Positions 1 to 42,936 of a stretch of DNA of 42,936 nucleotides are shown here, piece by piece. Under the pieces are notes generated by a model. It did not search any database. It was not told where the DNA came from and saw only the letters and a list, made by a program, of their open reading frames with translations. The stretch spans positions 1-42,936 of IMG/VR virus record IMGVR_UViG_3300032893_000117; one strand, 5' to 3'. Numbering within the stretch: position 1 is the stretch's first letter; every line of letters begins with the position of its first letter. This stretch comes from a virus. Both the position numbers and the translations under genes were made by a program.

Positions 1-127
1 GGGTGTTCGGCTTAACCAGCATCTTGTTGCCCAGCTTATCCAGTTGCTGCATCAACTGCAGGTCTGCCGCCTGGAGCGGTCCAATGTCGAAGGCAACCGG
101 GGACAACTTGTTCCAGCCGCCACCGAC
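1..127. repeat. Terminal direct repeat, left copy (circular-assembly overlap)
   Basis: Bases 1-127 are identical to 42810-42936. The repeat lies inside the major capsid gene, and joining the ends continues that reading frame. An exact 127-base overlap is what a de Bruijn assembler leaves at the ends of a circular contig built with k=127, so I read it as an assembly overlap rather than a biological terminal repeat. Unique length is then 42,809 bp. Confidence 0.95.
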
Positions 128-888
128 GAACGTCGCGCTCGACAGCGTCCAGGGCCAGTTCGACTCATCCGAGGGCTGCGTTTCCGAGGCAGGGATCGGA
201 TCGTCTCCGTAGGCCCCAGCGGTGCCGATAAACTTCTGCATCGCCCAAGCCTCCATGAGGATCTTCATCTGCTCGCCGCCGTCCTTTGATCGTGTCGCCA
301 CCATGCCGGTGGTCTCATCGTCCCAGAGCTCGCGCTCAAAGGTGTAGATGATACCGTACTTCCAGTTCTTCAACTGGAGGTCAGATCCGACGATTCGTCC
401 TTCGGGGTACGTCTGTCCGCGCAGGATGCGCCGCGGAACGTCTCCACGGTACACCGGAGCGTACAGCTCGATGGCGTGCGAGCTAGGAGCCATCTGGTAG
501 ATGGAATCATAGACCACGTCGACGAGTTCGTAGTACCCGTTGGTGATTGTCGACACCTGGGCACGCAGGAGCTGCTGCAGTGCTCCCTCGGCGTTTGCCT
601 CACGCAGTTTGTAGCACATGTTGTAAACACTTTCGCGGAATTTCTTCTGCGAGAACATCATGTTGGCTTCCTGCGCCTCGTCGTCCCAGAACTTGAACAC
701 CTTCTTGTCCATCACATTCACCCGATAAGCTCGCGCGATGGATTCGGCGAACTTACGCTGGCACGCCTGGTCAAGGCGTTTCTCCATACGACGGTTGGAC
801 TCGCGGAGCCTCGTGTTACGGAGGACGTAGCCCGTACTCTCGTTCTCGGAGAACCAGGTTTCCTTTTTGTCTAATGTATCAGGCATTT
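1..888 (-). CDS. Major capsid protein, N-terminal part (gene crosses contig ends; apparent frameshift)
   Basis: This gene continues past base 1 into 42809-42436 on the circle and would encode about 419 residues, a usual size for an HK97-type capsid protein. The assignment rests on size and on position directly after the protease/scaffold and decoration-like genes; I recognise no diagnostic motif. An ATG at 888 has a strong GGAGG site and starts MPDTLDKKETWFSENE, but that frame stops at 718-720. The long open frame, which begins ..STGYVLRNTRLRESNRR.., is offset at a GA-dinucleotide tract (837-843) and has no ATG, GTG or TTG upstream of the ATG at 787, which lacks a good ribosome site. Dropping two bases, or adding one, in the GA tract would fuse the two frames. 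It could be an assembly or sequencing error, a real mutation, or a real start at 787. The contrast between a good start and the wrong frame is directly visible. Confidence 0.75.
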
Positions 889-901
889 AGGTCCTCCTCC
901 C

Positions 902-1366
902 TTACGCTACGCCGGTCGTCGGGAACTGAGGTTGAATGATGGCCTCAATCATAGTCCCCGTCGCACCAGACACCGTGCCGCCAAACGGAAGGTAGACGTA
1001 ACCGATCGGGTGGGTGTTGCCGCCCACCGTGTTGGTCACCGTCTGCGCATCCGCACCCAAGTACAACGTGTCGCCGTGGTGGTACGTGTCGCCCGCCGTG
1101 GTCTTGAACTTACCCACGCCAGTGCACACCGCCACAACTCCGGGGTCGTACTTCTTCGTCCCGTACAGGTTCAGGAAGCTGGAGTCGTACGCGTACCCAA
1201 CCAAGTAGGCCATGTGCGCGTCAGTATCCGCCGGTTTAATTACGTGCGCGGAAGTGTCCATCCAGACCAGGTCACCCGCATTGATGTCGTAGCTGCCTGT
1301 CGAATCAATGGGGTAAACGTACCCGAACCCTTTGTCAGCGAACCTTGCATTAACTGGAGATGTCAT
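902..1366 (-). CDS. Capsid decoration-like / DUF2190-like protein
   Basis: A 154-residue, Gly/Thr/Val-rich protein without membrane segments, predicted mostly beta. Its opening (..NARFADKGFGYVYPIDS..) and motifs such as ..VVAVCTGVGKFKTTAGDT.. and ..DTLYLGADAQTVTNT.. resemble small capsid-stabilising proteins that control switching between material entry points and barrel-like folds (DUF2190 and lambda D-like groups). It lies between the protease/scaffold gene and the capsid gene, the usual place for a head decoration protein. The start has an AAGGAG site seven bases upstream. The function is inferred from position and composition, since there is no catalytic motif. Confidence 0.5.
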   Translation of the reverse strand: MTSPVNARFADKGFGYVYPIDSTGSYDINAGDLVWMDTSAHVIKPADTDAHMAYLVGYAYDSSFLNLYGTKKYDPGVVAVCTGVGKFKTTAGDTYHHGDTLYLGADAQTVTNTVGGNTHPIGYVYLPFGGTVSGATGTMIEAIIQPQFPTTGVA

Positions 1367-1376
1367 TTATATCTCC

Positions 1377-1988
1377 TTACTCAGAGCAACCAGAGAACAG
1401 GTGGTTCAGGCTGCCCTGATCGCCTTCCTCAGATTCGCTCAGCGGAGCGCCGAACGACACCGGCGTCTCCGACAGTTCACGCTCTTCGCGGATCGACTCG
1501 ACCAAGGCTTGCTTCTCCTCGATCTCCGCTTTAGCCTCCTTAAGGCTGAGCTTCATCAACTTGTCCAAACCCCAAAGTTTCTTTGGGATGTCCGCTTCCT
1601 TCAAGAGACTTTTCAGGTAACCGCGCTTGGACTCCGAAGACTCTTCTTCCTCTTCTTCTTCCTCTTTGGATCCCTCGCTGTCACCATCACTGTCTCCATC
1701 CCCGTCGTCCCCATCGTCCGTAGGGCCATCGTGCTTGATGGTCACGGTCTTGGTCACCTTGTGACCCGGCTTCACACCACCGTGAGGTTCGGGAGCGGCG
1801 TCCGCTTCTTCCTCTTCCCCTGATTCTTCCTCAGCCTCTTCAGCAGCCTTCATCGCTTCCTCCAGAAGCTTGGCCAGATGTGCATCGGACTCGAGAAGTT
1901 TCTTCTTGTTCTTCTCGGCGATGTCCTTATCGGTCAGCGCTTCCTTCAGGGCGGATTGTGCCGCCTTGAGACGCTCAATCACCTTCAT
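1377..1988 (-). CDS. Internal scaffolding protein (in-frame start inside the protease gene)
   Basis: Codon 305 of the protease ORF is an ATG preceded by AAAGGAGA at an ideal distance (1994-2001). It would give a 203-residue protein that starts MKVIERLKAAQSALKEAL and contains only the coiled-coil and acidic region. This mirrors lambda Nu3, the scaffold made from an in-frame start within the protease gene C. The ribosome site is as strong as those of the phage's separate genes, so high-level independent synthesis of the scaffold is expected. The internal start is seen in the sequence; the function is inferred from family architecture and position. Confidence 0.72.
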   Translation of the reverse strand: MKVIERLKAAQSALKEALTDKDIAEKNKKKLLESDAHLAKLLEEAMKAAEEAEEESGEEEEADAAPEPHGGVKPGHKVTKTVTIKHDGPTDDGDDGDGDSDGDSEGSKEEEEEEEESSESKRGYLKSLLKEADIPKKLWGLDKLMKLSLKEAKAEIEEKQALVESIREERELSETPVSFGAPLSESEEGDQGSLNHLFSGCSE

Positions 1989-2900
1989 GCGTGTCTCCTT
2001 TCCTTTCATTAATGCTCCAGCGGCACTTTCCACCAGAGCGGCTAGAAATCTACCGCCCCGTGCGGGGCTCGTCACTTGGTCTACGGAGCCGACTCGGGTG
2101 AACGCTGTCACATATTTAACTTCGAGGGTCTCGTTCTCTACTGTCATGGTGCGGGGCTCGCGGTCGCCGTCGGCCGTGATCGACAGCCCCACATACTCGC
2201 TCTCCGTGTCCGGCATCTCCTGCTTGTAGTGGATGGCGGTGAGGGCCTTCTCGTACGCCAGCCTGCCGGTCTCGGACAAATCGAAGTGCAGCTCGGCGAC
2301 GAGCCCCAGCAGGCCGTCGACGTTCTCGGTGTGCACGTTCTTGAAGTACCCGCACTTGTCGCGGACGCTGCGCTCGGGCCTGTCCTGCGACTCGCTCTCG
2401 GCCTGGTGGTCCAGGAAGCACGGCACGCCCTCGAACAGGGCCGGTCCGGACGATATCGCCTCCGGTCCGTAGTAGTTCATGTCCAGGCGGTTGCCCAGCC
2501 CCTCGGTAATGAGGACGCACTTCACCTTCGGCCCCTCCTGGACCTGGCCAGGAGTGTTGGTGGACGGCAGCGCCTCGATGAGGTTGTAGGGACGGGTGTC
2601 CGTGAACGACTGGTGCTGGAGAGGATTCAAGGGCTCGTCCTCCTTGTGCCAGAACGACTGGCAGTCCTCGCACTCGCAGCCCTCCTCGTGCTCGCGGATG
2701 TCCGTCAGCGGCGGGGTCTTCGACTGCTTCTTCTTGCCCCGCAGGTTCTGCGACAACGACCCCTGACCGTTCGCCTCATCGTTGTAACTGGCCCATGCCA
2801 CGGCAAACGGGTTGTCGATCTTGGGGTTCTTCTTCAAGGCCCGGACCTGCGGCTCGCGTCCCGGCGGCGCCACCTCCATCATCCTCTTCAGCAGTTTCAT
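1377..2900 (-). CDS. Prohead protease fused in frame to a scaffold
   Basis: 507 residues. The first ~300 form a prohead protease domain: LFEGVPCFLDH (His165), the basic patch DRPERSVRDKCGYFKNV (173-189) and YVGLSITADG (Ser240) match the His/Ser layout of capsid maturation proteases of the Mu gpI / S78-like type. A Cys cluster (C75, C77, C80) precedes the domain. From about residue 305 the protein becomes a helical, Lys/Glu-rich coiled coil with two acidic runs (around 350-365 and 415-425), typical of scaffolding proteins. In the lambda C/Nu3 arrangement the protease carries the scaffold as its C-terminus, so it is co-packaged into the prohead and then degraded. The start has a GGGAGG site. 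It is flanked by the 64-aa gene upstream and the decoration-like gene downstream. Confidence 0.82.
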   Translation of the reverse strand: MKLLKRMMEVAPPGREPQVRALKKNPKIDNPFAVAWASYNDEANGQGSLSQNLRGKKKQSKTPPLTDIREHEEGCECEDCQSFWHKEDEPLNPLQHQSFTDTRPYNLIEALPSTNTPGQVQEGPKVKCVLITEGLGNRLDMNYYGPEAISSGPALFEGVPCFLDHQAESESQDRPERSVRDKCGYFKNVHTENVDGLLGLVAELHFDLSETGRLAYEKALTAIHYKQEMPDTESEYVGLSITADGDREPRTMTVENETLEVKYVTAFTRVGSVDQVTSPARGGRFLAALVESAAGALMKGKETRMKVIERLKAAQSALKEALTDKDIAEKNKKKLLESDAHLAKLLEEAMKAAEEAEEESGEEEEADAAPEPHGGVKPGHKVTKTVTIKHDGPTDDGDDGDGDSDGDSEGSKEEEEEEEESSESKRGYLKSLLKEADIPKKLWGLDKLMKLSLKEAKAEIEEKQALVESIREERELSETPVSFGAPLSESEEGDQGSLNHLFSGCSE

Positions 2901-3091
2901 ACGGCCTCCCGGATGTTGTGCCGAAGGTCGTGCTTGACGACCTCCCAGATCTTTACCAGGGACCCGTTCACCACCGATATCTGGAGGTCGCCGTGCTTCC
3001 TGTCCTTCAGCCTCCGGAACGACACGAGGACCATATGCTCCTCCTCAGTTAATCCCGAAGAACTTCTTGAGTCCTCTTGATTCGGTGACAT
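2897..3091 (-). CDS. Small head-region protein, unknown function
   Basis: 64 residues starting MSPNQEDSRSSSGL and rich in Arg/Lys and Val. I chose the ATG at 3091 over one at 3109 because AAAGGAGGA lies seven bases upstream of it. The gene overlaps the end of the preceding 172-aa gene and its stop overlaps the protease start. Its C-terminal half (..HGDLQISVVNGSLVKIWEVVK..) looks like a small beta-alpha fold. I recognise no family. Confidence 0.6.
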   Translation of the reverse strand: MSPNQEDSRSSSGLTEEEHMVLVSFRRLKDRKHGDLQISVVNGSLVKIWEVVKHDLRHNIREAV

Positions 3092-3563
3092 GGACGTCCT
3101 CCTTTCCAACCGTAATAACTAGGTCATTGTCCCTGGAGATAAACGCTCCGTTCGTCAGAACCTGCAGCTCGTTGAACGGGATGGACTTGTGGAACGCGTA
3201 CTGCTCGATGCGAGCCACGAGCGTCTCGAACAGCTTGGCAACGTGCTCGTTGACCCGCAGGACGGCCACCAACGCCGAGTTCTTCGACGCCAGGTACGAT
3301 ATGAAGTCGTTGCGCGGCTGGATAGTCTTCGTCGGGACGAACAGCGAGTTCTGCAGGTAACTGATACGCGCCTGGAACCTGCCGTCCTTCTCGCTGAGGT
3401 CGCTGAACCGAATGGCGTTCAGCTTGAACCCCTTCGACGTGCACTCCAGCACTAACCTGCCGAGCAGCGCCATCAAGACGTTCGCTAGGTCCTCGTTGGA
3501 CTCGATCTTCTGGAGGAGCAAGGGCTTCTTGTCTACCAGTTCCTGCGCTACGGTTTCGCTCAT
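3045..3563 (-). CDS. Head-region protein, unknown function
   Basis: 172 residues, mixed alpha/beta, with no signal peptide or membrane segment. It begins ..ETVAQELVDKKPLLLQKI.. and ends with a basic tail (..ESRGLKKFFGIN). The start overlaps the stop of the 126-aa gene by four bases (ATGA), so the two are probably translationally coupled. It lies between the F-like minor head gene and the protease in the head operon. I do not recognise the family; a virion or assembly role is inferred only from location. Confidence 0.65.
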   Translation of the reverse strand: MSETVAQELVDKKPLLLQKIESNEDLANVLMALLGRLVLECTSKGFKLNAIRFSDLSEKDGRFQARISYLQNSLFVPTKTIQPRNDFISYLASKNSALVAVLRVNEHVAKLFETLVARIEQYAFHKSIPFNELQVLTNGAFISRDNDLVITVGKEDVHVTESRGLKKFFGIN

Positions 3564-3940
3564 TTGATTATCGCCAGCTTCTCTTTCTGGTCCATCTGGA
3601 CCTGCCGCACCTGATCGATCTCAAGGTGCTTGTCGCACAGGCGCTTGCCCTTGTACTCCTTCAGCCGGAAGCGGTTGGGGCAGTAGGCGCAGTGCAGGAT
3701 TCCCTCCGAGTCCAGGAAGCTCATGAGCGCCGCGACGGCCCTGGCGTTGATGTTGGTCTCGATCATGTCGGCCAGTCCGCTGTCCTTGTCCCGCCAGAGG
3801 TAGTTAAAGATCCAGCTCGCGGCCCGCTGCTTCCAGTAAACCCACCACCTTTTATGGGACTTGGCTAGGAATACCAAACCGAAAATAAATACTGATCCAA
3901 TACCCAATAAATACCAACCAGCTTCTTTCGGTATATTCAT
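3560..3940 (-). CDS. Membrane-anchored protein with a Cys/His zinc-binding motif
   Basis: 126 residues. Residues 8-26 form one strong membrane segment (..YLLGIGSVFIFGLVFLA..), followed by a basic-aromatic stop-transfer region (KSHKRWWVYWKQR). The C-terminal half carries CAYC at about 84-87 and C-DKH at about 101-104, a likely zinc-binding CxxC..CxxH knuckle. An inner-membrane protein inside a head operon is unusual. It may direct prohead assembly to the membrane or act on host functions late in infection. It overlaps its neighbours by one and four bases. Confidence 0.6.
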   Translation of the reverse strand: MNIPKEAGWYLLGIGSVFIFGLVFLAKSHKRWWVYWKQRAASWIFNYLWRDKDSGLADMIETNINARAVAALMSFLDSEGILHCAYCPNRFRLKEYKGKRLCDKHLEIDQVRQVQMDQKEKLAIIK

Positions 3941-4941
3941 TACTCAGACCTTACCGCGAAACCCTGCCCGCTCTTCCACTTGCCGAAGTCCACGATGGCC
4001 TGCGCCGCGATCTTGCCGTCGTCTCCACGGATGACAAGCGAGTTCGGGACCAGGCCCTGCGCCATCATGTCCCGCGCGAGCTTTCGGTCTGCGTCGTCCC
4101 CCGATCGCAGCAGTTCCACGTAGCTCCTTGGTACGACTAATGTGTAGCAGTTGCAGTTCGGGTGAAGTGGAGGGTAGGCGTCGTCTTCGTCGATCGGAGT
4201 ACCGTCCAGTTCACTGCAATCATCGCACACGCGAAGATCACCGCGAGTTTTCCACACCTCTTCGTCGACACTGTCACCGTTCAAATCGGCGAGGTCCGAC
4301 GCCGCTGAGGAAACCGCTGCCAAATTCTCATAGTTCATGATGCCGTCGATCGCGTTCCACAGCGGCTTGCTCGGCGTGCCGGCACGGGTGGCGTCCACCT
4401 CATCCATGGCGTCACGGATACTGCTCTGGTTCATGGCGCCGAGCATCAGGTTATGGGACAGCGCGTCCTCCCATGCGTCGGACCACTGGGACCACCGGCT
4501 CACCCAGTCCTGCCCGTACTTCGACACCGCCACGCCAACCTCGATCGCGGACTCGTGTAGGATGCGATGCTTGGGGATCGCGATTTTGTAGGAGGGAGGC
4601 GTAACCATGTCCAGCATCCAGGCGTGCCGCAGCATGGCCTCGTTGTAGGTGTCGTTGAACGCCTTCTTCGCCAACGCCACGCCCTGCGCCTGGAACTGCT
4701 CCAGCGACCCGCGCAACCGGCTGCGGAGATAAGGGAGGAACGGGCGCAGTTCGTTCGCCGTCCACGTTTCCTTCCTGGAGCAGTGCCGGTACGCCTCGGC
4801 GATATGCGCCATGAGGTCGCGGCGGATGCTCATCCAGGTCTTCATCACCTGGTTCTTGCCCGTCTCCTGCACACGGTCCAGTGCCGACAGCGTCTCGTAG
4901 TACAGTCGTGACAGGGTCGATGATTGCTTCGGGTATCCCAT
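3940..4941 (-). CDS. Minor head morphogenesis protein (Mu gpF / SPP1 gp7-like)
   Basis: 333 residues: a mainly helical N-terminal region followed near residues 245-285 by the hallmark of the Mu F / SPP1 gp7 group, LRVCDDCSELDG..PPLHPNCNCY, which combines CxxC with an HPNCxC motif and probably binds zinc. In related phages this protein sits on or near the portal and is needed for head assembly or for ejecting DNA. It lies two genes downstream of the portal, as in many siphoviruses. The ATG start is separated from the upstream zinc-ribbon gene by no spacer. Confidence 0.78.
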   Translation of the reverse strand: MGYPKQSSTLSRLYYETLSALDRVQETGKNQVMKTWMSIRRDLMAHIAEAYRHCSRKETWTANELRPFLPYLRSRLRGSLEQFQAQGVALAKKAFNDTYNEAMLRHAWMLDMVTPPSYKIAIPKHRILHESAIEVGVAVSKYGQDWVSRWSQWSDAWEDALSHNLMLGAMNQSSIRDAMDEVDATRAGTPSKPLWNAIDGIMNYENLAAVSSAASDLADLNGDSVDEEVWKTRGDLRVCDDCSELDGTPIDEDDAYPPLHPNCNCYTLVVPRSYVELLRSGDDADRKLARDMMAQGLVPNSLVIRGDDGKIAAQAIVDFGKWKSGQGFAVRSE

Positions 4942-5184
4942 TTATCCCTTAGTCGACTTGTTGGTGTTCGCCGCTTGCGGTGCCGCAGCCACCTTGCTCG
5001 GCGGCTTGTACGTCTCGCTGGTCACCGACTTCAAGGTCGTCTTCGCGGTGGGGGAGTCGATCACGTACCGGCAATACGGGCACCGCAAGTACTCCGTCTG
5101 CGGGGTCGCAGTCTTGCCAAACGACGCCACTTCGATCACCAGAAGCTCTCCGTCGTTGGGGCACGTGTACACATTCGTCGCCAT
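4942..5184 (-). CDS. Zinc-ribbon protein between portal and F-like protein
   Basis: 80 residues with CPNDGE near the N-terminus and LRCPYCRY around residue 34. This looks like a degenerate zinc ribbon in which the first cysteine pair has become C..D. The second half is a Thr/Ala/Pro/Lys-rich tail (..PPSKVAAAPQAANTNKS..). The start has a GGAGGG site. Small proteins of this kind commonly follow portal genes in siphoviruses of unclassified groups; the function is unknown. Confidence 0.6.
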   Translation of the reverse strand: MATNVYTCPNDGELLVIEVASFGKTATPQTEYLRCPYCRYVIDSPTAKTTLKSVTSETYKPPSKVAAAPQAANTNKSTKG

Positions 5185-5192
5185 GATCCCTC

Positions 5193-7121
5193 CTACAGGT
5201 TCGTGATGTTGTCTTCCAAGTCCTGCTTGCCGTCGCCGTGGATGTCCGACCCGCCCTGCCCGCCGATCGCGTTCTCTGGCCCCTCGTCTTCCGGTTTCCC
5301 ACCGGCGCCATTGCGTCCGGCCGGTGCAGGCATCGGCCCAAGAATGTCGCCACGCGCTTGCTCGTTCTTCAATTGCTGCTGCTGCTCGTTATAATCGTAG
5401 GTAGAAATTCCCATTTCCTGAGAGTACAAGGTGCCAGCCGTTTCTCTGGAGATGAATCCTTCTTGTAAACCCGTTTGAATGTTGGCCACGGCTTCGCTCG
5501 TCGTATCCTTCGTTATTGACGGGAACGTGAACTCGACGTCCTCATCGTCGTAGTCGAGTCCGTTCTTCTCGCACACATGCTCGAACAGGCGGTGCAGCAG
5601 ATACTCGATGTCTGACTGGCCGTCCTCGATCACCTTCGTGAACGGCTCCGCCGCGACAAGAGCTGTCGCCCTTGAACCGCCGCCCATAGCGATCACGTTG
5701 AAGAAGTCCTTGGGGAATCCGAGTGCCGTAGCTATGAAAGCGAGGATGGCATCACCGGCTGTTGAACCTCCGCCACGACCCGTGGCACCTTGTGCGGCCG
5801 AGACGACCGTACGCTCCACCGCCTCGTTGTGCACGAACTGGTTGCCGCTGCCGTTCGGAATGGAGCTGTACGCGCTTATGAAAGCAGACACGTCTCCGGC
5901 CCCACCCTTGATCTTGACATCCCATGCGTAGTCGGCCAGCATCTGCTCGCGCGTGACCTGCGCATTGTACAGGTCCTTGATGCGTTTGAGCCAGCCCAGC
6001 GTGGAGAACAGGGTCGACCGTCCGCGCTTCTCGAAGCTGGTGCAGTTCTTCTTCGTGTGGAGGACCTGGGAGTAGGGGATCTGCTCGATGATGTAGTCCT
6101 GGGGCCGCACGTCCTTCGACCCCGGCGCACCCTTCACATCAAAACCGGTGAACATCTGCCACTGCGTCGGGTAGCTGCGATAGTAGTAGTAGACATTGCT
6201 GATATCGGTGGGCTGCGTCACGATCTCCCACACCGTCGCCGGGTGGATGGACTGGTAGTTCTGGAGGTTGATCATCTGCTCGCCGAAGATGTGGCCCTCG
6301 CGCACCCAGTATTTACTGAGGCGCTGCCGCAGGTTGACCCCCTTCGCGAAGTCCTCCCACAGCTTCTCCTTCTTGTCGAAGTCCTTCGCCTTCTTGTTCA
6401 CCTTCCAGTCGAACCTACGTCCGAGGGTGTACTCCGCCAGAGCATTTATAGCACGGTGCCCGATCGGGTTGTGGTTCCAAGCCTCGAACGCATATGCCAT
6501 TTGCTTGAGCATGTCGGACAAGTACATCTGCGCATAGAAATATCCACCGAGGAGCGGCGCGTACTCCGTGTACTGGTTAGGATCATACGGACCATACGTT
6601 TGCTCCTGCCCCCAGCCATAAGGAAGGCCCGTATTGAAGTCCTCCTTCATCGGCATGCGGCGCGACTCCCTCAGCTTCCTCAATGCCGCGCCGGTCTGGT
6701 CGAACTTCTGCATGAATCGCTCGTGCCCGAACACTGGGACAATGCGGAACGGTTTCTTCGACTCCTTCAGGACCTTCCCGCCGCCGTTGAACTTCGCCTC
6801 GAACAGATAGGCGGTGTGCACACGCGCCTCGCCAGCGGCCACCTTCCTCATGAACCAATTTGGGGTTATGGAGGTTTCAGGATCGAAGCGCTCCGCTTCC
6901 TTCGTGTACTTCTCCGGGTCGAAGTCAAGGTCCTGACGACCTGGCATAGATCGTGCGGCCGGAGCATAATGCTCGAGGATAGATGCACCCTTCACATCCT
7001 CGCCGAAGTTCGTGGCATCGAAGTGGTCGCCGGGAGATGATTCGAACCTTGTATTGCGCCAAGCTTCTTGTGCCTGCTTGACGGAGCACTTTATGCGGCG
7101 AAAGTAGTCTCGGAGATTCAT
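5193..7121 (-). CDS. Portal protein
   Basis: 642 residues, a normal portal length. The middle region has the helical and beta 'wing/stem' pattern typical of portals (..WNHNPIGHRAINALAEYTLGR.., ..ALGFPKDFFNVIAMGGGSRATAL..), and a long Gln-rich helix at residues ~580-600 leads into a flexible Gly/Asp-rich C-terminus. In portals the phrase around ..GFPKDFFN.. followed by a Gly/Ser loop and ..EPFTKVIEDGQ.. lies near the crown helix. The gene lies one small gene after TerL and precedes the head genes, as expected for the dodecameric ring that docks the terminase. The start overlaps the upstream gene's stop by one base. Confidence 0.85.
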   Translation of the reverse strand: MNLRDYFRRIKCSVKQAQEAWRNTRFESSPGDHFDATNFGEDVKGASILEHYAPAARSMPGRQDLDFDPEKYTKEAERFDPETSITPNWFMRKVAAGEARVHTAYLFEAKFNGGGKVLKESKKPFRIVPVFGHERFMQKFDQTGAALRKLRESRRMPMKEDFNTGLPYGWGQEQTYGPYDPNQYTEYAPLLGGYFYAQMYLSDMLKQMAYAFEAWNHNPIGHRAINALAEYTLGRRFDWKVNKKAKDFDKKEKLWEDFAKGVNLRQRLSKYWVREGHIFGEQMINLQNYQSIHPATVWEIVTQPTDISNVYYYYRSYPTQWQMFTGFDVKGAPGSKDVRPQDYIIEQIPYSQVLHTKKNCTSFEKRGRSTLFSTLGWLKRIKDLYNAQVTREQMLADYAWDVKIKGGAGDVSAFISAYSSIPNGSGNQFVHNEAVERTVVSAAQGATGRGGGSTAGDAILAFIATALGFPKDFFNVIAMGGGSRATALVAAEPFTKVIEDGQSDIEYLLHRLFEHVCEKNGLDYDDEDVEFTFPSITKDTTSEAVANIQTGLQEGFISRETAGTLYSQEMGISTYDYNEQQQQLKNEQARGDILGPMPAPAGRNGAGGKPEDEGPENAIGGQGGSDIHGDGKQDLEDNITNL

Positions 7122-7417
7122 TAATCTCCCATGAACCCCTTCGTGTGCAGATGCCGGAGGAATTGTTTCGTCGCATTAATCTTCTTAAAAGCATGATCAA
7201 CGTCGGCTTGTGTGCGGGCTTTCACCAACTCCGTTTGGTGAAGCTTCAACTTCGCATGCTGCGCATCAATGACAGACTTCGAACGTTGCACGTTCTTGTT
7301 GCTGCCTATATGCACAGCACCACAATCTTGGCAACTTGAGAATCTACCGCGCTCGTCATAGTACGGATTGCCTTGTTCTAACAATACCATTTTTCGAAGC
7401 AACAGGTCTTTCATCAT
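7121..7417 (-). CDS. Small Cys-containing basic protein between TerL and portal
   Basis: 98 residues, basic and helical, with a short CQDCG motif near residue 30 (..FSSCQDCGAVHIGSNK..) and a Lys/His-rich coiled region after it. The DNA is poorer in GC than the flanking TerL and portal genes. It starts with tandem ATG codons overlapping the TerL stop. It could be a small zinc-binding accessory to packaging or a recently gained gene. I recognise no family. Confidence 0.6.
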   Translation of the reverse strand: MMKDLLLRKMVLLEQGNPYYDERGRFSSCQDCGAVHIGSNKNVQRSKSVIDAQHAKLKLHQTELVKARTQADVDHAFKKINATKQFLRHLHTKGFMGD

Positions 7418-8946
7418 TCCCTCCAGTCCGGGTCAGGCGGCATATTAGCCGCGACGTTCCCACTCGCAATCGCCCAACCGACGCTCGGCCTACCGCGACG
7501 AGCGTAGGACTTGTACACCGCCATCGCGTACGCATCGCCACGGTCCGGCGAACGGCCTAGTCGTTCCTTCGTGTCCTCCTTCGGCTCTATTCTTGAACGA
7601 CCACGGCTGTCGACAGGCTTGGTTTTAATCGATGATAGATCGCCAGCGAGCATATCATCAGCAGGAAGAGCCATACAAGCAGGATTATTCGGATTAAGTG
7701 ATTCGCGAGCTGCGTACCACATTTCGGATCGTACATTGTTGAACGCCTCTTCGTCCATCGCTACCTCGGATGAGTTGATCGCCACCACGTTAGCTCTAAA
7801 AGGGTCTTTAGGATCAGATAGTCGCTCGTTAAGCCTATCAACGACACCAGCACCCAGACCGATAACGTCCACATGAACCTCGATTGCTCCAAGCTGATCA
7901 ACCACATTAGACACAAGACCAGCGACAGCCATAGTATCATAGCCATGCACTACCTCCAGTGGCATGATTTGACGACCGTTCTTCGGACACACCACACTGT
8001 CGTCGTCGCCGTAACGCGCGACGTCCACCGCGAGGACGATCGGCCCATGCCTCTGTTCGGGCGCGATGTCTCGTGCTTGCGCGAGTTCGATCCAGTCGAT
8101 CGGAATGAGTGTGTCCGGTTCTGCTTTCGGGAACTTACCAGCTACACGGACACGGAAGAAGTCAGAGTCTTCGCCGTAGTCTTCGAACCACTTATGAATC
8201 TGGTCCTTGCTCGCAATACTACAATCACGAGCGTCAACATGGCGAGGATGCCAACGATGTCGAAACCGGTGGAAAGCTGCATGGAACCTCCCAGTGTTAC
8301 GAGTCGGGTTGCCGAACGCCAACCAGATCAACTCGGTATTATCGTCCAACATGACGCCATCGGTTGCTTCCCAGATTTTGTCGTGAATGGCAGATGCCTC
8401 GTCAAAGATCATCACTGCACGGCGTCCTTGATTATGCAATCCGCTGAACGCTTCGGGCTGCGTCTCATCCCAAGGAATGGCGTCGAAGCGCCAAGTCAAT
8501 TCATGCCCAGGAATTCTGGAGAAGATAGCCGTCGCGGTCAAAGTGAACCAGTGCTTAGCAATGAAGAGATTGTACCACTTCGACAGTTCCGGCCACGTCT
8601 TGGACTTCAACTGCTTGTCCGTGTTCGCCGTGACAACGCCACGGGTATCGGTCATCGTACTAAGCGACCACAGGATAACCCACGACACCAATGCCGACTT
8701 GCCGACGTCGTGGCCGGCCGCGACCGCGCGCTGAATCGCCTCCTTATAGTCAATGATGCCGTCGCGCAGGTCGCATAGGATAGCAGTTTGCCAGGGTTCG
8801 ATGTGCCGGTCCTGCAGGATGCCGCCGCGCACGCCCCACGGGAACGAGTACAGCACAAACTTGTAGGGGTCGCGGCTGAGCCTGCCCATGTCTTCGATCA
8901 GCCCGACCTCCGCCTCGTCCTGGGTGAGGCCGGCCACGGCGTTCAA
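7414..8946 (-). CDS. terL: Terminase large subunit
   Basis: 510 residues with both activities of the packaging motor. The ATPase has a Walker A-like loop AAGHDVGKS (76-84) and Walker B AVMIFDEAS (177-185, with Asp182/Glu183). The RNase H-like nuclease has VLAVDVARYGDDDS (304-317, first metal ligand Asp308) and a late ..SPDRGDAYAMA.. acidic motif near 475. TerL translocates DNA into the prohead through the portal and cuts it. The start is a TTG whose last bases overlap the TerS stop (TTGA), implying coupling. An alternative is Met20. Confidence 0.93.
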   Translation of the reverse strand: MNAVAGLTQDEAEVGLIEDMGRLSRDPYKFVLYSFPWGVRGGILQDRHIEPWQTAILCDLRDGIIDYKEAIQRAVAAGHDVGKSALVSWVILWSLSTMTDTRGVVTANTDKQLKSKTWPELSKWYNLFIAKHWFTLTATAIFSRIPGHELTWRFDAIPWDETQPEAFSGLHNQGRRAVMIFDEASAIHDKIWEATDGVMLDDNTELIWLAFGNPTRNTGRFHAAFHRFRHRWHPRHVDARDCSIASKDQIHKWFEDYGEDSDFFRVRVAGKFPKAEPDTLIPIDWIELAQARDIAPEQRHGPIVLAVDVARYGDDDSVVCPKNGRQIMPLEVVHGYDTMAVAGLVSNVVDQLGAIEVHVDVIGLGAGVVDRLNERLSDPKDPFRANVVAINSSEVAMDEEAFNNVRSEMWYAARESLNPNNPACMALPADDMLAGDLSSIKTKPVDSRGRSRIEPKEDTKERLGRSPDRGDAYAMAVYKSYARRGRPSVGWAIASGNVAANMPPDPDWRE

Positions 8947-9314
8947 AGCCCGGACCTCTTCCTCGCCTCGTCCAGGATGTCGGGGAGCGAGCTGAGCGGC
9001 TTGCCGCCGGAGGTGATGTCCATGTTACTGCCGGGCCGGCCGTGCGCCGTGTCCCTCAGCTCGGCGATGGCCTGGATCCTGTCGCGGACCTTGGCGCGCG
9101 TCAGGAGGACGCGGCCGAACTGCGTGATGTGGAGCTCCTCCTTCTTGCCCTTCGCGACGTCGGACAGGAACTTGAAAAGGTCGTGGCGGTCGAGGAGCTC
9201 GGCGCAGCGGCGCTTGTACCAGTCGGGCGGCCTCCCGCCCTGGTTGCCGCCGTGCCTCCCGCCCTTAGCGAACTTGTGGCCCGGCTTGAACGGGACGCCG
9301 CGGACCTTGTTCAC
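8943..9314 (-). CDS. terS: Terminase small subunit-like protein
   Basis: 123 residues. The N-terminus is basic and glycine-rich (..FKPGHKFAKGGRHGGNQGG..), the pattern of small phage DNA-binding proteins with a KPG-type leader, followed by helices suited to oligomerisation. It is the first gene of the late arm and directly precedes TerL, the normal TerS position, where the protein recognises the packaging site. The start is a GTG with only a weak ribosome site, about 75 bases downstream of the predicted late promoter. Identification relies on position and sequence style rather than a catalytic motif. Confidence 0.7.
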   Translation of the reverse strand: MNKVRGVPFKPGHKFAKGGRHGGNQGGRPPDWYKRRCAELLDRHDLFKFLSDVAKGKKEELHITQFGRVLLTRAKVRDRIQAIAELRDTAHGRPGSNMDITSGGKPLSSLPDILDEARKRSGL

Positions 9315-9394
9315 TCAGAGGCCCGCATTGGTTTGAGCATTGGTTAATCGCACGCGATAAATATGCACCGGACCACGCATGCTTGAGCTGGCTT

Positions 9395-9423
9395 ATTCTA
9401 CAAGTATTTTTGTGGATTGCCAA
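9395..9423 (-). promoter_or_regulatory. Predicted sigma70 promoter, late (minus) arm
   Basis: On the minus strand TTGGCA (9423-9418) and TAGAAT (9400-9395) are separated by 17 bases, five and five matches to the sigma70 -35 and -10 boxes. It faces the terminase genes, with an expected start near 9388. Confidence 0.6.
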
Positions 9424-9449
9424 AACGCTTTGTTTTCAAGGCTTTTGGA

Positions 9450-9464
9450 TTCAAATAACTTGAA
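9450..9464. promoter_or_regulatory. Possible operator: TTCAA-N5-TTGAA palindrome
   Basis: A short symmetric element just upstream of the early promoter and between the two promoters. A ribbon-helix-helix protein is encoded at 13000-13185 and could bind such a site, but this link is inference only. Confidence 0.3.
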
Positions 9465-9472
9465 CAAAAACA

Positions 9473-9501
9473 TTTACAAACATTGAAATACGATGTAATA
9501 T
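9473..9501 (+). promoter_or_regulatory. Predicted sigma70 promoter, early (plus) arm
   Basis: TTTACA (9473-9478) and TAATAT (9496-9501) are separated by exactly 17 bases. Transcription would start near 9508, and the first early gene follows at 9550 with an AAGGAGA ribosome site. Confidence 0.6.
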
Positions 9502-9549
9502 ATTAATGTAGTTCACAAACAGCTTGATACCTCACTCAAGGAGACATGA

Positions 9550-9696
9550 ATGAAAAAACGAAATGTAGTGGTGCTTGATAAAGAAGATTTTACCAAGTAC
9601 GCAATTGAAGGCTTGGGAATTTGGGATGCTTTAACTGAAGGACTTTCAACTGATGTTAAGGCTGTTGACGTCTTAGTACTTGGTAAAGCATCATGA
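9550..9696 (+). CDS. First early protein, 48 aa, unknown
   Basis: A small AT-rich ORF that starts MKKRNVVVLDKEDFTKYAIEG, with no membrane segment. It is the first gene after the early promoter and has AAGGAGA upstream; a second ATG at 9546 opens a short out-of-frame ORF. Its stop overlaps the next start (ATGA). First genes of early operons are often host-takeover or anti-defence proteins, but nothing in this sequence shows a function. Confidence 0.55.
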   Translation: MKKRNVVVLDKEDFTKYAIEGLGIWDALTEGLSTDVKAVDVLVLGKAS

Positions 9697-9863
9697 GCGC
9701 CCTTATTAAGGAAGCCGTCATCACAGGCTACGAGGGCAACGGCGCGATAATCTATGGGCGAGTGTTCGCCATCCTGCCCGGCTGGGCTTGGTGCGACGAG
9801 CACAAGCGTTGGACGAGGGACTTCGTCATCGTGGGCGAACGCCGGCAAGAGGTGGCCGCATGA
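9693..9863 (+). CDS. Early protein, 56 aa, unknown
   Basis: It starts MSALIKEAVITGYEGNGAI and continues into a Trp-rich stretch (..LPGWAWCDEHKRWTRDF..). The four-base ATGA overlaps at both ends argue that it is translated as part of a chain. No family recognised. Confidence 0.5.
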   Translation: MSALIKEAVITGYEGNGAIIYGRVFAILPGWAWCDEHKRWTRDFVIVGERRQEVAA

Positions 9864-10015
9864 GCGACGGCGAATTGCACATCCATTGCCTCAAGTGCAA
9901 AAGGGACCTGTCCAGCTTCTCCGAGGCCGCCGCGCACATGCTCGAAGGCCACTTGGTGGAATCCTGGAGGGACGGTTTGAAGATGCCCTTCTACGAGTAC
10001 GGGAGGATCGTATGA
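9860..10015 (+). CDS. C2H2-type zinc-finger mini-protein, 51 aa
   Basis: The N-terminal half holds CLKC, then 12 residues, then HMLEGH, i.e. C-x2-C-x12-H-x4-H, the spacing of a classical C2H2 zinc finger. The remainder (..VESWRDGLKMPFYEYGRIV) is short and aromatic. It is coupled to both neighbours by ATGA overlaps. A nucleic-acid or protein-binding early effector is plausible but not shown. Confidence 0.6.
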   Translation: MSDGELHIHCLKCKRDLSSFSEAAAHMLEGHLVESWRDGLKMPFYEYGRIV

Positions 10016-10689
10016 AGGCTGCCGCGGCTGTGGACCCCGTGTGGATCGGGCCGGACCCGGCGGCGGGGTCGCCGGCGTCGTTCGAGCACAAGTGGATGTC
10101 GCGCCAGCTCGAAGGCCTGCCCGGGTTCATGGTGAACGAGTGGTTCCGCCAGATGTACGGCGAGGACGCGAGGGAGGGCGCGCCGGAGTGGGTGACGAGG
10201 CTGGCGCTGCTCTACGGGGCGGCATGGCTAGGGGCGAGGAGGGCGGGCAGGCCCATGCTGCCGCGCGAGCACGAGATGTACCTGCTCTGCAGGGCCGGGG
10301 ACGCGGCGGCGGCGAGGCTGAGGACGGACGTCTACAAGTACATGGAGTGCAATCTGACTAACCTTAAAGGAGGAAGTGCAATGGCGAAGAAGACTGGAAG
10401 CAAGGAGACGAAAAAGGCGCGCGTGACGGCGAGCTCGGTGCTCATCCCGATCCTGTCGCGGGCGAGCGTGCCGACGGACGACGAAATCATAGCGACGATC
10501 AAGGCGGCGACGGGCTCGGGCCTGTTCGACCCCAAGCAGCTGGCCTGGTACAAGTGGAAGTTCCGCCAGGGGAAGCTGAAGGGGATGGACGGCAAGCTGC
10601 ACGCTATCAACCAGGGGGCCGCGCACAAGAAGGAGGCGCCGGCGAAGAAGGCCGCGAAGAAAGTGGTGCTCAAGAAAAAGGCGGCCTAG
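10012..10689 (+). CDS. 225-aa early protein with a basic C-terminal domain (possible dual product)
   Basis: The N-terminal ~120 residues are acidic to neutral (..MSRQLEGLPGFMVNEWFRQM..). The C-terminal ~100 are very basic and end in repeated AKKAAKK/LKKKAA blocks, like histone-H1-like or nucleoid-type tails. The two parts share one uninterrupted frame, yet the junction carries AAAGGAGG and an ATG (10381), so the second part is probably also made alone. It is ATGA-coupled to the zinc-finger gene. The function is unknown; DNA binding by the tail is an inference from charge. Confidence 0.65.
   Translation: MKAAAAVDPVWIGPDPAAGSPASFEHKWMSRQLEGLPGFMVNEWFRQMYGEDAREGAPEWVTRLALLYGAAWLGARRAGRPMLPREHEMYLLCRAGDAAAARLRTDVYKYMECNLTNLKGGSAMAKKTGSKETKKARVTASSVLIPILSRASVPTDDEIIATIKAATGSGLFDPKQLAWYKWKFRQGKLKGMDGKLHAINQGAAHKKEAPAKKAAKKVVLKKKAA
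10381..10689 (+). CDS. Basic 102-aa protein from an internal in-frame start
   Basis: The ATG at 10381 sits seven bases after AAAGGAGG, the best ribosome site in this part of the operon. The product starts MAKKTGSKETKKARVTASSV, has a central globular segment (..SVPTDDEIIATIKAATGSG..) and ends in a Lys/Ala tail. The site is visible; the separate product is a prediction. Confidence 0.55.
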   Translation: MAKKTGSKETKKARVTASSVLIPILSRASVPTDDEIIATIKAATGSGLFDPKQLAWYKWKFRQGKLKGMDGKLHAINQGAAHKKEAPAKKAAKKVVLKKKAA

Positions 10690-10713
10690 GTTTCAGGCTC
10701 AAATCGGATGTGC

Positions 10714-10762
10714 GACGGGGCTTGCCTTCACCGAGCCGTGGCGAACGAAGGCAAGCCTCGTC
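10714..10762 (+). terminator. 16-bp hairpin between early gene 225 aa and ERCC4 nuclease
   Basis: Arms 10714-10729 and 10747-10762 pair over 16 bp with one G-T wobble and a 17-base loop. No U-run follows, so it is not a classical intrinsic terminator. It could be a processing site, a transcript-end stabiliser or a protein-binding hairpin. Confidence 0.5.
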
Positions 10763-10781
10763 CACATTAAGGGGGTAGGAC

Positions 10782-11246
10782 GTGCTGACGATTTTGGTGG
10801 ACACAAGAGAGCAGACGCCATGGGAGTTTCCATTGGCGAAGGTCAAGAAACAGAAGCTGATTGCTGGAGATTATTCCATATTTGGCAAGACCACCGAGAT
10901 AGTGATCGAGCGCAAGACGGCGAGCGACCTGTTCCATACGCTGACGCGTGGGGGCGACAGGTTCGCGGCCGAGATGCAGAGGCTACGGGCCGTCAGGTAC
11001 AGGGCGGTCGTAGTCGAGGCCAACCAGGAGCAGATAAAGAACGGCGTCTGGTCTAGCGGGGCGAACGGGCCAAGGGTGCTGGACCACTTCCTGCGGGTGT
11101 GCATGCAGTGGGGCGCTGCGCCTGTGTTCTGCAGGGGGCCGCAGGAGGCGCAGGACACGGCCTGGAGGATGTTGAGGGGCTGGCACGAGCTGTCCATGCG
11201 CGGGGCGGGTGGTGGTGGTGGTGGTGACCCCGAGGGTGCCCCTTAA
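10782..11246 (+). CDS. ERCC4-type structure-specific nuclease
   Basis: 154 residues. The core carries the ERCC4/XPF nuclease motifs: LVDTREQ (5-11), AGDYSI (28-33) and IVIERKTASDL (40-50), the ERKxxxD catalytic signature. Such nucleases cleave branched DNA or single-/double-strand junctions and, in phages, act in recombination or replication-fork processing. Helix-hairpin-helix domains found in eukaryotic XPF are absent, as in other phage versions. The C-terminus has a Gly run encoded by a GGT repeat. GTG start with a GGGGG..AGGA site. It begins the recombination gene group. Confidence 0.85.
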   Translation: MLTILVDTREQTPWEFPLAKVKKQKLIAGDYSIFGKTTEIVIERKTASDLFHTLTRGGDRFAAEMQRLRAVRYRAVVVEANQEQIKNGVWSSGANGPRVLDHFLRVCMQWGAAPVFCRGPQEAQDTAWRMLRGWHELSMRGAGGGGGGDPEGAP

Positions 11247-11357
11247 CGCGGCGTGCGCGCGTCGTGCGCGTCGCGCGCGGGCGCGCGTGTATATGTGTAA
11301 TACTTATAGATACCACCACCCTCACCACCTTATATAGGGCTGGAGGAGGTGATTAAC

Positions 11358-11672
11358 ATGAAGAAGATGATGGTGATAGGACTGATGGCGATGGCATTGG
11401 CTGGATGCCATAAGGACCGTCCGCCGCAGAACCCAGGCATGCCGTTCCCGGCGCTAAAGGCCGGGTTCGTGTACATAGACTCGGACAGGGTGCTGGTCCC
11501 GGGCGCGACGGCCGAGAACCTCGTGAACTTGTGGGTATGCTACCTGAAGGCGAGCGCACTGGATTGCGAGTTCGCGACGCCGGCGCAAGAGCAAGTGGTC
11601 AATGACCGAGTGTACCTTGTCGGTTGTAAGAGCGGCGGGGCGACGATGGCGGAGTACAACGAGTCGGTGTAA
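11358..11672 (+). CDS. Early lipoprotein, 104 aa
   Basis: A lipoprotein signal: basic start MKKMMV, hydrophobic run, then lipobox LAGC with Cys17. The mature part (..PFPALKAGFVYIDSDRVLV..) is soluble and probably faces the periplasm or outer surface. I chose the ATG at 11358, eight bases after a perfect GGAGGAGG site, over a GTG at 11349. An early phage lipoprotein is a good candidate for superinfection exclusion or envelope remodelling, since such proteins are known in T5 (Llp) and other phages. It is not recognisable as a spanin. Confidence 0.75.
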   Translation: MKKMMVIGLMAMALAGCHKDRPPQNPGMPFPALKAGFVYIDSDRVLVPGATAENLVNLWVCYLKASALDCEFATPAQEQVVNDRVYLVGCKSGGATMAEYNESV

Positions 11673-11682
11673 GGGAAGCTTT

Positions 11683-11940
11683 ATGGGAGTACGACGAGAC
11701 CGCTGTATAGACCCGGCGAGGCGCCGTATACACAGGGCGATGCGCCGGCACGTGAGGCTGCCGAAGTATATGAGGATGATGCAAGCCCAGCCAGCGCCGG
11801 TGCAGGCCGTGGCCGACGAGGTCCGCAAGGCGCAGGAGCGGGCCGAGACCGTCGCGCCGAAGCACTGGGCGAGGCGGGACATATTCAAGCCGCTGAAGTC
11901 GGTCGTCAAAAGACTGTTCAGGCCGCGTGGCCTGCAATAA
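11683..11940 (+). CDS. Basic 85-aa early protein, unknown
   Basis: Arg-rich N-terminus (..MGVRRDRCIDPARRRIHRAM..) followed by a helical, Gln/Glu-rich middle (..AQPAPVQAVADEVRKAQERA..) and another basic tail. It has the look of a small nucleic-acid-binding or adaptor protein. The ribosome site is weak (AAGGGA). It lies 10 bases after the lipoprotein gene. No family recognised. Confidence 0.5.
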   Translation: MGVRRDRCIDPARRRIHRAMRRHVRLPKYMRMMQAQPAPVQAVADEVRKAQERAETVAPKHWARRDIFKPLKSVVKRLFRPRGLQ

Positions 11941-11950
11941 GGAGGTTCCC

Positions 11951-12217
11951 ATGGGGAACGAGATAGAGTGCCAGGAGCTGTTGAGGGTGAACGAGTCGAA
12001 GGTCGGCGAGCGCACGTTCGTCGTGCGCGTGGTCAGGTGGAACCGCGGCAGGCCGAGGCTCGAGAAGCGGGAGACGTACCAGGACAAGGCCACCAACGAG
12101 ACGAGGTTCGGGAAGTGCCTCGGGCTGGACGACGAGGACATGCAGCTCATCATGCAGAGGTACGACGAGGTCGACGCGGCGCTGACGCCGAAGGAGAAGT
12201 CCCGTGGCAAGGCCTAG
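11951..12217 (+). CDS. Early protein, 88 aa, unknown
   Basis: It starts MGNEIECQELLRVNESK with AAGGAGG upstream. The central part (..FVVRVVRWNRGRPRLEKRETY..) is a beta-rich, basic segment; the end is acidic and helical. Its stop overlaps the next gene's GTG start. No family recognised. Confidence 0.55.
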   Translation: MGNEIECQELLRVNESKVGERTFVVRVVRWNRGRPRLEKRETYQDKATNETRFGKCLGLDDEDMQLIMQRYDEVDAALTPKEKSRGKA

Positions 12218-12401
12218 CCTGCCGAGGATGGTGTGCCCGGGCTGCGTCATGCCCATGATGGAGAGGGAGGTCTCCGTGCCGGACAAGGGGCGATTCGTGG
12301 CGGTCGAGTGCACGAGCACGCACTGCATCTGGCGCGGGGTCCTGCGGGACTACTCGGCGTTCCAGCCGATGACTGGAGATAAAAATGAGAAAACCTCCTA
12401 A
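12204..12401 (+). CDS. Zinc-ribbon-like mini-protein, 65 aa
   Basis: MVCPGC near the N-terminus and C..THC around residues 36-41 (..VECTSTHCIW..) form two cysteine pairs, a small zinc ribbon. GTG start with AAGGAG seven bases upstream. It overlaps the genes on both sides. The role is unknown; such rubredoxin-like proteins often bind polymerase or other host proteins in phages. Confidence 0.5.
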   Translation: MARPSLPRMVCPGCVMPMMEREVSVPDKGRFVAVECTSTHCIWRGVLRDYSAFQPMTGDKNEKTS

Positions 12402-12576
12402 ATACTTGATTTGTGAATTGTGCCATACGATTTATCACAAGACAAGGAAAGTGGGTAATGACGAGGATCATTTTGTTGAGTACATCGCCAGAAGATATTT
12501 ATCCATTAACATGGATGTTCTGGAGGAGGTACTTAAACAACGTGCAACGTGGTCTAAAAGTCTTTGTGCAATCTAA
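12385..12576 (+). CDS. AT-rich small protein, 63 aa, with a single CxxC
   Basis: It starts MRKPPKYLICELCHTIYHK with CELC at residues 10-13. The DNA is much more AT-rich than neighbouring genes, which suggests recent acquisition. Ribosome site GGAG. It overlaps the previous gene by 17 bases. No family recognised. Confidence 0.5.
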   Translation: MRKPPKYLICELCHTIYHKTRKVGNDEDHFVEYIARRYLSINMDVLEEVLKQRATWSKSLCAI

Positions 12577-12605
12577 AGATTGTAAATTAAAGGAGACCAA
12601 AGCCA

Positions 12606-12800
12606 ATGGCCGAACCGTTCAAAGTCGTATCCATTGACTTGAAGAAATGCGTCTTGATCGACATCACCGTGATTGGTACTTGTGACAACGTCATGCGCAT
12701 TGCAAAGGAGTTTGAAGGTTGTCCCGTAAAGGTCTTCGTGCATAACGAAGCCATTAAGGTCTGCCCGACTTATAAGGAGGTTACATCTGATGGTAGATGA
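12606..12800 (+). CDS. AT-rich small protein, 64 aa, unknown
   Basis: It starts MAEPFKVVSIDLKKCVLID behind an AAAGGAGA site, with a compact beta-rich sequence and three cysteines. As with the preceding gene, GC is below that of its neighbours. No family recognised. Confidence 0.5.
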   Translation: MAEPFKVVSIDLKKCVLIDITVIGTCDNVMRIAKEFEGCPVKVFVHNEAIKVCPTYKEVTSDGR

Positions 12801-12939
12801 CGGCTTGCACCCGATGCACTGTGGCGTGCCCATGATCCACAACGACTCGTTCATGGAGTACCTTTGCATGGGGTGCGGCAGGAGGGAGCCGTGCGGCGCG
12901 TGCCGGAGGGCGTTCGGGAGGGAGGCCGAAAAAACCTGA
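12790..12939 (+). CDS. Double CxxC mini-protein, 49 aa
   Basis: Starts MVDDGLHPMHCGVPMIHND; the middle has CMGCGRREPCGACRR (residues 27-41), i.e. two CxxC pairs in tandem, a tight zinc knuckle. AAGGAGG lies upstream and the start overlaps the previous gene's end. Too short for a family call, but real by ribosome site and packing. Confidence 0.5.
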   Translation: MVDDGLHPMHCGVPMIHNDSFMEYLCMGCGRREPCGACRRAFGREAEKT

Positions 12940-12951
12940 GAGATACTTGCA
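12929..12951 (+). promoter_or_regulatory. Shared element AAAAAACCTGA..ACTTGCA, copy 1
   Basis: This element overlaps the stop of the 49-aa gene and precedes a 60-bp non-coding gap in front of the ribbon-helix-helix gene. A closely similar element lies at 15744-15767 before the Sak4 gene. It ends in TTGCA, which could serve as a -35 box, but the spacing to the -10-like CATTAT/TATAAA is poor, so a promoter call is tentative. Confidence 0.25.
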
Positions 12952-12999
12952 TCATTGCTCTAAGGTGTTTTGCATTATAAACCAACAAAGGAGAAACGT

Positions 13000-13185
13000 A
13001 TGCCAGACAAAGAAGAAGAAGGGAAAACCGGGGTGAACGCGTCGCTGTACCTGTCCAAGGAGGCCGACGACGTGCTGGACCGCGTCGCGGCCGCGGCCAA
13101 GCGGTCGCGCTCGGACGTCGTGAGCCTCATGCTCGAGATATACGGGCCCGAGCTGCTCAACGACCCCGGCAAGCTGGTCGGCTGA
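13000..13185 (+). CDS. Ribbon-helix-helix DNA-binding regulator, 61 aa
   Basis: Residues 13-50 (..ASLYLSKEADDVLDRVAAAA.. then KRSRSDVVSLMLEIY) match the Arc/CopG ribbon-helix-helix pattern: one beta strand, then two amphipathic helices with an SRSD-type helix cap. Such proteins form dimers that bind palindromic operators. I chose the ATG at 13000, five bases after AAAGGAG, over an upstream in-frame ATG. The short charged leader (MPDKEEEGKTG) is probably disordered. It is the only clear DNA-binding regulator in the genome and may control early transcription or its own promoter. Confidence 0.75.
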   Translation: MPDKEEEGKTGVNASLYLSKEADDVLDRVAAAAKRSRSDVVSLMLEIYGPELLNDPGKLVG

Positions 13186-13186
13186 C

Positions 13187-13414
13187 GTGGGGCACCGCGA
13201 GTGGACCCTGGTCGGCTTGTGGATAGCGGTCATGGTCGCGATGTGCCTCGCCGGGTGCGCCGGCTGGGACTGTCAGCACGTGTGCGACGGGATGGACTTG
13301 AACACGTACGAGTGCCAGGACGCCATACGCTCCTGCCACGAGATGGAGCAGAAGAGCGACTCGCAGCGGATGGACAGGCTTGTGGCCCCCGCCGCGGTAA
13401 AGGAGCCCGTATGA
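13187..13414 (+). CDS. Early lipoprotein 2, 75 aa
   Basis: N-terminal signal with hydrophobic core (..GLWIAVMVAMCL..) and lipobox LAGC with Cys24. The mature region has four further cysteines in ..WDCQHVCDGM.. and ..YECQDAIRSCHEM.., probably forming disulfides in the periplasm. GTG start directly after the regulator gene. Like the 104-aa lipoprotein it may act at the envelope; o-spanin is less likely because it lies in the early arm and is not proline-rich. Confidence 0.7.
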   Translation: MGHREWTLVGLWIAVMVAMCLAGCAGWDCQHVCDGMDLNTYECQDAIRSCHEMEQKSDSQRMDRLVAPAAVKEPV

Positions 13415-13611
13415 TGCACCTAGTCATGGGCGTGCCCGTCGTAACGCTGTTCAAGCCCGAGCCGTGGAAGGTCTACGAGAAGTGCGGCTGCGACAAGATG
13501 AAGGCGGTGCACTTGAAGCCGGGGGACAAGGGCAAACGCTGCAACCTGTGCAAAGGGTTCAGGCTGCTCGCCTGGGACATTGACGCGAGGCTCGAAGAGC
13601 AGAGGGGCTGA
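13411..13611 (+). CDS. Cys-rich small protein, 66 aa
   Basis: Starts MMHLVMGVPVVTLFKPEPW and carries CGC (29-31) and CNLC (48-51) motifs typical of zinc knuckles. ATGA overlap with the lipoprotein gene; ends in an acidic/basic helix. Function unknown. Confidence 0.5.
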   Translation: MMHLVMGVPVVTLFKPEPWKVYEKCGCDKMKAVHLKPGDKGKRCNLCKGFRLLAWDIDARLEEQRG

Positions 13612-13612
13612 C

Positions 13613-13723
13613 ATGCGCTGCGGGGCGAAGAAGGGGCACGGCCTCTGCGGCGGCCGTTGGGAGCGCGGGCCGTTGATGACCGCATGGGTCTACATCTGTA
13701 TGTGCAGCTGGAGGCCTATATAG
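13613..13723 (+). CDS. 36-aa Cys/Trp-rich micro-protein
   Basis: MRCGAKKGHGLCGGRWERG..; four cysteines and four Trp/Tyr in 36 residues, the last third hydrophobic. It starts just after the preceding stop. Accepted because spacing and chain packing fit, but it is short. Confidence 0.35.
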   Translation: MRCGAKKGHGLCGGRWERGPLMTAWVYICMCSWRPI

Positions 13724-13796
13724 AAGGAATTGATATGGGGCAAAGGCTCCGCGATGTTCGCGTGGCTGACCGACGGACTGTACACGGGGGAATCCA

Positions 13797-14093
13797 ATGG
13801 CAACACCGGAATACCGCTTGATCGCTTCAAGGCGTTGGTTTTACCGCGTCAGGATTCAGCTAGACAAGTTGAAAGACAAGCCGTGCACAGACTGCCACAA
13901 AAAATACGAACCATGCCAAATGGACTGGGATCATTTACCAGGCAAGGCAAAGAAGTTCAGTCTGTCATTGGCGCGAGCGAAGGGTTTGAAGTATGCTTTA
14001 AAGGAAATAAAGAAATGCGAACTCGTTTGCGCGAACTGCCATAGGCTTCGCTCGCAAAAGAGATGGGAGGCTAGACGCGTATGGAGACCGTAG
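13797..14093 (+). CDS. HNH endonuclease-like protein, 98 aa
   Basis: An HNH pattern: CTDC (30-33), DWDHLPGKAKKFS (43-55, DH first metal site) and CELVCANCHR (74-83). Such genes are free-standing homing or nicking endonucleases in phages, sometimes acting as packaging nickases when next to terminase genes; here it lies next to a nuclease gene in the early arm. The coding DNA is AT-rich against GC-rich neighbours, as expected for mobile HNH genes. The next gene starts inside its 3' end. Confidence 0.75.
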   Translation: MATPEYRLIASRRWFYRVRIQLDKLKDKPCTDCHKKYEPCQMDWDHLPGKAKKFSLSLARAKGLKYALKEIKKCELVCANCHRLRSQKRWEARRVWRP

Positions 14094-15103
14094 AACTGCA
14101 AAAGCTATGGAGCAATAAGAGAAGCTTCGCTGGGAATACGTTTGCTGGATTACAAAAACTAAAACCGTTTCCTTATGGCAAGGACATGACGAACTCGGCG
14201 CGGTCGACGTTCATGAACTGCCGGCGGAAGTACCAGTACTCGTACGTGTTCGGGCTGGCGCCGAGGAAGCCGTCGATACCGTTCCTGGTGGGCGGCCTGT
14301 TCCATGACGCGCTCGACAGGTGCTACTCGAGCAAGTTCAAACTGAACATAGACAAGGAAAAGGCGATCGCCGAGAAGGCGTGTGAGAAGGCGAGCCACGC
14401 CGAGGGCATGACGGCCGAGGAGTCCGACAAGATATGGATACAGTCGTCCATAGTCACAGGCATGTTGGAGGGATACAAGAAGCAGTGGCTCAAGCAGGAC
14501 CAGGCGAAGTGGGACGTCATAGAAGCGGAGGGACAATTCGATGTCGAACTGCCGAACGGATGGAGATATAGAGGGAAGACTGATCTTGTCGTTCGAGATC
14601 GAAAGACCAAGAAGGTCAAGCTTGTCGAGCATAAGACGACAAGTCGCCTTGATGCTGGGTACGTTGCTAAGCTTCCACTCGACAATCAGATACTCGGTTA
14701 TATCTGGGCCAAGAACCAGGAAAGGCTTGGAATTAGGGAGGTCGTATACAACGTCACGAGAAAGCCGACAATTCGTCTCAAGCAGTCCGAGACGCTCGAG
14801 GAGTTTTGCAGGCGGCTCCGCGAGGAATATACGCTCAACACGGCGACGTACTTCTACCGCGAGGCCCTGACCTTCGACCCGAAGGCCGTCGACAGCTTCT
14901 CCGACGAGCTGAAGAGGTTCATGGAGGAGGTCGACCGGTGCCAGGACAATAACTACTTCTACCAGAACACCACGCAGTGCACGCAGTATGGGCCGTGCCC
15001 GTTCATGAAGCTGTGCCTGGACGGCGTGACGGACGAGACCCTGCCGCTCTACAGGATCAAGGAGCGGGCGCACGAGGAGCTGCCGGAGGGCGATAATGAG
15101 TAG
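14081..15103 (+). CDS. RecB/AddB-like PD-(D/E)XK nuclease with Fe-S cysteine signature
   Basis: 340 residues. Catalytic elements in order: GGLFHDALD (71-79), GKTDLVV (165-171, Asp168), VEHKTT (182-187, Glu183 and Lys185) and QILGY (203-207), the Cas4/AddB/RecB pattern. Cysteines at 47 and at 300, 306 and 312 (..CTQYGPCPFMKLC..) reproduce the one-plus-three arrangement that binds a 4Fe-4S cluster in AddB and Cas4. Such proteins are 5'-3' ssDNA exonucleases that make recombinogenic ends. A Sak4-like ATPase and a DUF669-like protein follow. GGGAGG lies before the ATG; a later start at Met36 is possible. Confidence 0.85.
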   Translation: METVELQKLWSNKRSFAGNTFAGLQKLKPFPYGKDMTNSARSTFMNCRRKYQYSYVFGLAPRKPSIPFLVGGLFHDALDRCYSSKFKLNIDKEKAIAEKACEKASHAEGMTAEESDKIWIQSSIVTGMLEGYKKQWLKQDQAKWDVIEAEGQFDVELPNGWRYRGKTDLVVRDRKTKKVKLVEHKTTSRLDAGYVAKLPLDNQILGYIWAKNQERLGIREVVYNVTRKPTIRLKQSETLEEFCRRLREEYTLNTATYFYREALTFDPKAVDSFSDELKRFMEEVDRCQDNNYFYQNTTQCTQYGPCPFMKLCLDGVTDETLPLYRIKERAHEELPEGDNE

Positions 15104-15548
15104 GAGGCCTGGCGTGGACTCGTACTACATGGGGATAGCCGAGGCCGTGTCGCTGCGTGCCAACTGCCGCAAGCGGGCCGTCGGCGCTGTGGTCGTAAAC
15201 CACGGCGTGATCGTGTCGACCGGCTACAACGGGACCCCGAGGGGGTGGGACAACTGCCTGGACGACGGGTGCCCGCGGTGCCTGGACAAGGACGCGACCG
15301 GGGGAAAGGACTACGCGCTATGTTTCTGTTGCCACGCCGAGGAGAACGCGATAGTGAACGCCGCGAGGAACGGGGCAACTGTCAAGGGGGGCGTGATGTA
15401 CAGCCTCTTGTCCCCGTGCCTTCCATGCGCCAGGATGATCGTGAACGCGGGGCTGACGGGCCTGGTGTACAGGGAGCGATGGGACAAGGGGGCCGCGGCG
15501 CTGGGGGTGCTCAAGGCGTGCCGGGTCCTGGTGAGGACGGCCGGCTGA
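15096..15548 (+). CDS. dCMP deaminase
   Basis: 150 residues with the zinc-dependent cytidine/deoxycytidylate deaminase motifs HAEENAI (His80, Glu82) and PCLPC (Cys108, Cys111). Further cysteines at C54, C59 and C62 (..NCLDDGCPRC..) match the extra zinc site of T4-type dCMP deaminase. It converts dCMP to dUMP, supplying thymidylate synthase or depleting cytidylate. It overlaps the RecB-like gene by eight bases and is coupled to it. Confidence 0.9.
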   Translation: MSRRPGVDSYYMGIAEAVSLRANCRKRAVGAVVVNHGVIVSTGYNGTPRGWDNCLDDGCPRCLDKDATGGKDYALCFCCHAEENAIVNAARNGATVKGGVMYSLLSPCLPCARMIVNAGLTGLVYRERWDKGAAALGVLKACRVLVRTAG

Positions 15549-15557
15549 GGAGGCTGT

Positions 15558-15755
15558 GTGTGCTCAGGCTTTGCAGGCCTCTTGGATTTAGCTGCCTGCG
15601 TTGTGGCCGCGTTGTCTTCAATTATGATGATCGCGGCCGTGGTGGCGCTGGCGAGGGGGTTCAGGATAGTGCTTTACACGGGCCGCAAGAAGGGGTGCCC
15701 GGTCTGCAGCAATATAAGGTGGACAAGCACGGGATGCCGTAGGAAAAATACCTGA
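15558..15755 (+). CDS. Small membrane protein, 65 aa
   Basis: GTG start with AGGAGG upstream. One long hydrophobic segment (about residues 5-34, ..LAACVVAALSSIMMIAAVVA..) is followed by a basic, Cys-containing cytosolic or periplasmic tail (..GRKKGCPVCSNIRW..). Function unknown; it sits between dCMP deaminase and the recombination gene block. Confidence 0.5.
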   Translation: MCSGFAGLLDLAACVVAALSSIMMIAAVVALARGFRIVLYTGRKKGCPVCSNIRWTSTGCRRKNT

Positions 15756-15767
15756 CGAAAACTTGCA
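15744..15767 (+). promoter_or_regulatory. Shared element AAAAATACCTGA..ACTTGCA, copy 2
   Basis: Matches the element at 12929-12951 and again includes the stop of the upstream gene. It is followed by a 65-bp gap before the Sak4 gene; a GCATTAATTA motif lies about 25 bases after it. Promoter or RNA-level function is open. Confidence 0.25.
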
Positions 15768-15832
15768 GCCAAGGCCGCGAAAGTTACGTAGCATTAATTA
15801 CCGACGCAAAATAACAAGGGGGAACCTCACAG

Positions 15833-16633
15833 ATGAAAGACTCTTCCGCCGTGTCGCTGGACGTGCCGCTGCCCACCAAGCCCACCTACGAGGGCGCCTC
15901 GATGCAGGAGATGATCTGGTTCATATACGGGCCCCCGGGGATAGGCAAGTCCACATTCGTGTCGCAGTGCGAGGGGGTCCTGTTTTTGTCCACGGACCCA
16001 GGCCTCCGTTTCCTCAATGTCATGAAGATGAAGATATCCTCCTGGTTGCAGTTCAAGCGGATTGTCAAGCACCTCGAGGCGAACCAGCCGAGGATATACA
16101 AGGCGATCGCGATCGACACGGTCGACCCCTTGTTTATGATGTGCCGCGACTATATCTGCAAAAAGCGCGGGATCGAGCACCAGTCCGACGAGCCTTACGG
16201 CAAGGCCTATGAGCTGACCACGGCCGAGTTCCACTTGGAGATAAGCAAGCTCGTGGCACTGCCGTACGGCCTGTTCTTCCTGTCGCACTCCAAGACCGAG
16301 GAGATACGGGGGCGCGCCATGCGCACGTCCATGCTGAAGCCGTCGCTGGCGAGCCAGGGCTACAAGGTCCTCGCACCCATGGCGGATATAATCGCCTATT
16401 ACGGGTTCGGCGAGGAGTCGGCCGACACGAAGAGCGTCGAGCGCAAGATGCAGTTTCAGCCGAGCGAAACCGTCGAGTGCAAGGACCGGACCAAGGGCGG
16501 TCTGCCCGAGACCCTGGTCATACCGGAGGACGGCGGCTTCAAGCTGGTCGAACAGTATTTACTAGGAATTGCCCGCCAAGACAAACCCAAACTGAAGAAA
16601 AAGAAAAAGAGGCTGTTAATCAGGCACAAGTAG
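15833..16633 (+). CDS. Sak4-like RecA-fold ATPase (AAA_24 family)
   Basis: 266 residues. Walker A GPPGIGKST (33-41), Walker B KAIAIDT (90-96), and LFFLSHSK as a probable sensor strand. Sequence style and context match the Sak4 / AAA_24 phage ATPase group, single-domain RecA/Rad51 relatives that pair DNA with the help of a cognate ssDNA-binding protein. The C-terminus is a Lys-rich tail. The next gene is a DUF669-like protein, the typical partner. Confidence 0.8.
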   Translation: MKDSSAVSLDVPLPTKPTYEGASMQEMIWFIYGPPGIGKSTFVSQCEGVLFLSTDPGLRFLNVMKMKISSWLQFKRIVKHLEANQPRIYKAIAIDTVDPLFMMCRDYICKKRGIEHQSDEPYGKAYELTTAEFHLEISKLVALPYGLFFLSHSKTEEIRGRAMRTSMLKPSLASQGYKVLAPMADIIAYYGFGEESADTKSVERKMQFQPSETVECKDRTKGGLPETLVIPEDGGFKLVEQYLLGIARQDKPKLKKKKKRLLIRHK

Positions 16634-16712
16634 CGCCGACGTGCAAGTCGCAGGGATGGTCTGCACGGGACGGGGTTGCTTTCCCATAACGGAACCAAAG
16701 GAGGATACACAC

Positions 16713-17717
16713 ATGTCTGTAGACAAGAAGGAGAAGGCCATGCTCCAGCAGATGTGGGAGAAGGCCGAGGCCGCGAGCGGTGCGGACTTGCCGGACGGCA
16801 CGTACCAGTTCGAGGTCATCAAGAAGACGAAGGACGGAAAGGCCACCCGCTTCGAGATGAGCGGCAAGGGCAAGCCCACCTTCAAGACCGCGCTGCGAGT
16901 CAAGGGCGGTGCCGAGGAGTACATGGGCACGGAGTTCGAGATCAACGACAACCTCGAGACCGAGGATAACATGGGCTGGTTCAAGAAGAAGCTGAATCGC
17001 TTGAACATCACGCTGCCCGAGGACGTGTCCGAGATAATGGACGGGTCGCTCGCGGGCGAGATGGTCGGCAAGGTGTTCGAGGGACAGGTGAAGACGAAGA
17101 ACGACTTCATCAACGTCTACGTGAACCGCCTGATCGGCGAGGCAGACGAGGAGACCGCCGACTCAGAGGAAGAGGAAGAGGAGGAGTCGGAGGAGGGCGA
17201 TGAGGAGGAGTCCTCCAGCGACATTGAGGAAGGCATACTCGTGAAGTGGGGCGACAAGGAGGGCAAGGTCATCGAGGTGCTGGACGACGGCAAGGTCCGC
17301 GTCAAGGTGGAGACCGAGGACGGGGAGAAGGTCTACCGCAAGGACAAGGACGAGCTGGAGGTCGTGAAAGAAGAGGCCGAGGAAGAGGAAGAGGAATCCG
17401 AGGAGGAGGAGTCCGAGGAGTCCGAGGACGAGGAGTCCGACGAGTTCGAAATCCCAGAGCCTGACGACGTCGAGGAGATGTCCGCCTCAGACGTGAAGAA
17501 GGCCCTCAAAGAGCTCGGCTTCGACGCCGCCAAGGTCAAGAACCCGCGCAAGCTGCTCAAGGCGTTCTGCGCGCTGGCGCACGATCCGGCCGCGGCGCTG
17601 GAGCTGACCGAGGTCGACCCACTGGCGTCCGCCCTGGGCGTGGAAGTCAAGAAGGGCGAGAGCATGAAGTCGGTCCTGAAGAAATTGGCCGCCGCTGTCC
17701 AGAAGAAGCTCGGCTAG
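16713..17717 (+). CDS. DUF669-like ssDNA-binding protein with acidic linkers
   Basis: 334 residues. Residues ~20-140 form an OB-like domain of the DUF669 type (..LPDGTYQFEVIKK.. ..DNMGWFKKKLNRLN..), known in phages as the partner of Sak4-like ATPases. Two long Glu/Ser acidic runs (about 148-168 and 226-250) flank a small KOW/SH3-like barrel (..GILVKWGDKEGKVIEVLD..). A C-terminal helical domain follows (..SDVKKALKELGFDAAKVKN..). An acidic tail on an SSB normally recruits other replication proteins. Here it is internal and doubled, which is unusual. AAAGGAGG lies ahead of the ATG. Confidence 0.7.
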   Translation: MSVDKKEKAMLQQMWEKAEAASGADLPDGTYQFEVIKKTKDGKATRFEMSGKGKPTFKTALRVKGGAEEYMGTEFEINDNLETEDNMGWFKKKLNRLNITLPEDVSEIMDGSLAGEMVGKVFEGQVKTKNDFINVYVNRLIGEADEETADSEEEEEEESEEGDEEESSSDIEEGILVKWGDKEGKVIEVLDDGKVRVKVETEDGEKVYRKDKDELEVVKEEAEEEEEESEEEESEESEDEESDEFEIPEPDDVEEMSASDVKKALKELGFDAAKVKNPRKLLKAFCALAHDPAAALELTEVDPLASALGVEVKKGESMKSVLKKLAAAVQKKLG

Positions 17718-17728
17718 GATAGGGAACC

Positions 17729-17765
17729 CCCCGGCGCGTCGCGTGTGAGGTCGCGCGCGCCGGGG
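17729..17765 (+). terminator. GC-only hairpin before the primase-helicase gene
   Basis: Arms 17729-17738 and 17756-17765 form a 10-bp stem of G-C pairs only (ccccggcgcg / cgcgccgggg), loop 17 bases. A weak CTTCTCT tract follows, so partial termination or attenuation is possible. It sits in the 77-bp gap between the ssDNA-binding and primase genes. Confidence 0.45.
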
Positions 17766-17794
17766 CTTCTCTGCTGACCCCACGAGGGAAACAC

Positions 17795-20329
17795 GTGGAC
17801 AAAAGGTTCAAGCGGCTCAAGGATGAGATCGACGTAACCGAGTTCTATCGTGAAATGCTGGACTGGGATGGCAAGTCAAATATGCCGTGCCCGTTCCCCA
17901 GCAGGCACGGGAAAGGCGAAGATGCACATCCATCGCTCAAACTATTTGTCGACACAGGAGGGTGTTATTGCCACGGATGCGGCTACAAGGCTACCCATCC
18001 TGTCTATTTTTATGCTGACCTTAAAGGCTGTAGTTTTAACAAGGCTCTGCGATCCTTATGGAGCAGGTACGTCGAGAAACTAGTCCCCCCGGACGCGTAC
18101 CGAATACCGGCCGAGAAGCTGATGGCGAACCCGCTGGTCCTGAGCAAGCTGGAGAAGCTCAGGGGCATAACGAGGGAGACGGCCAAGCGGTTTAGGCTGG
18201 GCTACGACGGCAAGCGCCTGACCATCCCCATATTCAACGAGGAGGGCTGGTGTGTCAACATTAGAAGGTACGACCTATTCAAGGATGGCGGTCCTAAGAT
18301 GGTCTCCTGGAAAGAGGGATATGGAGGTGCTCGTCTATTCCCTCTCGAGTCTCTCAGAGCAAATAACGTTTACGTTGTGGAAGGGGAGCTGGATGCGATC
18401 CTCGCAGTTCAGCACGGCCTTTCCGCGATTACGCCTGCCGGAGGTGCAATGACATGGAAGAGCGAATGGAGCAAGCTATTCGCTGGGAAAAAGGTGTACG
18501 TGATCCCGGACAACGACCCACCGGGATTACGTGGTGCGGACATACGCAGGCTTTCTTTATCCAAGCACGCGGCCTCTGTGAAGGTGGTGCGTCTTCCGGT
18601 CAAGCTGGAGAAGGAGGACTTGACGGACTGGTTTATGACGTATGGCGGCTCGGCCCAGAAGTTGCGGGATATCATTGGCAGCGCTCCCCAAAAAACTGCC
18701 AGCTCCTCGGAGACGTCGCCCTCTTCTGGGAAGGCGCTTTTGTCCATGGAGAATTCCAAGAGCGAAGAGCAGCTCCTGCTCCGTGCCGACGCTGTATGGG
18801 ATCATCTTATTTCTTCAGGCGCGTTCTTCAAGAATTCGGCGAACGAGCTCTTCTATGTTCGGGATGGGTTCCAGGCTATGAAAGTCTCAAAGGAGCTGGG
18901 TCCATTTTCCTCATACCTCACGAACCTCTCCCCCTTGATAAACCAGGCGACGACTACTGGCAAATTTATATTCCAGCATATCCTTAACCAAGCATACAAC
19001 CAGAGCGCCCTGTCGAAGACCGGGGTCTGGAGCATGTACGACTCAGGCCGGCTGCTCGTCTGCGCGGGCGAGCACAAGCTCCTCCAGCTGGGCGGCAGCA
19101 AGTCGCAGCACATAAAGAACGCGCTGAACCCAGAGCGGATACTCCTGGACATGCCAGTACCAGAGATGGCCGTGCGTGAGCTGCCGAACCCGAAGCCGGC
19201 CGAGGGCCTGATGTACCTGCGCGACCTGTTCATGAAGAGCATGCCGATGACGCCAGAGGATAGGTACATGACGACGTGCTGGCTCATGGGCGTGTTCCTC
19301 AGAGACTACATCAAGCCGAAGCCGATCGTGCGCCTGCTCGCCAAGACGGCCTCGGGCAAGTCGACCGTGACAAAGCTGGTCAGCATCCTGGTGTACGGCG
19401 AGGAGCTGCTCAGCCACTCGGCCTCCACGCTGGCCGCCACGTACGAGATGGCCAACCGCTACCCGGTCCTGATGATGGACAACATGGAGACGAACAACAT
19501 GATTAACCCGGTGATCGACTTCCTCCTGGTCGCCGCGACGGGCGGGATGAAGGCGAAGCGTCAGGTGTCGTCGGACCGCGGGATAATCATGGAGCGGACG
19601 GACTGCCTCGTGCTCACCAACGGGATCGAGCCATTCAACAGGCACGAGTTGATCGACAGGACCCTGGAGATAGGCCTGGACATTAAGAGCCACGGCCTGC
19701 CGAGCTTCCAGGAGTCGAGGATATTCGGGCAGCTCAAGGCTCACAGGCAGGAGATTCTGTCGGCCATCATGTTCCTGATGCACAGGTACGTGCTGCCGAG
19801 GATAAGGCAGGGCGAGGTCCAGCGGATCATGAAGGAGTTCATACCACACGGCAAGGAGAGGTTCAACGAGTACCTGGCACTGATGACCATATTCCTGGAC
19901 GCGCTGTGGGGATACATGCCGCTGCCCGCGTACAGGCGGCCGAACGACCTCGTGAACTACTGGCTGAGGAGCCAGACGAAGGCGCTGGAGACGCAGGACG
20001 AGGGGACGAGCGAGGTCCTGTACTACCTCAACACGCTGCACGACAAGCACCCGCAGCTTATGGGCGCGAGCCTGAAGTTCGAGCAGGTCAACGGAGACGT
20101 GGTGCTGCGCGCCGCGACGCGAGAGCTCCTGACTGACTTCAGGCTGCTGGCCAGGCTGATTGGGACCCGCTGCCCGTGGCAAAACGAGAGACAGCTCGGC
20201 GCGAGGATAGCGGACTCGGCGGCCATACTAAAGAAGGCGGGCTGGGCCAGAAGCTCTTTCATAAGGAACGGTAAGCTCATGTACAAGTACGTAAAGGAGG
20301 GCCACAATGGAGGCGGACAAAAAGGATAA
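17795..20329 (+). CDS. Primase-helicase (DnaG-type primase fused to an ATPase)
   Basis: 844 residues. N-terminal CHC2-like zinc region (MPCPF..SRHG.., CYCHGCG near 54-60). TOPRIM primase core with VYVVEGELDAI (about 190-200) and IPDNDPPG (about 235-242). C-terminal ATPase with Walker A AKTASGKST (about 516-524) and a plausible Walker B LMMDN at about 560. It would synthesise RNA primers and unwind the fork, as T7 gp4 does by similar fusion, although this ATPase half looks more like the phage DUF927/D5-type than T7 gp4. GTG start; the next gene overlaps its 3' end. Confidence 0.85.
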   Translation: MDKRFKRLKDEIDVTEFYREMLDWDGKSNMPCPFPSRHGKGEDAHPSLKLFVDTGGCYCHGCGYKATHPVYFYADLKGCSFNKALRSLWSRYVEKLVPPDAYRIPAEKLMANPLVLSKLEKLRGITRETAKRFRLGYDGKRLTIPIFNEEGWCVNIRRYDLFKDGGPKMVSWKEGYGGARLFPLESLRANNVYVVEGELDAILAVQHGLSAITPAGGAMTWKSEWSKLFAGKKVYVIPDNDPPGLRGADIRRLSLSKHAASVKVVRLPVKLEKEDLTDWFMTYGGSAQKLRDIIGSAPQKTASSSETSPSSGKALLSMENSKSEEQLLLRADAVWDHLISSGAFFKNSANELFYVRDGFQAMKVSKELGPFSSYLTNLSPLINQATTTGKFIFQHILNQAYNQSALSKTGVWSMYDSGRLLVCAGEHKLLQLGGSKSQHIKNALNPERILLDMPVPEMAVRELPNPKPAEGLMYLRDLFMKSMPMTPEDRYMTTCWLMGVFLRDYIKPKPIVRLLAKTASGKSTVTKLVSILVYGEELLSHSASTLAATYEMANRYPVLMMDNMETNNMINPVIDFLLVAATGGMKAKRQVSSDRGIIMERTDCLVLTNGIEPFNRHELIDRTLEIGLDIKSHGLPSFQESRIFGQLKAHRQEILSAIMFLMHRYVLPRIRQGEVQRIMKEFIPHGKERFNEYLALMTIFLDALWGYMPLPAYRRPNDLVNYWLRSQTKALETQDEGTSEVLYYLNTLHDKHPQLMGASLKFEQVNGDVVLRAATRELLTDFRLLARLIGTRCPWQNERQLGARIADSAAILKKAGWARSSFIRNGKLMYKYVKEGHNGGGQKG

Positions 20330-20627
20330 GAACAAGCCGAGGCTTGGCCTCGTGCCTTCGTCGCTGATCTGGGCCGTGGCCGAGATCATGACGGACGCGG
20401 TAAGGTCTGGCAAGTACGAGGCGCACAACTGGAGGAAAGGAATGCCGTGGAGCACCGCGTACGACGCGCTGCAGCGGCACCTGACGGACTGGAACGAAAG
20501 CAAGACTCTAGACAAGGACTCTGGCAAGTCTCACCTATGGCACGCGGCATGCGAGCTGGCCTTCCTTATAGAGTACGAGCAAAGGGAGGTCGGCCGTGAC
20601 GACAGATACAAGCCCGAGCAAAACTGA
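20307..20627 (+). CDS. dATP/dGTP diphosphohydrolase-like (DUF5664) protein
   Basis: 106 residues with the pattern ..RLGLVPSSLIWAVAEIMTDA.., ..HNWRKGMPWS.., ..DALQRHLTDW.., ..HLWHAACELAFLIEYE.., which matches phage DUF5664 / dGTP_diPhyd_N proteins. These belong near the MazG-fold helical hydrolases and act on purine deoxynucleotides. AAAGGAGG lies before the ATG, which overlaps the primase stop region. It fits with the other nucleotide-pool genes. The exact substrate is unknown. Confidence 0.7.
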   Translation: MEADKKDKNKPRLGLVPSSLIWAVAEIMTDAVRSGKYEAHNWRKGMPWSTAYDALQRHLTDWNESKTLDKDSGKSHLWHAACELAFLIEYEQREVGRDDRYKPEQN

Positions 20628-21450
20628 GTTCGACACGCACTACGCCTTTCTGCTGAAGCGGGTGCTGGCGGCGAAGCCCGAGTACAACAGGAGGACCAAG
20701 ACATACGTGCGCGCGATCGACGGCGCGTTCTTCCGCATGTCGTCGTTCCCCATCCTGGGGCTGCGCGACATACGGCCGCTGTGGTCGTGCGCCGAGGCTG
20801 TGTGGTTCCTGGCGGGCCAGAACGGCGTCGAGTTCTTCCACAAGTGGGACATGCACAGTTGGGACAAGTTCGCGGGCAAGCTGGGCGAGGTGGAGTCCGC
20901 GACTGGGTTCCGGTGGCGCTACGGGTTCGGCTGCGACCAGCTCAACGTCCTCCTGGACAAGCTGAGGACGGACCCGAGCAACAGGCAGGGCGTGCTGCAG
21001 ACGTGGCACCCAGACAAGGACATGGTGAACCCGGGGCCCAACGCCCCGTGCCTGACGACGTGGCACTTCCACATCATCAACGGCAGGCTAAACGTGTCCG
21101 TGATGCAGAGATCGGGGGACTTGTACTTTGGCGTGCCGCACGACGTCCTGGGGTGCAGGCTGGTGCAGGAGTTGCTAGCCGCAGAGTTGGGTGTACCGCC
21201 AGGCAAAGTGTCATACTTGGTGTCCAACGCGCACTTGTACCAGGACCAGTGGAAGGCAGCGGAGGAGATGATCTTCAGGGAGGAAGCATGCGACAAAAGG
21301 GCAGACTATCCGATAGATTTGAACCTACAGACGAGCCATGGCACGCGGGCTCTGCGCGGGGACGCCTCGGTAGTGGAAGAGGTGCATACGCGGATAAGGA
21401 ATTTTTACAGACCATTCCCGGCAATAAAGGGGCCGTCTCTCGTAAAGTAG
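20596..21450 (+). CDS. Thymidylate-synthase-fold enzyme; Asp at the dUMP-selecting site suggests dCMP
   Basis: 284 residues with a ThyA fold: APCLTTWHFHI (catalytic Cys152), QRSGDLYFGVPHDVLG (171-186) and NAHLYQDQ (211-218; His213, Tyr215). In E. coli ThyA the corresponding stretch reads ..LPFN.., and Asn177 reads the uracil ring. Here the position is Asp183. Asp at this place characterises dCMP hydroxymethylase (T4 gp42 Asp179), and changing Asn to Asp in ThyA moves specificity toward dCMP. The second Arg of the RR phosphate pair is Gln131. So it is either a cytidylate hydroxymethylase/methylase or an unusual thymidylate synthase. The neighbouring DHFR-like gene favours a synthase that oxidises folate. 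GTG start. Confidence 0.85.
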   Translation: MTTDTSPSKTEFDTHYAFLLKRVLAAKPEYNRRTKTYVRAIDGAFFRMSSFPILGLRDIRPLWSCAEAVWFLAGQNGVEFFHKWDMHSWDKFAGKLGEVESATGFRWRYGFGCDQLNVLLDKLRTDPSNRQGVLQTWHPDKDMVNPGPNAPCLTTWHFHIINGRLNVSVMQRSGDLYFGVPHDVLGCRLVQELLAAELGVPPGKVSYLVSNAHLYQDQWKAAEEMIFREEACDKRADYPIDLNLQTSHGTRALRGDASVVEEVHTRIRNFYRPFPAIKGPSLVK

Positions 21451-21461
21451 CCGAGGTCCAC

Positions 21462-21995
21462 ATGGTAGTGTGCATGTCGCTGGACGGCTTCATAGGCCGC
21501 GCCGACGGCTCGCCACCTAACCAGGAGAAGTACGGCGGGTGGACGAGCACCGAGGACAAGGCCGAGTTCAGGAAGGAACTGGAGAAATCAGATATAGTTC
21601 TCCTGGGCCGTCGGACGTTCGCCCAGACGCCCGAGTTCGTGTGGGGGAAGAAGCCCGTGGCCATCGTGACGAGCGACCCTAACGTGGAGTCGGGCCGGTG
21701 GCTCATACCGCCGCAGTACGACGGCATGCGCCACTTTCTGGACTCCATGCACGGCGCAAGGGTCTTGCTCTGCGGCGGGTCGCGGACGTACGACTTCATG
21801 CTGAGGTGGAACTTGGTGAGCACCATGACGGTCGTCATAGAGCCGCTCCTGATGAAGCGCGGGGTCAGGCTGACGACGCCGCCACCGACGAGTGGTGGGC
21901 AGGCAGAGAACCGGTTCGTCCTTACGCGCGTGCACGTGCTCAACCCCCGTGGGACGGTGAGGCTGGACTACAGGAGGGTGAACCAATGGAAATAA
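21462..21995 (+). CDS. DHFR/RibD C-terminal-like reductase
   Basis: 177 residues: MVVCMSLDGFIGRADG near the start, ..DIVLLGRRTF.. around 45-54, VLLCGGSRTYDFML around 106-119 and ..TVVIEPLLMKRGVRL.., the dihydrofolate-reductase/RibD_C pattern with the GG nucleotide-binding turn. It would regenerate tetrahydrofolate used by a thymidylate synthase, matching its position right after the ThyA-fold gene. The long frame that extends upstream through the ThyA gene is spurious; I chose ATG 21462 where homology starts, although the ribosome site is weak. Confidence 0.8.
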   Translation: MVVCMSLDGFIGRADGSPPNQEKYGGWTSTEDKAEFRKELEKSDIVLLGRRTFAQTPEFVWGKKPVAIVTSDPNVESGRWLIPPQYDGMRHFLDSMHGARVLLCGGSRTYDFMLRWNLVSTMTVVIEPLLMKRGVRLTTPPPTSGGQAENRFVLTRVHVLNPRGTVRLDYRRVNQWK

Positions 21996-21998
21996 TTT

Positions 21999-22223
21999 AT
22001 GAGTAATACACTTGAAAAGAATAAACAACTTAGAGATTGGCGGCGTCGTTTAAAAGAAGAATTAATAAAAGCATATGGAGGAAGTTGTAAATGTTGTGGA
22101 GATACTACATATGAATTTTTAACTATAGATCATAAATATGGTGGTGGAAAACTTGAACGTTTATTATGCATGAATTGTAATCATGCAAAAGGAGTACATG
22201 GACAATGTCCCCACGAGCGGTGA
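21999..22223 (+). CDS. Free-standing HNH-like endonuclease next to DNA polymerase (AT-rich)
   Basis: 74 residues: CKCCGD (30-35), LTIDHKYGG (41-49) and LCMNCNHAKGVHG (56-68), a compact HNH core. The coding DNA is strikingly AT-rich in an otherwise GC-rich region, with A/T at nearly all third positions, so it was very likely acquired recently. HNH genes beside phage DNA polymerase genes commonly are homing endonucleases that cut polymerase alleles of rival phages. It overlaps the polymerase start by 19 bases; that start carries the AAAGGAG site inside this gene. Confidence 0.8.
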   Translation: MSNTLEKNKQLRDWRRRLKEELIKAYGGSCKCCGDTTYEFLTIDHKYGGGKLERLLCMNCNHAKGVHGQCPHER

Positions 22224-24058
22224 ATAGCTTCCACCCGCGCGGCCGCGTCGCCTTCGACGTGGAGACTACGGGCCTGGACCCGTGGAAGGGCGCGAGGATC
22301 TTCCTGGCCGGGATGGAGGACGAGGACGGCAACGTCCTGATCGCCGAGCCGGGGACCATGGCGTGGATGGCCATAAGCTACATCCTCCAGAACCCGGCGA
22401 TCGAGAAGGTGGGCTGGAACATAAAGTTCGATTTGCTAATGAGCAAGGAGCAGGGGCTGCAGGTCGGCGGAAAGTTCCACGACGCGATGCTCATGACTTA
22501 TATGAACAACGAGTACGAGCCCAACCTGAAGCTGAAAGACTGCGCGAGGCGCCACCTAAAGGAGCCCGGCACGGAGGAGAAGGTCGTCAAGAGCATCATC
22601 TCCGGCCTCAGGCGCCGCGGCCTGAAGGACGCGAACTACTCCCATGTGCCGCGGCAGCTGATGAAGAAGTACCTGGAGAAGGACTTGGACGACACGATCC
22701 GCATGATGTGGAAGATGGAGGCCGTGATCAAGGGCGGCCAGAGCAGGGTCTACGAGATCGAGCGCGAGGTCATACCCAACGCGATGGAGATTGAGCGCTG
22801 GGGGATACACGTGGACAAGGCGTACTGCAAGAAGGCCATCGCCGCGAACAAGATCAGGATCGCCGAGCTCGAGGGCAAGCTGGCGGGCGTGGCCGGGTGC
22901 AAGTTCAATTACAACTCTCCAGACCAGCTAAGCCGCATCATGGAGAGCCTCGGCATGCACACGGGCAAGCGCGGCAAGGACAAGAAGGACGGTTCCGAGG
23001 GCCCGATGAAGACAGGGGTGGAGTACATGCGACCGTTCCTGAAGCACCCGCTCGTGAGCACGCTCATGGAGCTGCGGTCGTTGAACAAGATTACGGGGAC
23101 GTACTTTGAGTCGTTCCTGGAGCACGAGACCGACGGGCTGATCCACCCGAACTTCTGGCCTTTCGGGTCGGACGAGCACGGGATCAAGACAGGGAGGTTC
23201 TCATCAAGTGACCCGAACTTCCAAAACATTCCTGGTGGAGGACGCGGGCATAACGTTGAGATGCTTCGGGACCCGGGGCTCGTCAGGCGGGCCGTTACTC
23301 CCAGACACGGATACGTTTTCCTGTTCGGTGATTATAAGCAGATCGAGTTTATTATCTTTGCGTGTCATGCTGGGGACCAGGGGCTGCTCAAGGACATACG
23401 TAATGGTGTTGACCTTCACACGGCAAACGCCTGGAGGATTTTTGGAAAGCATTGCTTTGACGGGCTCGACAAGGTTGCGGCCAAGCGACTTCGATTCGAG
23501 GCGAAGGAGCTTAACTTTGCGTTCATATTCGGAATGGGCGTGGCGCGTTATGCGCTCAGGTCCGGGCTCTCCATCGGTGAGGCTAGGGCCAGAAAGAATA
23601 AATACTTCATGGAAGTTCCGGCTGCCCGGGAGTTCCTACTGCACGCTCAGTCTGACCTGCTTCGGGACGGGTACGTTCAGGACCAGTTTGGGCGCCGGTA
23701 TCATGTACCCAAAGATCTGTGTTACAAGGCTGCGAACGTCCTCTGCCAAGGTCCCGCTGCGCTCGTGATGAAGCGCGGAATCAACAGAGTATTCAACAAT
23801 CTTCGCGGGCTTGACGCGCACCCGTTTATAACGGTACACGACGAGCTCGGCGTCGAGGTCAGGAGGGATCAAGTATGGCAGGCAAAAGAAGCGCTGGTGG
23901 AAGGAATGGAGGACAGGGAGAACTTCCCAGTCCCCATCAAGGTGGAGGTGTCGGTGACAAACCGGTCGTGGGCGGACAAGAAGGAGTGGACGGAGGCGGT
24001 GGAGCAAGAGAGATGGCTGCAAAGCCTGCGGTCGAAATCAGTTGCGGTCTTGCGCTAG
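22205..24058 (+). CDS. Family A DNA polymerase with 3'-5' exonuclease
   Basis: 617 residues. Exonuclease: FDVETTGLD (Exo I, 18-26), GWNIKFDLL (Exo II) and YLEKDLDDT (Exo III, Y-x3-D). Polymerase: motif A GDYKQIEF near 374-381, motif B RFEAKELNFAFIFG near 429-442, motif C VHDE near 544-547. Compared with E. coli Pol I, motif A has Lys for Ser and lacks the Arg after Glu-Leu, and motif B has Phe instead of Tyr766. Such an enzyme replicates the phage genome with proofreading. No 5'-3' exonuclease domain, as in T7-like phage enzymes. The start overlaps the HNH gene. Confidence 0.95.
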   Translation: MSPRAVNSFHPRGRVAFDVETTGLDPWKGARIFLAGMEDEDGNVLIAEPGTMAWMAISYILQNPAIEKVGWNIKFDLLMSKEQGLQVGGKFHDAMLMTYMNNEYEPNLKLKDCARRHLKEPGTEEKVVKSIISGLRRRGLKDANYSHVPRQLMKKYLEKDLDDTIRMMWKMEAVIKGGQSRVYEIEREVIPNAMEIERWGIHVDKAYCKKAIAANKIRIAELEGKLAGVAGCKFNYNSPDQLSRIMESLGMHTGKRGKDKKDGSEGPMKTGVEYMRPFLKHPLVSTLMELRSLNKITGTYFESFLEHETDGLIHPNFWPFGSDEHGIKTGRFSSSDPNFQNIPGGGRGHNVEMLRDPGLVRRAVTPRHGYVFLFGDYKQIEFIIFACHAGDQGLLKDIRNGVDLHTANAWRIFGKHCFDGLDKVAAKRLRFEAKELNFAFIFGMGVARYALRSGLSIGEARARKNKYFMEVPAAREFLLHAQSDLLRDGYVQDQFGRRYHVPKDLCYKAANVLCQGPAALVMKRGINRVFNNLRGLDAHPFITVHDELGVEVRRDQVWQAKEALVEGMEDRENFPVPIKVEVSVTNRSWADKKEWTEAVEQERWLQSLRSKSVAVLR

Positions 24059-24387
24059 AGTTCGTAGAGGCCTTCGAGAAGATGATGGAGGCGGCGTACA
24101 GGATCAACGAGGCCCACGGCTGGCACAACCCGGCCCCGACCGACGGCGAGGCGGTGGCCCTGGTGCACACGGAGGCCAGCGAGATTATGGAATACCTCCG
24201 GCAAGGCGTTGAAACCCCCGACGACAAGATACCGCCCTATCGCGGGGTCGAGGCCGAGGGCGCGGACGTCGTCATAAGGCTCATGAGCTGGTACAGGCGC
24301 CGGCACTGGGACCTGGCGAACGCCATTGTAGAGAAGATGCGATACAACGCCCAGCGGCCTTACAGGCACGGAAACAAGGCTCTGTAG
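24013..24387 (+). CDS. MazG-like nucleotide pyrophosphohydrolase
   Basis: 124 residues, all helical, with ..HTEASEIMEYLRQG.. (Glu-rich first helix, ExxE) and ..GVEAEGADVVIRLMSWYRRR.. (ExxxD second helix), the metal-binding signature of MazG/HisE-type all-alpha NTP pyrophosphohydrolases. Phage versions hydrolyse dNTPs such as dCTP or blunt ppGpp signalling. The ATG at 24013 lies inside the polymerase gene's 3' end. It is the last gene of the plus arm. Together with the ThyA-fold enzyme it could serve to remove unmodified dCTP, which is speculation. Confidence 0.7.
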   Translation: MAAKPAVEISCGLALEFVEAFEKMMEAAYRINEAHGWHNPAPTDGEAVALVHTEASEIMEYLRQGVETPDDKIPPYRGVEAEGADVVIRLMSWYRRRHWDLANAIVEKMRYNAQRPYRHGNKAL

Positions 24388-24412
24388 TCCTTTTCAGTCA
24401 GTTTTTGGCGAG

Positions 24413-24498
24413 CACCGGTCGCGTTCTGGGCGCCTTGGGCCTAAAAAGCGATATTGTATACATCGCACAGCTTCAAGGACCCCAGAACGCGACCGGTG
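24413..24498. repeat. 86-bp inverted repeat at the convergence of the two arms
   Basis: Two perfect 18-bp arms (24413-24430 and 24481-24498) flank a region with inner complementary pairs ccttg (24433-24437) / caagg (24474-24478) and gcgat (24448-24452) / atcgc (24462-24466), and a central palindrome tgtataca (24455-24462). Either transcript would fold it into a long stepped hairpin. It lies in the 125-bp gap between the converging genes. There is no U-run, so it is not a simple intrinsic terminator; a bidirectional terminator, origin or recombination site are all possible. Confidence 0.85.
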
Positions 24499-24512
24499 TG
24501 CGGTCGGCGGGC

Positions 24513-24989
24513 TTATGCGGCGGGCGTCAAAAGGGCAGACGACGCGATGTCGTCCGGGCTCGTGAACCGTATGCTCTGCGACAGGACCACCTGCCCACAG
24601 GCGAAGGAATCCTCCGTGAACTGTGAGCAAAACTCCAGGTTGCCGGACAGCCACCCAGCCGTGAGGACGCCGAGGAACGGGTATACGCGGCCGCAGCGGG
24701 AGTTGGCGTACCTGAAAATGCCCGGCCATGATGCCGCCGCTGGGTTCTTCAATCGCCACACTTCTATGTTATCCGGTAGAGGGTCCGGGATATCGTACAA
24801 GTTAATCTTCGGCGGTTGGCTGGAGTACATCCTCCTGATGTCCATACTGACGAACGCCACATGGTAGTACTGGTATCCCTGCGGGGTCTTCTGATGCAGG
24901 AAGCTCTCCCCCCAACCAACGAATCGATCCAGGAGGTTAGCCCCAGGATCGACTCGCCAAAGGAGGATGTCCCCTGGTTGGAGGGTCAT
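24513..24989 (-). CDS. Permuted papain-like hydrolase (YiiX/C92-type), possible endolysin or host-wall enzyme
   Basis: 158 residues: LQPGDILLWR at the N-terminus, ..YQYYHVAFVS.. with the candidate catalytic His (about 43), and ..LEFCSQFTEDSFA.. with the candidate Cys (about 120), followed by ..SPDDIASS.. This is the order of permuted NlpC/P60 enzymes of the YiiX/YaeF group, where His comes before Cys. It is the last late gene and follows a holin-like XhlA-type gene, so a role in lysis or cell-wall opening is reasonable. No signal peptide is visible. Confidence 0.7.
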   Translation of the reverse strand: MTLQPGDILLWRVDPGANLLDRFVGWGESFLHQKTPQGYQYYHVAFVSMDIRRMYSSQPPKINLYDIPDPLPDNIEVWRLKNPAAASWPGIFRYANSRCGRVYPFLGVLTAGWLSGNLEFCSQFTEDSFACGQVVLSQSIRFTSPDDIASSALLTPAA

Positions 24990-25364
24990 TTAGGCAGCCG
25001 GTGGGGTTGCTGCTGGCGGGACGAGCGCGAGGACCTGGTTGATGAGCGGCTCAACATCGGTCAGGACCTGCGCGAGGTCGTTGGAAGCCTTGGTCGGGTC
25101 GGACTTATCGGCCCAGGCTTGCTTCAAGTCTACGATGGCCTTCGCCGCCGTGGGCAGAGCCTGTCGGATCTGCTGCAGGATGGTGAGGGCGAGCTGCACG
25201 TCTGCGATGGGATTTGCCATTTTGTGTCTCCTTTCGATCATTTTCTTCAGTCCAAGCAAGCTACTGAATCGGTCGATGATGTCCTCCCAGTGCACGATCC
25301 ACTGGGTGATGATGATAACGCCGGTCGAAATCTTCGTGAACTCGTTGTACAGCCAGTGCGTCAT
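24990..25364 (-). CDS. Lysis-region protein with an internal in-frame start (124 or 76 aa)
   Basis: The full ORF is 124 residues. Its first ~48 (..GVIIITQWIVHWEDIIDRF..) contain an amphipathic/hydrophobic helix. After this an ATG at 25220, preceded by AAAGGAGA, would start a 76-residue helical protein (MANPIADVQLALTILQQI..). So the short form is probably produced separately. The N-terminal part may be a membrane-associating extension, reminiscent of holin/antiholin dual starts. The first start overlaps the upstream gene's stop. Confidence 0.5.
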   Translation of the reverse strand: MTHWLYNEFTKISTGVIIITQWIVHWEDIIDRFSSLLGLKKMIERRHKMANPIADVQLALTILQQIRQALPTAAKAIVDLKQAWADKSDPTKASNDLAQVLTDVEPLINQVLALVPPAATPPAA

Positions 25365-25741
25365 GCGAAATCCTCGACGTACTTGATCTTGATGGACGGC
25401 TGGTCCGTAATCGCCTTGGCGAACGCGATCCAGGCGTCCTTGGACTCCTCAATCATATCCTGGGCGAAGTCCTCCTGATCGCCGAGGGCGGTGCACCCCT
25501 CCAGTTGGTACGGCCAGTTGGCCCAGTGGATCTCGATGGCCGTCCGGCCGGGGACGATGATGTGAGGCATGATCTGCTGGAAGTTATCGGACCACATGAA
25601 CAGGACGTCGTACACCACTCCGGCCGGAATGATGGTGCTGCTCTTCTCGAGGGTTATGCACTTGAACGGGCTCGTGTCGATGACCAGGGTTCCGAAGGTC
25701 CCGTCAACGCTCTTGTTGGTACGCGTGATAGTTATCAGCAT
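25361..25741 (-). CDS. DUF5675-like protein
   Basis: 126 residues from an ATG at 25741, where AGGAGG lies five bases upstream. ..DGTFGTLVID.., ..TIIPAGVVYDVLFMWSDNF.. and ..PGRTAIEIHWANWP.. resemble the DUF5675 group of small beta-rich proteins common in phage lysis or tail regions. In-frame sequence continues upstream to 25909 and encodes a Cys-rich stretch (..ACTLCKWWEEW.. to ..GWCMRGGC..), so a longer zinc-ribbon-extended form starting at 25849 or 25909 is possible. Confidence 0.65.
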   Translation of the reverse strand: MLITITRTNKSVDGTFGTLVIDTSPFKCITLEKSSTIIPAGVVYDVLFMWSDNFQQIMPHIIVPGRTAIEIHWANWPYQLEGCTALGDQEDFAQDMIEESKDAWIAFAKAITDQPSIKIKYVEDFA

Positions 25742-25821
25742 ACAGCCTCCTCTCATGCACCACCCCGACTCGCGCCCACCGTACGGCCACTCCTCCCACC
25801 ACTTGCACAGCGTGCAGGCCC

Positions 25822-26100
25822 TTACGGGTTCCAATGTCTCCACACCCATCGAGCGAACCCATCCCCGAAGTACAGGAGAACGCCTGACATGAATATGGTT
25901 ACAGTCCATCCAACGAGCTTCACTGGTTTCTCAATCCCTTTGAACATCTGCTCCAGCTCCCTTATGCGCCTGTCGTGGTCCTCGGATACCTTCTTGGACC
26001 AAGCGAGATGGTCGTCCCACCTGAGCAGAAAATCGTCCAACTTCTGCTCTATACGCGGTACGATCTGGTCGTTTTGTCTCCGGTAGTCCGAGTCTCCCAT
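25822..26100 (-). CDS. Holin-like XhlA-type protein (coiled coil plus one membrane segment)
   Basis: 92 residues: a long coiled-coil N-terminus (..IVPRIEQKLDDFLLRWDDHL.. ..RRIRELEQMFKGIEK..) then a single membrane segment at about 62-80 (..LVGWTVTIFMSGVLLYF..) and a short basic tail. This is the XhlA layout found next to phage holin/endolysin genes. It follows the tip gene in the late operon and lies upstream of the hydrolase, consistent with a role in lysis. Confidence 0.65.
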   Translation of the reverse strand: MGDSDYRRQNDQIVPRIEQKLDDFLLRWDDHLAWSKKVSEDHDRRIRELEQMFKGIEKPVKLVGWTVTIFMSGVLLYFGDGFARWVWRHWNP

Positions 26101-26108
26101 TAGGTCTC

Positions 26109-29021
26109 CTAAGGCACCTTCAGTAGCTTCAAGGAGGTGCCGACCTGCGCATTGTTTCCACTTACGGTAAATTCATGGTCCATCCCTATGCTGATGTAGT
26201 CCGCGTTCAGGTCCAGATTGTCGTCGTTGATGGTCAGCCGGTCCCCGATCTGGAGAGCGAAGTACGGCCGCACCGAACAGGCTGGTATGTACGAGACGGG
26301 GTTCTTGTAGTTCCCGAGTACCGCGCTGGCGATGGTGGCCGCCACGGAGGACGACACGATCCAGCTGTTCTGGATGGTGAGCTGGCGGTCCCCGTAGTTG
26401 GCTATGGATGTCGCATCGGACGCCGTCTGAATCTGCGAGGTCCGGTCGTTCTGGAACGTTTGGCCAACCACGCGTAAGTCGGTTATGGTGCCGGTGTGCG
26501 TAATCGTGATCTGGAACACGGGCAGGGTCGGGTGGATGCTAAGGCATACCCAACTGCCGGCACCGCTGGCCGCGAAGGTGACAACGAGGGCCGCTGGGTT
26601 CGCCCCGGACATGTACGATATGTCCATGCCACCGGAGATGTAAGGCGCCACCGTTATAACCTGGCCGTTGGTAACGGACAGAGGATTAGATACCGAAATT
26701 GCAACTGGAGGTATTCCGACGGTCCCCTGGTAAACGGTGTCCGTCGTATTCCCGGTTAGGATGTAGGGCTCGGCTTGAACGCTTATGTCGTTAAGTATGG
26801 CGGTGTCGCCGCCGAGGTTGTCAGCTATCTCCTGCTGGATGTCCATCATGGTGGAGTTGAAGGCTATGGTAGCTACCGAGGTTGGAGGATACTTAGGGGT
26901 ACCACCTCCAGACACCCAATAGATGGTAAGATCATCGAGAACCAAGTTAAATGTGAATGTGATGGTAACCTGTATATACCTATTAACTGGGGACATCATC
27001 TGCATCCCAAGCAAGTATGCCCAAGAACTCCAGGTGGTACCATCAGGGCTCGTTCTAGTTTGAATGTTGGTTATCGACCCACCGAAGGGTGCGGTGGTCT
27101 CGGTCAGTAAACCAAGGGAGGTCACGCTGGCACCCATGTCATAAGTAGCGGACGCCCAGGTTCCATAGTTGTAAGCCCCTATTATACTTAACGTGTCGAA
27201 CTCAATGATGCTGGACGAATAATAGGCGCTGCTAGGTTCATATACATAAAATCCGCAGTAATTTGATGTGTTATAAGAATTGTCTACCACCTGGATGATT
27301 TGTACCCCATCTAAAGTGACTGTGATCGAGCCATCAGATGCCCTAGTAATAAGGACCGCATGGGTGGAGTTGTCATATGGGAGGGTGGCCCCAGCCAAGT
27401 ATATTCCATAGGGTCCCGAAAGCGTCGTGGTAAATTTATTTAAATAGATATTTCCAGCACTTCCTCCGAACCCCGGAACAATCCTCAATAAATATCCGCT
27501 ATTCGGCCGGTGATATGAGTCCAGGCCGTACACACAAAACGCAAATCCGGCTTCCGCGTAATCCGCTCCAATATAGGAAGGCACGGTCATGTTAAATTGC
27601 CAAGTTCCTAACCCATAAGGATCACTGGTGTCCGCCCTCATAATAGAAGAAAACGCTGGTTGCCCAGAGAAGGCCTCTTGTAATTGCCCACTTGCAACGG
27701 ACCATGTCGTATTGTTGGAGGGATAGGTGCTGGATTGCCAAAAAGTTAGGTTCGGGAAGTTATCAGTTACCGTTCCATAAGTTCCGACAATGAGGTTGCC
27801 TGGTTGGGTGGAAGAGTCAAGGTGCGTAAGGGTGCCTGAGTTCCAATCAGTTTGAGACGTCCATGTATGGCTATTATTCACCGACCCGGTGTAGAACCTG
27901 AATTGGGCTATCCCGTTCTCGTCAAAATAGAACAAGGCATCTCCGGCAGCCTGGGTTAGATCACGAATTGTATCCAGTGGTGCCTCAACGTCTGTGAAAA
28001 AGTATCCGACGTTTATGCCAGTGGTGTTAAGGTTGGTCTCATACGTTGAAATGTCGGCACGGTTGAGGATGTACTGGATGGCGGTGGCTATGTCAATGTT
28101 GGACTTGAGCTTGGACGAGTCTAGCTTGTTGATCAGGATTTTCATGGAGTCCCGGCCGATCATGGTGGCGTCCCTGGTTTTCGGTTTCGGCGTCAGTCTG
28201 TCCATGTATCCTATGAATCCGTTCACGTATTCCGGCGCGAGACTGAGGTAGTTGAACCCGAACTGTACCCAGATCTGTATGTTCGGCCGAAGCTCGGTAT
28301 TGACGAAACCGGCTGAAAGCTCGGCGCTGGTTGGCGTATGACTGGGAGAGAAGAACCGGTCGTCGTTGTTCAGCTCCAGCTGGACCGTGGCAGCCATGGG
28401 GTTCGACAGCTTGAAGTCGCGCTGTCGGCTTACCCTGATGGACTTCGTACGGCTGGAGATGTCGACCTTCCGGTACCCCTCGATCTCGACCACGTCGGCC
28501 GCTCCACTCCCGGAGGTGTACACAGTCAGCCTCCACTGTGTAGCCGTTATGTCCGGGAAGTCTATGACATCTAAAGTTTCGTTAGTGGTAATTGGGGTCT
28601 GCCCTCCAGTTACACGATCCACCGTGGCCGCGAAGATTACCCAGCTCGAACCGTTGTAGTATTGGAGGTCGTAACTACTGAATGGTCGAGAGCTCAGCAT
28701 GTAAATTTTAATGCGGTTAAGGGTACGGGGTTGCGTTAAAGTCATGGTCAACGTAGCTGGTAAAGACGCCGTTGATCGCCAGGAGGACTTGCCCACGTTA
28801 TTGTCGGCATTTGCTGGCAATCCTATGTTCAACTCCGTTCGGTCACCATCAATAGCTCCGGCCGCAGGATAGTTACCCGAGCCATCCACGCTACTAGCGG
28901 CCACCGTTGTTCCGTAGGACGATGCATTGAAATAGTTGCCGAGGATCAGGTAAACTTTAGCCGCAGGTAGGTTGACGTCGGCCGCTTCGGCAGTCTGGAA
29001 GGATGAGCTGACCGGGAGCAT
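26109..29021 (-). CDS. Tail tip protein with discoidin-like and lectin-like domains
   Basis: 970 residues. Residues ~35-190 resemble an F5/8-type C (discoidin) domain: ..GNYPAAGAIDGDRTELNIG.., ..SSWRSTASLPATLTMTL.., ..RTLNRIKIYMLSSRPF.. Next comes a hub-like segment (..SIRVSRQRDFKLSNPM.., ..DRLTPKPKTRDATMIGRDS..), then a concanavalin-like jelly-roll around 430-640 (..VASGQLQEAFSGQPAFSS..), and a C-terminal hub part. The middle lectin-like part is AT-richer at the DNA level than its flanks, suggesting an inserted receptor-binding domain. It is the expected Tal/tip gene, between distal tail and lysis genes, and probably contacts the receptor. Confidence 0.75.
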   Translation of the reverse strand: MLPVSSSFQTAEAADVNLPAAKVYLILGNYFNASSYGTTVAASSVDGSGNYPAAGAIDGDRTELNIGLPANADNNVGKSSWRSTASLPATLTMTLTQPRTLNRIKIYMLSSRPFSSYDLQYYNGSSWVIFAATVDRVTGGQTPITTNETLDVIDFPDITATQWRLTVYTSGSGAADVVEIEGYRKVDISSRTKSIRVSRQRDFKLSNPMAATVQLELNNDDRFFSPSHTPTSAELSAGFVNTELRPNIQIWVQFGFNYLSLAPEYVNGFIGYMDRLTPKPKTRDATMIGRDSMKILINKLDSSKLKSNIDIATAIQYILNRADISTYETNLNTTGINVGYFFTDVEAPLDTIRDLTQAAGDALFYFDENGIAQFRFYTGSVNNSHTWTSQTDWNSGTLTHLDSSTQPGNLIVGTYGTVTDNFPNLTFWQSSTYPSNNTTWSVASGQLQEAFSGQPAFSSIMRADTSDPYGLGTWQFNMTVPSYIGADYAEAGFAFCVYGLDSYHRPNSGYLLRIVPGFGGSAGNIYLNKFTTTLSGPYGIYLAGATLPYDNSTHAVLITRASDGSITVTLDGVQIIQVVDNSYNTSNYCGFYVYEPSSAYYSSSIIEFDTLSIIGAYNYGTWASATYDMGASVTSLGLLTETTAPFGGSITNIQTRTSPDGTTWSSWAYLLGMQMMSPVNRYIQVTITFTFNLVLDDLTIYWVSGGGTPKYPPTSVATIAFNSTMMDIQQEIADNLGGDTAILNDISVQAEPYILTGNTTDTVYQGTVGIPPVAISVSNPLSVTNGQVITVAPYISGGMDISYMSGANPAALVVTFAASGAGSWVCLSIHPTLPVFQITITHTGTITDLRVVGQTFQNDRTSQIQTASDATSIANYGDRQLTIQNSWIVSSSVAATIASAVLGNYKNPVSYIPACSVRPYFALQIGDRLTINDDNLDLNADYISIGMDHEFTVSGNNAQVGTSLKLLKVP

Positions 29022-29639
29022 CTAGGCACCTGTCAATTCAATGTCGTAGGTGCTGCGGTCGACCCAGCCGCCCTTGTTGGCCGGGGTGAACTTGGTCATC
29101 TCTACCAACCATCCGGAATAGGTGTACGGTACGAACAGGAAACTTGGACTAGGGAGTGTATTGGCGAAGGTAATGATCCTGGTGGAGTCAGTGTATACGG
29201 TGGCCCCTGGAGTGAAAGGAGTATCGGACGACCTCGGCCCGTAGTAGAAGGTCCCGGCTACATTGATCTGGCTGGAGAACCCAGCCGCGACAAGGGTTGC
29301 GGATAGCCTCGTGGCGCTGTTGTTGTTGAGCTGTACGCTGGTCGTCGACAAGACCGTCACCTGGTCGAACACACTAAAGTCGTTCCTGCATTTGAACGAT
29401 AGGAAGTTGTTCACCATCTGGCGCAGGGAGTAGAACTGGTTCAGCTGCGTGATGGACAGGTAGCTGGACTTCAACTGTATCTTCGGGACTCCTGTCTTTA
29501 TTACGGACTTCTTAAGGTCTCCAGCCAGGTTCGGCTGCAGAACCTTCACGTCCCCCACATCTATGCTCATGGCCTCCGGTGGTACCTCGAAGGTGAACTC
29601 GTACCCCGGTGCGCCCAGCAAGAAGCTAGTCCATGCCAT
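29022..29639 (-). CDS. Distal tail (Dit-like) protein
   Basis: 205 residues, beta-rich, placed directly between the tape measure and the tip gene, the invariant Dit position. The N-terminus MAWTSFLLGAPGYEFTFEVP and ..IQLKSSYLSITQLNQFYSL.. resemble Dit-type hub rings in siphoviruses. The stop of this gene abuts the next ATG (TAG-ATG). Fold identity is inferred from place and size. Confidence 0.65.
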   Translation of the reverse strand: MAWTSFLLGAPGYEFTFEVPPEAMSIDVGDVKVLQPNLAGDLKKSVIKTGVPKIQLKSSYLSITQLNQFYSLRQMVNNFLSFKCRNDFSVFDQVTVLSTTSVQLNNNSATRLSATLVAAGFSSQINVAGTFYYGPRSSDTPFTPGATVYTDSTRIITFANTLPSPSFLFVPYTYSGWLVEMTKFTPANKGGWVDRSTYDIELTGA

Positions 29640-29642
29640 TGG

Positions 29643-31142
29643 TCACCTGCTGAAGTTAATCTGCCCCATGCCGCGAATCTGCTCGACGATGGTCTGCCCT
29701 ATCTTGTTCACCATGTTCTGGTCAACGACACCCTGCACGTTCACAGTTATGGAGTTGTACATATCTCCACCACCACCTCCACCGATAGGAGGTTCGCCAC
29801 CACCGCTCATAGGCGTGAAGGTGGCCATCTCAGGACCACCCTCTCCGAACAGAGCCAGGGTCGGAGAATCGGCGAACACGGACCCACCGGTTGCGAACCC
29901 CATACCGGATAAACCTGCCGCCCCGACAGAACCTAGTGGTCCTCCCATAGCACTCATGGCAGTGAAAATGGCCCACTCGGCTATCATTTTCATGATCCAC
30001 GAAATTATCTGCTCGGCCATTTGCTGGAACATGTTTTGAAAAGCCTGTGTGAACGATTCACCCTTAACCAACATATCGGATACCATTGTACCGAAATCAG
30101 AACCTATTTTGTCGGCAGCTGTCTTCGCCTGTCTTACCTGTTCGTCTAGCTGCTTCTGTTGGTCCTTGGTCATTTTGTCTATTTGTTTATCCCAGAATTC
30201 TAATTCTTTGGACTGGGAATCTTCCATAGCCTGGGCACTGTCTTGCATCTTAGTTACATACTCATTAATGAGCATGTCCATACGCTGCTTCTGTTTGTCT
30301 AAATCGGATATAGCGGAATCGGAAAAGGCTTTATGGTCAGCCTTTAAGCTCGCTATCTTTGCGTCTAGTTCGTCATACTTAGTTTTCAATTCTCCGGTAA
30401 GGGCTACATGTTTCGTTACTGACGGGAGCATGGAATCAAAATACTGACCCAAAGATTGTGTCATACCAACCAGGGCTGTTAGAGGTTTTAACATCTCCAT
30501 AATAATGGTCTTCAAGTAGTCCATTACTTTGGCAAAGGCGGCGTGCATATCAGCGGATCGCTGCAAAGCGGCCTGCTGTTCCTGGAGGAGAGTAATCTCC
30601 TTTTGTTGCGCATCGTGCAGATTAGATTTTAAATCATTGGCTACCAACTGGTCCGCTTTTAATAAATCTGCGAGTGCCTTGTTTAAACTTCCTCCAGCCT
30701 GTTGAAATTTATTGAGTTGGTCGATCTCCTTCTGGTAGGTATCTATGGATTGTTGAGTCTGGTCGATCGATTTCTGTACCGTTTCTGATTCGTCTTTGTG
30801 GGCCGTTGACACCTTGTATACGGCGGCAGCCAATGCCACCAATATTGTTATTAAGAGGGTCAAACCGCCACTGCTAAGTCCAGCCGCAGCTTCCGCTCCC
30901 ATGAGGGCCGTGTTCATCAGGAGAACGGCCTGGCGCGTCTCACCGGCCAGCCCGATGCTCTGCATGGCCTGACCCGCGAACAGCATCAGCCCTATGTGCT
31001 GGAAGCGCTCCTGGAACCTGGCCTGGAGGTTGGTGCTGGAGGAAGTGACGCTATTGATGGCGTCCCCGGCCTTCTTGATCTCGTTGGCCGAGGCGTCCCC
31101 GCCTGTCGTTACAAGACTTATCCTAGCCTCTACATCAGGCAT
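29643..31142 (-). CDS. Tail tape measure protein
   Basis: 499 residues: a long coiled-coil, Gln/Lys-rich helical body with one hydrophobic segment near 93-112 (..GLTLLITILVALAAAVYKV..), and the usual C-terminal signature ..FATGGSVFADSPTLALFGEGGPEMA.. followed by a Gly-rich loop. The tape measure sets tail length, and a 499-residue chain would suit a rather short tail (~75 nm if fully helical). Directly downstream of the frameshifting chaperone gene, as in lambda. Central coding DNA is AT-richer than its flanks. Confidence 0.88.
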   Translation of the reverse strand: MPDVEARISLVTTGGDASANEIKKAGDAINSVTSSSTNLQARFQERFQHIGLMLFAGQAMQSIGLAGETRQAVLLMNTALMGAEAAAGLSSGGLTLLITILVALAAAVYKVSTAHKDESETVQKSIDQTQQSIDTYQKEIDQLNKFQQAGGSLNKALADLLKADQLVANDLKSNLHDAQQKEITLLQEQQAALQRSADMHAAFAKVMDYLKTIIMEMLKPLTALVGMTQSLGQYFDSMLPSVTKHVALTGELKTKYDELDAKIASLKADHKAFSDSAISDLDKQKQRMDMLINEYVTKMQDSAQAMEDSQSKELEFWDKQIDKMTKDQQKQLDEQVRQAKTAADKIGSDFGTMVSDMLVKGESFTQAFQNMFQQMAEQIISWIMKMIAEWAIFTAMSAMGGPLGSVGAAGLSGMGFATGGSVFADSPTLALFGEGGPEMATFTPMSGGGEPPIGGGGGGDMYNSITVNVQGVVDQNMVNKIGQTIVEQIRGMGQINFSR

Positions 31143-31757
31143 CTGGCTTCTCCCTCTTCCGCATCGCTATCCTCTCGTCGATAACACGGAACCACTGCAT
31201 CAGATCCGCCCTCTGGTCCATAACCCCTCCAGCCTCAGGAAGAGCCCGCCGTTCCTTGCAATCCTGATACAGCGCAAGAATCGCCATAACCCAAGGGTCC
31301 GGCAGAGGTCGGCCACAGCCCTCAAAGGTACAGGGTAGCACCTTGGGGCATAGTTGACGCCGGCATTCACCAAGGTCGTTCCCCTGGCACAGCCAGTCCA
31401 CCATGCCCTCTATGCGTTTTTTCTTGTCTCATCCTCTTTGTCAGGCACCAGGCCCTTGACGTGGTTCAGTATGAACGCGCCCAGGACCATGATGATGTCC
31501 TCGCTGCCATCGGCCGGTTCGTCCATGAGGTGCTTAAGAATTTCCTTCCCGTCCGTCCCCGTGCAGGCATTGTAGGACACCACGAAGTGCTCGATAAGCC
31601 AGGGGTACAGCTCCCCGATCCTGGGCCGGATGACCTTGCCGTCCTTGATGTCTGCGTAGTCCGTCATGGCGGCGTTCATCCTGTACTTGTCGCCGCGTGT
31701 GGCGTGCGCTCGGATGCGGAAGACCTTCCCCGCATTCTTGTATTCGATGGTCTCCAT
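31135..31757 (-). CDS. Tail assembly chaperone, -1 frameshifted long form (gpGT-like)
   Basis: At the heptamer A AAA AAC (minus strand, 31422-31416) a -1 slip joins the 114-residue G part to a second frame (R-I-E-G-M-V-D-W-L-C-Q..) that runs to a stop at 31135, giving about 207 residues. The T part has cysteine-rich (..ECRRQLCPKVLPCTFEGC..) and helical segments. In lambda the small amount of GT binds the tape measure and tube. The second frame has no good ribosome site of its own; its first ATG, at 31404, is only a few bases after the heptamer, which supports frameshifting. Confidence 0.8.
31410..31757 (-). CDS. Tail assembly chaperone, short form (gpG-like)
   Basis: 115 residues starting METIEYKNAGKVFRIRAHAT. 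Its position before the tape measure and the frameshift site at its 3' end identify it as the G-type chaperone. The short form ends at the TAG at 31410-31412 just after the slippery heptamer. GAGG precedes the ATG. Confidence 0.8.
   Translation of the reverse strand: METIEYKNAGKVFRIRAHATRGDKYRMNAAMTDYADIKDGKVIRPRIGELYPWLIEHFVVSYNACTGTDGKEILKHLMDEPADGSEDIIMVLGAFILNHVKGLVPDKEDETRKNA
31416..31422 (-). other. Programmed -1 frameshift site A AAA AAC
   Basis: On the minus strand the zero-frame codons are AGA AAA AAC GCA TAG, so A-AAA-AAC is in register with an X-XXY-YYZ slippery heptamer, and the zero-frame stop follows two codons later. The -1 frame is open for 93 codons. Confidence 0.85.
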
Positions 31758-31775
31758 TTAGAGTTCCTCGCTTTC

Positions 31776-33083
31776 CTAGTACTGTGTTAGAACATCGTTG
31801 ACGAGAGTTACCTGAACGTCATACCCGGTACCGCCAATATCGTCTCGGCATAGACCTGTGAACGGAATCTTCAACGGACCGTTGGATGGGATAATGAGGT
31901 TCGCGCTCTTGTAGTACCACTTCGGGATGTCTATGGCCAACGAGTAGGTGACGCCTCCCTGGGTCGACGTCAGGGTCAGGTTGACATGCGCCTCGGTGCC
32001 CGCCAGGAACTTCGCGTACTGCGTCGTGTCCTCGAAGAACAGCTCCATGGACAGCTCCGGCGTGAACCCCTCGGAGTAGATGGCGTACGGCCAGATCGAC
32101 CCGTTGAGGGCGTGGTCCGCTTTGACGGCATTGCTCAGGGACAGCTTGAAGTTGTCGTACCCCGACTTCGTTACACCGTCTATCTGAACCACAGCGTTGG
32201 ACCATACGAAAGGCTTAAGCGCCGAGTACGAGGTCGACTTAGAAGTACCATCAGTCCCGTCGTACACAGTCCCGACCCACTCCGTATCCGCTTCCAGGAT
32301 GCCCTTGGCCTGGAGGTTGAGATCCAGCTTCGAGCACATCGCTCCCGCGAAGATCGGATACTTCAGAGCCTTGTCAAACCACCAGCTGTAGCTGGGCAGT
32401 TGCGACACCGCTTGCCGCGTAAACACATGGCTGGACGTCGACCCGCTCGATGGTGTGCTCGGCGCGGTAGTGCCTGAGCCATTGCTGATGTTCGTGATGT
32501 CGACCCCGCCTGTGAACCCTATAGTCGGGTAGGCAGACTTCGAGTGGTTGGCACCGGACGCGATCAGGAGGTTGTAATAATCCGTCGTCGGTTCAAGGTG
32601 GATCTTCCCCCCGACGTTCGTCGCCACCAGGGAGCACGACCCGCCTGTCGCCGATCCGAAAGCCGAATTGATAGCCGAAATCAGCGCCGTTATCGTTGCG
32701 TAAGACCCCGCAGCGATCGTCGCGACCTCCGTCAGACCATGGCTGACGTTGAATACGTCCAGCGTATCGTTGACGCCCGTCGTAATTATGAAAGATGAGG
32801 TCTGCGTATCCGAGCCGAACAAGGCCTGCAGGATCTCGCCTATATTGTCCGGCTCGACTTCCAGCTTCACCTTCATGCCGTTGAGCGTGCCGGGTCCCTG
32901 CGTGATCTTCGGGTACATGTTCGCCAGCGCCTCGATGCCCTTGGACGGCAGGGGCTCGATCATCGGCGTGAAGGCGTCCGGCGGTACGATGTTCAGGTAC
33001 CTGGTCGGAGTCGTGATCGGTGTGCCGAGCACCGACTCCTTGGCGAGCCCTGCGGCTCGCAGACGACTAACTGATATTGCCAT
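31776..33083 (-). CDS. Major tail tube protein
   Basis: 435 residues, beta-rich, preceding the tail chaperone genes, the constant position of the tube gene. It opens with the tail-tube-like phrase ..AAGLAKESVLGTPITTPTRY.., has an insert of Gly/Ser/Thr-rich and flagellin-like repeats at ~100-230 (..AAGSYATITALISAINSAFG..), and a C-terminal beta domain. Longer than typical (~150-250 residues), so probably a tube protein with an added surface domain. GGAGG ribosome site. Confidence 0.75.
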   Translation of the reverse strand: MAISVSRLRAAGLAKESVLGTPITTPTRYLNIVPPDAFTPMIEPLPSKGIEALANMYPKITQGPGTLNGMKVKLEVEPDNIGEILQALFGSDTQTSSFIITTGVNDTLDVFNVSHGLTEVATIAAGSYATITALISAINSAFGSATGGSCSLVATNVGGKIHLEPTTDYYNLLIASGANHSKSAYPTIGFTGGVDITNISNGSGTTAPSTPSSGSTSSHVFTRQAVSQLPSYSWWFDKALKYPIFAGAMCSKLDLNLQAKGILEADTEWVGTVYDGTDGTSKSTSYSALKPFVWSNAVVQIDGVTKSGYDNFKLSLSNAVKADHALNGSIWPYAIYSEGFTPELSMELFFEDTTQYAKFLAGTEAHVNLTLTSTQGGVTYSLAIDIPKWYYKSANLIIPSNGPLKIPFTGLCRDDIGGTGYDVQVTLVNDVLTQY

Positions 33084-33092
33084 TTGTTCCTC

Positions 33093-33608
33093 CTAGCGTA
33101 TGATCCATGTGCGGATCCCAACCGTCGCCTTGCCCAGCCGCATCCATTCGGCGCTCGGGTTGGTCAACGGATTCTTGAACGTCGGCAGACTCCTATACGA
33201 AAACTTGGTAACGTCCGTCCAGTATGGATCGTACTCGTAGAATTTATGCGTCGGTGGGTTGGCCGTCCCGAGGTCGTTCAGCGCGTTGTTGGAGAACAAC
33301 TTCTCCAGGTTATGCCCTATCGAGCTGCTGAGGGACACGACGTCCTCCGGGTTGTTGTCCGCCACGTACCAGTAGATGCCGAATGTCAACTCAATCTGGT
33401 ACTTTCCTGTCATAACGAGGTCGGCCTGGTACCCTGGCGAAGGCTCCACGAACATGATCGGCAGGGTTAAGCTCTCGTAGTCACCGACGTTCCGCAGCCC
33501 GAACGCAGTGTTGATGTTGAGGTACTGCTTGATGAGCTCGGCCATGGCCTGCCCACGGTACGTGACCTCGTCGACGACTCCGGTTAGGTTCGACTGTATG
33601 GCCCTCAT
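33093..33608 (-). CDS. Tail terminator-like protein
   Basis: 171 residues, alpha/beta, in the position of the gpU/gp10-type tail terminator between the Mu G-like gene and the tube gene. Features: ..AMAELIKQYLNINTAFG.. helix, then ..SLTLPIMFVEPSPG.. strand, and the long helical ..VVSLSSSIGHNLEKLF... Overlaps the previous stop by four bases. The call is positional. Confidence 0.6.
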   Translation of the reverse strand: MRAIQSNLTGVVDEVTYRGQAMAELIKQYLNINTAFGLRNVGDYESLTLPIMFVEPSPGYQADLVMTGKYQIELTFGIYWYVADNNPEDVVSLSSSIGHNLEKLFSNNALNDLGTANPPTHKFYEYDPYWTDVTKFSYRSLPTFKNPLTNPSAEWMRLGKATVGIRTWIIR

Positions 33609-34255
33609 ACCTCGCCTCCCGCGTCAACGTTGAACTCGGCGTCCATGTTCGTCACCTCGTCCTCTAGCCGTACGGCCGCCAGCCCCTCCGCGAACCTCAT
33701 CTCCTTGAAGTCCCCGCCCAGGGAGAAGTAGTCCTGGAGGATGCGCCTGATGGCGTTGACGTCCGGGTCCGACAGGAACACGACGTAGCGCTCCTTCTGC
33801 CTCGCTCCGGTCTGCCATATCACGATGTCGGCCAGGTCCGGATCTAGCGGCGTACCGAATATGGCCTGCTGCGCGTCGAAGTACTGGAACAGCGCGTCGG
33901 GGTTGATCATGGCGGCACGAAGGGCACCCGTCCGGACCAGGAGCCAGTCCGGGAACGGACCGCCGTACGATGCCTTGCCGCCCCTGGCCGTCTTCTTCGT
34001 CACCTTGGCCGTCCCCGTCTTGTGCTTCTCCTTCATGTACCCTGGAGAGAGAGGCGCCCAGAACTCCCCGAAGACGTCCGCGCCGGTCAGCTCCTTGCCG
34101 ACGGACAGCTCGAACTTCTGCTCGTTGATCTCCACCCACTCGCTGTATATCTCGTGGAACGCCGGTTCCAGGTCCGCCATGCGAGCCTGGAGCTCCGGCA
34201 GGACACCGGCGTTCGTTACGAGGACCTTGATGGTGAAGCTTACGTTCGCGGCCAT
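33605..34255 (-). CDS. Mu gpG-like virion morphogenesis / tail completion protein
   Basis: 216 residues with the pattern of the virion morphogenesis family (Phage_tail_S / Mu gpG): ..EFWAPLSPGYMKEKHKTG.., a basic loop KVTKKTARGGK, ..LLVRTGALRAAMI.., ..ADIVIWQTGARQKERYVV... These proteins complete heads or join head and tail. Coupled to both neighbours by overlaps. Confidence 0.7.
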   Translation of the reverse strand: MAANVSFTIKVLVTNAGVLPELQARMADLEPAFHEIYSEWVEINEQKFELSVGKELTGADVFGEFWAPLSPGYMKEKHKTGTAKVTKKTARGGKASYGGPFPDWLLVRTGALRAAMINPDALFQYFDAQQAIFGTPLDPDLADIVIWQTGARQKERYVVFLSDPDVNAIRRILQDYFSLGGDFKEMRFAEGLAAVRLEDEVTNMDAEFNVDAGGEV

Positions 34256-35259
34256 TATCTAATAGGCGTTATCGGGTCCCACACGATATTGACGTCCCCG
34301 TAAGCCGGAGCCTCCCTCTGTCCCTGCCTCTTGTAGAAATCGGCCTTCAAGTAGTCGCCCCTGGCGTAGGCGGCCTTGCCCAGGGCCTGGTATGCCTGGC
34401 ATACCGTCTGGACGTCCGTTCGGGCCTCGCCGCCGCTGGAGGCATACTGCTCGGCGTACTTGGACGCCCTCGCATACCAGAACTGCCCGAGGGCGTACTG
34501 GAGCATCGGCTCTATAAGGCCCTCCTGAATCGTGGTCGGATCGGTGGTACCTGCCAGGGTCATGTTGGCCGCACGGTTAAGGAACTCCGTGTACTTGGCG
34601 TCCGTGAACCACACCCAGTTGTAGTCGACGTACAGGCCGTTGGGCGGCGTCCCCTGCGGAGACGGAGCAGGAGAGATTTGAATGATGCCGTTGGTCGGGT
34701 CCAGGACCGTTATTCCGACCTGGCTCCGTGTCGTTGTCGCCACCCCGTTCGAAATGATGGAGTACCATGTGTACAGCGGGACTCCACCGGCATCCGCCAT
34801 GGGTGTCTTCTTGAGTTTGAAAAGGGTGTTGACACCGTTTAAGGGGAACGCCGGTTGGTCCGCAGCGCCCATGGTCTCCTGCCACGCCGTCCGTGAGTCC
34901 GGCATATCGTCCGCGAGCATCCGAAGGCTCTGCAGAAGGGCCGCTAGACCGCTGGAAGAGGGGCTAGAAATGGTTAAGTTGCCCTGTCCTACCGGAGCGT
35001 CCCCAGACACCGGTGACCCGCCTAGTTGGCGGTACGCCGCCCATGTGTAGGTTCCGGCTAGGGACGCGATGCCCGTCGGCACGCTCGCGAAGTAGTTACC
35101 GGTTCCGACCTGCTCGGTGGCGGCTATCGCGTAACCGGACCAGTTGGCGGGGTTGAACGTCTCAAACGCCGAGGTATTGTTGTTCCATATCTGCCCCGAG
35201 GCGTTCCATATGAACACGTATACGGTCTGACCGGTGGCGTAGACAACTTGGATCAACAT
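34255..35259 (-). CDS. Neck/connector-like protein with an N-terminal beta module
   Basis: 334 residues. The first ~100 (..SAFETFNPANWSGYAIAATE.., ..GTGNYFASVPTGIASLAGTY..) form a small beta domain found in phage surface proteins. Residues 100-210 are beta-rich, and the C-terminal ~100 are helical (..PMLQYALGQFWYARASKYAE.., ..AYQALGKAAYARGDYLKAD..), the profile of connector or adaptor proteins. It comes after the secreted cassette and before the Mu G-like gene. Function inferred from position. Confidence 0.5.
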   Translation of the reverse strand: MLIQVVYATGQTVYVFIWNASGQIWNNNTSAFETFNPANWSGYAIAATEQVGTGNYFASVPTGIASLAGTYTWAAYRQLGGSPVSGDAPVGQGNLTISSPSSSGLAALLQSLRMLADDMPDSRTAWQETMGAADQPAFPLNGVNTLFKLKKTPMADAGGVPLYTWYSIISNGVATTTRSQVGITVLDPTNGIIQISPAPSPQGTPPNGLYVDYNWVWFTDAKYTEFLNRAANMTLAGTTDPTTIQEGLIEPMLQYALGQFWYARASKYAEQYASSGGEARTDVQTVCQAYQALGKAAYARGDYLKADFYKRQGQREAPAYGDVNIVWDPITPIR

Positions 35260-35272
35260 ACACCCTCCATAC

Positions 35273-36664
35273 TCATTTGATTTGCACGTTTCCTTTCGCG
35301 GTCACCGATCCGAAAGCGAATACCGCCGGAGGCGTATACGTTTCTTGAAATTGAGTGAGCGGGAAAGTGAAGGACAGTTCATCGCCCGGATTATAGGAGG
35401 ACGACCAAGCGGTATCGGTCGTCGGATCATAGGCCGCTCCCGTGAGCCACGTCCTCACGGGCGAAACGGGATACGATGTCCATGACGAGGCGGACGAAAA
35501 TGGGAGCGTCGTATCCCACGCGACCAACGGCGGAGTTCCTACCCCATTGGTCATATTAAAATTGTGGGTAGGAACAAAAAACATGAATCCGTTGGCGTCC
35601 AACCATCCGAATTGATACCCTCCGGCATTAGGATCGACATTGGTCAGCTGGATGTATTGCCAAGCGGAACCGCTCGTAAGAGATTGGGTTGAGTCGTATT
35701 TTAACGCGACGCTCTTGGTTACGGCGGTCTGCGAAGCGCCCCAGGGTACAAGCACTAAACTGCTTCCGACTACCACGCCACCGGTGAATTCCGTCAACCC
35801 GCTTCGAATCGCTCCGGGGATGCTGGATATCGTCGTTAAATCCAGGACTTGGTAAGAAGAAGCCGACGTAAAGGACAACGTCGTATTGTAGGACCAAAAC
35901 AAACTGGAGGCGGATCCCCCGCCGGGAGCCTGGAATGGAATCCCGTACACATAGGGCGCGATATAGGCCATCGATTGCGGACCGCCGATGTTGCTTTGAA
36001 CGTTGCTCAGGTCATAACTCGTCCAAGAACTCGCGCTGGAGAAAGAATCCGCGCCGTTAAACTCGATGAATATATTCGTCTGAGTGGGAGCGAAGTAAGC
36101 GTATCCGTTAGCATAGATTCCCGAGAATCCGCCGCTGCCCGCTGTCGGCGTGATCGTCGTAGGATCGAACCACGAATAGGCCGATGGACTGTTATGGTTC
36201 GAGTGCATCGACGCTAAATTGATTTGGCCCGCCCAGGTCGTATTGTTGATGGAGCGGCCGACCATGTAGGCATAGGTATCGGACGCATCCAAAAAACCGC
36301 CTCCGAAACTCGCCGCGTTAGTGCTTCCCGCCACCGACTGCAAATTCGTCACCGTCCAATCGGATGGATTGGTAAAATTCTGCGTTCCGGCAGCCACATT
36401 GAAAACCAACAATTTCCCGTTCAAGACTTCACCAGCCGTCGTATTCCCATAAGGATAAAACAAGACTTGATTTCTGGCGGCGTCATAGTCGGCCATTTGA
36501 TAGGAGGTGCAGTTGGCCAATAACAAAGGGACGATCTGGCTGACGGAGATGGAAGGAAATCCGCGCCCGGCCCAAGCGGGAACCGTCATAAAAAACACTG
36601 AAAACCAAAGCACATGACGAATCACGGCGAGACCACGGCTCCGCAGCAGAGCGAGAGTTCTCAT
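35273..36664 (-). CDS. Secreted beta-propeller-like repeat protein, 463 aa
   Basis: Starts MRTLALLRSRGLAV with an N-terminal membrane signal (..HVLWFSVFFMTVPAWAG..) and an AWA-G cleavage site around residue 32. The mature part consists of about seven repeats of ~60-70 residues, each with a variant of F-S-S-A-S-S-W-T-S-Y-D-L and a later ..GYAYFAPT.. or ..GFMFFVPT.. strand pair, a layout typical of beta-propellers. The ATG at 36664 overlaps the expected stop of the preceding small gene (ATGA). An in-frame ATG at 36754 would add a non-signal leader and reads through a G run, so it is less likely. The final residues ..AFGSVTAKGNVQIK echo the end of the small upstream protein. Confidence 0.65.
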   Translation of the reverse strand: MRTLALLRSRGLAVIRHVLWFSVFFMTVPAWAGRGFPSISVSQIVPLLLANCTSYQMADYDAARNQVLFYPYGNTTAGEVLNGKLLVFNVAAGTQNFTNPSDWTVTNLQSVAGSTNAASFGGGFLDASDTYAYMVGRSINNTTWAGQINLASMHSNHNSPSAYSWFDPTTITPTAGSGGFSGIYANGYAYFAPTQTNIFIEFNGADSFSSASSWTSYDLSNVQSNIGGPQSMAYIAPYVYGIPFQAPGGGSASSLFWSYNTTLSFTSASSYQVLDLTTISSIPGAIRSGLTEFTGGVVVGSSLVLVPWGASQTAVTKSVALKYDSTQSLTSGSAWQYIQLTNVDPNAGGYQFGWLDANGFMFFVPTHNFNMTNGVGTPPLVAWDTTLPFSSASSWTSYPVSPVRTWLTGAAYDPTTDTAWSSSYNPGDELSFTFPLTQFQETYTPPAVFAFGSVTAKGNVQIK

Positions 36665-36875
36665 TGCACAGTCACGGTCCCCCCTGAACATCACGGTCCC
36701 CAGGATTTGGACGGTTCCAAACGGGTCGGCCTGTCCGGAGTTGGCGTTGATCATATAAGCGCTTTCATCGACCCATTCCCAGGTGTTCGTGTCCGACGGA
36801 TTGGTTGACGGCGAACGTTCCGGGGAATGCCTGCCATGGAAGAAATACGAATAGCCCGAAAATTAATTTTCTCAT
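36661..36875 (-). pseudogene. Small secreted protein, disrupted by two apparent frameshifts
   Basis: The ATG at 36875 overlaps the stop of the large fibre gene (ATGA) and begins a signal peptide MRKLIFGLFVFLPWQ.. with a FPGTFA site. That frame stops at 36766. A +1 shift near 36798-36807 continues as NPSDTNTWEWVDESAYMINA.. and then, at a run of six G (36679-36684, C on the plus strand), a further one-base shift leads to GTVTVQ and a TGA overlapping the next ATG. Restoring both gives a coherent protein of ~72 residues with coupled starts and stops on both sides, so the ancestral gene is evident. The changes could be real decay or assembly errors. Confidence 0.6.
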
Positions 36876-39800
36876 TTTGTCCAAGGTCCTCCGCATGTTA
36901 ATAAAGAGATATCGGGCGGTTGAACGAGCGTCGTTGCCAGGCTCAGAGGACTGGGAGGCGTCATGCTCGTGCTGGTCTGATAATATCCGCTGAAGTTGAC
37001 CTGAGTCGCGCCGTATATCGGGACGTACTTGAAAGTCGTGTTGTTGGCCTGGAGGGCCAGAAGCAGAGATCCTTGCGGGACGAAAAATGGAGTGGTCAAC
37101 AAATTCTGGAAGCTCGTGGTCGCGTCCGATACCGGACCCGTGGATTCGATGATGTTCCCGAACGCGTCGTACGTTATTAAATTCATGCAGCCGCCGGTTG
37201 TGACGCCCGGAGAGCAACTTCCACCGCCGCTCGTGCCAATGCTGAAACGATATCCGCAAACCATGGCCGGGCTGGGATTATAGACGCCGATCGATATCGT
37301 GCTGCTGGACGCGCTCAACGCCACAGCCGTCTGCGCGGTTAATAAATTCCCGATAATAGCCGGGTTCTGGTAACAGAGCCCGCGCCAGGAATTGACGCCG
37401 TCCGACACCAATTTATCGCACCCCTGCGAAGGCGCGAAGAAGGTCAACGTTCCGGTCCCGTTTATCACGTCGCCGGGGTTGGCCATGAGGACGGTCGGCT
37501 GCGTGCTCGAATCGACCTTCCAAATGGTGATCTGATGCCCAGGGCAGGCCGAGGCCGCCGGGAGCGTGACCGTGGACCACACGACGCTGGATGGGCCCGC
37601 CGCGCTGGACAACAGGACTGAATCGGTACAGATTGCCGTGTAATTCCCCGTCTTAATGGGGCTTGTGCTGAAGGTAAGAGCCACGACAGATACCGTACCA
37701 ACTATCGTTTGCGAAGACGAAAAGGTATTGGCCTGGTTGATGTATGCCGCACTCGACACCTGCGCCGTCAATGCGTTGGCGCTGGAGAGGATTACTCCAG
37801 TCGCGAGGCCGACGTTGTAAACGCCCGTATTCAATGCTGACAAACTGATGGCGTTCCCCTGCAACGTGACAGATGAAGGGTTCAAACTCATAAACGCCGT
37901 TGATGCACCTATCAGTTGTATGTTAAATGTGCTGCTATCGCCGACGATCGCTGTCGTCGGACTAGACGCAGGGACACCAAAACCACTGACGGAACCAGTC
38001 GCTACAGCGAGCGTTGAAGCACCTCCTCCGCCGCTCGTGGGCACCGGACCTCCGTCGACAAGAGTCGTCGTGCCGCTCCACACCGCTAAATGGCTCGTAG
38101 TATTATTGGCTGGCGCACTAGATGACACGGCGTAATAAGTGTAACCGCCTCTCCCAAAATCAATTTCCCCGTCACCGGGGGATGTTGTAGTAACCGATGC
38201 TGCCGTTATTCCATACGATACACCCAGACCTCCAGCGGACGTAATCGTTTGTGACGACGAGAATGTGTTCGCTAAGTTAACGTATGCCGCAGTGGATATT
38301 TGCGCCGTTACCGCATTCAGGTTGGATAAGATGGTCCCGGTCGCTTGCCCTACGCCATACGCCAAAGTCCCCGTCGAAACGCCGACGGCCTTGATGAGCG
38401 ATAGATTGGTTCCTGTTGCTTGTCCGACATTATATGCCAAAGTTCCAGTGGCCTGTCCAACGTTATAAGCCAAAGTTCCCGTTGTCTGTTGAGTGCTGTA
38501 TAAGGCAGCGTTCATCGTGCCCGTGGCCGTTCCTATACTGGATATCGATCCAAGCATAGTTCCCGTTGCTTGTCCAACATTGTAGGCCAGGGTTCCCGTC
38601 GCCTGGCTCACGTTATAGACTGCCGTATTGATCGTTCCCGTTGCCGCGCCAATACTGCTGACGTTCCCGAGGATCGATCCTGTCGCTATTCCCAAATTGT
38701 AAACGCCGGTATTGAGCGCCGAGAGGCTTACGGCGTTCCCCTGCAAAGTGACGGACGATCCGTTTGTGCGAACGAATCCAGTAGACGTTCCAGTAAGCTG
38801 AACCATGAACGTACTGCTATCGAAAACAATCGCAGAAGTCGGGCTGGACGCCGGGACGCCGAACCCGCCTACGGAACCAGTCGCTACAGCGAGCGTTGAA
38901 GCACCTCCTCCGCCGCCACCGGTTGCAAGGGCCTGGCAGCCATATAGGCCATTAGTCCAGGACAACGCATGGCTGGTATCTCCGCAATTCGTCAGGCCCG
39001 CGCCCGTCATGGTCCCAACATTTAGGTTGTAGGTCACTCCGACACCACCAGGCGCGGTGATGGTTTGGGATGACGAGAACGTGTTGGCTTTGTTGATGTA
39101 GGCCGCCGTCGACACCTGGGCCGTCAATGCGTTGACGCTGGATAGGATCGTCCCAGTGGCCTGTTGGGTATTGTATAGCGCCGTGTTGATCGTGCCGGTG
39201 GCAGACCCCACATTACTAATTGAAATAGATAGTGCCCCGGTCGCCTGCTGGACGCTATAGAGCGACGAGCTCAGATTCGCGATGACCGTTGTCGCGCTCG
39301 ATGCGATAATCTTTCCGACACTATTCGTCCCGGTGATAAAGGAGCTCGTGAGGCTGGAAACGTCGACGGTCGTGAACGTCGCGCCGCTGATGGAATAGAC
39401 GCCGCCCGTGTTATCGACCCAGAAAGCGTCTTGACGGTTGCCGACTCCTAAATTCGCGCTGTAGTCTATGGCCTTGCCGGAATTGTTGCCGTATATCTGG
39501 AACATCGTTCTGCCGTTCTGCGAGCTGTCGTACAGGTAGAGGTCGGCGTTCGGGCTCGCGCTGTAATTTCCCCCGTAATTGGAATTTCCTCCCACACTCA
39601 TCATGGTTCCGCCGCCCTGAGGGGCAGATGCAGTCATGAGAACCATGGATGGGTAAGGACCCGCGCCCGCACCCCACCATGTGAACCCCTGACTAAGAAT
39701 ATCGTAATAGAATCCCCCTAGCAAGAGTTGATCGGGTCCGTCCAGCCAACCCAACCCCAGTCTCGGTTCATTCGTGTAGCTCGGATACCAAAAATTAATT

Positions 39801-40219
39801 AAGTTCGTCTGTGAGAAATCGGTCCCCCCAATCAACATCAATCTGTCGTTAGTCGTGGACAGGTTGGTACTTGTACCAAGCTGCACTTCGGCTGAGGATG
39901 CACTGTAGCTAAAGTTACCAGGATCACTAGTAACAGACCCAGAACTTGATCCGTAAGCAACTCCGATAGGAGGTATAGTTGAACCGGCCCCACATCCCGA
40001 CCCTGTGCAGGTCCCGCTGATCTGGATATCCTTTACCTTCAGTTGCAGTGTAGTGGTGTCGACCGATACCGTAGAACTACTAAGAGGGATCCCATTGGAG
40101 CTACCATATACAACACTACCGGCTGGCAATACGATTAACGGAGCATAGTTCCCCGTAACAGCCCTGGAGGAGGATGCACTCCATAGGAGGACCAGGGCCG
40201 TTAGGAGAAACTTTTTCAT
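36872..40219 (-). CDS. Secreted repeat-rich fibre protein, 1115 aa
   Basis: N-terminal signal (MKKFLLTALVLLWS then ASSSRA, cleavage about residue 20), then a beta-rich head (..GSSNGIPLSSSTVSVD..) and a long region of QATGTLAYNVG/TGTI..LNALTAQVS-type 11-residue repeats, probably coiled-coil or beta-helix shaft. Three larger modules recur (..AQVSTAAYINKANTFSSSQ.. in varied forms), with Gly-rich joints. The C-terminus (after ~940) has a different, Cys-containing domain. Fibre-like by repeats and context, but an N-terminal Sec signal is unusual for a virion fibre. The next gene starts in its stop codon. Confidence 0.75.
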   Translation of the reverse strand: MKKFLLTALVLLWSASSSRAVTGNYAPLIVLPAGSVVYGSSNGIPLSSSTVSVDTTTLQLKVKDIQISGTCTGSGCGAGSTIPPIGVAYGSSSGSVTSDPGNFSYSASSAEVQLGTSTNLSTTNDRLMLIGGTDFSQTNLINFWYPSYTNEPRLGLGWLDGPDQLLLGGFYYDILSQGFTWWGAGAGPYPSMVLMTASAPQGGGTMMSVGGNSNYGGNYSASPNADLYLYDSSQNGRTMFQIYGNNSGKAIDYSANLGVGNRQDAFWVDNTGGVYSISGATFTTVDVSSLTSSFITGTNSVGKIIASSATTVIANLSSSLYSVQQATGALSISISNVGSATGTINTALYNTQQATGTILSSVNALTAQVSTAAYINKANTFSSSQTITAPGGVGVTYNLNVGTMTGAGLTNCGDTSHALSWTNGLYGCQALATGGGGGGASTLAVATGSVGGFGVPASSPTSAIVFDSSTFMVQLTGTSTGFVRTNGSSVTLQGNAVSLSALNTGVYNLGIATGSILGNVSSIGAATGTINTAVYNVSQATGTLAYNVGQATGTMLGSISSIGTATGTMNAALYSTQQTTGTLAYNVGQATGTLAYNVGQATGTNLSLIKAVGVSTGTLAYGVGQATGTILSNLNAVTAQISTAAYVNLANTFSSSQTITSAGGLGVSYGITAASVTTTSPGDGEIDFGRGGYTYYAVSSSAPANNTTSHLAVWSGTTTLVDGGPVPTSGGGGASTLAVATGSVSGFGVPASSPTTAIVGDSSTFNIQLIGASTAFMSLNPSSVTLQGNAISLSALNTGVYNVGLATGVILSSANALTAQVSSAAYINQANTFSSSQTIVGTVSVVALTFSTSPIKTGNYTAICTDSVLLSSAAGPSSVVWSTVTLPAASACPGHQITIWKVDSSTQPTVLMANPGDVINGTGTLTFFAPSQGCDKLVSDGVNSWRGLCYQNPAIIGNLLTAQTAVALSASSSTISIGVYNPSPAMVCGYRFSIGTSGGGSCSPGVTTGGCMNLITYDAFGNIIESTGPVSDATTSFQNLLTTPFFVPQGSLLLALQANNTTFKYVPIYGATQVNFSGYYQTSTSMTPPSPLSLATTLVQPPDISLLTCGGPWTK
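37989..38034. repeat. 46-bp direct repeat in the fibre gene, copy A
   Basis: Identical to 38871-38916, starting acggaaccagtc, encoding part of the GGGGASTLAVATGSV module. It is a possible site of recombination that could change shaft length. Confidence 0.9.
38871..38916. repeat. 46-bp direct repeat in the fibre gene, copy B
   Basis: Identical to 37989-38034, 882 bp apart (a multiple of three), so a deletion or duplication between the copies would stay in frame. Confidence 0.9.
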
Positions 40220-40635
40220 AGGTAGTCCGCTAGCTCCATTAACTTATTCTCCGGGAACATGGGGAAGTACTTGATCCCGTGCTCCTTGAACAGCCTTCGC
40301 TTCGCCTCGACCTGCTTGCGGTCCCAGTCCGTCGGGTTCGCGAACTGGTCGATGGCGAGGTTCTTCGTCGGGAAGAAGAACCGCACCTTCATCTGCTCGC
40401 CGGTGACGCTCCACTTCAACCATGGCCACGTCTTGTCCACCCGGTAGAAGGTCTCGTTCATGAACCGGCACAGCTTGTTGGACTGCTTTGACGCGCGGTC
40501 CCTGGCCCTCTGCATGTCCGCTGCCGTCTCCGCGAGCTCTGCGGCCGTCTCCGGGTCCATGTTCGCCGGACCCACCCATCTGGCCACCGGCCTCGCTGGG
40601 TCGTTCTCGGATGCTCTAACTTGGGGTTTTCCCAT
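40216..40635 (-). CDS. Cytosolic protein within the secreted cassette, 139 aa
   Basis: Soluble, helical and basic (..ELAETAADMQRARDRASKQ.., ..KLCRFMNETFYRVDKTW.., ..KVRFFFPTKNLAIDQF..), no signal sequence. AAAGGAGGA precedes the ATG. It separates the two largest secreted proteins and could be their chaperone or an unrelated late gene. No family recognised. Confidence 0.6.
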   Translation of the reverse strand: MGKPQVRASENDPARPVARWVGPANMDPETAAELAETAADMQRARDRASKQSNKLCRFMNETFYRVDKTWPWLKWSVTGEQMKVRFFFPTKNLAIDQFANPTDWDRKQVEAKRRLFKEHGIKYFPMFPENKLMELADYL

Positions 40636-40647
40636 CGTCGTCCTCCT

Positions 40648-42354
40648 TTACCATTTGAACCGTTTGCCGTACCCGTACACGGACACCTTCTCCTGGCCTG
40701 TCAACGGCCCCGCGATCCACAGCCTCAGATAGTGCGTGTTGATCGTACCGAAGTCCCAGAACGAGGTCCCAGGGCTCCAAGGGGTGGCGACGTTGGTCGC
40801 GGCCACCGTCACGTTTGCGGCGGTCACCGTCATGGTCGACCAGTTGACCCCGTCGTCCGACTGCTGCCAGGAGAAGTTGATAGCTCCCGTAACCGGCAAC
40901 GGATTCAACGTGAAGTTGTGCGGACCCGTTGTCGAGGACGAGGTCAGGGTTATGTAGCTACCGGCGATGGCGCCGGTCGATGTGAGCGCCAGCTGTACGT
41001 CGTTGGCGTCCAAGGCGATGGCGTAGTACGTGGTCCCGTAAACAAGGGGCGTGATTCCGACGCCTGACCCGGTGCTCCAATACACTTCCGCGCCGGACGC
41101 CAAACCGTGGGAAGGGATGTAGAAGGTCGAGGACGATATGAACTCCGCTGTGTTTACACCTCCGAAGAACTGCGCCGCGCCGACCGTAAGTGCCGGCGTG
41201 CTCGTCCAGAGGTAGAAGACCGTCCCGGTCCCGACGGCAGTCGACGTCGCGTAGATGACCCCGGAATTCCCTGGGACGGAGCTGACGACGATGCTCGAAA
41301 GGCCGGTCGTGTTGGCGATGGCGCTGGATATGTTCAACGCCGTGGCGTTCACGCTGGAACCTACTGCCCAGACGCCAGGCCCCTGCGTCGTGCCCTGCGT
41401 GATCGTGAAAGTCCCGATGACGATGAACGCCGCGTTCTGCCCTCCCAGGAACGTCGCGGAGCTGACAGCCAGGACCGTTGGCGAACTGGATACAAGCGTG
41501 TACGTGTTGCAGTACGTCCCGACGCTCGAGCACTTTATATTGGTCGTCACGTAGTCGGATGCCGTCGATGCCGTGAATCCAAAGTTCGAGTTGTTGATGG
41601 CATTCTGGATGGACACGCACGTGTTGCTGGAGTAGTTGGTATCTGCCGTCCAGTCCGTGCCCTGCGTGTACATCCTACCGTTCAGCGCGAAGTACGTGTT
41701 GTCCAGGCCTCCCTTGAAGTTCGCACCTCCGCTGACGTACATGGCCGTTGGAGTACTGGAGTTAACAGCCCAAGCGTTAGCGTACGACCCGGCGACGTGC
41801 GCCGTCAGAGTAATGGTCGAACCTGAAATACTGGAGTTGACAGATACATCCACGGCTCCGGCCGTGAAGCCTGTGATCGCGTTGGCAAGGTTCAAGGCCG
41901 TCTGAGCAGTAGACGAGGCGACCTGAAAATCTTTGTTACCGCACAGGCTGCCGGATGATACCCAAGAGATGAACAGGCATTTCCCAACGAGGTCCGTGGA
42001 GCTGATGACGACAGTTTCCGTCGCCTGTACAGGAGCGAGACTACTCGTGGACTTGACGACCAGTGATGACGTACCAGCTACGCCTACTAGGGATGTCGTC
42101 GACACGACCGTGATCGTGTCCGTAGATACTTTACCATCGTTGAACGTCGTGCTCGACGCCATTACTGTCGCGCTAGAATATCCGAGGCTCATAGACAGGG
42201 TGTCCGCGCCGTAGGCGCTCATGTCGATGGTGTACGACTGAGTGGTCGTGACGATCGTGTTCACAAGCGGTTGATTGTAAGCAATTTCCATGGCTCTGGC
42301 CGGGAGAGCCAGGGCGAGGATGGCCCATGCAGCCACTGTTAAAATCTTTTTCAT
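40648..42354 (-). CDS. Secreted repeat protein, 568 aa, directly after the major capsid gene
   Basis: Signal peptide MKKILTVAAWAILALALPARA-M (cleavage near residue 21) with AAAGGAGG in front. The mature part is Ser/Thr-rich beta sequence with three repeats of ~75-90 residues ending in FLGG, FKGG or FFGG: each has a Q-x-T-A-x-N-I/L-A-x-A-I helix-like segment and a ..SSTPTALYVS..GG closing strand. Resembles domains found in adhesins or fibre modules. The last ~120 residues differ (..ISWQQSDDGVNWST.. style, ..YLRLWIAGPLTGQEKVSVYG..). Probably exported or used as a head fibre; the signal peptide favours export. Confidence 0.7.
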   Translation of the reverse strand: MKKILTVAAWAILALALPARAMEIAYNQPLVNTIVTTTQSYTIDMSAYGADTLSMSLGYSSATVMASSTTFNDGKVSTDTITVVSTTSLVGVAGTSSLVVKSTSSLAPVQATETVVISSTDLVGKCLFISWVSSGSLCGNKDFQVASSTAQTALNLANAITGFTAGAVDVSVNSSISGSTITLTAHVAGSYANAWAVNSSTPTAMYVSGGANFKGGLDNTYFALNGRMYTQGTDWTADTNYSSNTCVSIQNAINNSNFGFTASTASDYVTTNIKCSSVGTYCNTYTLVSSSPTVLAVSSATFLGGQNAAFIVIGTFTITQGTTQGPGVWAVGSSVNATALNISSAIANTTGLSSIVVSSVPGNSGVIYATSTAVGTGTVFYLWTSTPALTVGAAQFFGGVNTAEFISSSTFYIPSHGLASGAEVYWSTGSGVGITPLVYGTTYYAIALDANDVQLALTSTGAIAGSYITLTSSSTTGPHNFTLNPLPVTGAINFSWQQSDDGVNWSTMTVTAANVTVAATNVATPWSPGTSFWDFGTINTHYLRLWIAGPLTGQEKVSVYGYGKRFKW

Positions 42355-42435
42355 GGCTTCCTCCTTTGAAGGTTAAGAGACGGGTGGCCCGTCGGGTTGT
42401 TCCCGTTGGGGTCCCGTAGTCTCATTGATCTATCC

Positions 42436-42936
42436 TTACACCGTGCCGTCGTTGCCGAGGACCCAGAAACGGGGCTCGAGCCAGTCGAAGTTCCACCGCG
42501 ATCGCGCGCGGAACCGGAACTCGTCTGCACTAAACGCCACACCGCTCTGTGGGTTCTCCTGAACGACTTCGAGGGGATCCCGGATTTGACCGACCAATCC
42601 CTTGCCAGCCATGCCAAGGGCCCAGGCCTTCTGCGGTAGGAACAGGCTGATGACGAGGTTGTACATCCCGTCCATCACGTTCCGCGCATAGGTCGTGCCG
42701 ATGGTTGAAGCAGCACCTGTCCCACTAACTTTCTGCGGTCCCGTTGTAGGATACCATTCGGAGTTCAGCAGGGTGCGGGCGACGAACTTCAGCGCCGATC
42801 CGCACGCCAGGGTGTTCGGCTTAACCAGCATCTTGTTGCCCAGCTTATCCAGTTGCTGCATCAACTGCAGGTCTGCCGCCTGGAGCGGTCCAATGTCGAA
42901 GGCAACCGGGGACAACTTGTTCCAGCCGCCACCGAC
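42436..42936 (-). CDS. Major capsid protein, C-terminal part (joins 1..888 around the circle)
   Basis: The frame from the contig end (42934-42936 is a full codon) runs to a TAA at 42436 and continues the capsid frame at position 1 after removing the 127-bp overlap. Contains ..LVKPNTLACGSALKFVART.. and ends ..WLEPRFWVLGNDGTV. The unit following is the secreted cassette, after a gap of 80 bases. Confidence 0.8.
   Translation of the reverse strand, partial: VGGGWNKLSPVAFDIGPLQAADLQLMQQLDKLGNKMLVKPNTLACGSALKFVARTLLNSEWYPTTGPQKVSGTGAASTIGTTYARNVMDGMYNLVISLFLPQKAWALGMAGKGLVGQIRDPLEVVQENPQSGVAFSADEFRFRARSRWNFDWLEPRFWVLGNDGTV
42810..42936. repeat. Terminal direct repeat, right copy
   Basis: Identical to bases 1-127; see the left copy. 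The circle closes inside the major capsid gene. Confidence 0.95.

Follow-up and report, generated by a model that had tools for sequence, protein, structure and literature searches.

The usual view is that tailed phages fold and assemble their virion and fibre proteins in the cytoplasm. What, then, is the role of a run of genes for proteins with Sec-type signal peptides that lies directly behind the capsid gene of such a phage? The question is raised by IMG/VR record IMGVR_UViG_3300032893_000117, analysed here over its whole length of 42,936 nt (the window), in which a cassette of this kind occupies positions 35273-42354 of the minus strand, flanked by the capsid gene on one side and connector genes on the other.

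Genome organization and the cassette genes

The window phage is a tailed phage with a circular contig, as marked by an identical 127-bp repeat at both ends. The minus strand carries genes for the small (8943-9314) and large (7414-8946) terminase subunits, portal (5193-7121), a head morphogenesis protein (3940-4941), a protease-like protein (1377-2900) and a decoration-like protein (902-1366), followed by the major capsid gene, recognized by a weak match to the PHROG major head family phrog_371. The latter gene spans the circular junction from the window start and ends within 42436..42936, its stop at 42436 placing it directly upstream of the cassette. On the other side of the cassette, the head-tail series resumes with a 334-aa protein (34255..35259, minus strand), which is assigned by position and has no family match; beyond it lie connector-like and tail-type genes, including a tail gene (31776-33083), a tape-measure gene (29643-31142) and, at 26109-29021, minor-tail genes that encode an F5/8 C domain. 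The replication genes, encoding PolA, Toprim, PD-DEXK, ThyA and dCMP deaminase, are on the plus strand, where a DHFR/RibD-like reductase, encoded by the 3′ portion of the ORF listed at 20781-21995, adjoins thymidylate synthase. Also on the replication side, a 104-aa protein (11358-11672, plus strand) with 4 cysteines in all bears a clear lipoprotein signal, MKKMMVIGLMAMALAG^C, and is a candidate superinfection-exclusion lipoprotein. A chimeric contig was considered and rejected, the contig being circular and its late genes continuous and co-directional.

The coordinates and gene order reported by the first-pass annotation are correct: after the capsid gene come genes for proteins of 568, 139 and 1115 aa, a broken short ORF and a gene for a 463-aa protein, all on the minus strand. 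The 568-aa protein (40648..42354; signal peptide MKKILTVAAWAILALALPARA^MEIAY) contains one domain repeated three times internally and a fibre-type module at the C-terminus, the C-terminal part giving weak matches to tail-fibre and baseplate PHROGs, baseplate wedges among them (E 1e-3 to 1e-2), and a 70-aa stretch matching a Pelagibacter phage tail protein (E 1e-3). It is followed by the soluble 139-aa protein (40216..40635), which belongs to no known family and, as had been noted, is embedded among the signal-peptide genes without a signal peptide of its own. The 1115-aa protein (36872..40219; MKKFLLTALVLLWSASSSRA^VTGNY) is fibre-like, with three ‘YINxANTFSSSQT’ repeats and many ‘QATGT’ repeats, and has no Pfam or phage match. 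What had been described as a disrupted protein of about 72 aa (36661-36875) is in fact an intact 36-aa ORF (36768..36875) with an intact signal peptide, MRKLIFGLFVFLPWQAFPGTFA^VNQ, whereas the remainder, down to 36661, is protein-like sequence in two other frames, so that this is either a decayed gene or the product of assembly errors. The 463-aa protein (35273..36664; MRTLALLRSRGLAVIRHVLWFSVFFMTVPAWA^GRG) shows blade-like repeats by eye and is a suspected beta-propeller; AF2 run on the lone sequence, without relatives, reached a pLDDT of 31. In its C-terminal pattern, GTVxxxGxVxxxGxV / GSVTAKGNVQIK, the broken gene seemingly resembles the 463-aa protein.

Three ATGA overlaps (40216-40219, 36872-36875 and 36661-36664) and strong Shine-Dalgarno sequences in front of the 568-aa and 139-aa genes bear out the earlier view that the genes are translationally coupled, and thus support the cassette as one late unit. 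No excess of promoter-like sites was found within the cassette region, and neither the window nor seven other cassette-bearing contigs have a tyrosine integrase; both make lysogenic conversion less likely, and it was rejected as a first choice.

Signal peptides of the cassette proteins

N-termini were evaluated with a custom-made score for the n-, h- and c-regions, calibrated on five well-known Escherichia coli signals and on shuffled sequences. The 568-aa, 1115-aa and 463-aa proteins and the 36-aa ORF all display a basic n-region, a hydrophobic core and an A-x-A-type cleavage site, scoring 8.5 (ARA^M), 8.0 (SRA^V), 7.2 (AWA^G) and 7.2 (TFA^V), respectively. By comparison, no flanking head or tail gene scores above 4.5 (1.1 for the 334-aa protein), and 0.57% of the open start contexts in the window, the cassette genes included, reach a score of 7. 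Of the four signal-peptide proteins originally proposed, three are large intact genes and one is a broken ORF. In other viral contigs, 44 of 1539 ORFs (~3%) reach 7, several of these being false internal starts in terminases. At this rate, the chance of finding signal peptides in 4 of 6 neighbouring genes is ~1e-5, or, leaving out the broken ORF, 2e-4 for 3 of 5, both values being post hoc; on these grounds, we rejected chance N-termini as the source of the clustering.

Judging from these sequences, the large cassette proteins of the window are very probably exported through Sec. None of the cassette signal peptides, which end in ARA, SRA, TFA and AWA without a Cys, carries a lipobox, and no recognized outer-membrane or surface-anchor domain was detected in the cassette proteins, so that no step past the inner membrane is explained.

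Recurrence of the layout in uncultured phages

Sequence searches yielded no relatives of the cassette or the capsid: none in a pattern search of IMG/VR with the 568-aa, 463-aa, 334-aa and capsid proteins, none in phage records with the 1115-aa, 463-aa, portal, capsid and 970-aa tail proteins, and none of the cassette or capsid in plasmids or, by sequence, in the PDB. A ‘Y..GTDWTA’ motif used in a viral scan retrieved only unrelated proteins, and a host guess of Elusimicrobiota-like bacteria, based on the ‘ANTFSSSQT’ repeats, was abandoned, as GTDB genomes gave 3 matches, about the number expected by chance, with no phylum signal. The window terminase has many relatives, all at 49% identity or less, and in some of the corresponding contigs, signal-peptide genes adjoin the capsid gene (L020, L026) or the terminase gene (L057). 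Contigs L103-L118 were collected by a viral scan with one signal-peptide protein (L024/L026/L066).

These comparisons revealed a recurring architecture in uncultured phages, in which a capsid gene and an optional cement gene are followed by a run of signal-peptide genes and then by tail genes. The cassette-bearing phages are mainly podoviruses of the BPP-1/epsilon15 type, with 2-8 signal-peptide genes at the capsid-side position. Contigs L103-L117 have the BPP-1/epsilon15-type capsid (phrog_212), cement (phrog_427) and portal (phrog_332), as tested on L116, and carry a run between cement and tail genes that is, for example, eight genes long in L110, five or six genes long in both L114 and L116, and four genes long in L107. 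In L028 and L020, a run occupies the same capsid-side position; in L023, a different capsid gene is directly followed by two signal-peptide genes; and in L118, which has a different terminase and portal, signal-peptide genes lie among the head genes. Given these differences in capsid, terminase and portal, the layout is present in several phage types, to which the window phage belongs by architecture and not by sequence. The search for the same cassette in other phage contigs, as called for by the first-pass annotation, recovered the layout but no detectable sequence relationship between the window cassette and the others.

Isolated relatives of these podoviruses (BPP-1, phiV10, RapA, Ab31, 66FD and Shamal) have the cement gene followed by tail genes, with no run of signal-peptide genes in between. 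In the metagenomic BPP-1-type phage vir555 (L123, BK063671.1), one signal-peptide-like gene follows the cement gene. This phage is labelled with a methanogen host, but its capsid and cement genes resemble those of proteobacterial phages, so that the label looks doubtful.

Several features of these loci are worth recording in their own right. The eight genes of L110 are consecutive within 5.4 kb (359-5745); one encodes a LamG lectin, and a Tat-like signal is also present among them. Tat-like N-termini (SRRSFVLG, NRRSFVHAG) also occur in or beside the cassettes of L105 (13681-13863) and L118 (13601-16225), so these cassettes may, from such motifs, use a second export route. A sulfotransferase-like gene (PHRSGTT motif, identified by eye) follows a signal-peptide gene in the late region of L020 (18883-19398). 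A soluble protein of 160-180 aa, marked by ‘MARWRL...HYLNV’ and with no known family and no match in cultured phages, is found inside or after most of the L107-L117 cassettes (e.g., L116 14102-14632); the soluble 139-aa protein of the window holds a comparable position, without similarity to it.

Character and cysteine parity of the signal-peptide proteins

Several signal-peptide proteins of the comparison cassettes have tailspike, tail-fibre or lectin character: one in L110 contains a LamG lectin domain (E 7.5e-21), one in L028 matches the tail-fibre family phrog_4201 (E 1.6e-35), and those at L114 12277 and L117 424 have, by eye, a tailspike beta-helix-like sequence. A small protein of the signal-peptide family is jelly-roll-like in a model with pLDDT 68, for which Foldseek retrieved only a generic jelly-roll in the PDB (E 2e-4, TM 0.3-0.4) and, at TM 0.62, uncharacterized proteins of uncultured phages. 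No enzyme family was recognized in any signal-peptide protein tested, and nothing enzymatic in the window cassette.

The capsid-side signal-peptide family was chosen because three members had signal peptides, and further members were found by similarity, often by a match restricted to the mature part (residues 23-215), which leaves out the signal peptide. All 12 members examined, down to ~35% identity, have a scored signal peptide, the letters of which vary, with predicted cleavage before Q(V/I)N in most and a Shine-Dalgarno-like stretch preceding most. All 12 also have exactly two invariant cysteines, C58 and C189.

An even number of cysteines is a recognized, typical but not absolute mark of exported proteins oxidized by DsbA (PMC7678975). 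Among the mature signal-peptide proteins of the comparison cassettes, 34 have an even and 3 an odd number of cysteines, and 4 have none, versus 62 even and 75 odd for genes without signal peptides in the same contigs (Fisher p = 1.5e-7); the loci were chosen for their signal-peptide genes and not for cysteines, and the 34:3 count includes several related members of the capsid-side family. With one count per family over all contigs, the ratio is 32:9 for signal-peptide families (p = 4e-4) and 367:435 for the others. These counts argue that the signal-peptide proteins of the comparison cassettes are probably exported and disulfide-bonded. In L057, the version of a fibre domain with a signal peptide has 4 cysteines; its relatives without signal peptides in isolated phages have 0-2. 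In the window, the mature parts contain 12 (1115 aa), 5 (568 aa) and 1 (463 aa) cysteines, a mixed pattern that is only suggestive and does not support every protein individually.

A proposed role for the cassette and its alternatives

The occurrence of this layout in several unrelated uncultured phages suggests that the proteins leave the infected cell via the host secretion machinery. We propose, with a probability of about 0.5, that the cassette encodes late, Sec-exported accessory adhesins or receptor blockers, fibre-, lectin- or tailspike-like, which would fold in the periplasm and act at the cell surface or upon lysis. Under this scenario, the set would be expressed late and exported by the host Sec machinery, the step best grounded in the sequences; periplasmic folding and disulfide formation would follow, as is well supported in comparable cassettes and less clear in the window. 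By the time of lysis at the latest, the products would have arrived at the cell surface or in the medium. There, they might occupy receptors or surface glycans of the dying cell, its debris and neighbouring cells, thereby reducing superinfection and loss of progeny, or, alternatively, condition the surface for the phage. Counting against this proposal are the mixed cysteine counts in the window, its cassette's lack of detectable sequence relationship to the others and the unexplained passage past the inner membrane. A more general formulation, which we hold somewhat more tentatively, is that several uncultured lineages have, beside the capsid gene, a late cassette dedicated to export. Its disulfide-bonded tailspike-, fibre- or lectin-like products would pass through Sec and mature in the periplasm, to be either fitted to virions only after lysis or deployed as a set of secreted adhesins. 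The capsid-side position favours the former variant; the ordinary tailspikes next to the cassettes and the lack of precedent for virion attachment favour the latter.

The most serious competitor, although less likely in our estimation, is that the products are virion parts matured outside the cytoplasm, which would be exported, oxidized and assembled in the periplasm and, once lysis brings the compartments together, be joined to capsids or tails. Such products could be head fibres or extra spikes unable to fold in the reducing cytoplasm. The location of the cassettes directly behind the capsid and cement genes fits this possibility, as do their tailspike-, fibre- and jelly-roll-like content and the existence, in phage MED4-184, of a relative of a signal-peptide protein domain that lacks a signal peptide and is encoded between the capsid and head-tail adaptor genes. 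To our knowledge, however, no phage tail or head fibre is assembled via the periplasm, and ordinary tailspike genes without signal peptides adjoin the cassettes (L105 13869, L107 13345). Considerably less probable is the release of free enzymes or matrix-binding proteins, such as depolymerases, that would remove or alter the exopolysaccharide surrounding the cell as it lyses: the beta-helix-like proteins and LamG domains described above would suit such a function, but none of the signal-peptide proteins tested shows a recognizable enzyme family. Least plausible of all, we find the notion that the N-termini are hydrophobic tags on ordinary virion proteins, or that the cassette results from assembly error or decay. 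One ORF is indeed broken, but the n-, h- and c-regions are all present, signal peptides persist throughout the capsid-side family, cysteine parity points the same way, and the contig is circular, with uninterrupted, co-directional late genes.

The first-pass proposal of an exported system is supported in part: export is very probable and the cassette forms one late unit, comparable cassettes showing conserved signal peptides and paired cysteines; rather than being a one-off, the layout recurs in other uncultured phages. If true, the export-cassette reading would amount to a compartment-split assembly or secretion strategy that has not been described for tailed phages; cassettes of this kind turned up nowhere in a limited search of the literature. 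Should exported, cysteine-paired, fibre-like proteins indeed be encoded as a recurrent block by the capsid gene, some phages would rely on host secretion and oxidation for their adhesins, which points either to virions assembled outside the cytoplasm or to an infection with a secreted arm. For annotators, it would be a warning against treating such genes as plain tail fibres or host contamination.

Relationship to known systems

Phage genes with signal sequences are not new: lambda Lom and Bor, T5 Llp and Cor are phage-encoded proteins directed to the host envelope, and lom lies among tail genes. These are, however, single small barrels or lipoproteins, whereas the cassette is a run of large fibre- or lectin-like proteins beside the capsid gene, with no Pfam match to the Lom/Ail outer-membrane barrel and with neither the lipobox nor the Cys at +1 of Llp- and Cor-type lipoproteins. 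BPP-1/epsilon15/phiV10-type phages (Rauchvirus, Uetakevirus) have capsid, cement and portal families in common with the comparison contigs but, in the isolates inspected, differ by the missing run after the cement gene. CPAG_00047 of Prochlorococcus phage MED4-184, a domain relative of the C-terminus of the L057 signal-peptide protein, is encoded directly behind the capsid gene and before the head-tail adaptor genes, but is a single domain with 1 Cys and no signal peptide.

In kind, the closest known counterpart is the family of mosaic adhesive trimeric (MAT) fibres of Bdellovibrio bacteriovorus, exported adhesins that combine a signal peptide with a phage-fibre-like body (PMC10769870). In these, a conserved ~130-aa beta-rich domain comes right after the signal peptide, and 13 of the 21 members have a C-terminal S74 domain (PMC10769870). 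The MAT genes are chromosomal genes of a predatory bacterium, whereas the cassette belongs to a phage late operon; the S74 domain has no Pfam match in the window cassette proteins, and the MAT N-terminal domain was not recognized in the cassette proteins in an analysis made without a MAT profile. The two nevertheless resemble each other in that a signal peptide is followed by phage-tail-fibre-like sequence in large, mosaic proteins encoded several per genome, and the same combination of signal peptide and fibre-like body is found in the window, as seen in the signal-peptide scores, the fibre-like repeats and the weak PHROG fibre matches.
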